From Blakeslea trispora (lineage: Eukaryota > Mucoromycota > Mucoromycetes > Mucorales > Choanephoraceae), in contig JAIWNE010000007.1 in assembly GCA_025331445.1 (NCBI GenBank), forward strand, positions 1 to 64,000: 64,000 nt of DNA, read 5' to 3'. The notes beneath the pieces are model-generated. The model ran no database searches. It saw only the letters and a list, made by a program, of their open reading frames with translations, and was not told where the DNA came from. A program made the translations under genes and the position numbers. Every line of letters begins with the position of its first letter. Within the stretch, counting starts at the first letter, position 1. Shown here piece by piece: positions 1-64,000 of the stretch.

Positions 1-69
1 ACATCTTTTCTTCTGGACAAATCTACATCGACAATACAAACATTCCGTTAGACAAAAGACTATCTTATA

Positions 70-439
70 TGTTGTATCTATCATACAACATGGCATAATT
101 CATCCCATACGTACCAATAAAATAGCTGGATCAATGTAGCTGATGTAATCTACTCAGAATGTCAAGGGTTCAATCACTGACATTCGATTACAAAATAATT
201 CATGCAGATTTTGACATGGCTTCATTACACTGTCTTTGATTAAACGTAATAGCTAGTCAACTATTCTAATGCAAAGCCCAGTTATTGTATCAAACCCTTA
301 TACTCGTACTTTCAATCTGACACAGATATTCTAGTATAAATAAGCTATTATTCTACACTCAATAAACAGTATCTTTTTGGCTAATTTCAATCTACTATTG
401 TATTTCTGTACACTGACAAATCATTATACACTTCATACA
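70..439 (+). repeat. LTR-like sequence inside CACTA copy I
   Basis: The stretch starts TGTTGTAT and ends CATACA, the TG...CA pattern of an LTR, and holds a TATA-like AGTATAAATAAG near 331 and AATAAAC near 362. It interrupts the accessory gene just after a GTATGC donor-like site at about 455. No clear 5-bp duplication was found, so the left boundary is uncertain; bases 1-69 are unassigned. It could be a solo LTR or the end of an element running off the window. Confidence 0.4.
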
Positions 440-442
440 AGC

Positions 443-1097
443 TTAGCATACCAATGATTTGCGACATCTAAACAATCCTTGCCGACTTAATGCCTCTTGA
501 TCGTTTGCAGACAGAGCTGCTTTGGCGTTTCTGGCCTTTTGATAGTTGTATTGGTTTGACAACAATCTTTTAATGAACTTTGTAGCTTCGCTACTAGGCC
601 AAACATATCCTCGCATAAGCTCACGGTAGGCTCCGTCGGTCAAGGTCTTGCTGATTATTTGTCTGACATATTCGCCATTTGTCTCACCTGTCATGAGTTT
701 CTCTTCCACATCCCAAGTAGAGGTACCCATCACAGTTATTTGGTGATTAAAGACCATGCTCTGGAATGATGGTTAGAAGGCAAATTGTCAAATATGATGG
801 ATTAATACTTACACGAACTTGTTCCAACTCCATTTTGGATCCAGGAAAGCTAAAGTTTGTTTCCTTTGTTGACTTATTGTTGAGCTTGGCCTTGAGCTCT
901 TCATGCTCAACTGACAAGTGGTTGAGCTGGACCTGTTGCTCCCCAAATGATCTTCTCATTTCTTCAAGGTCTTTTACTGTTTCCTCAAGCTTGCGCTCCA
1001 ATGCAGAGGTGGTTGATCGTGGAGTAGGAGGTCGACGAGAAGAACTGGTACCAACGGTAGGGATTGATCTGTTGTTGTTGTTAGCAGTGTAAGACAT
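443..1097 (-). pseudogene. Accessory coiled-coil gene of CACTA copy I, 3' end lost
   Basis: Two exons survive. Exon 1 begins at the ATG at 1097 (MSYTANNNNRS) and encodes a Ser/Thr/Pro-rich leader followed by a coiled coil (ERKLEETVKDLEEMRRSF and on) and the signature FPGSKMELEQVR. An intron starting GTAAGT at about 813 ends near 757. Exon 2 carries WDVEEKLMTGETNGEYVRQI and the module VWPSSEATKFIKRLLSNQY. The same order of modules occurs in the genes at 7195-8857 and 55540-56691, so this is a real family. The remaining exons are missing where an LTR-like sequence begins. The function is unknown. Position and partner suggest a DNA-binding helper of the transposase, which is inference. Confidence 0.7.
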
Positions 1098-1158
1098 CTT
1101 GATATTATTCTGCTATAATTAGAACGGATGGTGTAAGTAAAGCTAGCATCTTGAGAGT

Positions 1159-1166
1159 CTTTTATA
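1159..1166 (-). promoter_or_regulatory. TATA box of accessory gene, copy I
   Basis: Minus strand TATAAAAG, 62 bp before the ATG at 1097. The same box stands 61 bp before the start in copy II and 64 bp in copy III. Confidence 0.5.
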
Positions 1167-1302
1167 CTTGCAAAATTTGGTATTCTAACTTTGATTTAGG
1201 TGATACAACTGGAGTACAAATAGCAAAAAAAAACCAATTAAATTTCAAACAAGTCGTCGTTTCCTTATCTTTCTCTTTTTCTCTCTTTTTCCACACTTAT
1301 TA

Positions 1303-1790
1303 ATGGTTCGCAGTAAGTATTCTTTTACTAAAAGAAAAGTAGTCATAATATTAATAGTAATTAGTATATTTGGTATAGTAATATCAAACAACAAGCTAAT
1401 TTTGTTTATCGCTATGTTGGGTTAAAGGGTAAGCAGTAGCACTTCTGTTTAAACTAGTTTATTAATACAATTTTTGTAGTTTCAGGTGCTTATTTGGCTT
1501 GGCTTGAAGATCTCTACAAAGGAATGAGAACGTCTATTACTGTTGTTCTGTAAGTTAATAACCATATATGCTTATATTGTTACTAGTTTTAAACTAAACT
1601 TGCTTATTAGATATTCTATCTTGTAGGTTCGTTGCAAGTACTGAACCCTTTCAAGACAAGGTATAGTTTTTTATTATTTGTATAAATTACTAGTTTTAAC
1701 AAGTAATTTTATTATTTCATTACTATAGCTACTTGCTCTCTATCTCTACTTTTTCCGCAGTGCGTCTATCTTTTTACGTCTGAAATAAAG
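1303..1790 (+). other. Possible small spliced gene (ORF4) of CACTA copy I
   Basis: Reading divergently from the accessory gene, a possible ATG at 1303 is followed at once by a GTAAGT donor. A later exon near 1482-1550 reads VSGAYLAWLEDLYKGMRTSI between a TTTTTGTAG acceptor and a GTAAGTTA donor. The exon's position, splice signals and reading frame recur at 57115-57180 (VIDGYLLYPKDVSKGLKTSI) and partly at 9267 (VITSYLALLK). Further short exons may follow near 1627 and 1730. First exons do not join in a consistent phase between copies, so the model is tentative. Confidence 0.3.
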
Positions 1791-2204
1791 GAGCTGCGTA
1801 TACTGGTCCAAATGATAGGTGCAAAGGTAAGTGCAATATGTAGACGCTTCACTACCCATGGGAAAGTTGCGTATGGGAACCTAGTACATCCAATATCAAG
1901 CAAGCCAATGATATGGAAGGATAAGCAAACGTTTTCCGTATTCTATTTTTACCAAATATCAAATATAAAAAAAAAATACACTAGCCAATTATGAAAAGCA
2001 ATATATACCAAATAAAGAACACATCTTTAAAATATAATCAAATGAAAAAGCAGTATTATTGAAAATGAGTGTAATAATGTAACCTGAAGAGCCTATAAGA
2101 ATCTAAAACGCAAATACCAAAGGTCATTTTAAGCCAATGATAGAGAGCACGTATTGATGAAAAGAGCGAATAGGATCAAAGGATTGCCATGAAATATATG
2201 ATGA

Positions 2205-2552
2205 AGAGGTCTTAAACTTGTGTTTTTCACCTGCTTTAAGAAACACAAGTTTGACGCAGGATTAGGGCTTAAATCAGAAATGCAAGTTTAATGCCATGTT
2301 TGTCACCTAATTCAACTTCACAAGTTTGATACCATGTTTGTAACCTAAATCAACAATAAAAATTTAATGCCAAGTTGAGCCTTAAACTTGTGTTTTTTTT
2401 GCCTGCTTAAAAAAACAAGTTTAGCGCAGATATAGGGCCTAAACAAGTTACATTTGTTAAATACTAGGTGTGTCACCTAATTCAACTTCACAAGTTTAGC
2501 GCAGATTTAGGCCCTATATCTGCGCTAAACTTGTGTTTTTTTTTCTGTAGTG
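2205..2552. repeat. Right terminal region of CACTA copy I with subterminal repeats
   Basis: The motif AAACTTGTG or its reverse CACAAGTTT occurs about eight times in both orientations, several with the extension TTTAGCGCAG or TTTGACGCAGG. The region ends in CTGTAGTG, the reverse complement of CACTACAG. Short subterminal repeats next to CACTA ends are typical of EnSpm/CACTA elements, where they bind element-encoded proteins. The block 2140-2205 is similar to 57715-57766 of copy III, which supports the boundary. Confidence 0.65.
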
Positions 2553-2574
2553 GGCACTACAGGGAAATGAAATT

Positions 2575-2629
2575 TGACCCCTTTAACCGACTAAATTTTT
2601 TGTCGGTTTTATGTCGGTTAAAGGGGTCA
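2575..2629. repeat. Subterminal hairpin of CACTA copy II
   Basis: TGACCCCTTTAACCGAC at 2575 is repeated inverted as GTCGGTTAAAGGGGTCA ending at 2629, with another GTCGGTT in the loop. It lies 20 bases inside the element end. Confidence 0.7.
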
Positions 2630-3385
2630 TTTTAAGCAGTAAAATGTATTTTTATGAAAATGGTCGAAACTGAATGAAATTTGACGCAGTAATGTCTGTA
2701 ACTATATAGAATATATCCATGTAAGAAGATTGTTGTTTTTACTATCATTTTCTATGCGTTTAGAAGCATTCAATTTGAACATTTTTCGACTCTAATTTAA
2801 GAACCGCCATTTTTAACAAAATCCAGTTTTTTTATTGTGACCACTTTAAATTTTTTTTTAAAAAAAGATGTTGATACTTTTAACCAATAAAAAGGCATTT
2901 AATTTTCTAAATCGCTTCGCATTCTGATTTAAACAGCGCGCAGCTGAGCTTCAACAATATTTTTGATTCATGACAAATTAGGAAGGCATTATGTCTAAAA
3001 TAAGAGCAGAAGGAATGATTAGAACAGCTTACAAATTACTGGTATAGCTTCGGAAGTGTTGATATGCATATTTAACTGAATAAAAAATCAAGCAGTATCG
3101 ACGGATGTCAAGCTTTGAATATGTCTTGCTTTAATAATTGTTGACAGAAAGGAACCAAACATTGAAGAAGAATATTCATTAGCCAAAAACAATGCTTCCG
3201 ATCATGAATTCTAAGCAAAAAGACTTTTGATTTGTCTACATTCAAGGAACAAATGAAATTCTGTGCAATCCTCTTGATAGTAACAAAGTGGTGGCAGTTC
3301 AAACAAAAGAAAAAGATATAAAAGACAAGCAGAAAAATAAAATAAAGCTACTATCCATCTCACTTTCTATTTGATTTACCTTAAA

Positions 3386-5774
3386 ATGCCTTCTATGCCT
3401 ACTAGAAACACTTTGATCTACTGTTTTTGTGACATCTGCAAACACAGACCTGAAGAGGCCAAGTTTATCAAGCCTTCTACCCATCGTTCTCATAAAATTC
3501 ACAACAAGTATGACAAGATGCCCTATCAACAATGGCTTGAAATCAATAGTAAGTGATCTATCTCTGATCCAGCCCATTCACATTTAATTCTAATTCTTTA
3601 CCTCTCAATCCATAGAGAACTCAATCAACAGACGTACTCCTCATTTCCTTAATCCAACAACTGAGTTGGCTGAACAACCATCAAACTCTGGTAAATTTGT
3701 TAAACTGTGATGTCTGCATAAAGAGAAAGAACTGACAAAATTATTTTCAATAGATCCAATGCAAATCGATGAAGTTGAAGAACCTGTCAATGCTTCTACT
3801 GTGCTGAGCCTGTAACTGAAACTGAGCCTGAGCCTGAGTCTGAGCCTGCAACTCCAACTGAGTCCGAGCCTGAGTCTGCTACACCTTCTGAATTTGATCT
3901 TCTATGTAAGTAGTTCTATAACAGCTGTTTTAGTACAAGTAGTCTAATACCAACTCGTATCTTTTCTCAACTTAGCTGATAAACTTCCTCGAAGCCCTTC
4001 TTCTAAGATCCTCTTTCAGCTGGTTACTGACATGTTTAACAACAGCACTCCTCGCCACCAATCGAAAAGTACATGGAAGATCTTAACCGTCTGTTGGAAA
4101 TCCAAAACGATGTATTCCGCTTTCCAAGAACATTGGCAACGTTCTTGAAAAGAAGCCAGCTTTTCAAACTGAGTAATGATGGTATTAAGTACTATAATGT
4201 TTGTACCAGCTGTCACCATCTCTACGAACAAAAGAACCAGCCTGGAGGCGAGGATATTGTTTGCAATCAAGACTTACAAAATGCAGTATTCAAGCCAAAT
4301 AAGTCTGGAAGATACTGTACAGGCAAAGTGTATGACTACGATTACACGAGAGAGGTTGCAATACTTGTGCCTCAAAAAGAGTATCCATACTGCTCAATCA
4401 TTTCCACACTCAAAAAATTCTTTCTGCGCCAAGGTTTTGCTGACCAGATCAACGAATGGAGAAGACGTGAGACTGTTCCTGGCTACATGCTTGACATTTA
4501 CGATGGTACTGGTTTCGCTGAGTTCAAGGCACTTCCAAACGATCCTCTTCCTTTTGCTTTCCTCGGTGACTACAACCTGCTTCTCACTCTGAACATTGAC
4601 TGGTTTGGTCCATTTAGTGCCCATTATAGTGTAGGGTGTATATACCTCACTATACAGAACTTACCTAAAGCCAACGGCCGTGACCTCAAGAAGAATATGG
4701 TACTCGTGGGAGTCATCCCTGGTCCTCAAGAACCTCCAACCACTGCATTCAATCATTACCTGAAGCCATTGGTGGATGAGTTGCTCGTGTTGTTGCATGG
4801 TGTGGAGATGAGATGGTAATGAAAGATGGCTCGGTTGTAAGAACAACGTAAGGGCGTGCCTGGCTACAATCTGCTCGGATCTTCCAGCAACAAAAAAACT
4901 AGCAAGTAGTATGTCCTTCAATAGTAATTTCGGTTGTCACTTGTGCCATACGCAGTTTCCTCGTTTTGCAGGACCTGGCAACCAAAGAAACTATTGCAAC
5001 TGGAATTGTGACACTTGGAGAAGAAGAACCAATGAGGAAACAAGGGCTAGCTCTCGTGCTTGGAAGAAGGCTGACACAGCAAAGAAAAGAAAGGAGTTAG
5101 AGCAAGCAAGTGGTGTTCGTTTTTCGGTGCTTTTCAAGTTGCCTTACTTCTCCTACGACCTGTTGGCTATTGAGCCTATGCACGTTCTATACTTGGGTGC
5201 TGCCAAAACTTCTCTGATTAAAATGATGCCGGAAGATGCTTATCTGAAGGTTCAACAAATCATGCAATATCATATGGATTTTAATCCCCAAGCTCCTGGC
5301 AATCCTATGTCAAAAAAAATTACTAAAACTGGGTTCCCATATGTCAAAGCAGTCGAATTTAAAGATTTCATGACCTCTATGGCCCATGCTCTCCTTTGTC
5401 CTCCCGCTCTTGATGCCTCTGTTTACATGCACATGATGGAGTTGATCCATGCTCTCCGAATTCTAGATTCTGGTGTTATAAAAATTGCTGATATTGATGT
5501 AGTTCACACTCATCTCTTAAACTTTGCCAAAAAATATGAACAAGCCTACGGCTCTGAATCTGTTCCGCCCAATTTTCATTTTATGCTGCATCTCCGCGAT
5601 TGCATGCGCAAATGGGGTCCAGTCTCTTGCTTTTGGGCGTTTAACTTCGAAAGAAACAATTTCTTTCTTAAAAATGTAAAAACAAGTCACAAGCATGGTT
5701 TCGAGAAAACATACATGCGTAAAATGCAAGCAATAATCTTCTCTAACGATGCCTGGCATCACCTCCTTAGATGA
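3386..5774 (+). pseudogene. Tnp2-type transposase of copy II, frameshifted
   Basis: Exon 1 from ATG 3386 carries a Cys-rich start (YCFCDICKHRP). Introns with GTAAGT or GTAAAT donors lie near 3551, 3690 and 3905, and an acidic Glu-Pro repeat sits at 3820-3895. The core (4073-4819) shows a CTSCHHLYE zinc motif, FFLRQGFADQINEWRRR, LLLTLNIDWFGPF, SVGCIYLTIQNLP and GVIPGPQEPPTT, the layout of the Tnp2 family of CACTA transposases that cut and paste the element. The 4911-5774 part holds a CHLCHTQFPRF zinc motif and IEPMHVLYLG. Frameshifts lie near 3810, 4050, 4815 and 4850, so it is dead. The separate ORF2 downstream supplies the C-terminal region seen fused in the copy at 62673-64000. Confidence 0.75.
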
Positions 5775-6159
5775 ACTCTCCTAATTGCTTCATTTTTTTA
5801 TTGTTATTATCGATCTACATATACTTATCAATATCATTAAAAAAATTTTAGAATAAAAACAAAAAAACTTAACATATTTGCTTACATTATTATCACGTTT
5901 ATTTTCTACTGCCTATGCATACCAAGTTTATGGTTGATTTACAACGCGTAGTTTATGGTTTGTCATGCCTATTGAAGATGCAACATTAAAGAAAAGCTAA
6001 TACATAAAAAAAGAAACCAAAAAAATCAAAAGAAACTAGACTAAAACTAAACTTCTGCTCCAAATTTAAACAGAGCGTGATACGTTCTTACCATTTTTGG
6101 TTTATATTTTGTTTGTTAAAATTGTCTTTTGCCTGTAACGTAACAGTGTTGGCATAATG

Positions 6160-6309
6160 TTATACACCAATAACTGTGAGATCTGGAAATCTACCAATAG
6201 CTTTCAGCCCTATCTCAATCGCATCAGTTAAAGTTTTGTAGTTTTTCGAATGGTAGTGCCAAAAGAGGGTTGTGTCACCATGCTGATAATCAATTGATAG
6301 TATCCAACT
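6160..6309 (-). other. Possible antisense last exon, unknown gene
   Basis: About 47 codons are open on the minus strand after a TTTAG acceptor-like site. They read SIDYQHGDTTLFWHYHSKN followed by YKTLTDAIEIGLKAIGRF and end at TAA 6160-6162. The composition looks like real protein, but no upstream exon was found because ORF2 lies there on the other strand. I do not recognise the family. The rest of 5775-6394 shows nothing else. Confidence 0.3.
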
Positions 6310-6394
6310 AAATCAAGACATTTAGAGCATCAATCATATTCATTTGTTTTTTATTAGAAATACTTTTCTTTTATATATATCAAACAACTACGAA

Positions 6395-7138
6395 ATGAAC
6401 CAAACTACAGAAAACAACAACAACAATATCATTCAAACAAGTGAGGATTTGTTGCAAGATCAGGGTATCATAGAACCTGGTATTCCTTATTCATTAGGTG
6501 ACATGATCAAGTACTCACAAAAAGGTGGAAATCCTATGGGCTTTGAATCCATGACCAGGGACGGTAGAGTGCCTCTCACTTGGGCCCGAGGGGCTCCTAA
6601 GCACTTGAAACCAGAACACTTTCAATGTTTGGTTGAATATTACGGAAGACAATACAGTATACCGATTGTCGTTATCAACAATGTCAAAAAATTCAAAAAG
6701 ATTGATGTGCTTGGATCCACTTACAGTTCTAGACTAACAGGAAGCAATGTAGGCGTCGATTTCAATGCCTTTCGCCAGGATGATTTCGAAAACGATGATT
6801 TAGAAGGTGTCAATATTACAGACACTACCGAGCATCTGCGTGCTGGATCAGTCGATTACTTTTTTTGTCATCAGGCACAGTTTACTGATAGCAATGGCAA
6901 AACATGCTACTTGAACCATTACTTTGCTTTCGTTCACTGGCTCAAGAATCCTCGTACCGGTAAAGAAGATTTATCTCAGTACACTGGACCTTATATGCGT
7001 CCTTTTCGGTGTGAATACGAAAATGTTAGTTCATATTCAATTTTGCCAGTACAAAAAATGAATTCACTAGTTCACATGTTGAATACACCTTTCACAGATA
7101 TCACTGTCGTTGTTGATTTACCAAATAAAATTATGTAA
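6395..7138 (+). CDS. ORF2: separate C-terminal transposase domain, copy II
   Basis: ATG 6395 (MNQTTENNNNN) follows a TATATATAT stretch at about 6373. The reading frame stays open further upstream, but this ATG matches the start position in copy III (54758). The protein is about 247 residues. Its segment VLGSTYSSRLTG, then HLRAGSVDYFFCH and HYFAFVHWLKNP, aligns in order with the C-terminus of the transposase at 62673-63626 (ILGNKFNSIEAS, LRYCQVHS, HTLAYVKWFNK). It therefore appears to be the transposase tail encoded as its own gene. It ends 57 bp from the convergent accessory gene. It is intact here and frameshifted in copy III. Confidence 0.6.
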   Translation: MNQTTENNNNNIIQTSEDLLQDQGIIEPGIPYSLGDMIKYSQKGGNPMGFESMTRDGRVPLTWARGAPKHLKPEHFQCLVEYYGRQYSIPIVVINNVKKFKKIDVLGSTYSSRLTGSNVGVDFNAFRQDDFENDDLEGVNITDTTEHLRAGSVDYFFCHQAQFTDSNGKTCYLNHYFAFVHWLKNPRTGKEDLSQYTGPYMRPFRCEYENVSSYSILPVQKMNSLVHMLNTPFTDITVVVDLPNKIM

Positions 7139-7194
7139 CAAACAAAGGATGATTTTTTTTACAAAGTATTTATTACAACAGATTTAAGAAAAGG

Positions 7195-8857
7195 CTTAAA
7201 CAGAATTATTATCAATAACCCATGTTGGCAAAGCAGCAAGTGTTTCAGAAGTCATGGTGTGTGAATCCTTCCGAATTCTTGAACCAATCTTGGTAGGTAT
7301 AAATCGACGGTTTCTGGCTTTTGTGTTGGCGTTGCGAATTGCATCCAACTCATCAAAAAACTGGTCACACTATTTAAGCAAATTAGTTATTATATTCACA
7401 ATAGTTTGCTGTGGTCTACTAACCTTTTCTGTTCTGTATTTTGGAGTCTTTCTTAGTCTTACTTCTTCACCGTCAGCATCTAACTCATCCTCTTGGTCTG
7501 AAATCATTTCTGGAACGAGTACTGAAGTGCACTCGGCATCCGTTCCATAGTAACTTTGAAGGCGATGCTTGAAATTGCTGTACGTGTTTCTTCTTCTCTT
7601 CAAGATCTATTTATCGAAATATTGTTGTTAGCGATTGCGAAACTTGAGAACTTGTAATCAAAATATCTTACTTGTGATTTGCGAGTCGCATAACTATTCT
7701 TTCTTTGCATTTCTTCTCTAGCTTCTTCTGGCAAATCCTTCTTCTTTTTTTCGTCACGAAGGCTGTTGAAGCGTTTGCCAAGGACATACTTGACAAAGTT
7801 TGCTCTGTCTGTAGAGCTCCAGACTTTATCACGAATGTAATGATTATGGGTTAGTGAATAAAGGAAAAACAAGAAAGTACTTTGATAATCTCTTTATTCT
7901 TTAAAAGTGGAATAATGTTTCTAAACTAAATAATACAGTGGTTTTTATACAATTTCTAAAGTCTGTGTCTACTCGAATGTGAATGGATTTTACTAATCCT
8001 TATTCTCATAAAATATAAGGGAAATAATCTTTATATGACGGTTGAGGTCTTCTTCCAGTGTTCTACCATTGTCCTGTATTTTTACCGTTCCTGAATACAG
8101 TTGGATTAGGACTTTAAATCTGGGATGGCTTGATTTGGAACTTGTGTAATTTTCTCTGTCCTTTTTCTTCTGAGTAAGCATTTACTGCTTACTGTGTCTT
8201 ATGTGTATATGAGCTTTCACTCTTTACATTATGTTGGGCTTCTATTAGTTTGAGTTGTATATCGTATTTTAAATAAACAATTCTTTTATTTGATATCATT
8301 TTCAGTATCTACTTTTATTTATCATATGGTAAAATCACCACAACGAAGAATAATAAAGTACGTGTGATGTACTTCAAAATTGCTGATGATTGTCTTCACT
8401 TTTTGTCCATTGTAAGGACCATTGATTAGTGTCTCATCTAGTCTCCAGCCATCTTCGCCGAGCTGTTCTCTTTCAATATCGATTATAAGACACTAAATAG
8501 AAACGATGAGTAAAGCCGAAAGAATAGATTATGAATAGTACTAACACGGAGTATCTTTAAATCGTCTTTAGTGCCAGGGAATCGAAACTTGGTATTATTG
8601 GCAGTCGAGTTGGTAGTAAATTTCTCATTCAAGTCACTCAGCTGGCGAGATAGCTGGTTGTTCTTGGCCTCGACACTTTGAAGCTGCTGATTGGTGTTAG
8701 CAAGGGCTCGCTTCAACTCTTGTACTTCTCTGTTGATTGCCGTGTTGTTCTGGCGAGGAGTAGAGACAGTACCGCTGATGCTGACAGCGTTAGGTACAGG
8801 AATGGGAACAGCAACGGCATTAGCGTTGGTGTTGTTGGAAGTGGTAGTGTGAAACAT
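7195..8857 (-). pseudogene. Accessory coiled-coil gene of copy II, split by a solo LTR
   Basis: Start ATG 8857 (MFHTTTSNNTNAN) is shared with the copy at 56691 (MFHTTTTNNN). Exon 1 holds a coiled coil (NREVQELKRALANTNQQLQ) and FRFPGTKDDLKILR before a GTTAGT donor. Then follow LGEDGWRLDETLINGPYNG and, after the LTR at 7836-8342, RDKVWSSTDRANFVKYVLGK, a basic region, CTSVLVPEMISDQEDE, and a last exon with CDQFFDELDAIRNANTKARN ending at TAA 7195-7197. Removing the LTR and one TTCGT duplication rejoins the frame. The family is conserved in all four CACTA-type copies here; a TNPA-like DNA-binding role is inferred. Confidence 0.65.
7836..8342 (-). mobile_element. Solo LTR, 507 bp, in accessory gene of copy II
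   Basis: On the minus strand it runs from TGTGGTGATTTT to AATCATTACA. It is flanked by the perfect 5-bp duplication ACGAA (7831-7835 and 8343-8347). No internal coding part is present, so it is a product of LTR-LTR recombination. Confidence 0.85.
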
Positions 8858-8917
8858 GTTTGAATTATATAGAAATGATGATAAAGACAATCAACAAAAT
8901 GAAATCAGGCACAAAGT

Positions 8918-8925
8918 CTTTTATA
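8918..8925 (-). promoter_or_regulatory. TATA box of accessory gene, copy II
   Basis: Minus strand TATAAAAG, 61 bp before ATG 8857, matching copies I and III. Confidence 0.5.
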
Positions 8926-9093
8926 CTGTCAGCATTAGATACTTTGATTTGAATTGATCTGACACAATCGGAATTTGAATGAAACATGGTTTAAACACCA
9001 AGTGGCTTAGGACAAAACATTTAAATCGTTAAAAACCAATTAAAATTTTTTTAGTTTCTTTTTCCTTTCGTTCTTTCTTTAAACTATTTATTA

Positions 9094-9303
9094 GTGGCTC
9101 ATGGTATGTATCTATTACTAAAAATAAAAAAGAAAACAATTATTAATATGAATTACTGTATAGTATTATCGTGCAAGTACCAAGTTTTCGTTCCTGTTAC
9201 TTTTCGCAAAAAGGTAAATGATAGAATCTTCTCATTGAAACGAAGCTAACGCTTTTCTTTTGATAGTCATAACTAGTTACCTTGCCCTTCTTAAAGTGTG
9301 TGT
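9094..9303 (+). other. Remnant of possible ORF4, copy II
   Basis: GCTCATGGTATGTATC at 9097 resembles 56945 of copy III. An exon-like segment after GTATAG reads YYRASTKFSFLLLFAK, and VITSYLALLK follows near 9266. It is cut at 9303 by retroelement A. Confidence 0.25.
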
Positions 9304-9714
9304 TGTTATAATCCAATAAATCACAATGAAATAAATCCAAGGAGTTAACCAGACTAAAGATTATGTTTTATTTACTTCAAAATTGATGTGCTATTTATAC
9401 TTTTCATGAAGATGATATTTCAACTGAGATTGTAAAACTTTTCTAGAGGCTTGTAGATGATTATGATAATAACAACGAATCGGATGAGAGATGAATGATG
9501 ACAGTCTTGTAAAGAAGAACTACTAAAATAGAATGATTGGCCATCTGTACCTTAAACCCAGTAACTGGTAAATTATTGGCAAGATGTCAGTCCTGACCTT
9601 GAATGAAGGTTTATCCGAATTGAATGTCAAATGAAACAAGCTGAAGTCGAATCAGAGAATGGTTGTGGATTCATAAGTGGCTAAATACTTGATCCGTACT
9701 GTATGAATACAACA
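9304..9714 (-). repeat. 3' LTR of chromovirus A
   Basis: 411 bp, TGTTATAATCC to GAATACAACA on the + strand. It is nearly the same as 16833-16919 joined to 17354-17677. Confidence 0.85.
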
Positions 9715-9941
9715 TAGCCCCCTTCCAGACGAAAGCGTGATTGCTTTGACTGATAATGTAAACTTCATTTGTTCTAAAGATTCATGTAGCCCAAAAGTTC
9801 AATGTAGTTGTTTGAAAGTAAACATCATAATTTATGCGTTAATGCATATCTGTCAGTTGTAAGATACTCCGATAAAAACCTAATCAAAACCCAGTGGGAA
9901 AAAGTGTATAGGAAAAGGAATGTATCCGTTTGACTCAATTC

Positions 9942-11396
9942 TTATTGTGTAGAAGCCTGAGTGCTTTTCTTGTTACGAGTAGAGATCTTTCGTGTATTGA
10001 CTGATTTTGGTAAAGTCTTACGATTATTGGATGAAGCTTTCTCAGCGTTACGACGTCCCCAATACAATTCAATGTGTTTGGTTGAGTCGAAGTGCTCAAT
10101 AGGTTCCCAGGTGTCTTCACTAGGATCATCATAGCCTTTCCATCTTACTCTGTACTCATAATTACCATGTTTACCTCTATGATCGATGACGGCTTGTACT
10201 TCGTAGTGATCTTCCTTGAGCTGATCAAGATTGTCAGGTGTAATGTTTGCAGCTTGCTTGTATACAATATGTGATGTGGGAACATCTCTAGACAGAAGTG
10301 TGCCAGTTTTGTCTTTCAATATATAGCTACCATTTTTAGTGATACCATGGATGTAGAATGGTCCTTCGTAGCGTTGATCAGTCTTACGTGCTCTATTTAC
10401 GTTTTTGATCATGACTTTACTTCCGATAGGATACTGATGCTCAACGATCTTATGTGTCTTGTGGAATCTTTCATGATCACGTTTTTGTGTTTCTTTGATT
10501 CGCTCAGACAATGCTGGTATCAAGACGTCTTGTACGAATTTGTACTTTTCATCAATAGTCTTATTTTCAGCTTTCTCCATCTTAAGTGCAGGTTGAACTT
10601 TAGTGTAATCCTGAAACTCATTTGGTTGTCTGTTGAATAATACTGCGTATGGTCTGGATTTGTGCAGACGTGCATATCTAACATTGAGACAATATTGAGC
10701 GTAGTTGAGGTATGAACACCAAGACTCACCTTTTCCGCGCAAAATTTTAACGATGGTTCTTTTAGCAAGTTCCACGTAAGCTTCGTTGACAGAATTACCC
10801 ATTGGAGAGTAAGGTAGGGATACCCTCTTGTCAATGCCGCTCATTTCCATCAGTTGGTTAACAACATCATTCGCGAACTCGGCACCATTGTCGCTGTTGA
10901 TGACTTTAGGGAATCCAAACAAAGAGAATACACTGAGTAATTCTTTTGATATAGTCGTACTGTGCTTATCCGGTAAGGCTCTTAAGATAGTGAACTGTGA
11001 ATAATAGTCTACGAGTACTAGCATAAAGTTGTTTCCTTTATCTGATGTAACATCGAAAGAACCGAGATCCATGCACCAATGGTCTAGAGGTTGATCAGGC
11101 AGAACTGATTTAGGTGGGTGATATCCTACTTTGGCGATGTTGAATTTGTTGCATTCGAGACAGTCAGCTAGTATGCGTTCGATATCTTTTCGCATGTTTG
11201 TCCAATGTACTCCATCATGATGTAATTGGTCCTCAATACTCTGTAGCCCGTAATGACCTAATAAATGAGCTTTCAATATGAGTGTATCACGCTCGTGAAG
11301 TGGTGGTGTCATGTACTCAGCAAACTTCAAGGCCCTCACAGTCATATCGAGGTCTGAACGTCTTGTTTGTGATGATGAAGAGTGATTGAGATTCAC
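9942..11396 (-). pseudogene. Integrase with C-terminal chromodomain, chromovirus A
   Basis: This is the last third of pol, which inserts the cDNA into the host chromosome. An HHCC zinc domain (HLLGHYG, then CLEC) comes first. The DDE core shows MDLGSFDV, NSDNGAEF and NEAYVELAK. A GPY/F-like stretch (YEGPFYIHG) precedes a chromodomain (HYEVQAVIDHRGKHGNYEYR, RWKGYDDPSEDTWEP), which in chromoviruses targets histone marks. The frame is open here but joined to the RT only through a frameshift near 11480-11560. The 227 bp to the LTR hold a CCCACTGGG motif and the purine tract. Confidence 0.85.
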
Positions 11397-11407
11397 TTTG
11401 CTGTCCG

Positions 11408-13195
11408 TTAGTAACTTTCCAGAGGCACTGTTACTGTCGTCAGACGAGAAAGTTTTGGAAGAAGAAGAAGAGTTGGAATATGTGGAGGAAATAATTCGCT
11501 CTTTATTTGCCTCAAATATTTTCGTAGGGCGTGACTTGTCAGCTCTTTTTCTGAATTTCTCTTGCGTTTGTTTTTAATTATCGAGCCATCATTGGTAACA
11601 TCAGCACAACTACCCCCCTCCAGAAGTAATGGTACTTCGTTATCTGAATAGAGTCGAGAGAGAGCGTCTGGTCTTATGTTACTGATACCTGGAAGATATA
11701 CGCATGTAAACGTGTATGAGAAGATAGTTTCCCACCAGCCAAGCATAAGTGCGTTCGGCGTTTGTTGAGTGTTTCGATAGATTAAACTCTTGTGGTCCGT
11801 GTGAAGAGTGAACGGAATGAGATACAGCCATTTGTGAAACTTTGTGAAAGTATATACCACAGCCAGTAATTCACGTTTAGTAGTGCTATAGTTGCATTCA
11901 GAAGGCGATAATTTCCGGGATACCATGGCAACATAATGAACAGTGTTATTGATTACTTGAAAAAGTATTCCAGCGATACCAGTAGCACTAGCGTCAGTTG
12001 CAACATGAAATCTATGAGAGAGATCAGGAGCCGAGATAACGGGTGCGTTGGCCAATGCATGTTGCAAGTTCTTGAAGACCTTTGTATGCTGATCCGTCCA
12101 AACATCCTTTAATTGCTTGTAACTGCGTAAAGCATCTAGAGTAGACGAAAGCTTAGAGTAGAATGGAATGGAAGACCGAAAGAAAGACAAAAAACCGAGA
12201 TAGCTAGCAAGTTGTCGACCAGTATTGGGGATAGGCCAAGTATGAACGTTGGCTACCTTTCGAGGATCAGGAATGAGTTTTCCGTTAATGAGAGACCAGC
12301 CCAAGATGTTGACACTCTTTTGTGCAAAGACTATCTTTTCAAAGTTCAAGACGAGGTTTGCTTGTCTTAATCTGCTAATTACTTCTACTACGCAATCAGT
12401 ATGGTAGGATAAGGGTGGAAATGTAGAGATTATAATATCATCGACGTATACATTAACATACGGGAGATCTTCAAATAGGTTTGTCAAGCATCGTTGTACG
12501 ACAGATCCGACATGAGTAATTCCAAAGCATGCTTTCAAGTGAATGTACTGTATTCCTGTGAAAGGATTAGTGATAGCAAGTTTTTCACGATCAGGTTCAT
12601 GAATAGGAAACGATGTGGAGCAAGCATGGATGTCTAAACTAGTATGAATAGGTGCACTACCAATACTCTGGTGAATGGATGAAATTAATGGCAACTATTG
12701 TCTATCAGTAACGAGGAGTTGTTGATTTAACAGACGGACATCACAAACGATTCTAGGTTTATCAAACGAGTAATTACCCTGTGAATCTTTCTTCTTGACT
12801 ACTAGTAAGGGACTGTTATATCCTGTATGGGAAGGTGCTTTCTTAATGACCCCTTCAGATAACCATACTTCGATTTGTTTGTTAACAACATCTTTGTACG
12901 CTGCTGGTAATGAGTATTGAGCTCTATAAGCAACAGTTCCAGGTTTAGTCTTGAGATGTATGGTAGCACCAGGTAAATTACAACAAGTGTTTTTCATGTC
13001 AATCTCTAAATTTAGCTTAAGAAGATTATTAACAACTTTGAGAAAAGGTTCACGTTCAGTGTTAGTGCCAAATGGATCACTGTTAGGATTAATATTATCT
13101 GGGTCAATAGGATCAGGAATCTTAGGACCAGTCGAATCAAAGTGAGAACTTATAAGACCAGTAATTCCAATCTTCGGCCTATGTAAGATATCCAT
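11408..13195 (-). pseudogene. Reverse transcriptase and RNase H, chromovirus A
   Basis: From LHRPKIGITGL at the protease-RT joint, the RT shows GVIKKAPSHTGYNSPLLVVK, KPRIVCDVR, the active site YVDDIIIS and an RNase H with VATDASATGIAG and FTLHTDHKSL. One in-frame TAG at 12695-12697 replaces a residue before LPLISSIHQ, and the end is frameshifted before the integrase. It is therefore inactive without correction. Confidence 0.85.
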
Positions 13196-13217
13196 ACCAA
13201 GACAAATTGGTACATTT

Positions 13218-14174
13218 TCATGTAAAAAAAAATGAAAAGACTTCGAAAGTATGTGTAATGTTGATTTTATTATAGAAAACTTTTAATTGGGTAGAACCAA
13301 TTCTGGGGACAGTTTGTTTTATATGAGCTAGTTGCACTACTCCAGTTGAAGGAGCAGATTGGATGTTGGATCCAAGAAAAGTAGCGAAAGAAGGAGAAAC
13401 AAGAGATCTGTCGGCACCTGTGTCTAATAGAGCGTAGGTTTTCACGTTTTCTACAATTACCGGTAAGATAATAGAATTAGATATCTGTTTCGGTGCTGAT
13501 GAAAATCGAACATCATACTTACATTTCTGCGCTTGGGCAGCTTGCATAAGAGATTCCTCATCAGAATCAATTTCCATGTCGTCGATGGTTGAGGAAGAGG
13601 GTCCTGGCGAGGGCACACGAGAGGAAGAAGAACCAGGGAAAGTAGCAGCAGCACGAACGTTCTCAGAGGTAGGAGCTCTGTTTGCAAAATCGCACCATTT
13701 GCTGGCACCAGTACCACCACGGAAAGAAGCACCTCGAACAGTTATGTTGTCAGCAGCAGAGGAGCGAGCGGCAGTATCACAGCGATGCTTAGGTGTCCAA
13801 CCCAAAGCACCACAACGACGACACAGGTTCTTGTTCTTGGGTTGTTCACCCCGTTCCTTAGCCTTACAGTCTTCCGTATTATGTGTGGTTACTCTGTGGA
13901 AAGAGCAGAACATTTTTCCCTTGCCTTTATCACGTTTCATGTTAGTGATCGCGGCAGAAGAAGTAGAAGAACGACTAGCGGAAGGAGAGGAAGTAGAACC
14001 AGAAGGAAGACCAGGCTTGGATCGCTTTCGAGAAGGACCAACAGAAGACGAGGCAGAAGAGCGTTTACCAGTAGATGGTCCTTGTTCTAGACTGCGTGAC
14101 TTATTATATAAATTACGAGCCTTTGACGCTATGAATTCCAGATCTTTCTTATCAGCGGCAGAGGCGGACTCCAA
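13218..14174 (-). pseudogene. Gag C-terminal part and protease, chromovirus A
   Basis: Basic, Ser-rich linker, then two zinc modules: CSFHRVTTHNTEDC and CRRCGALGWTPKHRC. An acidic stretch (DDMEIDSDEES) leads into a retropepsin with the active site ALLDTGADRS. The frame is lost in the T-run near 13225, just before the expected NVPICLGMD. The N-terminal gag lies beyond the Tc1 insertion. Confidence 0.8.
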
Positions 14175-14321
14175 AGTGATATCTAAGCGATGATTTGTAG
14201 TTCAAAGTTTTGTTTAAAATACAGTTACCAACTGAATAAAAGCTGTAGGTTCAAACATAAAATATAAGAATGAGTGGTTAATAATACTAACCAAATTGTT
14301 GGTAATGAGTTAATTGATATA

Positions 14322-15968
14322 CACTGACGTCCAAAAGTGTTCAAATGTTTTCACTTTTTACGGTTTTTCGGAGTTTTCGGGGGTTAAAGCTCGATCTCAT
14401 GAGATGACGTCAGCCAATAAAATGTAGAGAAAACTTCTTTCTTTCTAACGCAATTTGAATCACCCTATTTGATTTTGTGTAACAAAAGTTACAGTGCTTC
14501 AAAGTCAGACAAAACATTTGAACACTTTTGAACAGGTATAAAAAAATGAAAAGGATCTTTATTAACTCCACTTTAGTACTTTGTCCAATAGCCTTTTGCC
14601 TTTATACACTGTTCTATACGATTGGGCATACTATTTATGACATTTTGACAGTCTTGGATGGTAATTTTCTTATACCAAACCTCTTGCACCCTCTCATAAA
14701 GCTCATTCATGCCACTTGGAGGAGTTGGATGCTCATTAGGACGGCGCTTCAACAGGGACCACATATTTTCAATTGGATTTAGGTCCGGTGATTGAGGAGG
14801 TCACTCCATGACTTGATAATCCTGGTTTCCGAGGTGTTTTATCACGCTTTTGGCCTTATGCTTAGGATCGTTATCCTGCTGGAACCAGACCTGAGAACGG
14901 TTTAAGCCCAGTTCTTCGCACATGAACTCGATGGATTGTTCCAGTTCGTCTTCCAAAATGGACTGATAAAGGGTCTTGTCCATGTTTCCATCGATCTTGC
15001 ACATCCAGCCTACTCCTGCTGCAGTGACAGCACTCCAAAGCATGATACTACCACCTCCGTGCTTTACTGTCGGCTTAACATGTCTAGGTTAAATGGCCTC
15101 GTTGTCGCAAATCCAGGCCCATGTGCGACCGTCGGAGTTAAACCGGTTGATTTTTGTTTCATCTGTAAATATAACACGTGCCCAGTCAGCTTCAGTCCAA
15201 TTGCGATGAGCACGACACCATGCAAGATACTTCTTTGCATTGACTTTCGCGATTAATGGTTGGCTTTCCTTTTCTATAGCAGCAAGACCAAGCAAATTCA
15301 AAGCCCGACCAACAGTTTGGCGACTCACACTGACACTGTGATTACGTTTGAGTGCTCTACAGATGTCTACAACGGATTTTTCTCCACCCCTGGTCATTTG
15401 ATGAACACAATAGTGCTTGTCAGTAGGTGTCAGCTTTCTGGGACGACCTGCTTTTTGAAATTTTTTTGCCCGGATTAACTGTTTTTGAGACTGTATGAAT
15501 TGTACCCAGACTCAATTTACAGTCCGAAGCCACTTGACGGAATGATTTCCCGTTTTGAAGCAAGGCAATGACGTCGTTGCGTTGTTTACTTGAAATAGAG
15601 CGCATCTTGATGTGGTTGACCAAAAAATGATAAAATAAACTTACTTTAATATGAAAATGTGTGTATGAGATGTGGAATACTGAAAAGCGCAAAAAAAACG
15701 GGATATTTATAAGTCAAACTGCGGTTGTGGCCAAATGGTGGTTTTTTTTAATACCTGTCCAAAAGTGTTCAAATGTTTTGTCTGACTTTGAAGCACTGTA
15801 ACTTTTGTTACACAAAATCAAATAGGGTGATTCAAATTGCGTTAGAAAGAAAGAAGTTTTCTCTACATTTTATTGGCTGACGTCATCTCATGAGATCGAG
15901 CTTTAACCCCCGAAAACTCCGAAAAACCGTAAAAAGTGAAAACATTTGAACACTTTTGGACGTCAGTG
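14322..15968 (-). mobile_element. Tc1/mariner element inside gag of A
   Basis: 1647 bp with 218-bp terminal inverted repeats (14322-14539 and 15751-15968; CACTGACGTCC outer ends). It is flanked by the TA duplication at 14320-14321 and 15969-15970. It carries a broken transposase. Confidence 0.93.
14573..15605 (-). pseudogene. Tc1-type DD34E transposase, inactivated
   Basis: It starts MRSISSKQRNDVIALLQ at ATG 15605, with an N-terminal helix-turn-helix. The catalytic residues stand in FTDETKI, QQDNDPKH and NPIENMW; the last two are 34 residues apart, the Tc1 pattern. There is a frameshift near 15400-15420, a TAA after CDNEAI (15089-15091) and a TGA at 14801-14803 where Trp is expected before PPQSPDLNP. 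Such enzymes cut at the inverted repeats and paste at TA. Confidence 0.9.
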
Positions 15969-15970
15969 TA

Positions 15971-16784
15971 TGTACTGTTCAATAGTCTCTCTATAGTCTC
16001 GGAAGCGGATGATTTGCAATTGCTTATGAGCCAGGTTCTTGCTGTCATCCGTGGTCATACCATACTTGTTAATAAGCGCAGTCTTGAAAGGGTTCCATGT
16101 AAGTTCATTTATGGTTTTTCCTGATCCAGCGACAAACTGGCGTAACCACAATTGTTGATCGGGATCTAGGCGAGTAATCACCAAACGATACCAGTTGGCA
16201 TCAATGTCCAGTTGGTAGCACAGCATCACATCTTCGAACTTGTGAAGACAAGCCTCGATATCCTGAAAAACCTGCTCCTTTGGTGCAAAGACATTTCTGC
16301 CTACCCACTGGAAGTAGGGCACCTCTCTTGGACATACAACTGTTTTGACAGACGCAGAGGTAGAGTGAGAAGAAGAGGATTGAGGCACAGGTGATGCATT
16401 AGAAGAATTGATGCGAGAGAGCATTTCATGAAGATCTACTAATTTGGATAGATCCTTGAATTTGGCATCGTAAGCATCTCGAACTTTGTTAGCAGTTTCA
16501 CTGTCCGTAACCGAAGCCAATTGATCAGCTAGATCAGCGACCTCAGTTTGCAAGCGATTGATGTTACTCCCCAAGTTAGCAGTAGAATTGCCCTTTTGTC
16601 CTGTAGAAGGCACGGGGGAGGGATCAGAAGAGGAGACAGCAGGGGTATGCGTCGAAGCATAATCTTCAAGAGGAGGAAGTGAATCCAGTTCCATCTCTTC
16701 CTCTGCGGTAAGAGGTGCTGAGAGGACTTGGTAAGCTTCTTCGGCAGTAGGAGTAGTAGGAACCATAGGGAGTTCAGCGGCCAT
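15971..16784 (-). pseudogene. Gag N-terminal part, chromovirus A
   Basis: The chosen start is ATG 16784 (MAAELPMVPTTP). A Pro/Thr-rich leader and a coiled coil (INRLQTEVADLADQLASV) are followed by the capsid-like region VPYFQWVGRNVFAP and WLRQFVAGSGKTINELTW. The same VPYFQW and LxxFxW motif recurs in gags B, D and E. The frame runs into the Tc1 element at 15970. Bases 14175-14319 hold further decayed gag sequence. Confidence 0.75.
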
Positions 16785-16832
16785 TGTAAGTGTTTTCAAA
16801 GTAAATAAAATAAGAGATAAGGTTAAAAAAAA

Positions 16833-17677
16833 TGTTATAATCCAATAAATCACAATGAAATAAATCCAAGGAATTAACCAGACTAAAAATAATGTTTTAT
16901 TTACTTCAAAATTGATGTGTGTTGTATACAGCCTACATTCTACCCTATCTGAGTTATAATACAGACCTAAACGTGCTCACGGCTCTACAGTTATAACTGG
17001 CTATAGCTTAATTGACATCTAAACCCAGTCTAAAATAAAAAGATCGGATCACACTTCATTTGTATCAAGTACACTTGGATTGAAGCACAAATAGTGAATT
17101 ATGGTTTATACACAAGAGGTACTCACTCTTTATCCATTACACCAAAAATAAGCTATTATCCATGTCACTCAGTTAAATTAAGGATTGTTACTCAGTCATC
17201 GTAAAAAGTATAAATACTAGGCACATATTTAAAATAAACGCGGATCAGATTCATATCGATCTTTTTTGGCCGTTCTGGTTCTAATCGACTTTATTTGTCT
17301 TCACCTTTTTGTTATATTTTGTGCCTGTTATATTCTACGAATATAACAATGTGCTATTTATACTTTTCATGAAGATGATATTTCAACTGAGATTGTAAAA
17401 CTTTTCTAGAGGCTTGTAGATGATTATGATAATAACAACGAATCGGATGAGAGATGAATGATGACAGTCTTGTAAAGAAGAACTACTAAAATAGAATGAT
17501 TGGCCATCTGTACCTTAAACCCAGTAACTGGTAAATTATTGGCAAGATGTCAGTCCTGACCTTGAATGAAGGTTTATCCGAATTGAATGTCAAATGAAAC
17601 AAGCTGAAGTCGAATCAGAGAATGGTTGTGGATTCATAAGTGGCTAAATACTTGATCCGTACTGTATGAATACAACA
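16833..17677 (-). repeat. 5' LTR of chromovirus A, split by a solo LTR
   Basis: The parts 16833-16919 and 17354-17677 match the left LTR. Between them lies a 429-bp solo LTR with one copy of its duplication. Confidence 0.85.
16920..17348. mobile_element. Solo LTR nested in the 5' LTR of A
   Basis: It reads TGTTGTATACAG to GAATATAACA, 429 bp, with the perfect duplication ATGTG at 16915-16919 and 17349-17353. Its sequence differs from that of LTR A. The direction of its parent is not known. Confidence 0.9.
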
Positions 17678-19764
17678 CAATCCATACCCAAGATGATAGG
17701 TACATTTTGTTTCTTGACGATACGTAGCTCACAACTGTCATATTTGACTCCCCTAATAACACCCTCAAACCTAGTACCCTTGTCCGAATACTCTATCGAT
17801 TCATTACCATAGCATAGGCGAACTCGAGGAGCCTCGGAGACTTCTAGTCCCAGTCTATGAACTTCTTCGATACTGATACTAGACATCATTGCTCCAGTAT
17901 CCATCAAACATTCCGTAGTTTTACCGTCCTCCGTTACGGTTGGTATATAAAAACTTCTAGGATCACTGCCTCCTCCAGTAAACGTAGGTATCAAGTCATC
18001 TGCCTCCAAGATTTGAGAGTTAGATGTGTATCCTCCAACCTGACGGAACAGATTATTAGTAATATCTATATCTGCGTTGTTAATCTTTTGATGACTACCA
18101 CCTTTGTTATCGTCATTCTTCAACACTTGCTGATTGTTTGTTCGGTAAGTGTGGTGATTCTTTTTGTACTGATGGTTATTCTTTTTCACCAGTCCACAGC
18201 CTTTCACCAGATGTCCCGGTTTTTTACACAAATAGCAAGTCTTTGTTGTATTGCTGCTGCGATTACCTGAATAGTATTTTGAAGAATGTCCATTTCCAGT
18301 ACGCTTATAATTTTGAGCATTTATTCTTTGTACGTCCAAATCCATTGCTGCTATATCTTCATTATCTTTTGGTAACGGATTAGGCGTATTCGCAGAAAGT
18401 TGCAAAACTGTCATCTTCTTTCCAGAACCTTTTACTCGATGAGCAAAAGACTTTCCGCGTTCGATATGCATGGCGATATTAATTGCTTCAGTCAGAGTCT
18501 TTGGTCTTTGAGCGCTCACAAGTCCAACGAGTTCTTCAGAAAGTGTTGGGAATAGCATAGATAGGTGAGATTCCAAAGAACCTTCACTTTCTTCAGGGAT
18601 CACCTTTAATATTTTCGCCTTGATTCGAGGTCCAAACGTCTCCATAGTTTCTCCTCCTTTCTTCAGATTTTGTAATTCTGTTAATGCTTTTGCCCGTTCG
18701 GACGCCTCACCTCCAAAGTTAGTCTGGAAGGCAGCCTTAGCCGTAGCTAATGTTGACTTCGTGCGGTCTGGTAGGTGTAGAAACCAAGAATCCGCTTCAC
18801 CAGTCATTGAGTTTTGCATTTCCACTAAGGCCGTTCTTTCGTCCCATGCATAATAGCTAGTTAGTTTCTTGAATTGTCTCAGCCATTGATGAGCTGAAAT
18901 ACCACCTGCACCGCTAAACGTGGGCAGTTTGTGACGGGATTTTCCAAAGCTATTCGATTCGTTAGCTTTCAATACATTCATCCGGGTTACTGGTACGGAT
19001 GCTACAGAGGCGTCAATACTCCTGGCATGAGCTCTAGCAGTTACGACTGATGCACTATCCGATGTACTATTATATGCGTCCCCAATTGGTGAGTGGCCGG
19101 CACGAGGTTGGTAACTTAATGAGGAGTGGATAGATGAAGTGGAAGCCCTGTGAGTATTCTGATTGGCTTCTTCTTTAAGCTGAGATACTAATTGTTGAAT
19201 CTCTCTTCCTCGTTGGTCACTTATTAATTGCACTCGCGTAATTTTTAACTCCCATTTTTCTTTTTCGGATATCATCTCCATATGTTTGTTGCTTAAAAGA
19301 TGTTCCAATTCTTGAATTCTAGTCATTAGGCGACTCGAGACCAGCTCTACTTCCTTATAAGCCTGAGCCTTCTCTGCCTCCAATGTTGAGACTTGTTTCT
19401 CTAATTCAGCGATCTCTTTTGCGTTATCCATTAACTGTTGTTGAAAGGCTGATCGAAATGATTGCATTTTGAGAAGAGTGTTTTCACGCTCTACTTCGAG
19501 AATCTTGTTAGCTTCGTCTCTCCAGCTATTCTTCAAGTTATCTAGATTTCTAGCCCATTCTTGTCGTTCATTTTCCATAATTGTAGCATGTTCTAACTGC
19601 ATGCTTCGGCGTAGTTGTTCAGTTTCCAAATTATATTGTTGCTGAAAGCCATTATAAACTTGTTGCCATTGTTGATCGCTTGGTTGATCCCGAGGGACAG
19701 TCTCCGGGGTTGGTCCTCCCCATACATTATGACCCAATTGGTCACTATAACTTCCTCCCTCCAT
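17678..19764 (-). pseudogene. Gag-protease of LTR element C, cut by A
   Basis: ATG 19764 (MEGGSYSDQLG) is chosen because it follows the LTR and a TGG primer-like site; the frame is open further upstream through the LTR. About 200 residues of coiled coil come first. A capsid region (WLRQFKKLTSYYAW, WFLHLPDR) and a CCHC knuckle CYLCKKPGHLVKGC follow, then a retropepsin (CLMDTGAMMSS). It ends at VPIILGMD, exactly where element A begins. RT and integrase are absent from the window. The gag is unlike those of A, B, D and E. Confidence 0.8.
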
Positions 19765-19823
19765 AAGAAGAATTGACACAAGTACGACAAATAAACAAAT
19801 AAGGTTTTTAGCTTCTCCACCAA

Positions 19824-19921
19824 TGTAAGAGACAGCAGAATAAAGAGTAAACAATCTGAGTTTTATTTAATAAGTAATAGAAATATATATATAGTGATAA
19901 TAGAGGAGTCGGACTCTTACA
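19824..19921 (-). repeat. 98-bp LTR of element C
   Basis: On the minus strand it starts TGTAAGAG and ends CTCTTACA, a perfect 8-bp inverted pair. It contains a TATATATAT box and AATAAAAC. The gag side continues TTGGTGGAGAAGC, a TGG-type primer site. The outer side joins directly to A-type integrase sequence. Confidence 0.65.
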
Positions 19922-20343
19922 ACTACGAAGTACAAGCCGTCATCGATCATAGAGGTAAACATGGTAATTATGAGTACAGAGTAAGATGGAAAGGCTATGA
20001 TGATCCTAGTGAAGACACCTGGGAACCTATTGAGCACTTCGACTCAACCAAACACATTGAATTGTATTCGGGACGTCGTAACGCTGAGAAAGCTTCATCC
20101 AATAATCGTAAGACTTTACCGAAATCAGTCAATACACGAAAGATCTCTACTCGTAACAAGAAAAGCACTCAGGCTTCTACACAATAAGAATTGAGTCAAA
20201 CGGATACATTCCTTTTCCTATACACTTTTTCCCACTGGGTTTTAATTAGGTTTTTATCGGAGTATCTTACAACTGGCAGATATGCATTAACGCATAAATC
20301 ATGATGTTTACTTTCAAACAACTATATTGAACTTTTGGGCTAC
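19922..20343 (+). pseudogene. Inverted 3' fragment of an A-type chromovirus (A')
   Basis: Starting inside the chromodomain (YEVQAVIDHRGKH), it codes to TAA 20185-20187 and continues through the CCCACTGGG motif to GGGCTAC. It is nearly identical to the reverse complement of 9799-10210. Element B begins at the next base. It is the rest of a second A-type copy in the opposite orientation. Confidence 0.85.
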
Positions 20344-20640
20344 TGTTGCATACAACAGCCTCTTTCAGAGCAATAAAATAAAGTAAGATCAGATTAGGCT
20401 TATTGTGACCAGTCTGTTTCTATATATGGAATTCTCAGGCTGTTGCGTTCAAACGGTACAAACACTGGATACAATGTATCCAGGTTACAGGCAATGTATA
20501 CATTGTGCTCAAGTTACTCAGTTATCATACCAGTATTTCCCATAGTATAAATAGAGACAGAAAACATATATCTGAATAAAAATATCTTTCTTTTGGTCTG
20601 ACTGACTTTATTATTGTTACAAATTAGTGAATATATCACA
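20344..20640 (+). repeat. 5' LTR of chromovirus B
   Basis: 297 bp, with TATA-like AGTATAAATAGAG near 20544 and GAATAAAAAT near 20574. The internal region starts with a T-run instead of a TGG primer site. Confidence 0.88.
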
Positions 20641-21141
20641 TTTTTTTCAATCAAGATACTCTCTGTTCTCTGTCTCTCTTCTCTCTTCACTACTTTAAAA
20701 ATGGTAAAACCCACCTGTTTCTTCTTCTTCCCCTGCAGTCGTAGATGTCGACATGTGTACTGTTTGACAGCTAAAAAAATAAAATAAAAAAACACAAGTA
20801 GATCTAAAGGGGTTTATTCCAATACAAAAGTAAAGTGAATCTGATCTAATCCTACTTCTAAATTATCTCTCTATCTATACTTTTCGAAAGCTAGGATGAT
20901 TTATAATATCTAGTTTGCTGTTGATCGTATATTAACATGATTCCTTCGATGTCGATATCTAGAATCTATGATAGTTCAAAGTACGCATCTAAGGTGTGGC
21001 GAGAATACTAACTTGGATAGCCTTTCGATGTCAGACTCGAAATTGGAAGCATAAAGAATAATTATTATTATATTGAAATAGAAGGATTTGATTGGTTGAT
21101 TTAAGAATATAGGTATCTATAGTTATGTAGTTCACTACAAC

Positions 21142-23158
21142 ATGGACGTTGTTGTCCAGGAACCTCTTCCTGTTGTTGCTGCTCCTGTTGTCTCTGCTTC
21201 TGTTGCTCCTGCCCCCGTGGTTGGTGTCTCTACCCCTGTGGTTGGTGTCTCTGCCCCTGTGGTTGGTGTCTCTGCCCCTGTTGTGGTGGATGCCTCCCCT
21301 CTCCGACATGCCGTCAATGTCTTGAAGGCTGAACTTGTGGTTTTGGGCTGTAAATACCATGGCGCCAAAAATGAAGGTAACCTTGCTGATTTGCGTGAGC
21401 AAATCGACAGTAAGAAAGCTGATTTGGAGGTGCTTGTTCGCACTCTTGAGAGTGTGAGTGGTCCTGTTGTGTCTCCTGCTGTGGGTGCTGCTCCTTGGTC
21501 TGGTGCTTCTTCTGTTGCTCCTGTTGCCGCTCCTTTGTCTTCTCGCGTTGTCTGCACTTCTGCTCTCCCTCTTTTCCAGTGGGAAGGTTGTGTGCATGAC
21601 AACAAGTCACGCATCTTTCCAGATGTACATGCGTGTATCATGTTCTTTGAGGACGTGATGCGCGCCAACGAGTTGGACTTGAACCAGCATTTCTTGCGGT
21701 TGGTCCCACAACTCTTGTCCTACACCGCTCGTCAGTGGTACGGACAATTCTTGTTCCAGTTCGGTTCTGCTTCGCCTTCTTGGGGTGAATTCAAGGCTGC
21801 TTTTTCTTCTCGCTTTGGGCGTACGGTCCCACAAGAACAAGCTGACTGTTCTTTGGTCTTGTCCAAGGTGGAGATGTTGCCTGGTGAAGGCTTTGAGGCC
21901 TTCGTGGACCGCTTCCGGGACTTGTGTCGTCGTTCTGGCCCTCTCTGCTTGCCCTCTCCTGTGCTGATGGACAGATTTCAGTGCGCTATACCTAGCTATC
22001 TGCTAGAAAAGGTTCTCTTGGCTCGTGCTGCTCTGCCTGAGCACGCAAGCTGGGACATTGACCAGTTGGTGGCTGTTTCTTTGCGTGTCCACAAGGACAG
22101 TCAAGACTTGGGTTCTCGTGGTTCTTTGGCTGCTGGTGGTGGCTTTGGCTCGTCCAAGTGGGCTGCCAAGTCGGGCGCTAAGGTGTCCAAACGTTCTGCT
22201 TCCTCTTCCTCCGGTCGGTACTGTAAGTTGCACAGGGTGCACACTCAAAACACCGCCGACTGTAAGGCTTTTTCTGTTGTGTCTGCCGCTTTGGCGAATG
22301 GTGCTTCTTCCTCTGCTTCTGCTGCTTCTTCTTCTTCGTCTGGTCCTTTGACGTCGGCCCGTCGCGCCGACAAAGGTAAGGGCAAGGAGAAAGAGAAGAA
22401 GTGTTTTCGTTGTGGTGCCTTGGGTTGGTCCAAGGCACATCAGTGCAACTCTGCTGTGCCTTCGGGCAATCACCGTTTTGGGATGATGTCCATCTCTGGT
22501 TCTTCGTCGGCTGCCTCTGGCACTTCGTCGGCTGCCTCTTCTTCTTCTTCGTCCGCTGTTGTTGGCGAAGGCGCCAATGAGGCTTGGTTGTCTGCTGCTG
22601 GTGCTTCTGCTGCTGGCACTTCTGTTGTTTCTCCTGTCGCTGCTGGCACTTCTGCTGTTGGCACTTTGGGTGCGAGTGGTTCTCCTGTTCCTTTGTCTGG
22701 TGTTGAACACACCAATGCTGCTGTTCCTGTTGCCTCTGTGGGTGACTCCTCTGCTTTGTCTGCTTTGTTTTCTTTGTCGTCTTCTTCGGAAGACGATATG
22801 GATATCGATGAACGTGTGGTAGAGGCTGCACAGAAATGTAAGTTTGATACGGAATTTTCGAAACTGCCAGAGTATAAATCTAACGCTCTTATCGTTCCAA
22901 TTATTGAAGAAAAAGTTGCTGTGTACGCCTTGGTGGACAGTGGTGCCACTTTTAGTGTGGTTCATCCTTCGTTCTTCTCTTCCCTTGGCCTTCCTCTTGT
23001 GCCTGCCTCTGGTAGTGTACAATTGGGACACGAAAAGTCTTCTGCGCCTCGTTTGGGGCAATTTAGCCTAAAACTTTTGTACAATAAAAATTCTTAAATC
23101 ATACTTTCGAAGTTTTCAATGCATTTTCTATTAAGGATAACGTACCTGTTATTATTGG
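21142..23158 (+). pseudogene. Gag-protease of chromovirus B, one frameshift
   Basis: ATG 21142 (MDVVVQEPLPVV) opens a Val/Pro/Ala-rich leader with three near-identical repeats of VVGVSAP. The capsid-like part holds LPLFQWEGCVHD and FVDRFRDLCRRSG. The zinc modules are CKLHRVHTQNTADC and CFRCGALGWSKAHQC. Protease active site: ALVDSGATFS. The frame stops at 23097 and resumes one base off with FEVFNAFS and VPVIIGLD. Codon use here is richer in G+C than in the pol of the same element, which also creates long antisense shadow frames. Confidence 0.8.
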
Positions 23159-24987
23159 CTTGGATTAGATGCCTCGTTTGGGTATTTCAATTCATGGATT
23201 AGTTACTTCTTGGTTTGGCACTACAGGATCTAAATTGCCTTGTCCTATTGACCCTGAAGAAGTAAGTAATGCAGTCAATGCTAGTCCAGTCGGTACTTCT
23301 ACAGAAAGATTGCATTATATGAATCAGTTACAGCCATTGCTAGATGCCAATGCTAATATTGACCTCAAGTCTACTTTTTGTACGTTACCTAATGCTGTAG
23401 TCGACCTTGAGACCAAACCAGGAATGACTGCATTTCAAAAACCTTATCCAGTTCCTTTTGCTTACAAAGAAGCTGTATTAGATCAGATTCGAGCATGGAT
23501 TGATGAAGGCGTTATTGAACGGTCAACGGGTCACACTGATTTCAACGTACCCATCTTGTGTGTTGCGAAAAAAGATATCGATGGTGTTTACTCCATGAAA
23601 AAACCTAGAATTGTTGCAGATGTTAGAAAGTTGAACAACATCTTGGTCAGTAACGATGTTTACCAATTGCCTCTCATCTCTGACATTCATCAACGTATGG
23701 GAAATGCGACTATCATTTCGACAATTGATATCCGTTCTTGCTTTACTTCGTTTCTCGTAAACCCTAGTCACAAACATAAACTTAGTTTTATGTGTCCTTT
23801 CACGAATCTTCGTTACCACTTCCGTAAGATGTGCTTTGGCATCACATTCATGTCTGCTTTTGTTCAAAATGTTTTGCAAAACTACTTCCATGATTTGCCT
23901 TATGTCTCTATCTACGTGGATGATATCACGGTGGCCACTTCGTCTTCGTTGGAGCATCACTTCCTTTGTCTTGGCACAGTGATTCAGCGATTGACTGACG
24001 CTAAGTTGCAGATTAATCCAACTAAATTGGTCATTGCTATGAATTCAGTTCATCTCTTGGGTTGGACTATTAGCAATGGTACCTTGTTGCCTGACTTTCG
24101 AAAGATTGCTGCAACTGCTACTTGGGAGGATGCTCCTGCTACAGGTAAACGACTTGCCTCTTACTTGGGATTCTTGAATTACTTTCGAGGATCAATTCCA
24201 AACTACGCTACACTGGCTGCTCCACTTGACTCTCTGCGTTCTCTCAAGTCTCTTGATGGTGCCTGGACTGAAGAGCATACTATGGCTTTTAAGAAATTGA
24301 AACTGGCTGTGATCTTGTCACCTTATGATCCTAAGTATCGCTTGCATGTTGCGACTGATGCATCCAAGTATGGTATTGGTGGTGTAGTCTACTATGTCAA
24401 GGATAACAGGATTCATTATGTTGGAATGGCTAGTCGAAAACTGAACGAAACAGAGCAGCGTTACAGCACTACTCGCCGCGAGTTGCTAGGCTTCTTGTTT
24501 GTGTGTCAGCGTTTTCATAAGTTGCTATATGGTATTCGCTTTTCCCCTCATGTCGACCATCGCTCACTTGTATTTTTGAAGAGTCAAGCTGTCCCCAACC
24601 CTATGATGTTGAACTACTATGAGCAATCTTTAGCTATGACTTTGACATCGTCCATATTCCCGGCGTTACAAACTGCTTGCCTGATGCTCTTAGTAGATTG
24701 TACTCTCCTGAGTCGTCCAATCTGGAGGAGGGTGAAACCAGCTACACTAGTTATAACGACAGACATATCTTGAAAAAGAATAACATGTCTAGAACCGAAA
24801 GAAAACAAGCGAAAGAAAACAGCTTACTTTCTGACTCTAAACGTACTTTTTCTCATGCACGTCACGTCACTTTGTGCAATGCTGCTATGCGCCGCAAAAC
24901 GAAAAATATTGAAGTCACTGATAATACTTCTTTTCCTTCCCGTCTTGCTACAGACGATGTGGATAATCACGAAGAACCTACTTCTTC
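23159..24987 (+). pseudogene. RT and RNase H of chromovirus B
   Basis: MPRLGISIHGLVTSWFGTTG joins the protease. RT motifs are WIDEGVIERSTGHTDFNVPI, KPRIVADVRKLN and the active site YVDDITVATS. RNase H shows HVATDASKYGIGG. A single missing base near 24625 shifts the frame; after it FDIVHIPG and LPDALSRLYS continue in the next frame to 24987, where a solo LTR interrupts. Confidence 0.85.
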
Positions 24988-25276
24988 TGTGATATTTGAC
25001 GTATGAATCAGTAAGTTGTAAAAATGAGTCGGCTAAGCGAAATGAGTCTCCTTGAATCCTTTATTAAAAGTAAGGGAAGATTCATAAGTCAAAAGTAAAT
25101 TGGCTTATAACAGAAATCAATCTCTTGTAATTTAAATTCAGTACCAATAAAATACGTAAAATCATTTATATGATTTCTACCTTCTAATATGATGTTAACA
25201 TTGCATTAGAAGGTTTTAGTAATTATAAGTGTAATCTAATTCGACTTGGCTATAGGAAGCTTAAGGAAATACCACA
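24988..25276 (-). mobile_element. Solo LTR of the D family, antisense in pol of B
   Basis: 289 bp, TGTGATATTT to AAATACCACA, flanked by TCTTC at 24983-24987 and 25277-25281. Its inner half matches 27561-27680, the partial 5' LTR of element D, in reverse. Confidence 0.88.
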
Positions 25277-27093
25277 TCTTCTACTTCGAAATCACCTTTA
25301 TCGGGTAAACGTCAATCTGCCGAGTATATGACACCACCTGAAATGGAACGTCGAGATCCTATCGAGCGTACTCATTGTTCAATCAGGTAGAAAATTATAG
25401 CAAAGAAATTGTGAGATAAAAAGTTAACCCTTTATTGTATGTAATAATCTGATGTATTTATACTAATTTGAATATTTCTAGTTAATGCTGATGAGAATTG
25501 TAATGAAAGTGATTAAGTGTGATGGGAAGGAAATCCACATGTATTTGAATCATGGTCATTCGTGTTTGTATGTGTTTTTATCCTCGTATTGACAAGACAA
25601 TGTCTATTGTCATGCTTTGATTCATTAGAAACCATACGCATGATTTTGTATGTGTACATTTGTCCAAATATGGATGTGTCAACATTGAAATTGGGACATG
25701 ATTATTTATAACTGTAATTTGAGCCTGTGTAACTATGTCTGTATAAGACACTCATCTTCTAGGTCACTTTGGTGTGAATGCGATTGAGAAAACCATTCAT
25801 GCTGACGGTATACATTGGACTAACTTGAGAAAAGATATTGAACGTGTTGTAAAAGACTGTACAGCTTGTCAACAACATACCATTCACAAAGTAGGCTATC
25901 ATCCACCTAGACATATCTTACCTGAAGGAGTCTTTGATCACATTTGTGTGGATCTAGCCACTTTCAATGTTACATCGTCTAGTGGAAACAACTTCTTATT
26001 ACTCGTAGTTGATATGTTCTCACGCTTTACCATTCTAAGAGCTATTCCTGATAAGAATGCATATACTATTGCAAGAGAGTTGCTCAGTATTTGGTGTTTA
26101 TTTGGGTTTAGTAGAATTATCAGTCATGACAACGGATCTGAATTTGTGAACGAAGTCTTGAAGCAATTGGCTGAAATGACTGGAGTTGATCAAAGGGTTT
26201 CATTACCTTACAATCCTGTCGGTAATTCTATATGTGAAAGATATATGGGCGTGTGCAAACAAGCCATTATCAAAGCAATTACAGCTGATGCAAAGGATCC
26301 AGAAAGTTGGGATTTATATGTTGACATGGCTCAATACGCTGTCAACGCTCAGTTTAGACACTTGCACAGTACACGTGCATTCACGGCTATGTTCTTCAGA
26401 CAGCCGAATCAATTAACCGATTATACCGAAGTGAAGCCCACTTTGACATTTGAAAAATCTGAGCACAAACGTATCAATGAGCAATTGAAACACGTTAAAG
26501 AAGTAGTCGTACCTGCTTTACATGAGCACATCAAAGAGCGTCAAAACACTGACCATAAAAAATACTTGAAGTCTCATAACATAGTAGCTGACAGATATCC
26601 GCTCAATTCTAAAGTTATGATTATCAATGTGAATCGTAAAGCAAAGACTGAACCTCGTTACGTTGGTCCTTTCACCATCAAAGGATGGGCTAAAAGTGGT
26701 GCCTACATTCTTGAGGATCTAACCGGTGCATTGTTGTCTAGAGACATACCTACGCATCAGATCAAGATGATACAGTCAGGAGATCAACGATCGCAATCCG
26801 ATGTAGCTGAAAAGCATTACGAAGTTCAAGCTATTGTCAACCATCGTGGTACTGGCAAAAACATTGAATACTACGTCCACTGGCGTGGATATGATGATCA
26901 AGCGAAATACAATACATGGGAACCAGCTTCCTCATTTGACTCGCTAAAGCCAATTAATGATTATTGGGTTAGACGAAACGTGACTAATGCAGTAACTCAA
27001 GGTACAACGCTGCCTGACACTGTCAACAGACGCAAAGACATTTCTTCTGATCGCCGTAAGAGAAGATCTGCTCGTCACACTACAAGATTATAA
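25277..27093 (+). pseudogene. Integrase with chromodomain of chromovirus B, split by a solo LTR
   Basis: The linker (AEYMTPPEMERRD) and the start of the HHCC domain lie before the solo LTR at 25376-25750. After it the frame continues LLGHFGVNAIEKT and CTACQQH. DDE core: CVDLATFNV, SHDNGSEF, GNSICERYMG. GPY/F stretch: YVGPFTIKG. Chromodomain: YEVQAIVNHRGTGKNIEYYV with WRGYDDQAKYNTWEP. Removing the LTR and one CTCAT copy restores HLLGHFG exactly. Confidence 0.85.
25376..25750. mobile_element. Solo LTR in the integrase of B
   Basis: 375 bp, TGTTCAATCAGG to GTATAAGACA, flanked by CTCAT at 25371-25375 and 25751-25755. It resembles none of the other LTRs here. Confidence 0.88.
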
Positions 27094-27262
27094 ACAATGC
27101 TATCTTTTTCTTGACACATTTTTCCCACTGGGTTTTTTACAAGTTTTTTTCTCGATAGCATTATCAAACACAATCTTCTTTACAATCTGAACAACTGAAT
27201 TAGCCACTCTGTGCCTACCAATACTTGAACAATAGCGATGATCTGATCTTGGAGGAGGGTAA

Positions 27263-27560
27263 TGTTGCATACAACAGCCTCTTTCAGAGCAATAAAATAA
27301 AGTAAAGATCAGATTAGGCTTATTGTGACCAGTCTATTTCTATATATGGAATTCTCAGGCTGTTGCGTTCAAACGGTACAAACACTGGATACAATGTATC
27401 CAGGTTACAGGCAATGTATACATTGTGCTCAAGTTACTCAGTTATCATACCAGTATTTCCCATAGTATAAATAGAGACAGAAAACATATATCTGAATAAA
27501 AATATCTTTCTTTTGGTCTGATTGACTTTATTATTGTTATAAATTAGTGAATATATCACA
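27263..27560 (+). repeat. 3' LTR of chromovirus B
   Basis: 298 bp and nearly the same as 20344-20640. Bases 27094-27262 between the integrase stop and this LTR hold the CCCACTGGG motif and the purine tract. Confidence 0.88.
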
Positions 27561-27680
27561 ATAAGCCAATTTACTTTTGACTTATGAATCTTCCCTTACT
27601 TTTAATAAAGGATTCAAGGAGACTCATTTCGCTTAGCCGACTCATTTTTACAACTTACTGATTCATACGTCAAATATCAC
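27561..27680 (+). repeat. Truncated 5' LTR of element D
   Basis: Inner 120 bases of the LTR, ending AAATATCACA, the reverse complement of 24988 to about 25107. The outer part was replaced by the end of element B. Confidence 0.75.
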
Positions 27681-27730
27681 AAGATAAATTATTTTTTTAA
27701 ACACGCAAAAGTCTATTCAGTATTAAGAAA

Positions 27731-29395
27731 ATGTCTAACAACAACAACACCAAGAAGGCCAATGATGCTCATCGCGTCAACAACGCCCCCAGTAGTCATC
27801 GCGCCCCTGTCGCTACTAGCATCGACTACTCCTATGATGAGTTTCCTCCTTTGCCTCCTGCTTCTCCTCGTCGCGATCCTATCGCTGCCACGCATATTAG
27901 AATTAGTGGTAATCCTTATGGACAAGAAAAGCCCAGCGAGTCCATGGATATTGACACATATACTGGCAATGCCCTGTCATCTCACGATGTCGCAGGAAGA
28001 ACTTCCCCTCCGTCTGTCGAGGATGAATTGTTGGAAGATCTCGGAGACGATGATCTGATAACTGAGAAGTCTTTCAGAGAGACTATCTCTGATTTAAAAA
28101 AGTTGACCAAGCTTTCTTTCGTTCTAGCTAACGCTAAGAGAAGCTCAGACATTGATCGCTTGAGAGCTGAAAAGGATTTCGTTAAGCAACGTTATCTGCA
28201 AGCCCTTGAAGATTTTAAGGATCTTTTTGGGGGTAATGAATCAACAATGTCTTCATTGACTCCCTCTACTGGAAGCAATGTTCCTGTGAACCCTGTCGTT
28301 CATCAAACAATGAGTTTAGTTCCCTCTAATCTCCCATACTTTCAGTGGACTGGCTTCATCACTGATACCAGTCGTCAGTCTTACAAAACACCTAAAAAGT
28401 GTTTTAATGCATTTGAAAATGTATTGAATTCCCACTCTTTGTCTGTGGAGGCTAATTGGCAAAGACTTCTTCTCGTTTCGGCCCCCAATAATCTTATCGA
28501 GTGGGTTAAAGACTACTCACAGTCTCACCCCAATACTTCCTGGAGCGCAATTAAAAACGCCATAGCAATCAAGTTTGGGACTAGTCCTGAAAGATTGCGA
28601 CAATTGGCTACGGACAGACTATATCGTCTTGAGTTTCGTAGATACGAGACAATGTCGCAATACGTGGCAAGATTCCGTGAAATTACTCAAGAAGCGATGA
28701 TCACTGAAGAAAGTATGTTGAAGCATTGTATTATGCAACCAATTCCTCGAGAATATCACATAGAGGTATTGAGAACTATAAAGATCACCAAAGATCCTAA
28801 TGCTCAGTCATTGGACTTTACCATCCAAGCGTTGCTGGACGCATACGATATCCTCAACGACCTTGACGTCAAAAAGAAGTTGCCTACTTCTCATAAAGTA
28901 GTGCACTCCAAAAAGGCTCAGCCTTCCACACCTTACTCTTTGTCTCGCTCGAGCAGATTTCGCTCTGAACCATCCTCCTCCCATCAAAAGCCTCGAACTT
29001 ATTGCAGTTATCACCACTCACACGAACACAACACTGCTGACTGTAGAACAAAGAAGAGAAGGGATGAACGAAAGCTGCACTTCCAACAGTTTAAGTCAAA
29101 AGGAAAAAGTCGTACATGTTTTACCTGTAAAGGCCCATGGAAGCATAATCATGTCTGCAAAGGCATGAGTAAAGGTAAACCCTCCAAGACCTCAACCAAC
29201 AAAGACCCTGTGCCAAGACCTCCTCAATCGGATGATGAAGGGGATGTCTCCATGATGAAGGCTCCTCTGATAATGAAGACCACAATCTTCAATTCGCTGC
29301 CGCTGACTTTGACCCCAAGGGCAAAGGCAAAGCTGACTGTAAGTACACTGTCACCACAGATGACTACTTTGCACAATCGCCAAAAGACCTGTTAG
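27731..29395 (+). pseudogene. Gag of chromovirus D
   Basis: ATG 27731 (MSNNNNTKKANDAHR). A disordered leader, a coiled region (LRAEKDFVKQRYLQALEDF) and the capsid motif LPYFQWTGFITD come in order. YVARFREITQEAM matches the other gags. Zinc modules: CSYHHSHEHNTADC and CFTCKGPWKHNHVC. The frame slips near 29250, where the acidic stretch and protease continue in another frame. Confidence 0.8.
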
Positions 29396-29690
29396 CTGAT
29401 AAGTATATATATCTTCCGTTGTCAATAGAGAATGTGAAAACTTGGGCATTGCTAGATTCAGGCTGCTCTTTTTCTTCTATCTCTCCTTCTCTGGCAAAAC
29501 ACTTGAATTTAGAAATAAATAAAAGTAGAGGAAATATTAAACTTATCAATAGCAACACGGTTAAACGTCTAGGACATACGTCAGACAAATTAGAGGTCAC
29601 ATACAACTCCAAAACAATTCATTCACGGTTTGAAGTATTTAATCTGTTTAATAGCATACATGTGTGCATGGCATGGATTTGATATATCTT
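29300..29690 (+). pseudogene. Protease of chromovirus D
   Basis: The open frame holds YLPLSIENVKTWALLDSGCS (active site DSG), NTVKRLGHTSDKLEV and FEVFNLFNSIHV. A further frameshift near 29660 separates it from the GMDLIYLLGIE that opens RT. Confidence 0.75.
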
Positions 29691-31620
29691 TTGGGTATTG
29701 AAATCTCCAATATTGCCATGGATTGGGAAAACAAGGTCGGTCCTGTTCTACCTCCTATTGATCCAAACCCATCTACACCCAATAATGATCCTTTTGGTAC
29801 ACAGACCGAGCGTAAGCAAATGATGGATCAAATCGAACCATTTATACAAGCCAATAGAAATATCCCTGTTGCAAACTACTGTAACATACCAGGAAGTGAA
29901 ATACGCCTTCCTCTGAAAAAAGGTATTACATCAGCTTATCGTAGACAATATGCAATCAAAGAATGTCATTTAGAAGCTGTTGAAAAACAAGTACAAGAAT
30001 GGATTTCGGGCAATGTCATTGAACGCGCATCTCCAAACAATCCTTTCAATTCCAGTTTACTCACTGTGTTAAAGCGATCCCTTGTAACAGGTGAATTAGA
30101 TCCCAAAAAAGGTACGTACTGTACTTGATTATCGTCTTGTTAATCAAAGCCTTGATTCCGCACAAATGGATAAATTTCCATTACCCTTGATCAGCACTTT
30201 GCATCGTAAATTGAGCAAATTCTCGCTCTTCACTACCATCGATCTTAGTGCATGCTTTCACAGTTTTCGCATCCGTCGATGTGATAGACCTGTTACTTCA
30301 TTCACGGCTCCTAGCGGCCTGCAATATCAATTCAAACGAGCTCCATTTGGCTTGCTCAACGTATCCTCAGTGGTACAACGAAGTATCACCAGTCTCTTTG
30401 CTGACTTGGATTATTGTGTTCATTACATTGACGACATCTACGTTGCTACCGATGATAGTATCGACAACCATGTTCGTTGTCTACAAACAGTCTTATCTCG
30501 ACTCACTCGATCCAATCTTCGCATCAATCATGAAAAACTCAATCTCATGCAGAAATCAATCTTTGTTCTAGGATTTCGACTTTCTCATGATGCACTTACT
30601 CTGGATATGCGTAAGGTTATCAACGTATTATCTTGGCCTGAAACGGTCCAAAACTCGAAAGAGTTAAGTCATCGTCTTGGTGTGATCAATTACTTTCGTG
30701 AGCATGTACCTCGCATTTCCACCTTGATGGCTCCTCTGAACAAATTCAAAAATCATCCCAATATCAAGGAAGTATGGACTGCAGAGCATTCCAAAGCTAT
30801 GCGTACATTGCAGCTCGTACTCGCTGATACTCCTGTAATCAGTTGTCCTAACCTCAAATATCCTTTGCATCTCGTGACGGATGCTAGTGCTTACGGTATT
30901 GGTGGTTGTTTGTATCAGGTAATCAATAACCATATTCGTTATATCGGCTTTGTTGCACGCACTTTATCAAAAGCAGAGCGCAACTATGGATCCTCTCGAC
31001 GTGAGATCCTAGCGTTTCTCTATTGCACTACCAAGTGGAAACAGTGGTTGTCTGGTCAACGCTTTTATTACTATACCGATAACAAAGGTATACTGTATCT
31101 GCACTCTCAACCAAAAATCAATCGAATCATTGAAAATTACTACGAGATGATCTACGAGTTTGACTTTGACATCACCTTCTGTGCCGGAGTACGCAACATC
31201 TTGGCTGATCACTTATCGCGTTTGCTTTATCCAGACGACGCTGATCAAACGCTGGAGAGGGGTGAGCAAGTAATTGATACGCAAGTTGAGACGAAAGCAG
31301 CCTCCAAAACAGCAAAAGAAAACCGTGACAATTCGCCTCACGTAACCTCAGAAACAAATTCTGAAAACAGTAACACAATGGATAAAATTACCTCACAAAT
31401 GGAAATGACAAAATTGAATAACGTTACTGACCAAATCATTGCTGCTAGTCGTATAGACAAATACACGCAACCTCAAAATGAAGAGGAAAAACAAAATATC
31501 ATTTCGCAATGTCATCTTGCTGGACACTATGGAATCAACAGTGTCGAACGAATGATAAAACAAGAACATGACATGAACTGGAAACACTTGCGCGAAGATG
31601 TAACAAAATACATCAAGAAT
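29690..31620 (+). pseudogene. RT, RNase H and start of integrase, chromovirus D
   Basis: The frame opens with the joint LIYLLGIEIS. RT shows WISGNVIERASPNNPFNSSL, a frameshift near 30110, then LDYRLVNQ, LPLISTLHRKL and the active site YIDDIYVATD. RNase H carries HLVTDASAYGIGG and YYYTDNKGILYL. The integrase zinc domain begins CHLAGHYGINSVERM and stops after KYIKN at 31620, where the insertion block starts. Confidence 0.82.
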
Positions 31621-32077
31621 TGAGGGTTAAACAATAACAATAAACTAATTATGGCTAAATGATTTCTAGTTGAACAGCAGTTTTTGTGTATCACTATAAG
31701 AACAGATATTTATATTGTTAACATGATATTTTATGTTTTATATATAATCTTGAAATAAATGTAAAAAATATTTTAATAATTCATGAATATGTATTTTGTA
31801 AAAACTATAAATATTAAATAACAATAAAAATATTAACAAGTAAACATGATATAATATGATAAACAATTTTCTATTGCCAGTTCTGTCTTAGTAATATTTT
31901 AATTTACTTTCAAATTCATAGGGCATGTGTTCAATGTATCTGTTTTCCTATTATGTCTATATATTGAATTTGTATAATATGCTTTATTATATATCTTTGA
32001 AAAGATTATTTTTGTTTAATATTAGATAACGTTAAATAATTACTATATTTCTATTGAGGTTTTCTGTTTCAAATTTA

Positions 32078-34992
32078 GAGTGCGTCCAGTTTGTAATCGC
32101 CAATAATTTTTTAGAGGAACTTTTGACCCCTTTCGTCGCCGATTAAAATCGCACCTTAAAATTTGTCTATACTGGATTTTTTTTTATTTATATGAGCTTT
32201 CTATGACTTTTGTATGTTTTAGAAAAATTTTTGACAAGCTCATTTGTCTCGATGGCATCATGACCTTGGCTATATGCTTCTATATACCGATAAGCAAGGT
32301 TTTGCCATTTTCTAATTGTCTTTGTACCATTGGTAACCTGATTACTGTCTAGGAACTTATGGATGTTATCCTTAAGCCCCTTAAACGTGTAGTCACACTC
32401 AAGACGAGCAATGCGTTTGGACTCGGCCCAGTGTCGCTCAATCCAATTGGTTTCGCAATGATACTTTGGATAGAGTGCCATCATATGGCCATTGTTGATG
32501 ATTGTTTCTTCTAGGATTGACTTTTGGTTAACAAAATCATCTTGTGCCGACAGTATTTTCTATAGACAACATTTGTCACCAGTATGCTCATCATTACATT
32601 TTTTCAAGAGCGAACAGTCTTTTTGAATGAGCCGTCTTTCCAAAAGGATTTGGAAAGTGCCTTTAAAGTACTCAACCTAGGATGATGAGTTAAAAGTTAT
32701 CGGAGAGTTGATTTTTTGTAATTGCAAAAAAAAAAAAACTTACGGGTCTAGGGAACTGTAGCTTTTGTACTAAAAAAGTTCTCAAAGCATTTTCTGTTCC
32801 AAAACGCTTTCTTGGTCCTACTTGGGGCTTGAGTCTTTTAAATTCAGTCTTGAATTTCCTAAAATCAATATTGCGCATGAAGTACATGCTTTGTATCATG
32901 GCTTGATCTGATTCTGGATCTCTGTAGAAGCCGTCTCGAAAGCGATAGGGTGATTCTGCTTTGTAGGGGATTTCCCCAGAAGACATTCTACTCGCAAGTA
33001 AGGCATCATTGCCAAATGCACGATGATTTTGACTTTGATCAAAAGCAAACAAACCAATACAGTCAGGATGCAACAACTCAAAGAGCGGAAGTACATCCTC
33101 CTTGAGTTGTGCATTGAGGTCCTCACATTTCCACCAGTTGTCTCCCCCTGGATAGAAAATCGTTCTTGATGACCTCTCTTCCCCGTTGACCAAAGCCTTC
33201 ATAGTACCATGGCAAGCGCACATGAATTCTGACACCATGACAGACTTGCCCTGGCCTTTAGGCAATATAGCCGATTCGGTAGGTAATTGCCAGCGAGTCT
33301 TCTTTCCATCGTTGGCATAGAAGGTGCTCTCATCATGAGTGACAAGAACTACCTTCTTTTCTTCATCTAGAAGGGTTGGTTGAACAACCTCTTCTTCATT
33401 ACCATATGGATAAAACTCCATCCTCTTCTTCCACTCCATCATCTGTCTTGCCCATTGAAGACGATATTCCTTTACATCTTGTTTTTCATGACCATCGATG
33501 TACATAAAGTCTTTGCCAGTACTCTTGTAGTCAAAGCCCCACAGTTTCAGGTATTTTGAAACTGTGGTTTGGCTCAGAGACTTAAGCTTGTTTCCTAGCT
33601 CTTCACTTATTATGCTTGTGCTCAAAACATCAGGCAATATCACCTTTCTCACATGGTCAACTAAGCCTCTTGTTGATCGCTGATTGGGCTTTGTTTCTCT
33701 TAACCAGTCAAGGCATCTCTGCTTGATGTCCTCATCTAAAAACAGCGACACTCGCTTAGCGAACTTGCCTTGTCTTAAGACAGGGATATCTCCAGTCTTA
33801 AGAAGAGCCTTAGTCCACATGCGAATACTCTTTGCGTGATAAGACTCGGATGGGGACAACCAGGTTGTAGCTGCTGCTTCTTGGCTTGCCTCCATGGCAC
33901 CTTTTCCATCTTTGATGCGCTTGAGGTAGGCAAGAACAGCTTGATAGCGAAAGGTATCATAATGGCCATGCAAAGTTTGGACAACTCGGGAGTTTGCTAC
34001 TGACTTCAGCAACTCACTAAGCTTACTGATAGCACTGGAGATATCCAAGACGTCAGCTTCTTCTACTTCCTCTTCTTCTTCATCGGCTCTGACTTCAGCA
34101 GACTGTTCCTTAGAAATCTGAAAATAATCAGATATTTTTGATGAGCCTTCTGCCATCATCCTATTTTTTTGCTTTCTTTTTCTGATCGCTCTGTCGGTCA
34201 ATTGAAAAGTTCTTGCATGTTTTCTTTTCTTGTTGATTTCTGGGTTGTTGTTGTCCCATTTCAAAGTGTCATGCAAACACTTTGTATTCTGATCTTCAAT
34301 GTTGTCTAACATTTCTAATTCAATCTCTAAACTTTCTTCACCATCACTCTCTGAAATAAATTCAAAGTCGAAACATGATTCAATAGTAGGATACTCAAAG
34401 TTACTGTTGTCTTCATAATCGAACGAAGTATCGTCGATAGAAGAGACGCCTTCATTTTCGATCTTATTGTTCTATCTTTAAATTAAATTGCACAACTCAA
34501 AAGACACTTGATTCCATACCAATGCTTTTTCAGCTTCAACTTTTTGATTATGTCTGTCTTGGTTGAACTTTTTAAGCTTCTGAAGGTTTTTGCTTGGACG
34601 ACCCATATTAAACTTTGCGAAAAAGGAACAGACAAAAAGTTCTGTTAAACAATTTTAATAGACTAGGATTCTGACTGACAATGTAGCACAAACTACCATT
34701 TTAATATATCGGAGTTTGTTCTTGTAACACCGATTACTATATTATTGGTTGAAACTTATGTGTGCCTATAATTAGACATCAGAGGAACTTTTAGGTCGAA
34801 GTGAAAAAAAATAACTCGAGATAGAGACAAGATATAAAGAAAAGGAGGCCGAGGATCGATAGAGAATTAAATTTTGAACAGATTGTCGGCCTCGCTTTTT
34901 AATTTTGTCTGCAAAAAAAAGTTGCTATTTTGCTCCAAAAGTGCCAAAAATTTTCACCACCAAACTGTGGCGATTACAAACTGGACGCACTC
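32078..34992 (-). mobile_element. TA-inserting DDE transposon F inside G
   Basis: 2915 bp with ends GAGTGCGTCCAG and CTGGACGCACTC, flanked by TA at 32076-32077 and 34993-34994. The inverted repeats extend at least 24 bases (to TTTGTAATCGCC). A TA target fits the IS630-Tc1-mariner superfamily. Confidence 0.85.
32188..34606 (-). pseudogene. Large DDE transposase of F, one stop
   Basis: Three exons keep phase: 34606-34520 (MGRPSKNLQKLKKFNQDRHN), 34471-32744 and 32676-32188, 768 codons in all. An acidic stretch (RADEEEEEVEEADVLD) and a helical DNA-binding region precede the catalytic core. Likely catalytic residues lie in VTHDESTFYANDG, FAFDQSQNHRAF and NWIERHWAESKR. The only defect seen is a TAG at 32560-32562 after CNDEHTGDKCCL. 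The core resembles a fungal branch of Tc1/mariner-like transposases; the exact family name is not certain. Confidence 0.8.
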
Positions 34993-35563
34993 TATCAATA
35001 TATCTTAATGTTATTTGTAAAAATTATTAACACGGTTTATATTAATTGCAAAGTGTTCAGGTCTAGTGTTTTAATATATCAATTATTAGATTCCATATCT
35101 TTCTACTGTTTTCTTATATACTATTTAATCTAAATCTGCAAAAACCAAAATTATGTTGTCAAATTGAAATATTTCGAACACCTATATTTCCCGATATAGT
35201 TAAGGTGTATTTACATTTATACATATACTGCATAATATCATCTTTTTATTGTTTATCATATTATATCATGTTTACTTGTTAATATTTTTATTGTTATTTA
35301 ATATTTATAGTTTTTACAAAATACATATTCATGAATTATTAAAATATTTTTTACATTTATTTCAAGATTATATATAAAACATAAAATATCATGTTAACAA
35401 TATAAATATCTGTTCTTATAGTGATACACAAAAACTGCTGTTCAACTAGAAATCATTTAGCCATAATTAGTTTATTGTTATTGTTTAACCCTCTTTATTA
35501 AAATGAGAAAAAACATTGTTATTTTATTCCTAGAATACATCATATTCCGTATAGCTGATAGAA

Positions 35564-36421
35564 GCAGACTAAACAATATGTATAAATAAATGTGAAAACA
35601 AATAATCGTATTTAAACAGTTGATATAAATAATACATAATAAAAAAGGGCGTACTAGTCTTACATTTTTATTTCTTTATATATATATATCTTAAAAACAT
35701 TTAATAAATTAAATTTAAAAAAATATAATAATAAAGTTCTGCAGGGCTCCTAAGTCTTTTGTTGGAAAAGTCTTGCTTACCTGCACGCCAATGTACGTTG
35801 AAATTTTTATACTTACGACATAAGATTGTTCATTTGTTGAAAACACAAAATATTTTATCCGATTGTTGAAAATTGAGGACTGCAGCAAGTGGTATCCATG
35901 GGTACTTAATAGTATATTGTTAATTCATTTTTATATAATTAAGTAGAAAATAAAAAATATAATTTAATACCTTTTTGTGTTGAAAAAGGACAACCTTCTG
36001 TTGTATCATCCTGATTATTAAATTATATTTTTTATTTTCTACTTAATTATATAAAAATGAATTAACAATATACTATTAAGTATCCATGGATACCACTTGC
36101 TGCAGTCCTCAATTTTCAACAATCGGATAAAATATTTTGTGTTTTCAACAAATGAACAATCTTATGTCGTAAGTATAAAAATTTCAACGTACATTGGCGT
36201 GCAGGTAAGCAAGACTTTTCCAACAAAAGACTTAGGAGCCCTGCAGAACTTTATTATTATATTTTTTTAAATTTAATTTATTAAATGTTTTTAAGATATA
36301 TATATATAAAGAAATAAAAATGTAAGACTAGTACGCCCTTTTTTATTATGTATTATTTATATCAACTGTTTAAATACGATTATTTGTTTTCACATTTATT
36401 TATACATATTGTTTAGTCTGC
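35564..36421. repeat. Foldback palindrome H: 406-bp arms, 46-bp loop
   Basis: Arms 35564-35969 and 36016-36421 have equal length without indels. I saw one mismatch (near 35902 against 36083). The loop is 35970-36015. Outer ends are GCAGACTAAACAATATG, partly similar to the ends of G. No ORF is present. Confidence 0.9.
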
Positions 36422-36423
36422 AT

Positions 36424-37635
36424 TGTACAAAGTGCGCTCGATTCAATCTAGCAAAACATGTTTTCCACCCTCCAAAGAGTGATGCGCCCAACAATACGTG
36501 GGACAAAGTCGCTATTGATCTAGGCACATTCGATGTTACAACTCCTAGAGGTAATGACTACCTATTAGTGTGCGTTAACATCTTTAGTAGGTTTGTGATT
36601 CTCAGAGCAATCAAATCCAAAACAGCCCTAGATGTTGCCAAGGAGTTGATACAGATATTTTCCATCATGGGATATCCTAAAGTACTTCAACATGACAGAG
36701 GACTAGAATTCTATAACGAATTGATCAAAAGTCTACGTCAACATATGGGCATTGAATCTGCTCTCTCATTACCTTACACTCCAGCTGGCAACTTGGAAAC
36801 CCATGTAAAGACTGCTAGATCTATCATCCTCAAAATGCTGGACGGATATGAAGAATCATGGGATTTGTATGTCGAAGGTACCATGTATCTGATTAACCAA
36901 CATATATCAAGACTACACAATCATACTCCATTCCAAGTGATGTTCAATCGCCAAGCAAATGATCTCAAAGATTATACAAAAGCTCTATCAAAAATGAATA
37001 TCTCTGACGATTTGATAGACAAAGATAAGTTAAAGAAAGAAATTGAAAGATTCAATAACTATACCATTCCTGAAATTAGGAATCAGATCATTAAAACTCA
37101 AGAAAATGATAATGAGCACTTTGAAAGAAAGCATCGGATACTCAAAGATCCATTCTCCATAGGTGCTAAAGTCATGATCAAAAACATAGAAAACAAGCGT
37201 CGGAAAACAGATGCCAAGTATGAAGGTCCATTTTATGTACATGGTTATACAACCAATGAAAGCTACATCTTGACCGATCGCACAGGCTCCATTCTATCCA
37301 GAAACATCCCTACTTCGCAAATTAAATTAATCGCAAATGAAACGAACAAGTCTGATGAAAACAAAGACATTTATGAAGTTCAAGCCGTGATCAATCACAG
37401 GGAAGTAGAACCAAATGGTATCGAGTATTTAACTACTTGGGTAGGATATCCGGACGAGCAAACATGGCAAAAGCCTGAAGACTTCGACAGTCCAGAAACT
37501 ATCAAAGAATACTGGAAACGACGTAACGCAAACATGCCTACCAAGTCGGGTCAAGTCAAAAGAATCAAAGGATCACGCAAGCGCAAGACTCCTTTCAAGG
37601 AATCTGACGTCAACAAGAAATCCAGATCAAACTAG
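36424..37635 (+). pseudogene. Integrase with chromodomain of chromovirus D, second part
   Basis: It resumes at CTKCARFN, continuing KYIKN at 31620. DDE core: AIDLGTFDVTTPRGN, QHDRGLEF and a shortened GNLETHV where relatives have GNSxxExxV, so the region around the catalytic Glu lost about two residues. The GPY/F stretch YEGPFYVHG and a chromodomain (YEVQAVINHREVEPN, WVGYPDEQTWQKPEDF) follow. The tail is basic. Bases 37636-37904 hold no gene. Confidence 0.8.
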
Positions 37636-37904
37636 ACATCTGTGAACTAAGCGCAATCAGTACGGAGAACCTTTTTTACCCAGCTTCATCTTTTTTCCTC
37701 ACGAAAGGTTTTCGATGAAATGGTTTTTTTAATGGGCAATTCCAACGTACATACATGCATACAATTTAACAACTATCTAATTCGCAAAAGCATCCACACA
37801 TTATTCAAGAGCGATTTATCTGACTTCAAGAATCCAACACTCAATCAAGGTCCATCTAAATGTTATTCAAATCTTAACTAAACGGTTTTTAAGGTGGTCC
37901 AGGG

Positions 37905-38061
37905 TGATGATGTATCGTAAGCTAGATGCATCATTAAATCAAGACATTTATTTAAGACACAATCCTACTTTGTGTCACCAAGCTCAATTTATATTGACAA
38001 TCTCATTCTACACTGAATAAAACCCTCTCTTTGATCTTGTTTAACTCATCTTGACTTAACA
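37905..38061 (+). repeat. Possible LTR at the 3' end of D
   Basis: TGATGATGTATCG to CTTGACTTAACA, with a TATA-like region and GAATAAAAC. It follows GGTGGTCCAGGG, a weak purine tract. It does not match the 5' LTR of D, so D may be a chimera or this call is wrong. Bases 38062-38182 show nothing. Confidence 0.35.
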
Positions 38062-38342
38062 GATAAATTACTTAGTAATGACATAGGTAAATTAATGTAT
38101 GGATCATACCAATTAATGATTGTTGGTAGTATGGATTCAGAATCAAATAAAGTAATAATGTAAAAAGAGGTTGAATTGAGATAATTGCCTTTTAGACAAT
38201 TAGAATACAAAATAAGACTGTGTAATCTGTGCTTAATCTTCTTTTATTTTTAATGTCAGCGAAAAGTTTTAAATTCTATTCTAAGTCTATTGTTGTATTT
38301 TTGATCTTATGAGCGAGCCAAAAGGGTGGGTGTGGTGGGCCA

Positions 38343-38459
38343 ATTACACAGTCTTATTTTGTATTCTAATTGTCTAAAAGGCAATTCTGAGTGTCGAAAC
38401 AAGTTCTCTCAGAATTTGTTGAGACTACGAATACAAAATAAGACTGTGTAATCTGTGCT
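38343..38459. repeat. Internal complementary region of the DIRS element
   Basis: The half up to GGCAATT is the reverse complement of the left end. From AATTCTGAG it is the complement of the right end with one difference (CGA for CAA). The halves share one AATT, as expected from a circle junction template. Confidence 0.85.
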
Positions 38460-41400
38460 TATTCAGAGTTTAAAGTATCAACTGCGTCAAAGAATTGTTC
38501 ATCAACCTCAATATCTTCAGTCGACAAAGACAACAGAGAATTGGTGAAATCAAATTGACTCAAATGTTCGCGGCGGTAATGAGCTTCAAAGACCTGAGAG
38601 TTTGCCCAGTTACCCATTGTGACCACGTCTTCTTTTGGTATTCCCATGCGTAAGGCGAGAGAGGAGGCAAGCGACCGGACAGAGACTCGGCTATCAGATG
38701 TTGACAGCTTAACATAGGTCTTGAGCCAGATACCAATCGTACGAATTGCCAGAGGGGAGGCATGTGAAATAGTATTCACAAACAGATTCGTGCAAGAGGA
38801 GGGCGCCTGAGACCGATAACGCAAGAGAGCATTGAGCGTAAGGATAGGGCACATCAATGGATCAGCGTGGGGTTTTACTGCGAAAGATTTGATAATGCGA
38901 CAGTGACCCCGTTTTTCCTTTGGAGCGACGACATCAAAGAGCAGCTGTTGATTGTCTTGGACTACAACGGATCCAAAAGAAATACGAGCCAAATCCGAAG
39001 GGCGTAAGAAGCAGACAAACGCAAGCAGAAAGGCGAGTTTTCTCTGCAGAGGTGCAAACTGCATTGTAGAGGGGTCTTCCATGCGCAAAGCACGGAAGGT
39101 GGGAGAGAGATCAATGGTGGGACGATGAATCCGGACTGGCGGGGCCAAGGCCTTCAGCGCATTCAGATATTTGCTGATGTTGCCGTCTTTGGGGAGAGAA
39201 TTGGGATTTACGTGGAAGCGAGTTACAGCAGAGCGAGCAAGGAGAAGAGTTGCCACTTGGTACTTCTTCCTACGATGCAGATCACTTAAGAAATTGATCA
39301 GGTCGTCAGAGTGAAAAGTGTTCACGGCGACATGGTGGTGATGTGCCCACAGAACGAACAAGCGTTGAGCAGGCAAGTAAGAGCGGTTTGTAGTGGTATC
39401 TGCTAAGAGTGATTCAATTATGAGATCCTTGGTGTTGGCATTCAATCCAGTTGAGGCTGCAAACCTAGACTTGATAGCCTCCACGCGGAGAGTCTCCAAG
39501 TTGGGTTGTGCAAAGGATGTGGTGTCGAAGGGGTCTTGGTCGACACACAATTCGGTGGTAGAATGATCGGAGGAGCTACACTCAGGCGTAGCAGTAGAGG
39601 ATACCAAAGAGCTTGAGTCCAGTATGGGACGATGATTGTCACCTGGCGAACACGATCGCGAAGAACTTTTTCGAGGCATCGTCCTATCAGATTCCAAGGC
39701 GGATTCATATAAGGATTCGACAGCTTGTTCCAATCCATGGTCGGCGCATCCATCCAAATGGATCCTGGATCCGCCATCCAAGAGACGTACCTCGGTAAGA
39801 GGTGGGTCGTCCGATCTGCGAACAGGTCTGTACAATGTGGCCCCCAAAGACGATCCAATCCTTGGAATATCCACGTGTGAATCTGCCAAAGGTTCTTGGT
39901 GAAGAAGCGGCGAGACTCGTAGTCTGCTATTTCGTTCTGGACTCCTGGGACGTGTTGGGCTATGAGGAGAATCCCCCTTTGGAGGCACCATTTCCAAAGT
40001 TCGATTGCCAGAAGAAGAAGGGATCTCGACTTCGTCCCTCCCTGCTTGTTGATGTATGAGAGAGAAGTGGTATTGTCCGTACGAATCAGCACTGTCATGT
40101 TCTTCAAATTGGGAAACGTTTGTAAAGCTAGGTAAGCAGCTTGTAGTTCTCTCCAGTTGATCGACATGTTTGCCTCCGTAGGTGTCCAATAGCCATGTGC
40201 TAGTAGTGGCTGCTGGTTGTCCAGTGGTGCAAAGCAACCCCAACCCGTGTCGCTGGCATCGACATAGATTGTCTGGCTTGGGGTCTGAGCTATCAGGCTG
40301 CGGCCATTCCACACGTGTATATTGTCCTTCCACCACTGTAATTCCTGGGTGCAGGAGGGAGGCAGATGAACAGGGACATCCCAATCTTTTCTGTTGAAGA
40401 CTGATTCTGTCGTCAGTTGAAGAAGAAAGCGGGTGTACAGTCGAGTTGGCAGGATGGCAAATGTTGCTGCTTAGATTCGCATCGTTAAGCTCATAACCAC
40501 CCGAGGGGGCTGAAATGGCTTCCGTAGAACCTGGCTGATCGACCTGCATAGATCCCTCAATTTCTTGGAGGAGAGATTGGCTGTCATGTTCTCCGTGTTC
40601 AGGACAAAACCTAGATGTTCCAAATGTTGAGTTGGCAATAGGACCGACTTCTTTGGATTGACAAGCCAACCCAGTTCCTGAAGTTTGCCCATAACCAAGG
40701 AAGTGTGATGTTTTGCCTGGTCCTCCGAAGACGAGATGATGATCAAGTCGTCCAGATACATGCTCAGTCGAATGTTGTGGGTACGAGCCCAAAGCAAGAG
40801 AGGCTTGGTTAACTTGGTGAAGAGGAAAGGGACCACTGAAAGGCCAAAGGGAGTGGTCTTGAACTGATAGGTGATTCCTTTCCAAATGAACCGAAGAAAA
40901 CGACGTGAGGAAGGGTAAACTGGGATATGAAGAAACGCATCGGAGAGATCGATGGAAGTCATCCAATCGTGAGGTTGTAGGAGTCGAGATACGTCTTGGA
41001 TTGTCTCCATCTTGAAGGTTGGACACACCACATATTTGTTCAGAGCCTTGAGGTTGAAGACAGGTCTGGACCCGCCTGTCTTCTTCGGGATTACAAACAT
41101 AGAGCTGTAAAATCCCGGAATTTGTTGTTGATGGTATGGCACTACTTCGATTGCCTGTTTGTCTAGGAGAGCCGCTATTTCCTGAGACAGAAGCTGGTCC
41201 TGAGTCTGATCGAAGCAGATGATTGGTTTTCCGGCAGTGGTTGTGGGTGGAGGGGAATGGAACTGGATTTGATATCCTTCGCGAACGACGGAGAGCATCC
41301 AGTTGTTGTTGCAAATTGTTGTCCAGCCGGAAAGGAACATGGACAACCTTCCTCCTACCACGGAGCAGGATGTTACTGCTTCTTGGCATTGAAATGAGTG

Positions 41401-41464
41401 TTCTTGACGAACGGATTGGTGTTCTGACGCTAGGAGAACGAGTTTTGTTGAGGCCGAGGGCCAC
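38459..41464 (-). pseudogene. Tyrosine recombinase at the end of a 1001-codon open frame (DIRS)
   Basis: Only the last third, from about NTKDLIIESLLADTT (roughly 39400) to 38459, looks like protein of known type: a DIRS recombinase with Arg in FLRPSDLARIS, a SVRSLASSLALRMGI box and Tyr in FEAHYRREH. It would insert the circular cDNA. The first two thirds overprint the RT in another frame and read as Ser/Pro/His-rich shadow. The true start is unknown, probably near 39550. The recombinase part itself has no stop; it is marked pseudogene because the partner RT frame carries a stop. Confidence 0.7.
39442..41361 (-). pseudogene. RT, RNase H and methyltransferase-like domain of DIRS
   Basis: RT motifs are KKTGGSRPVFNLKALNKYV, MTSIDLSDAFLHIPV, TTPFGLSVVPFLFTK and the active site MYLDDLIII. 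RNase H shows TIYVDASDTGWG, NWRELQAAYLAL and IRTDNTTSLSY. A domain with DLFADRTTHLLPRYVSWMAD and NPYMNPPWNLIGR resembles the methyltransferase remnant known from DIRS elements. A TAA at 40471-40473 lies in frame between RT and RNase H. Confidence 0.8.
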
Positions 41465-42200
41465 TGTTGTTGTTGTAGTTGGAGTGACCGCCCTGACCCA
41501 TGGGCGGACCGTCTCGAAAAAACGGATTGTTCTTTCCTACATTAGGGCGGGAAGAAGATTGACTGCCATTGCGCTTACCACGAGATCCAGCTTCTCGCAT
41601 TGCTTTGTTTGCAGTAGTCTGCTGACTAATTGCTGATTGAAAGGCCTCTGAGGACATCAGATAGTTTTGGTTGCCATTTGATGGGGCTCTAAAGTTAGGG
41701 TTAACTGCCCTAAAATCAATGTTCGTACGGGAAGAACTGATGCTGGCGTTCACATTCAGCATCAACGAACGCAAGTCCTTGATAATCTCAATAAAACGTT
41801 GAGATTGGTCATTGTGTATCTCATTGGTGCAGATTTCACTTGCGAGAATATCCAGAGGGCGGAACGCACCCGATAAGAGATATTGTATGTGCTTAAGAGT
41901 GGCATCCTCTTTTGCTTGAGAGGTGTTCAAACGATGCTTTGCTTCTGGCATTGTGAGAGGTGGCTGATAATTCAATTGCCTAATTGGTGGATATTTGTCG
42001 ATCAAATCGCCACGTGCTTCGTCAGACAAGACTTCAGTGTTAAACAAGTCACGATCCAGTGAAAACTGATCCTGAACTAAGAGGTCAGGTGTCCAATCGA
42101 AGCGAGGACGTCTGCCAAAAGAATGAAGGTGGCTTTGAGGTTCATCCTGTGCTACCAATTGTCGAAGAAGGTTTTGAGTTTCGAGTAATTGCTGACGCAT
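41430..42200 (-). CDS. Gag-like protein of DIRS
   Basis: ATG 42200 (MRQQLLETQNLLRQL), 256 codons. It has an N-terminal helix, a region with YPPIRQLNYQPPLTMPEAK and a Gly/Asn/Arg-rich tail (SGPRPQQNSFS) suited to RNA binding. There is no zinc knuckle. It overlaps the 1001-codon frame by 35 bases. It is called gag by position and composition. Confidence 0.6.
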   Translation of the reverse strand: MRQQLLETQNLLRQLVAQDEPQSHLHSFGRRPRFDWTPDLLVQDQFSLDRDLFNTEVLSDEARGDLIDKYPPIRQLNYQPPLTMPEAKHRLNTSQAKEDATLKHIQYLLSGAFRPLDILASEICTNEIHNDQSQRFIEIIKDLRSLMLNVNASISSSRTNIDFRAVNPNFRAPSNGNQNYLMSSEAFQSAISQQTTANKAMREAGSRGKRNGSQSSSRPNVGKNNPFFRDGPPMGQGGHSNYNNNSGPRPQQNSFS

Positions 42201-42368
42201 TTATTGCATTTCCTCGTCTGAAGTCATTATAACTTATGGAATTCTATAATCTAAGCGGTAATGACCAGGCGAGCGAAAAAGAAGATCAAAAATACAAAAA
42301 TAGACTTAGAATAGAATTTAAACCTTTTCGCTGACATTAAATATAAAAGAAGATTAAGCACAGATTAC

Positions 42369-45300
42369 ACAGTCTCATAACTTTTTTTTATTTTTTTAGA
42401 AATAAAATTTTTGAACAGCCAATAAAATTAGCGTATTTTTCTCCGAAAGTTTCCAAATTTAGAAAGTGCGAGTTAATAAGACTGAAATCTGACTTTATAA
42501 TACTGCTCGAATATGCAGGAACTTTCTAGTCTTTTTAAGTCAAATCAATAAAAGACCAAATTCTACTTGTCATCAAAATCAAAAATTATTTTTTTTTTTT
42601 AAGAAACTATCTATCATGCAACAATCATCTTCTGTCTCAAACGCTGCTTTGGAGTTCGATCTCGTAATGGATGTCTTGGCCATCAAGGTGCGTCCCAGTA
42701 CAGTACTGGCTTACAAAACGCCATTAGAGCATTGGAAGGTAAGCTTTAACACTACCTTTTGTTTTGGTTCCTGAAATACGTCTGTCATTTCTTCCTCTGA
42801 CACCATCTATATTGTAGGAATTCTGTGATAACAATCGACACAGATTTCCTGTCGATCCAATGTATCCATACACTGTTGGCCCTACCGAATTTGTTCTTGC
42901 TTTTTTCAAGGAATTTGTTTTGAAGCGCACTTGCAAAAAAAGTGTCTCAATGATGTCTGATGTTCGTGTGCAAATTGGTTTGAGAAATACCGAAGCCGTA
43001 GAAGAGGCTGAATCCTCTTTGTCTTTGATTCAAAGTAATATATAACTTTAATATCTAATTGACTTGTGGTTATTAACTAATTCTTTAAACTAGTGGCAGA
43101 GAATGCTCCTTCAACAAAAGATGGCAAGAAGGTACTTGAAGTTCCATTGGGTATTGGGGCCATTGGAAAGTACAAGAAGGCTCTCATGTTTCTCCATGAG
43201 TTCCAGTCTGAACGCCGAGATGTTCCATGGCCATCTCCTAAGAAGACTAAGCAATTGATTGACTTGCTAAAGAAGCACGAGCGCGATCTAATTTATGATC
43301 AGGTCAATACCAGTGTCAACAGAGCCGTTCACTGTGTCATCCGTGACTCATACAAGTCAGGTGAATTCATAAGAATCTTGAAAGCTCTTTGGGACTCCAA
43401 CAGCCGAATAAGCCTTAGAGAGATGTTCTCGATCTCTTCTCGTCACTATATGTTGCTTCGGGACCAGGATCTCAGAAACTTGAATTTTGCCGATTGTTTC
43501 TGTACAATTATACCAAAGAAACAACATAGAGGGTCTCAGCAAGCAGTAGCTCTGGTTTTCAGCTTGGATAAGGGTAAAACCTTGAAAGAAGGCGAGACAA
43601 AGTTCGCTTGTGCCATGCGCCATGAAAACATCTTTAGATGTCTTTTTAGTGCTTTTGCATTCTTGATGCTCAGCCTTCTTCAGGTAAGATAACAAACTGA
43701 TCTGCTCAATGTTATTTCCAATTATCGAAACTAAATACAAAATATCAAAACAGGAAAATGGTGACTTTTTGAAAGATGAAAGATGGCAATTTTGGAAGGT
43801 TTTGCGTGGACGTGCTGACCCTGAGAAGAGTATCAGTGGTACTCAACAATGGAATACTGCAAAGAGCGCACTGACCGATCAAGGGGTCTTTACTACAAGA
43901 GTCACCCATGGTGGTCGTCATGCTGGTGCAATGGAAGCTGAGTCCTTGGGCATACCATTAGACTTGATCAAGCGTGGTGGAGGTTGGAAGGACCGTCTTG
44001 GTAGATTGGAGACTCACTACTTGGGTAAGCTTCCTTCCCAATTCGCCAGAGGTATGGCAGGGTTCTGGGAAAAGCCTTTCTTCCTAGCAAGAAATAGTGT
44101 CAGCCCACCAGTCGAACTGCAAAAAATGATCTTTCCTTGGATCGAAAACTACTTTGGAGCCAACAATGTCGAGTGGATCACTGTCTGCGATCGTGAGATG
44201 AACGAGTTTGACGAAAACGAAGATGAAGACGACAACGTCATCAATGTGGAGGTTGAAGAAGAACCCGTTCAGTTCATCGAAGAAGATGGTCAGCTCCGTG
44301 CTCAAAAAAGGCGTCAAAAAGGAAAGCAAAAGGCATCTCAAAGCAATGTCGATACGGCCAAGAGAGGATTTCTGCGACTTTTGATCCGATGCCGAAGAAT
44401 TATTTTGCAAGATGCAGCTGTTTACATACATTTGTCCCGTCGTAACAGTTTATTGATGTCCAAGGACAAAATCTTTTCTTGTGCTCTCTTTAAGACCTTC
44501 CAACAAGACATCTTGGCTGCTATCAACAACCCTTCGCTTGACAGACTACAAGAGTATGAAAATACAATGCTTGAAATAGTCGACACAAGCAAAGAGCTTG
44601 CTAATCGAATTGGAATGGTGCACAACAAGCTCATCCGTGGACAACAAAAGCAGGAAGAAGAATTGCGAGACATAAAAGAGAAACTGAATCATCAGAATGA
44701 ACATAACAACAGCTTCAACAGCTTGATGCATCAAATCATCAAAGATCAACGTATGATAATGATTCAACAGCAATGCTTAAACTCAAAGCTTGATCTCTTA
44801 CTGGCATCCAAGGCAGCTACTGACTTGGCCCAGTCATCATCTTCAACCACTCTCGCATCTCCTAATGTCCCCACCCCTTCCACTCCTTTAGCACCTTCCT
44901 TTCCTTCAGCACCTTCCTTTCCCACTACGAATATGCCCTTTTTTAATATGCCCTTTTCTCATCAAAATATAGCCATTCCTTCGATTCAACCTGCTCCTAC
45001 CCTCCCCAATCATCACAACCCTCTTCCTCGCTCTTCTACGCCTCGACCAAAGAAAAAAGGAAGATGGGTCAGCTACGAACCTCAGATCTCTAAATAACTT
45101 ATGCATATGCTTTTAAATTTAAAATATACTTATCAAAATACATATATCTATGACATGAATAAACTATTGATTGCTCAAAATGCATGAATCACATTTTGGT
45201 CTCTTTTTTTTACTTCTTATCAAAAAAAGAGAGGCGAAAAAACAACTCTCAAAAAGTAAGGATATAACAAGTGATGTAGAGTTACATGTGTTGGCTTTTC

Positions 45301-45540
45301 TTACTTCGAAATGTCTAACATGGAGCTGAAGAATCTCATTTCATGAAGCCGATCATGTAAAAAAAAACCTCAATTTTTTCTTACCCTGCGGGGCTCAGTA
45401 CGGATTTTGGTCTTGTCTTTATTTCTCACCCAAAATGGAAATATACTTTGTTAGGAAACTTTTTTCTTACTCCGGCCTATAGGTAAAAAGAAAATTTTAT
45501 TGGCTGTCCATATTGGGAAGAGTCTACTAATTAGACCGTT
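42369..45540 (+). mobile_element. Crypton inserted in the right repeat of DIRS
   Basis: Flanked by the direct repeat ACAGTCT at 42369-42375 and 45541-45547. Joining the outer parts restores the DIRS end TTACACAGTCTTATTTTG, which also exists uninterrupted at 38343. Cryptons are excised and inserted by a tyrosine recombinase at short matches and lack inverted repeats, as here. Confidence 0.9.
42616..45097 (+). CDS. Crypton tyrosine recombinase, intact, four exons
   Basis: Exons 42616-42738, 42818-43034, 43094-43683 and 43754-45097 join in phase to 757 residues without a stop. The N-terminal SAM-like part (STVLAYKTPLEHWKEFC) precedes the catalytic region: Arg in MLLRDQDLRNLNF, the HxxR box in VTHGGRHAGAM and Tyr in RLETHYLGKLP. 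After an acidic stretch (FDENEDEDDNV) and a basic one come a Cys/Arg-rich segment and a coiled coil (RGQQKQEEELRDIKEK), then a Pro/Ser-rich tail. The enzyme would catalyse element excision and insertion. It is probably recent, since nothing is broken. Confidence 0.85.
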
Positions 45541-45605
45541 ACAGTCTTATTTTGTATTTGTAGTCTCAACAAATTCTGAGAGAACTTGTTTCGACACTCA
45601 GAATT

Positions 45606-46068
45606 GGGTTTTAGGGTAATTTAAGAAATCAAGTTAATTCCCAATTTCAAATAACGGTATGATTGAAGTAAATTATAAAATAACGAAATTTGGGGTGCTA
45701 CACATTAGTAGGACAACATCTGACCAAAAAAGCTTACAACTACATCACCTGCAGCAATGGGTTACGAAAAGAGACGGCTAGACGTGCCTCGATTTAAAGC
45801 CGAAGGAGCGTCAACTAGCTCACAGCAAAAAAAATGTCTGGTTTAGTTGTTTGCATCGTTATTTACTTTACTGTATGGCATCCAATCTTCCATTTTGACT
45901 TCGCCATCTATTCCTAACCTATCAAGAGCACACAAATTTGAAAAAAAAAAAGAAAAAAAAACATCCCCTCTTATTTATTCACTAGTCATGCTGTATCTCC
46001 TTGCTTATCAATAAGTTCTTGTTTTACTTCTCTACTTTGTGTACCTCCTACACCCAATTCATCGGTAC
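45606..46068. other. Gap between DIRS and E
   Basis: No gene recognised. A poly-A/G stretch lies at 45940-45962. On the minus strand 27 codons are open from the edge of E (TDELGVGGTQSREVKQELID) to TGA at 45987; this could be the last exon of a gene lost to E, but it is too short to claim. Confidence 0.3.
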
Positions 46069-46501
46069 TGTCGTGTTTGGCTTGTCTGAACATGAATTCC
46101 TTAAGAATTGAAGTCTATTTTTGTATATAAAGATCTACATCATAATTGGATTAAGTAATCCTATCAACGTTATGTCAGTCTAGAATGATTTCATTAGCAA
46201 GTGCTATGAATCTGGACTAAAGAAGATGATAAGCAATAAGTCTTGCTAAAGAAAGTAAAATGTCAATATGTCATTAAAGGTGACACAAACTAGTCTATGA
46301 CATTGTTCTCTTGAATATCCAGATTTAGTAAAGAGTAAAGACTAAAGGAAGTCAAAGACGTAATAGCAATAGTAGATAGCAATTGGTATAAATACTCTCA
46401 TTTATTTTGTTCATAATAAAGGCACACGTAAAACAGTCTCAAACTACTTACTATATTTTTCCTCCTAAAACCTTTATCTATTTTCATACCTAAATATCAC
46501 A
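46069..46501 (+). repeat. 5' LTR of chromovirus E
   Basis: Contains TATAAATA at 46387-46394 and AATAAAGG about 30 bp later, so promoter and poly-A signals overlap as usual in LTRs. TTTTTTAG follows instead of a TGG primer site. Confidence 0.9.
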
Positions 46502-46525
46502 TTTTTTAGTTTGAATTCGATCAAT

Positions 46526-49500
46526 ATGTCTGCCTCTGAACAAACTGCTATGAACTCTCCTGTTGATGTTGAAGCTGGTGTTGCTCCCTCTCCTGTTTCT
46601 CCTGTTGTTGATGAATCTCCTGTTGAACCTGTTGATCAACCTATGGATGTTGAGATGGAATCTGCTGCTGATGAAGGTGACTCGAATGTATTCATCAACA
46701 TTAATGAAAAGGCTACCACCGAGATGTTGTTGAAGTCAGCTGAAGAAGACTTGGCTATGAAGAAGAACAATTACCTGATTTTGTCTGGTCATTACCTCGC
46801 TGCCTCTAAGGTGAACCCCACTTCGCAGCATACCAAGAATGCTAGTGAAGCTCAAAAGGAAGCCCAACGGTTGTACTTGGAAGCTAAGGAGTTGTTGAAA
46901 GTGCTGAAGTCAGTACATACTCCTGTGTCAATGCCGGATGTGAAGAAGAGCATTTTAGTACCTGCTAATCTTCCCTTTCTGCAATTGAATTCTGATGTAG
47001 TCATCAGACGAGAAAAAGATTCATATGATTCTGTATATGATTTCTGTCAAGAATTTGTGACCATTTTGGAAGCTCATTCTTTATCACTGGATGATAACTG
47101 GGAAAGACTTTTGCCTATATGTTTAAGCAAAGAAGATCGCTCATGGTTTGAAGACAAACTGAAGAACAAGGCTTTGAATTGGAAGATGGCTGAGAGCAAG
47201 TTGCTTGATAAGTATGACACTCCATTCCGTAAGTTCTTGAATATGGGCAGGGTCTGGTCTATGAAACAAGAGAAAGGTGAATCTGCTCGTGCTTTTGGTT
47301 CGAAGTTTCAAAAGTATAGAAGACAAGCAGGCCTTGAAGATGGTGTACAGTTGGTTCTTTGTTTCTGGTGGAACTTGCGTCAGGAAGTCCGTGAGGCTTG
47401 TCTCATCCCTTTGTCCGCCAACTATGGTACGAAACTGCCTTCTAAGATAGAAGACATAATTGACTTGGTGAGTGCTACCACTCGTGATTCTTCCTCTTTG
47501 TTGACGAACCCTGGTGAGTCGAAGTCTGCTGCTGTTGCTGGTGAGTTCTCTGGTGACAGAAAAGGAAAGAAGCGTGCTTCGGTTGGTGAAGACAGAGGAA
47601 AGTCTAAGAAGTCTTGGACTTTCAACCAGGCGTTGAAGAAGAAGCAGTGTTATGCCTGCCATGCTCCTTGGGTCCCTGGCCACAACTGTCCAGGTAGAGA
47701 AAGAAACGCTCAAGAAAAGGTTTCGAGAATGGCTGTCCGTTCTGGTGTTTCTGACTCCGAGTCTGGGGCTAGTGCCTCTAAGTGGGCATCGTGTAACGAT
47801 GAGAATACTAGTGCTTTGGCCAACATGGCTTTGAAGTGTAAGTCTAATCAAAAAGATGTAGTCATCAAGAGAGACTTTAAAGAAGTAAGCACTAATATTG
47901 TTTTTCCTATTCTTGTAAACAATTCTATTAGAACATACTCCTTATTGGATTGTGGTGCCACCTTTAGTTCTGTGGATGTAGAGTTTTGTTTGAAGAATAA
48001 GATAGAGATTAGTTATATTGAGCACATCAATAAAAATTTAGTGAATAAGAGTAATTTTCATAAGTTTTTTATTCGTTTGGCTGATAGTAAGTCTTTTGTT
48101 AAGAGAATTGGTACTTGTAAATTGAGTGTTACTTGTAATAATCAGACTATTCAGCGCGAATTCGAAGTGATGAATTTAACTAATAGTAATGAGTATGATC
48201 TCAGTATTGGTACTGATTTCATGTCCTCTTTGGGTATTGGTATTTATGGTTTGCCAATGACATTTGATGATCAGGATTCTAATGAAGAAAGACTTGAAGC
48301 TGATAGACGTTTCAATAATCGTAGTGATCTTCTGGATTCTATCCAAAGAGAGAATGAAAGTAAAGAAAATAATCCTGCTTTAGGTCCTCAAGAGTTTGAG
48401 AAAGTGATGGATTATATCAATCAGTTCATTGATGAAAATCAAGCTATTCCTAAGGGATCGTTTTGTACTATTCCTGAGAGTGTGGTATGTCTGGATACTC
48501 CTGAGAATGCTACTGCTTATCGAGCTCCTTATCCTATTCCTATTGCTATGCAAGAAGTTGTGGATAAACAAGTCCAGGAGTGGTTAGATAATGGTATCAT
48601 TGAGAAAGCTCCAGCCAATACTGCATGGAATACACCTTTGACTGTGGTCTCTAAGACTAATGGTAAGGGTGAGACAACTGGTTATCGTGTATGTCATGAT
48701 CCTAGAATGTTGAATTTGTTGTTGAAGTCAATTGACAGAATGCCTCTGCCTGTGATTGGTGAACTATTTGAAGATTTGAAGGGTGCGAATGTGTATTCTA
48801 CTCTTGATTTGAAATCTGCGTTCAATTCTTTGCGTTTGAATCCAAAGGATGCGCATAAGCTTAGTTTCACTTGGCGTGGTGTTCAGTACAAACCCATTGG
48901 TACAGTGTTTGGTATTAAGCATGTCAGTTCGCAATTCCAAAGAACTATGAGTATAGCTCTTGAAGGATTACCTTTTGTGAGATTCTTTGTGGATGACATT
49001 GTGGTTGCTAGTAAGAACACTGAGGATCATAGAGAGCATTTGAAGCAAGTAATTCAAAGATTGACTAAGGTTAACTTGAAGTTAAATCCTAAGAAGTGTC
49101 ATTTCTTCCAGAAAGAAATTTATCTACTTGGTTTCCATATATCTCCTGCTGGTATCACTATGGATCGTAGAAAGTTAGTCAATGTTTTGGATTTCCCCCA
49201 ACCTAAGACTGGTAAAGATATCCAGCGCTATTGTGGTTTGATCAACTACTTTAGAAATCTGATTCCAAATGTATCGACAATAATGGCTCCTTTAGACTCA
49301 TTAAGAAATGAGAAGTCCATTGTGCATTTGTGGAATGAACAGCATCAGATTGCTTTCGATAATTTGAAGAAGGCTTTGTTGAGTGATACTGTATTATCCT
49401 ATCCGGATATGAATGCTAAGTTTTGCATTAGTTGTGATGCTTCTTTGACTGGTATTGGTGCAGTGTTGTATCAAGTCATTGATGGCAAGACAAAGTACAT

Positions 49501-51283
49501 TTCTTTCGTGGCCAAGAGTTTGTCCAAGAGTGAAAGAAATTATTCAGCCACTAAGCGTGAGTTGTTGGCTGTTGTCTTTGCGTTGAAGCGTTTTCACAAA
49601 TATGTGTATGGTTCCCATTTTACCTTGTTTACGGATCATAAGGCGCTTACTTATCTCCACACCCAACGTGTCGCAAATTTGATGATGATTGCATGGATGG
49701 ACACTATTTTGCAGTATGATTTTAAGATCGTTCATTTACCAGGTGTTTCGAATGTGTTGCCGGATGCGTTGTCGCGTCTGTTTGAAGGTAGTGATTCCCT
49801 GCTAAATGAACTGGGTGGGGATAATTGGATCAAGTCGATCATGCGCAATGGAGCTGTCTCCTTGGAACCTTTACCTGGTGTATTGAGTGGTGAGTACTTT
49901 ACTCCTCCCACTGAGAATGAGAGAAATAAGCTATTAGTAGACGAACATTTGAAAGGTCATTTTGGTGCAGAAGCAATAGTTCAAGCCTTGAAGAGAAAAG
50001 GAATTTATTGGAGTAATGCACAGAGTCAAGCCAATGATCTGGTACAAGCATGTGTACAGTGTCAGCGTCACAATATTTCTAGAAAAGGCTATAATCCTTT
50101 ACGTCCTGTAACTGCTCCTATGCCTGGAGATAGTTGGGGTATTGATTTGACTGGTCCCTTTACAATGTCAACTAGAGGAAACGAGTACCTGTTAGTTATG
50201 ATTGACATTGCTAGTAAGTTTTATGTACTTAGACCTATCCCGGATAAGAGTGCTGCTACAATTTCTTTGCAGATCTTGGATATAATCAGTACTTATGGTC
50301 CAATGAGAAAGTTACAGAGTGACAATGGACGCGAGTTTGTGAATTCACTGATGACTTGTATGAAAGAGAATGTTGGGTTTGAACATGCATTGATATCGCA
50401 GTATCATCCTAGAGCTAATGGTGCAAGTGAAAGAGCTGTACAAGCTGCAGTGAATACCATTAAGAAGCTAGTAGTCGGTAATGTAACTGATTGGGATTTG
50501 AAAGTACCTGCTGCACAGTTGTTCTTGAATAGCAAGTATAATGCTAGAACAAAGAGTACCCCTTTCTCGTTAATGTTCGGAAGAAACCCAAATGACTTTA
50601 AGGACTTTAGTTAAGAGAAGGATAATGCGACTGCTGAACAGATTCAGAAAGAGTTGCAAGAGAAAATAAAAAGAATGACTGAGATAGTTTACCCTGCTGT
50701 CTATGAACGTGTAAAGCAAGTCACAGAAAAGCAAAAACAAGTGTTTGATGCTAATCACAAGAAAGTTGAATTTCCTCCTGGATCAACTGTGATGATCCTA
50801 GTGACAGAGAAACAAAATAAGTTGGATCCTAAGTATAAAGGATTTTACACAGTAGTAAGAAAGACTCAGGCGAATACCTATGTGTTAAAGAATGAAAGAG
50901 GTATTCTAGAACCTAGAAACTATCCACCTTCTCTGTTGAAGAAAGTATCTGATAAGATATTAGAGAACAAAGATGACATCTTCGAAGTAGAAGCAATTGT
51001 TGCTCATATGTTGAATGATAAGAACCAGTACCTCTACAGGTGTAGATGGCAAGATTATGATGAATCTTATGATACTTGGGAACCTGCTGAGAGTTTCACT
51101 GATCCAAAATTCATTACTGAATATTGGCAGAGAATTGGTGAAATCCCAGAAAGTATCAAGGAAACAAATAAAGCCAACAAGAAATTGTTGAGAGAACTTC
51201 AAAAGGAAAACTCCGCCAATTCAGGAACAAAGAGAAATAGATTTACAAGAGCCTATCAGAGTAAGAGATCTCGTAGATCATAA
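46526..51283 (+). pseudogene. Gag-pol polyprotein of chromovirus E, one stop codon
   Basis: ATG 46526 (MSASEQTAMNSPVDVE). Gag with LPFLQLNSDVVIRRE and one zinc module CYACHAPWVPGHNC; the first module of the relatives is missing. Protease YSLLDCGATFS, with DCG instead of DTG or DSG. RT: WLDNGIIEKAPANTAWNTPL and active site FVDDIVVAS. RNase H: SCDASLTGIGAVLYQV. Integrase: HLKGHFGAEAI, CVQCQRH, GIDLTGPF, QSDNGREF, NGASERAVQA. Chromodomain: FEVEAIVAHMLND and WQDYDESYDTWEPAES. An in-frame TAA at 50612-50614 after NDFKDFS separates the last 220 codons. Gag and pol share one frame, unlike A, B and D, where frames are broken. Confidence 0.88.
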
Positions 51284-51477
51284 ATAATGGTCATTTATGG
51301 ATCAAAACTTGGTCTTAGCATTGTTGCAGTAAATCAGATAATAGAGTTATTATCTGACATATACAAATAGTCTGTATATAGTATTTTTTAAAAGAAAAGT
51401 TGTAACTGCTTCGTAGTACTGCCTCTGATATAGATCAAAGTGTTTGACGGTATTAGTTAATACCTGGGTGGGGATAA

Positions 51478-51912
51478 TGTCGTGTTTGGCTTGTCTGAAC
51501 ATGAATTCCTTAAGAGTTGAAGTCTATTTTTGTATATAAAGATCTACATCATAATTGGATTAAGTAATCCTATCAACATTATGTCAGTCTAGAATGATTT
51601 CATAAGCAAGTGTTATGAATCTGGACTAAAGAAGATGATAAGCAATAAATATTGCCAAAGAAAGTAAAATGTCAATATGTCATTAAAGGTGACACAAACT
51701 AGTCTATGACATTGTTCTCTTAAATATCCAGATTTAGTAAAGAGTAAAGACTAAAGGAAGTCAAAGACGTAATAGCAATAGTAGATAGCAATTGGTATAA
51801 ATACTCTCATTTATTTTGTTCATAATAAAGGCATACGTAAAACAGTCTCAAACTACTTACTATATTTTTTCTCCTAAAAAACCTTTATCTATTTTCATAC
51901 CTAAATATCACA
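51478..51912 (+). repeat. 3' LTR of chromovirus E
   Basis: 435 bp and about 97-98 percent like the 5' LTR by eye. Bases 51284-51477 before it hold no gene. Confidence 0.9.
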
Positions 51913-51984
51913 AAAGAGTCAAAGAAAATAACACTCAAACGCTCATATATTCTTTATTCTAAACCCATCAAATACCTTACCGAA

Positions 51985-54340
51985 ATGTCTACTCGTATTA
52001 CTGAAAGATGTTACTACTGTCACTGTGATGAATGTGGTGTCCTTCCTCCTCCCAGACCTCTCTTGAATCAAGCTGACCACAACTATCATGTCAGAACAAA
52101 GAAATTTGGTGGCATGAAGTATGCTAAGTGGAGAGCTTCTTACAGTAAGTGTATGACTTGTAAACAACAGCCCTTGATTCTAACTTGCATTTGTTTTTCT
52201 TTTCTATTTAGGTGGAAGAATTGCTACCGCCAATACACCTGCCTACTACCGCAGAAGAGTTGCTAGAACTAGTGCTCCTATCGACGAAGGTAAACAATTG
52301 AATAACTCGTACTGTAGTGTTGAATCATATCTAACTAGCTTATAGTCAACAATGCTCAAAGCAATGTTGATACTTCTGATGTAGAACAATCCGACTCGAT
52401 GGATTATGTCAAGGATGAAGCTGTTGATGATGAAGTTGAAGCCTACAACGATGATATTGAGAGTGCTGATGCCGCTTCTGATGACGAAGATCTATACGAT
52501 GAATTTGTTTCTTGCTGTAAGTAGTATTCTATTATTTCCAGTTAGAACGATAGACTAATTTTCATTGTTTTTTTCACTTAGCCAACAAAATCCCTCAGTC
52601 CGAAACTTCTAAGATTCTGTCATCAATGGTCTTCAAACTCCATAACAGTAATCTTCCAAACGATCAAACTGAAGATGTAATGCAGACACTCAACAGAGTA
52701 CTGGAAATTCATGGGGATGAATATCGTTTTCCAAAGACAGTAGCAACCTTTGTTGATCGCAATCCACTGAAGGCGTTGAGTACAGATGGCATGAAGCATT
52801 ATGCTGCATGTCCATCCTGTCATCATCTCTCAGCAGTCAAGATTAATCCTACAGAAGCAGCAAAGACATGTAATCAGCCGTTGAAAGGTGCCGTTTTCAA
52901 GCCCACTGGCTCTGGCGAGTTCTGCGAAGGTGCGGTATATGATGTTGACAAGAATGTTAAAGACGGTAAACTTGCTCCTCAGCTTGTTTACTCCTACTGT
53001 TCTGTTCCCACCACGTTGAAGAAGTTTTTCTTGCGAAGAGGCTTCGCTGACAAGATCAAAGCCTGGAAAGACAGCACCCCTGCTGAGGAATATCTTTGTG
53101 ATATCTATGATGCTACTGGCTTTCTTGATTTCAAGTCCTCTCCTTCCGAGTCTCCTTTCGTCTATCAATCTGATTACAACCTTCTGCTTACGCTAAACAT
53201 TGACTGGTTTAGTCCTTTCAATACTCAGCATAGCGTTGGTTGTATCTACTTAACCATCATGATCCTTCCGAAGAAAAGCGGCCGAGATTTGAAGCGAAAT
53301 ATGATCCTTGTTGGCGTCATCCCTGGTCCAAGTGAGCCTCCTACTACGGCTATAAACCATTATCTTGTTCCCTTGGTCAAAGACTTGAAGATGCTTTTAG
53401 AAGGTGTGAAGATGAAGATGGTGATGTTGAATGGTACGATTGAATACAATGAGGTAAAGGCATGCTTGTACGCTGTTAGTTCAGACTTACCCGCTACTAA
53501 GAAACTGGCTGCAAGCATGTCCTTCAACAGTGGATACGGCTGCCACATGTGTAAGACATATTTCCCAAGGTTCGATGGTACTGGAAATGTCCGCAACTAC
53601 TGTAACTGGAACTGTAGTCAGTGGGAGTATAGAACAGCTGAAGAGACGAAGAGAAGTTCAGAAGCATGAAAGAATGCAAAGACAGTTGGTGAAAGAAGCA
53701 TGTTGGAGAAGAACAGTGGCGTGAGGTATTCAGTTCTGTTTAAATTACCATACTATTCGTACAAATGCCTTGCTATCGAGCCAATGCACGCTCTCTACCT
53801 TAGTGTCGCTAAGAGGGCTCTTCAAGTTATGATCCCAGAAGGTGCTTTGTCCAAGATAAAAAAGACGATGCAAGAAAATATCGAGTATACCGAGCAAGCT
53901 TCCTGTGCCCCAATGGCCAAAAAAATCACAAAAGAAGGTTTCTCCCATGTTAAAGCTGTAGAATTTAAACACTTCATGACATCCTTTGCCGAACGTGTCC
54001 TGTCCCCTCCTGTCCTCGATGCCTCTGATTATTCATTGATCATGCATCTGATAAACGCCTTGAAGCTTCTAAACAGTAGCGCAATTAAAAAGACCGATGT
54101 TGAAATAGTTCATCAACACTTACTTTCTTTTGCCCAAGGGTTTGAACATCGGTATGGCACCCGCTCTGTGACACCTAACTTTCATTTCATGCTTCACCTC
54201 CGTGAATGCATTCATAAATTCGGCCCAATTTCTTGCTTCTGGGGTTTGGCTTTGAGCGCAACAATTTTTTCATCAAAAATATAACCACGAATCACAAACG
54301 CAATTTTGAAAAGACTTACATGCACAGAATGCAACAAATA
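51985..54340 (+). pseudogene. Tnp2-type transposase of copy III
   Basis: ATG 51985 (MSTRITERCYYCHCDECG) starts a Cys-rich domain. Introns lie near 52146-52211, 52291-52346 and 52517-52581, with GTAAGT or GTAAAC donors, and an acidic linker (DDEVEAYNDDIESADA) comes between. Core motifs: CPSCHHLSAV, FFLRRGFADKIKAWKD, LLLTLNIDWFSPF, SVGCIYLTIMILP, GVIPGPSEPPTT, DLPATKKLAAS and CHMCKTYFPRF; then IEPMHALYLS. A TGA at 53667-53669 stands where Trp is expected, and a frameshift lies near 54245 before FGFERNNFF. It is the best preserved transposase of the set. Confidence 0.78.
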
Positions 54341-54757
54341 TCTTTTCAAACATTATGCTTCTGTTGCTCATTATACATCCAGTTAAATCTCTTCCTTTCT
54401 TCTTTTATTATCTATAGACTTTTTTTCTGTATTAGTGTTCCATATCTTTAAAAAAAAAATTTTAAAAAAGAAAGCATTCGTTATAAAGTGAACGTATAAT
54501 ACCCGAGTCATTTCGAGATGACAATAACTTAGCAAGTCGCGTCTTATAGAGCGTTGCTCTGCAACTGGTTAGCATCCTTGACAGCGTATACATCTCGACA
54601 GATTCATTACTGGCTATTGTGAAAAAATAAAATAAAAGAAAAAGAGAAAAAAGGCTGCATTCCAATCGACGTATTTTAAATAAATCAATTCATGCACCTC
54701 ATAATAATTTCTCATATTTTTCTCTCTCTCTTTTTGAAATCGTCTTAACACTTAACT

Positions 54758-55471
54758 ATGTACCAAGAATCTGAACAACTCACAAACAACGGTATGGAAC
54801 TCGTACCTTTTGGATCAGACAGTTCCATCCACAGAGAACTATCTTCAAGTTCTCTGAAAAGTATGGTAATCCTATGGGTCATGAACAGCTGCAAGAGGAT
54901 GGCCATGTGTTGGTTTCTTTTGCTAAAAGAGCATCCAACAGACTCATTCAAGAGGACTTTGAATGCTTAAAAGCATACTATGAAAGACAATACGAGACAC
55001 CTCTCGAAATACTAAACGAGGTACAAAAATCAAGAAGATCAAGGTGCTTAGATATGTTTACGGTTCTCGTCTGACAGGCCGAAACAATGCAGCACAAATT
55101 TAGGCATTTCGTCCTGACAATTATGAGAATGATGATTTGGAGAGGGTATTGGATACCCAAGGTGAAGAACATCTGCGTGCAGGAACTGTAGAATACTTTT
55201 TCTTTCATGAAACTGTATATCATGAAAACGGCGAGCGCTTCTTGACCAAGCATTGCTTTGCTTTGTTAGTTAGTACAAAAACCCTCGCATTGGTGTAGAA
55301 GAGTTTGCAACAGGCACAAGCGAGACGAATCGTCCTTTTCGTAGGGAATATGAGCAAAAAAGCTCATACAGCATCTTGCCTGTGCATAAGTTATATGTAC
55401 CCATAAGTATCTGTACAACTGAAATCGATGGGGTTTTTATTGCTCTTCCGTTGACAAGAATGTTCTTTTAG
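54758..55471 (+). pseudogene. ORF2 of copy III, frameshifted
   Basis: It starts MYQESEQLTNNGMEL. After shifts near 54840, 55020 and 55100 it matches ORF2 of copy II in order: YGNPMGHEQL, YYERQYETPLEILNEV, YGSRLTGRNN and EHLRAGTVEYFFFHE. The separate start in both copies shows that the split of the transposase is old. Bases 54341-54757 hold a tRNA-like stretch but no gene. Confidence 0.6.
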
Positions 55472-55539
55472 AATAAACAATACACACTTTTTTTTATATA
55501 TTTTTTATGCATTTATTCTAGTTTCAACAAAAAAAAAGA

Positions 55540-56691
55540 CTACAAAAGTTCGTGATCAACAGCCCAAGCGGGTAGATGCACTATGTTTCTTGTGTTTCTG
55601 TTGGTGATTGTCTTCACTACTCGAGATCCCAGTTCGGTCGTTAGGAAGCTGTTGTTTCGCTTTCGGTTGTCAGCAAGACGAAGTTCATCGAGCTTGTCGA
55701 AAAAATCAGTGCACTAGATAAAGGTGTTGGTAAACAGTGTTCTCTTTTTTACATTTATATTTTAACTTACTATTTGCTTTCTATAGTGAGGAACTCCTCT
55801 AGCCCTAAGTTGCCTGCCTTCCTCATTGTATTCATCTTCTTGATCGGAGATCATCTCAGCAGTCAATACTTGCAGACATTCCTCATGTGGACCAAAGATG
55901 CCATCAAGTTCGTTTCGATGATTCTCGTATGTCTCTCTTCTTCTGTCCAAGAGCTAAGTCAAAAAAGCAAATGCATTGTTAAGTAAGAGAGTTTTACAAA
56001 TTCACTTTACACCAGTTGAACTTACATATGTCTTACAAGTGTTGTACTTTGTTCTTTTCTTTAATCGATCTTGCTCGGTTGCGCTTAGTCCTGCTTTTCT
56101 CGTGGTGTGTTTCTGTTGATTGTACTGTTGAGTGAGTACTTCTTTGATGTACCTCTTTGCCATGTCTCTAGGCCACAGGTAATGAGAGGTAGCATAGACG
56201 TACGAGTGACAGTTCAATGTATTCGTAATGATCTGGTTTACATTAGGACCATTGTTGGGACCATTGATCAGTTTTTCATCGAGACTCCAACCAGCAATAC
56301 CCAACTATTTTTCTTGTTCATCTAAGATAATTGACTAGAATGGTTATTAGAAGATGATTTCCTTAAATCAACAGGTATTGATACTAACACGTATTTGCTT
56401 AAGCTCAATTTTTGACCCAGGAAAGCCATGTTTCTTGTCTGCAGCAGGCTTATTGTTAAACTTAGCCTTGAGTTCCTCATGGTCTGCAGACAGGTGGTCG
56501 AACTTGGTCTGGTATAACTCCAAAGACTTTTTCGTAGTATCTAATTCTTGAACCACTTCATCCAATTTACGCTCTATTGCCGAGTTGTTGGAGCGAGGGG
56601 TGGGAATAATACGACGAGAGTTGGTTCCAACAGACGGAATGGCTCTAGTGTTGGTAACGGTATTGTTGTTGGTGGTAGTAGTGTGGAACAT
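55540..56691 (-). pseudogene. Accessory coiled-coil gene of copy III
   Basis: ATG 56691 (MFHTTTTNNNTV). Exon 1: coiled coil ERKLDEVVQELDTTKKSLEL and FPGSKIELKQIR before GTTAGT. Exon 2 has a TAG where Gln is expected just before LGIAGWSLDEKLINGP, then YLWPRDMAKRYIKEVLTQQY. A later exon carries LDRRRETYENHRNELDGIFG and AEMISDQEDEYNEE. The last reads CTDFFDKLDELRLADNRKRN and ends at TAG 55540-55542. Its 3' end lies 68 bp from ORF2. The function is unknown. Confidence 0.68.
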
Positions 56692-56754
56692 GTTAATAAT
56701 TTATAATCAGAGATAAAAAGCAGAAAGGATTAATAAAGCTGTCAGTTACAAAGC

Positions 56755-56762
56755 CTTTTATA
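56755..56762 (-). promoter_or_regulatory. TATA box of accessory gene, copy III
   Basis: Minus strand TATAAAAG, 64 bp before ATG 56691, as in copies I and II. Confidence 0.5.
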
Positions 56763-56942
56763 CTTATAGTATTAGATGTTACGATTTAAAGTAATTTGAC
56801 ACATTTGGAATCTAAATGAAACCTGGCTTGAGCGCCGAATAGATCAGGATAAAATATAGATAGCTAAAAACCAATTAAAATTTTTTCAATCTCTTTTTCT
56901 CTTTCTTTTGTTTCTTTTTGTTTTCTTAAAACTTTTCCGAGT

Positions 56943-57395
56943 GGTTCATGGTATGTATCTCCTTATTAAAAAAAGAAAGGTGTTTATCAATATGAATCAA
57001 TGTATAGTATTGCAAGACAAGTAACTGGTTTTAGTTGGTGCTATGTTTAGTAAGAAAGGGTAAGTGATCGATCATCTTTTTTTAAACCAAATCTAACAAT
57101 GTTTTTCATAGTAATCGATGGCTACTTACTCTATCCTAAAGATGTGTCTAAAGGGCTAAAGACGTCTATTATATGTAATACTGTAAGTAAGAAAAAAGTT
57201 CATGAATGTTTATTTCTTTACTGATATTAACTTGGATTTATCTAAAAGACGCTCTATCCTCTATCTTTATTGCAAAGGCTAGTGGCCATAGTCATTAAAA
57301 GGTAAATAACTTATTTTTTGCTCATTTTTTCGATTGTTTCTAATGACTATTTCTTTATTGTTATAGTTTGGGAGACCCAGTATATAGAGCATTAG
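56943..57395 (+). other. Possible ORF4 of copy III
   Basis: GGTTCATGGTATGTATC is followed by an exon-like segment after TATAG (with one TAG inside), then VIDGYLLYPKDVSKGLKTSI at 57115-57175 before GTAAGTAAG. It shows homology to 1303-1790 but is decayed. Confidence 0.28.
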
Positions 57396-57769
57396 ATTAG
57401 CCAATGATGTACGAATCAAAATCCAATGGATCGATCGTATAAACAATTTTTTTATTAAATAAACCAATTATATAAATGAATCCAAATGACGTTTTCCGTA
57501 TCATACTTTAACCGAGTGGTAAATGAGTAATAATGAATGGCATATCAGCCAATAAAGAAAAGTAATGAGTACCAAATAAAGCATACATCTTTATACCAAG
57601 GTCAAATAGCAAAGGAGTGTATTTGAAATGTTTGTGTAAAAATGTAACGTGGGAGAGCCTATGGGAGTTTAACAGTCTAAAGACCGAAGGAAACACAAAG
57701 AGCTTCTTCAAGCCAATGATATGAAGCATATTTCAATCAAAAGAGCAAATGAGATTAAAGGATTGCCGT

Positions 57770-58006
57770 ATATCAAGGCCTGTAACTCATAAAATTTCCC
57801 TGCTTAAAAAATATCAATTAAACACAGGAAACAGCCTGAAGTTTATAATTTTTGCCTGCTTAAACAACTATAAATTTCACCTAGGATTAGGTCTGTTTTT
57901 AATACTATCAATTAAATGCCAAACTTGTCGCATGAGTTCGAAAATCAACTTCACACACGAAACACCCTGTTCTATCGTGAAGTTCATAATTTTTTTTTCT
58001 GTAGTG
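57770..58006. repeat. Right terminal region of CACTA copy III
   Basis: Diverged subterminal repeats (CCTGCTTAAA, AACTTCAC, ATCAATTAAA) end in TTTTTTCTGTAGTG. They correspond in position to 2205-2552 of copy I. Confidence 0.55.
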
Positions 58007-58440
58007 GCCAGTATAGCTTTAGTGATGCTTTGTCTTTTTAACTCTTAGATATAAAATAAATTTATAGGAAAGAAGCCCTCGTTTATTGTTTCAAAAATAA
58101 AACTACTCTTATACTTCTGTCGACGTCAGCACTAAATCACGTGACTTCAGCTGAATTGGCACTGTTGAGTCTGATACTATCACATCACGTATTAAATCTG
58201 ATACGTTTCCACGCTGTAGTCGTGAAGGACTGAGCCCCGAATAGCCAGTATAGCTTTTGGTAGTGCTTTGTCTTTTAATTCTTAGATATAAAATAATTTA
58301 TAGGAAAGAAGCCTTGTGTTTATTAAAATAAAATAGAATAATTCTTATACTCCTGTCTACGTCAGCACTAAATCACGTGACTCCAGCTAAATTGTTACTG
58401 TTGAGTCTTACACTATCACACCACGTATCAAATCTGACAA
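58007..58440. repeat. Diverged tandem duplication, about 238-bp unit
   Basis: GCCAGTATAGCTTT begins both units (58007 and 58245). They share TAGATATAAAATAA, GGAAAGAAGCC, GTCAGCACTAAATCACGTGAC and TGTTGAGTC blocks. The second unit is shorter. No gene is visible. Confidence 0.75.
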
Positions 58441-60944
58441 CTTTATATCTCCCCAGTATGTTACCTTTGATTCGAACAAGTCAGAATAAAATAAGAAAAA
58501 AAACAAAGGAATAGATAGAAGACTGTAAAAACTATCTTAACACACAGAGAGATACAAATATAAAGGAGATTAGGCACTTGTTAGCTTCAAAGATAGAATT
58601 TGAAGGTAGGAATGAGTTAACAAAATTTAATTTGAGAAATATCAAAAAGAAAATTGATTAATTATCTATAAGATCTAGCAAAATAGGATTCTTATATACT
58701 ATAGAACTTGTATAACTACAATATTAATACAATCACCAATAATACCAAGTACATTAGTGATTTCAGCAACGATCAGACTTTTGGTTTTAAATACATTTCC
58801 TAAACAGGACACAACGTGAACAATAGCTTAAATTTCTGCTTGATAAGCTGTCAAATAGTAACGGTAGCAAATGTTACAACACCGACATTGATCGCAGATC
58901 CAAACAATAGATTAAAGATCTTGACTATAGACACCAAGGACCTACAAGTATAAGACTATCAGTAATCAATTTGAGAGATAACCACAAAAGTATTCCAAAA
59001 ACAGAACGACAAGCCAAAAGAGAGAACATCACCTAGACATCGCTGTGGTTAGTAAAAAAAATAATAATAAAATAAAATATGGATGGTACAAAAATAATAA
59101 AAAAATAAAATCAAACACAGAAAGGGAAAATATAACAATAGAAGAAGAAAAGAAAAGATAATCAAAATACAAATATAAGATACAGGAAGGAACAATGAAC
59201 AAATGAATATGATAAAGATACAAATTGTAGCATTCTAGTTAGGCAATAAAAGTACTTGAGCTGCTGGTATTCTTGAACTTCAAAACAATAAAAGACACAC
59301 GGAAAGCACTGTCATTGGTTACAACTGTTACCAGCTATTACTCATACAATACTTGAGTAATACAGATCAGACTTGCACCAAAAGACCGATATTCAACAAG
59401 AACAACAAAGACAAGAAACCAAGCAACTACATCATATCCTCTCTAGGATACATCCCTTTGAGACCAGCACTACACCCAAAAGGACGTCCACTGCTGCCAA
59501 ATTTAGCGGTGGACGTCGGTTATTTGTACAGCAATTCGGCGTCCGCTGCACAAAAGTGATCGTAAAGTCCCACTGCAAATCCACTGCAGGTCCACTGTTA
59601 GTTGGGACCCGACGATCACTGCTGTGGACTGGACAGATGAAATGCTTGCCATGTCCCCAGTGGATCATACAGGGCGTCCGTCTTATTTACTTTAGCTTTG
59701 TGATTGGATATCTTTTTCGAAGAATCTTTATTTAATTGGCCATTTTTATAAATATACTCAAAAATTCTTTGTTTAATTGGCTTTACATTTGCTATTTTAT
59801 TGAAATTGACATTTCTAATTGGATGATATGGACTTCTTTACACAAATATACTTCTTTACGATTGGACTGTTTACAGTAAATATAGAGGATTAGAGGCTTA
59901 AAAAAGTGGCTTTTATTATAGAAAAAAACTTTTTTTTTATAGAAAATAATGGCTAGTTTATGGGGGAAATGTAGGGGGGAATTCGATCAAATAACCAGGG
60001 CAAATGGCAGGCATCAATCAGAGGAAAAGCCTAGAAATAGACCAGAAACAGGCAAAAACGCTGGCAAAAATGGCAATAAAAAAATGGAATAGATGGCCAG
60101 AATACAGGCAGAAACAGCTTGGAATTTAGGCACAAATGTAACAAAAGCACTGCAGAAACGATCAAAAAACCAGCAATTTTACGGATGGCACAAAAACCAA
60201 AAAACATACAGAACCGTTAGAAGGAGAAATCGAGCAAGGAATCTAAAAATGAATACTTTATCAACAAAACAATTAGATGGGTTGAAAAAGACGTAAATAC
60301 AAAAGAATTACTTACTTGAAACCAGCTAAACCTTGTTATAGACATAATCCAGTACGACCAACCAAAAAAACCTTTTAAAAGGAAGAAATCTATAATAAGA
60401 CAATAAGTTAAAGAGAACCTTTAAAGCTTGATAGTTCACTTACAGTTCAAGAGAAAAGACAAAAGTAGAGACTCAAAAGATGTTACAGGTAAACCATCTA
60501 GAAAAGAATTATCAGAACAGTGTGTAAGCTTTCTATTGTGTAGTATTTACCTTAAGACAATGTCCATTCAGAGAGAAAACGGAAAAGAGAGCCAAATTAC
60601 TTGTTTCTAAAAAAAAGGAGTGAATAAATAGTACAAACAAGCTAAATAATCTTTACCTCAAACAACAAATCATATTACATCCATGTCAAGCAAAAATAGA
60701 GAATAGATGCCTAAGATATCACTCTTAATAACCACTCAATTGAATAAGAAAAAAAAACTTACTTTTTTTTATTTGAAAATAAAGAGAAAAGGAAAGAAAG
60801 GAAAAAAAAAGAAAAAAAGAGAATGAAGAGAGACAATAACTGAAAGTTTTTTTCTACCTGTCAAATCTGGAGTGAAAAAAATAATGACTTACCAATTTAG
60901 TAATAAAAAAGAGAGATCAATTTCCTGTCAATTAATTTGAAAGC
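58441..60944. other. Long region without a recognised gene
   Basis: AT-rich, with A-runs. A G+C-richer patch lies at 59470-59690, where GTCCACTG, CCACTGC or their reverse occur about seven times. A G-rich stretch (ATGGGGGAAATGTAGGGGGG) is near 59960. I see no coding frame worth calling. Confidence 0.5.
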
Positions 60945-60953
60945 TATAAATAA
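60945..60953 (+). promoter_or_regulatory. TATA box of accessory gene, copy IV
   Basis: TATAAATAA, 63 bp before ATG 61008, the same distance as in the other copies. Confidence 0.55.
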
Positions 60954-61007
60954 AGGTTTTCAAAAGACTTGAAGCCATCATCCTTATCCGTTTTTTTTCT
61001 TTACAAA

Positions 61008-62050
61008 ATGAATCGTCAAATCCCCACTGTCGCTGCTTCTACCCCTCGTGCTCCTGTCCGTCCTTCTGTTCGCTCTGTCTCTGCTGCTCGTACCGAAGAA
61101 CATTTTGAAGAGGTCTTTGATAACTTGGACGTGGTTTCTGGACGTCTTGCACAAATGGAATCGCTTCTTATTCAAACTGATACCAGTACCAGTGCTAACA
61201 GAGTCACTATCAATGCTAGAAATCCCACTTTTCTTGTAAGTTATACTTGTTTCATACCACATTTCAGATACTTACGCTTTTGTCTTTTCTAATAGAAGGC
61301 AGTCAAGGACTCATTTGACGATGCAAAGCAAGTAGGTGTCGAATTTGACTATCGCCAGCCAATGAAGACATCGAGTAGAAACCGTTCTGTTTTTGAAGGC
61401 ATTCATCAGAATGCCATCGCCAAAATGAAAGCCCTTTCTGGCTTCTTAGGAGACCAAGAGCTTTCCTTCGAAGTACAAAGATGTCTCGGTGAAAAGGTCA
61501 GAAACCAGTTTGATTTGATCAGAAGGCGCCAGAAAAGAGATGCTTCTTTGCCAGAAGCAAGAACCACGTTCCAAGTCAGTGAGCGTAAGCGCAAGCGATT
61601 GCAGAGAGTAAGTGATAATATAGAAACCCCTTAAAACCGGCAGTAATACTCATCCATCTTTTGAAGAAACTTCGTTCTCGTACTGCCTGCTTTGCTGATA
61701 ACAAGGCAATGATGACACCTCTTTTTGGTGAAGATGAGGAGTGCGCTGCTGTCCTTGACATGAAGTATATGTCGGAAGAAGAAGATGAACAAGAGAATGA
61801 CGAAGAGGATAGCTACTTTCGTGTTCTGGTTCCTTCTTGGCGTTCAGACAAAGTAAGTAGCTAAAGCATCTTTTACCCTTGTTCGTGATACTGACAATGT
61901 TTGTAGTTGAACCAATTTTTCGCTGCTTTGGACAGCATCCATAAGAAGAAGAACAAGGCCATACGCGCTCCTCGATGCCGTGAAGTTGTTGAAAAGGAGC
62001 TGCCTACTGGACGCCACGAAAAGTTTTCTCAATGGGCCATTAGGTCTTAA
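61008..62050 (+). CDS. Accessory coiled-coil gene of copy IV, intact
   Basis: Exons 61008-61235, 61296-61607, 61667-61852 and 61907-62050 all break in phase 0 with GTAAGT donors and give 289 residues. The leader MNRQIPTVAASTPRAPVRPS matches the IPTVGTS leader of copy I. A helical part (EEVFDNLDVVSGRLAQMESL), a basic second exon (RRRQKRDASLPEARTTF, ERKRKRLQR), an acidic block (DEECAAVLDMKYMSEEEDEQ) and a basic tail (FFAALDSIHKKKNKAIRAPR) follow. The last two blocks align with copies I-III. It converges on the transposase at 62673. The protein is unknown; a nuclear DNA-binding helper is plausible. Confidence 0.75.
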
Positions 62051-62319
62051 AGTGCTGTTGTTTTTTGTCTCTTTGTTGCTTTTTTTTTCCTTTTAATAAA
62101 TAAATATTTGAATCAGTCAAGTTACCATTTCAAAACATAAACCTAATACTTAGCTTGTTCATTTCTAACCACTTGATTTCTTCTTTTGCGTTGATCGAGT
62201 TCTAAATGTTAAATAGACAAAACGTAAATAAAGGTAAAATGAGGAAATAATAAAAAACGTAGACAAAAAATTTAAAGGAATGAAATGTATTTATTAAAAA
62301 ACCGCAAGGCAAAAAAATT

Positions 62320-62470
62320 GGAAAGGCATAGAAAGAAAGTCATAAAAAAGGCATAGGTAGACATAGCATAGGAAAAGCATGGGTAGGCATAGCATAGGAA
62401 AAGCATAGGTAGGCATAGGACAAAAAGGCATAAGCGAACATAGGGTAAAAGGGCATAAGTGAACATAAAC
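62320..62470. repeat. Imperfect minisatellite
   Basis: GGCATAGGTAGGCATAGCAT and close variants with GGAAAAGCAT repeat in tandem. It lies in the 3' spacer between the accessory gene and the transposase. The rest of 62051-62672 holds no gene. Confidence 0.75.
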
Positions 62471-62672
62471 AAAAAAATTAAGCAATGAGCTTTGGTGGCA
62501 ATGGCATGACTACATGACGATTCGTAAAATGGTTAAGAACAATTGCTACTTGGCTGTGTAAATGAACAACAGGTATGATAGAAGCGTCTGAATCATCTTC
62601 AAAACCAGCAATCAGTGTTTCCATGCCATACATAGAGGAATCTTGATTATTAAAGTAGTATAATGCATCACT

Positions 62673-64000
62673 TTACTTATTAAACCATTTAACATAGGCA
62701 AGGGTATGAGGTCTTGACACTGCTATACCATCTTCATCTACCACTTTGACAGTACTTCTAAAGATACTATGAACCTGGCAATACCTAAGAACTAAGCCGT
62801 GGACACCTGGATAATATGCCACTGCATATGAACCTCGTTTGCGTAGTGTAGATGCTTCGATAGAGTTGAACTTGTTACCAAGAATGTTGATATACTTGTA
62901 AGTTAACACTTTGCGTTCAGCAGGTAGGCGGCTTGAGTTTGCAGTTGTAAGGAATTCATCGATGTACCTGTCACCGTGCACACTGTTGTAGAAAGATATA
63001 AGACAAGAAAACACTTCTCCGTTCAATGTAGACATCTTGGGCTTGAGAGACGATACAGTTATGAGAGGGAGTTCCTCATGACCATATGCACCAACGGTAC
63101 CGGTATACAAGTCGTAGAAGCTCAAGAGGTCGAATATCTTGTCGCTGGTATTGTATACGCTGGCCAAGGACTTGTCACCAAGAAAGAAAGATTCGACTTG
63201 CTGTTTGTTCTCTTTTGGAATAGAATCCATTAACTCTCTCACCGAGTCTTCGTTATGTACATCTAACAAGAACTTGTCAATGTATGTGCGCTCAACGCAG
63301 CCTTTTCGGTTCGTTCTAATTGTCTTCAGGTCTTGATTGTATCGTTCGAAGTTGAACAACCAGTAGGACGGGGAGGTAGAGTAGTCGAGAATCGTTTCTT
63401 TCAGATGAAGAGCGTTGTGGAAGTTGATCGTGATCAAAAATTTATCATGATAAATCTCTTCAAACCCAACCAAGAAAGACTTCAACTGGTCATGTGCAGT
63501 ATCAAGCTCCGAGAGGGACAAACAAGGAGAGAGGGGAATTCTTGAAGCCTTGACCAAAAGCATCCAATGTTCATATGGCTTTTTTTCAAGACGTTGCGGA
63601 AGTAGATAAGGAGACAACACCAACAACCAGGTAGCCCACTCGTCTGCCTTGAAGTTAGAAAAGCCGTTGCCAATGGTAATCTTTCTTGCAATGGACGATA
63701 CAGCGTGGCTGGGGGAGGATAAACTTGCTCTCCAATATCACTTGCATTTCCTTCAAATGGGCGGGTGTGAGCTTGGGCAACGATCGTCTACTGGATGTTG
63801 TAAAAACGCCTGTCCATATGCTTGCCATTTTTTTTTGTAAGGCCAAGAAGTAGATTGTGCATTATGTCGATACCAACATGACGGATTGGATCGAAATATC
63901 GCAAATCCAAGAGAACACTCCAACGGGTACCGTTTTGCCTTTCTTTTTCTTTGCGAGCACTTTCAGTTCTTGTTTGCAGCCATTCTTGCGCTTGTCTTCT
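62673..64000 (-). pseudogene. Tnp2-type transposase with fused C-terminal domain, copy IV (runs off edge)
   Basis: From the edge it reads RWSVLLDLRYFDPIRHVGID, MHNLLLGL, then GFSNFKADEWATWLLVLSPY, FHNALHLKETILDYSTSP and YWLFNFERYNQDLKT, all typical of Tnp2 family C-terminal halves. A final domain, about 63000 to 62673 (VFSCLISFYNS, ILGNKFNSIEAS, GVHGLVLRYCQVHS, HTLAYVKWFNK), corresponds to the separate ORF2 of copies II and III. A frameshift lies at a C-run near 63710. The stop is at 62673-62675. The N-terminal half lies outside the window. Confidence 0.75.

Follow-up and report, generated by a model that had tools for sequence, protein, structure and literature searches.

The window analysed here, a stretch of 64,000 nucleotides from Blakeslea trispora, holds four copies of a gene that accompanies Tnp2-type transposons. 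What is this accessory gene, and what might its product do for the elements that carry it? Two matters bear on the answer: how regularly the gene occurs beside a Tnp2 transposase gene, and how its protein relates to the repeats near the ends of the elements.

The accessory gene and its elements

The elements in the window (E1 to E4, Table 1) are CACTA transposons, with CACTA termini, a Tnp2 transposase and 3-bp target duplications in four of the eight elements checked. The element length is about 8 kb. The termini read CACTACAGAAAA in branch A and CACTACACCCAAA in branch B, at both ends or at the one readable end, and the terminus patterns were counted 108 (A) and 41 (B) times, against 46 and 7 in reversed-pattern controls. 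The target-site duplication is identical in C271, C217, C21 and C67, E4 and its nested neighbour fit except for one extra base, and C154 and C193 are mismatched. The Tnp2 family PF02992 was matched over its cut-off by the window ORF 52554-53669 (E 2.3e-9) and by L078 and L077, and slightly below the cut-off by ORF 4040-4819 (E 2.4e-6). The genome of B. trispora has 148 PF02992 matches, while 14 control genomes have none. E3 is broken off at about 51924, and E4 spans 59468 to C253:67869, its far end lying beyond the window.

Table 1. Features of the four elements in the window.
Element	Feature	Position	Strand	Details
E1	Accessory gene, branch A, lineage A4	446..1097	-	Exons 1-2 only: 783-1097, 446-766
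E1	Accessory-side end	2323..2552	-	CACTACAGAAAA terminus and ACACAAGTTTA subterminal repeats
E2	Transposase-side end, lineage A5	2555..2640	+	CACTACAGGG terminus with TGTCGGTTAAA repeats
E2	Tnp2 gene, limits approximate	3386..7138	+	Fragmented: ORFs 4040-4819, 4812-5774, 6326-7138; 3' part and start codon placed by visual inspection and by resemblance to other elements
E2	Accessory gene, branch A, lineage A5	7199..8857	-	About 500 extra bases inside
E3	Tnp2 gene, limits approximate	51985..55475	+	PF02992 in 52554-53669; internal stops
E3	Accessory gene, branch A, complete	55543..56691	-	312 codons; exons 56389-56691, 56026-56304, 55771-55953, 55543-55713
E3	Accessory-side end	57767..58006	-	98% identity to the end of an A2 element; E3 body A1-like
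E4	Accessory-side end	59468..59640	+	CACTACACCCAAA terminus and GTCCACTG repeats
E4	Accessory gene, branch B, complete	61008..62050	+	289 codons; exons 61008-61235, 61296-61607, 61667-61852, 61907-62047
E4	Tnp2 gene, 3' part	62673..64000	-	Runs past the window; PF02992 at C253:64076-64549

A preliminary description of this DNA had assigned the four copies to one protein family, and this is borne out. They form a single family with two deep branches, A (E1, E2 and E3) and B (E4), which are homologous in a profile comparison (probability 98.1, E 8e-14, 195 columns) and share two intron positions that match to the residue. Chance similarity of the copies was rejected. The series of protein parts given in the same description fits branch A, but not every copy. 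FPGxKxELxxxR and W..DEKLINGP are missing from the 61008 copy, which retains a basic region, P.WR, FF..LD, the final W and, as EECAAVL..MSEEEDE, the acidic block. The copy placed at 443-1097 shows only its first two exons; the acidic block and the tail are out of view because of extra sequence at 70-423, relative to L078, and because the contig starts at base 1. Exon 2 is basic, with pI values of 9.7 and 10.4, and exon 3 is acidic, with pI values of 5.1 and 4.1. The gene is under purifying selection, with dN/dS between 0.08 and 0.24 in 14 of 15 A1 pairs. By eye, the sequence upstream of the gene contains conserved stretches that resemble splice sites, and no convincing reading frame.

Relatives outside B. 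trispora were not matched in protein searches, which returned 0, 7 and 6 proteins, all from B. trispora, in a database of unstated fungal coverage. A known host family, one of two findings named in the preliminary description as speaking against its proposal, did not turn up among these matches and was dropped as a candidate. None of 13 accessory proteins matched a TNPA/TNP1-type Pfam family at E <= 1. DUF4616 (PF15394) was matched by three of the 13 with 19.1 (P0001), 18.0 (P0003) and 14.1 bits (E3), below the curated cut-off of 27 bits, and was missing in the other ten. The sub-threshold match covers the basic and acidic parts and occurs in both branches; DUF4616 is a lead and not a membership. 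Searching the genome with the PF15394 profile gave no matches, possibly owing to the division of the gene into exons. DUF4616 is known from animals; the literature searched held no mention of it and, among the papers listed, none of C14orf93. Nothing below E 0.1 was found in a sequence search of solved structures, and searches with the predicted fold gave no DNA-binding or otherwise usable match.

Pairing with Tnp2 across the genome

The window copies are not four isolated cases. At least 160 accessory loci were counted in the genome, and in 115 of these Tnp2 lies no more than 3.5 kb past the 3' end, compared with a mean of 27.7 and a maximum of 41 in 200 random placements, which drew only on the contig span from the first base to the last match. 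The homologues therefore lie mostly near Tnp2 genes, and the contrary finding, which the preliminary description had named as speaking against its proposal, did not arise. A locus here is a cluster of exon matches, fragments included, so the locus counts are lower bounds. They were built on the best 150 of 230 matches for query A and on part of the 218 (A5), 201 (A4) and 164 (D) matches. All listed matches of A, B and PF02992 were taken in together with those of the A1 Tnp2, and from A5, P0005, A4 and D only matches that added or extended loci were used, those repeating known loci being left out. As predicted, a more distant query uncovered diverged partners for Tnp2 loci that had seemed unpaired, and raised the paired loci from 99 to 115 of 174. 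Among the matches listed, 59 of the 174 Tnp2 loci are still without a partner, and no nearby Tnp2 was found for 44 of the at least 160 accessory loci.

The order of the two genes is usually, but not always, tail to tail. Tnp2 adjoins and faces the accessory gene in three window copies (E2 4040-4819, E3 52554-53669 and E4 C253:64076-64549), and 107 of the 115 genome pairs are convergent, the other eight being tandem. The convergent arrangement described earlier thus stands for these cases, however, it is not universal. In lineage A4, that of the 443-1097 copy, Tnp2 points in the same direction in all seven copies that have a downstream side, and the remaining two of the nine lie at contig starts.

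Could the gene be a passenger, a gene of the host that was picked up on one occasion and has since travelled with the elements, playing no role in transposition? Captured genes such as TET/JBP do occur in fungal DNA transposons (PMC12730594; this and the other papers are cited from their accessible parts), and the function of the accessory gene is one that we only infer. However, the gene is under purifying selection and is found in both deep Tnp2 branches as well as in further, more divergent branches that keep the same exon plan, which makes this explanation very improbable.

Subterminal repeats and the putative role of the protein

Whole elements of A1, A4 and B have subterminal repeats at both ends. 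Counted at the accessory end, the transposase end and in the interior, CATGAGTTATA occurs 6, 1 and 0 times in A1, ACACAAGTTTA 5, 2 and 0 times in A4, and GTCCACTGC 6, 2 and 2 times in B. Each lineage carries its own repeats, concentrated at its own ends. The two ends have a common 16-mer in A1 and a common 17-mer in A4, lengths reached by none of 300 shuffles. The ends of A2 have a common 10-mer, no more than shuffles give (39 of 300 reach it), and the 11-mer shared by the B ends is equalled by two cross-lineage pairs. The repeat CACAAGTTT, which had been put forward as a test site for the 61008 protein, belongs to A4 (E1, 2323-2552); the 61008 element has GTCCACTG repeats instead. Ends have also been exchanged between A1 and A2 (E3, C253:67871 and C193), and B1 and B2 have a common end that is 99% identical while their proteins are less than 50% identical. 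The repeat type does not, therefore, strictly follow the accessory lineage, and a strict tie between the two is ruled out.

In maize, an unrelated partner protein recognises the end repeats of the element. We consider it fairly likely, with a probability of roughly 0.6, that the CACTA transposons of B. trispora carry the accessory gene as their second standard gene and that it encodes a TNPA-like, repeat-binding partner of Tnp2 that is unrelated in sequence to plant TNPA. The preliminary description had suggested such an unrelated fungal counterpart. The pairing, the purifying selection, the lack of a TNPA/TNP1 Pfam match and the lineage-specific repeats at both ends favour the suggestion; the strict gene order and uniform set of parts that went with it were not upheld. 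Further points in favour of a repeat-binding partner are the Tnp2 loci that gained a partner as predicted, the basic exon 2 and acidic exon 3, and the faster divergence of the accessory protein, which between A1 and A4 is 48% identical against 69% for Tnp2. Counting against it are the lack of a DNA-binding match for the predicted fold, the exchanged ends, the short words shared by the two ends in A2 and in B, the differences in Tnp2 between lineages, and the accessory and Tnp2 loci left without a partner. In the proposed mechanism the basic parts of the protein (exons 2 and 4) would bind the subterminal repeats of their own element, with several sites on the accessory side and only one or two at the opposite end, that of the transposase. 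The coiled coil would allow the protein to pair and so draw the element ends together, the acidic block may contact Tnp2, and Tnp2 would cut at the CACTA termini. We infer DNA binding, bridging, contact with Tnp2 and a need for the protein in transposition.

The protein could instead regulate the element or counter its silencing, acting on promoters or chromatin outside the cutting complex. Its acidic block would suit such a role, and maize TNPA likewise acts on the element promoter and on methylation (PMC1636069). However, the repeats occupy the two ends of the element, the one distant from the accessory gene as well, rather than the promoter region in the interior, and we regard this role as unlikely. 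It could also be a structural subunit that binds Tnp2 and not DNA, with Tnp2 alone reading the repeats. The pairing with Tnp2, the coiled coil and the acidic block agree with this, and Tnp2 also differs between lineages, so that it could be the reader. In A1 and A4 the Tnp2 proteins are similar (69% identical) and the repeat motifs are related, yet the accessory proteins are only 48% identical. Two points speak against a purely structural subunit, which we judge quite unlikely: exons 2 and 4 are basic, and lineages with Tnp2 cores of 60-70% identity have different repeat motifs.

A wider extension of the partner reading is more tentative, with the odds slightly against it. The protein may represent a new end-recognition family that arose independently of plant TNPA. 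In the genome of a single fungus it would have diversified into many classes of specificity (A1 to A5, B and others that are more divergent), every class having a subterminal repeat of its own while Tnp2 stayed similar.

Significance and comparison with known systems

Most of what is known about CACTA elements comes from plants. There the transposase has a poorly conserved binding partner, and the speed at which partner and repeat co-evolve has been posed as an open question (PMC2613891). Here, a single genome holds more than 100 partner genes, which belong to several diverged lineages; each adjoins a transposase that can be recognised, and for several the repeat is defined. Whether each protein reads its own repeat can therefore be addressed directly. 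If so, the family would be a source of new sequence-specific DNA-binding proteins and a natural series for the co-evolution of a DNA-binding protein and its site, in which the exchanged end blocks are built-in swap experiments. It would also suggest that CACTA elements gained a TNPA-like partner more than once. A remote tie to DUF4616, if true, would point to an old partner domain of transposons.

The B. trispora elements resemble plant CACTA elements (En/Spm) in their CACTA termini, 3-bp duplications and Tnp2 transposase, in having repeats near both ends in unequal number, and in a second protein that changes faster, as TNPA diverges faster than TNPD in plants (PMC2613891). They differ from the plant TNPA/TNPD system in that the protein has no sequence match to a TNPA/TNP1 Pfam family and is encoded by a separate, usually convergent gene, whereas Spm is one spliced transcript unit (PMC2613891, PMC1636069). 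SmTRC1 and related animal and fungal TRC elements of the CACTA superfamily have the Tnp2 domain in common with them, and a TNPA-like second product, PrA, has been postulated by the authors who described them (PMC1636069). However, TRC termini begin with CCC, the animal elements described have 2-bp duplications, and PrA is made by alternative splicing and, in the accessible part of that paper, was not found in fungi (PMC1636069). The transposases of fungal EnSpm and Plavaka elements are related, and EnSpm has 3-bp duplications, but the extra genes reported for them are TET/JBP dioxygenases and the termini of Plavaka differ (PMC12730594).

Pairing of the accessory gene with Tnp2

The proposal that the accessory gene, the second gene beside the Tnp2 transposase, belongs to one family within CACTA/Tnp2 elements is sound in outline. 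The 37.2 Mb assembly contains at least 160 accessory loci, found with queries A, B, A4, A5, B2 and D (two deep branches, three lineages and a further accessory query), and at least 174 Tnp2 loci, found with PF02992 and the Tnp2 of lineage A1. A Tnp2 lies within 3.5 kb past the accessory 3' end at 115 of the 160 listed loci, compared to a mean of 27.7 pairs and a maximum of 41 in 200 random placements on the same contigs (15.2 and 27 for convergent pairs alone). Another 44 listed loci have no Tnp2 nearby, and at one, E1, the sole Tnp2 is upstream and belongs to another element. As a check, it was predicted that intact unpaired Tnp2 loci have a divergent accessory partner. The accessory gene on contig C130, which shares 37% identity with A4 in exons 1-2 and has an identical exon plan, was used as a query to find such partners and raised the paired Tnp2 loci from 99 to 115 of the 174 listed. 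The newly paired loci include a group 52% identical to the A1 Tnp2 with open frames of 517-604 residues (C102, C222, C217, C27 and C50); the query picked up the partners of these at 29-30% identity. Still unpaired are 59 of the 174 listed loci, including C169:5311 of the same group.

The tail-to-tail order described for three copies holds for 107 of the 115 paired accessory loci; the other 8 are tandem. Lineage A4, to which E1 belongs (exons 95-96% and 90% identical), has Tnp2 in the same direction as the accessory gene in all seven copies with the downstream side present, and the remaining two copies sit at contig starts. In L078, the related copy to which E1 was compared, Tnp2 alone is inverted and the order of the ends and the accessory gene is unchanged. 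The conserved feature is the pairing with Tnp2 rather than the tail-to-tail order.

Branch A members share 66, 49 and 39% identity with the E3 protein, and identity between branch B proteins and the A4 protein is 23-24%. Comparison of the A and B profiles gave a probability of 98.1 (E 8e-14, 195 columns). The E3 and E4 genes each have four exons, of 101, 93, 61 and 57 codons and 76, 104, 62 and 47 codons; these are whole codon numbers, therefore the three introns of either gene are all phase 0. Introns 2 and 3, placed by eye, fall in the same alignment column in A and B, one before LLDRRR (A) and KLR.RT (B), the other before CTDFF (A) and LNQF (B). Exons 2 and 4 are basic, with pI values of 9.7 and 10.4 and of 8.2 and 10.3 respectively, and exon 3 is acidic (5.1 and 4.1), the cut points for branch B being one or two residues off. 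G..EC..VL, S..EDE, P..R, F...LD and P.W are among the invariant residues. A single list of parts for all four copies was not upheld, as the branch B copy at 61008 lacks both the FPG and the W..DEKLINGP parts.

Pairwise dN/dS between six A1 copies falls within 0.08-0.24 for 14 of the 15 pairs; the fifteenth, with a dS of 0.03, has 0.35. Values between A1 and A2 are 0.11-0.19 (dS > 1), and those for B are 0.21, 0.36 and 0.53, the latter two involving one damaged-looking copy.

Element ends and the copies in the window

The window corresponds to positions 1-64000 of contig C253. Element ends were located by comparing near-identical copies. CACTAC is found at both termini of the C271, C217 and C21 elements, which are flanked by TGT/TGT, CCC/CCC and GTG/GTG; the C67 element is flanked by TTC/TTC. 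Identical 3-bp duplications occur in four of the eight elements with both flanks read, and the two sides do not match for C154 and C193. There are 108 occurrences of the branch A terminus CACTACNGAAAA versus 46 of the reversed pattern, and 41 versus 7 for the branch B terminus CACTACACCNAAA. Paired termini give an element size of about 8 kb (e.g. C217:234809-242787).

To the left of E4 stands CAG and to its right CA, at which point the neighbour C253:67871-75858 starts; GGCAG follows the neighbour, and both duplications are restored except for one extra G. E4 and this neighbour are nested elements, and the order of events in the pair (C253:59468-75858) can be inferred. The neighbour belongs to branch A and lies two bases from where E4, of branch B, ends on the right. 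At C217:255034-262443 two branch B elements stand head to head, resembling an inverted dimer; their accessory genes are divergent, separated by about 360 bases, and Tnp2 lies outward on either side.

Features of the four elements (E1-E4) and their surroundings in the window
Feature	Position	Strand	Remark
E1 accessory exons 1-2	446-1097		
E1 accessory-side end	2552		remainder lost at contig start
E1 extra sequence relative to L078	70-423		
E2 transposase-side end	2555		
E2 Tnp2		+	
E2 accessory gene	7199-8857	-	
E3 Tnp2		+	internal stops
E3 accessory gene	55543-56691	-	complete
E3 end	58006		
E4 element	59468 to C253:67869		
E4 accessory gene	61008-62050	+	
E4 Tnp2		-	
Ty3/gypsy-type retrotransposon genes	9942-14201, 17644-34471, 36310-37635, 46469-51283		
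Conserved upstream stretches with GTAAGT-like sites	56692-57420, 1098-1960, 8858-9303		

The extra sequence in E1 comprises 354 bases that L078 lacks, the joint showing a 5-base overlap, and looks like an insertion into the accessory gene. The far end of E2 was not found. The E3 accessory gene is intact despite the stops in its Tnp2, and the E3 end (57767-58006) is from another sublineage. Between the CACTA elements, much of the window consists of retrotransposon genes, several with a chromodomain. The strand opposite the accessory gene carries, upstream of it, a conserved stretch in which GTAAGT-like sites recur; this resembles a spliced transcript lacking an evident reading frame.

Subterminal repeats and exchanged ends

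The subterminal motifs are lineage-specific. Counted over whole elements with at most one mismatch, as accessory end/transposase end/interior, CATGAGTTATA is found 6/1/0 (C271) and 5/1/0 (C217) times in A1, ACACAAGTTTA 5/2/0 in A4 and GTCCACTGC 6/2/2 in B. The motifs of other lineages were not found at the ends of these four elements, apart from the A2 motif TGTGAAGTTGA, of which the A4 accessory end has two copies. In their interiors, each A1 element has two copies of ACACAAGTTTA and the A4 element one of GTCCACTGC. The longest word common to both ends is 16 bases in A1 and 17 in A4 (none of 300 shuffles as long), 11 in B (1 of 300) and 10 in A2 (39 of 300). Cross-lineage end pairs reach 7-11, therefore end-to-end sharing is clear in A1 and A4 only. 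Further motifs were seen in A3 (C169) and A5 (E2), each at one end only.

All 13 accessory-side ends read for A1 are of one type, and native A2 ends (C154, C28, C67 and C26) are of a different type with ATGAACTTCACG. In E3 an A2 end, 98.3% identical to C67 and 61.3% to A1, is joined to an A1-type body. C253:67871 and C193 combine A2 transposase-side ends with accessory-side ends of A1 (98.3 and 98.7%). E3 and C253:67871 are 98.4% identical in the region upstream of their accessory genes, and their proteins 66%. The C222 (B2) and B1 ends are 99% identical over 400 bases, with proteins below 50%. Judged from these identities, ends evidently recombine between sublineages, and because of this a one-to-one tie between protein and repeat is not proven.

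Relatives and comparison with plant CACTA elements

Protein searches at E ≤ 0.001, 1 and 10 reported no match to the accessory protein outside B. trispora. None of 13 accessory proteins matched Pfam above the cut-off, and three gave a sub-threshold match to DUF4616. The branch B structure model is all-helical (overall pLDDT 62, pTM 0.34); averaged over 10-residue blocks, pLDDT is ≥70 at 71-150, 171-210 and 241-260, and a fold search with this model gave no convincing match.

Such a partner gene in Mucorales did not appear in the titles and abstracts found, most subscription journals being outside the coverage. Fungal EnSpm and Plavaka elements carry TET genes (PMC12730594). For SmTRC1 the authors postulated a TNPA-like product, PrA, and mentioned fungal relatives, Rhizopus among them (PMC1636069). 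According to PMC8978399 the plant ORF2 is variable and has no known function, and how fast co-evolution proceeds is posed as a future question in plant CACTA work (PMC2613891). A TNPA-like role, which the preliminary description had suggested, is the best reading for the accessory gene, with a probability of roughly 0.6. Plant TNPA binds the subterminal repeats and is required together with the transposase TNPD, and TNPA-like proteins have little mutual similarity (PMC2613891).
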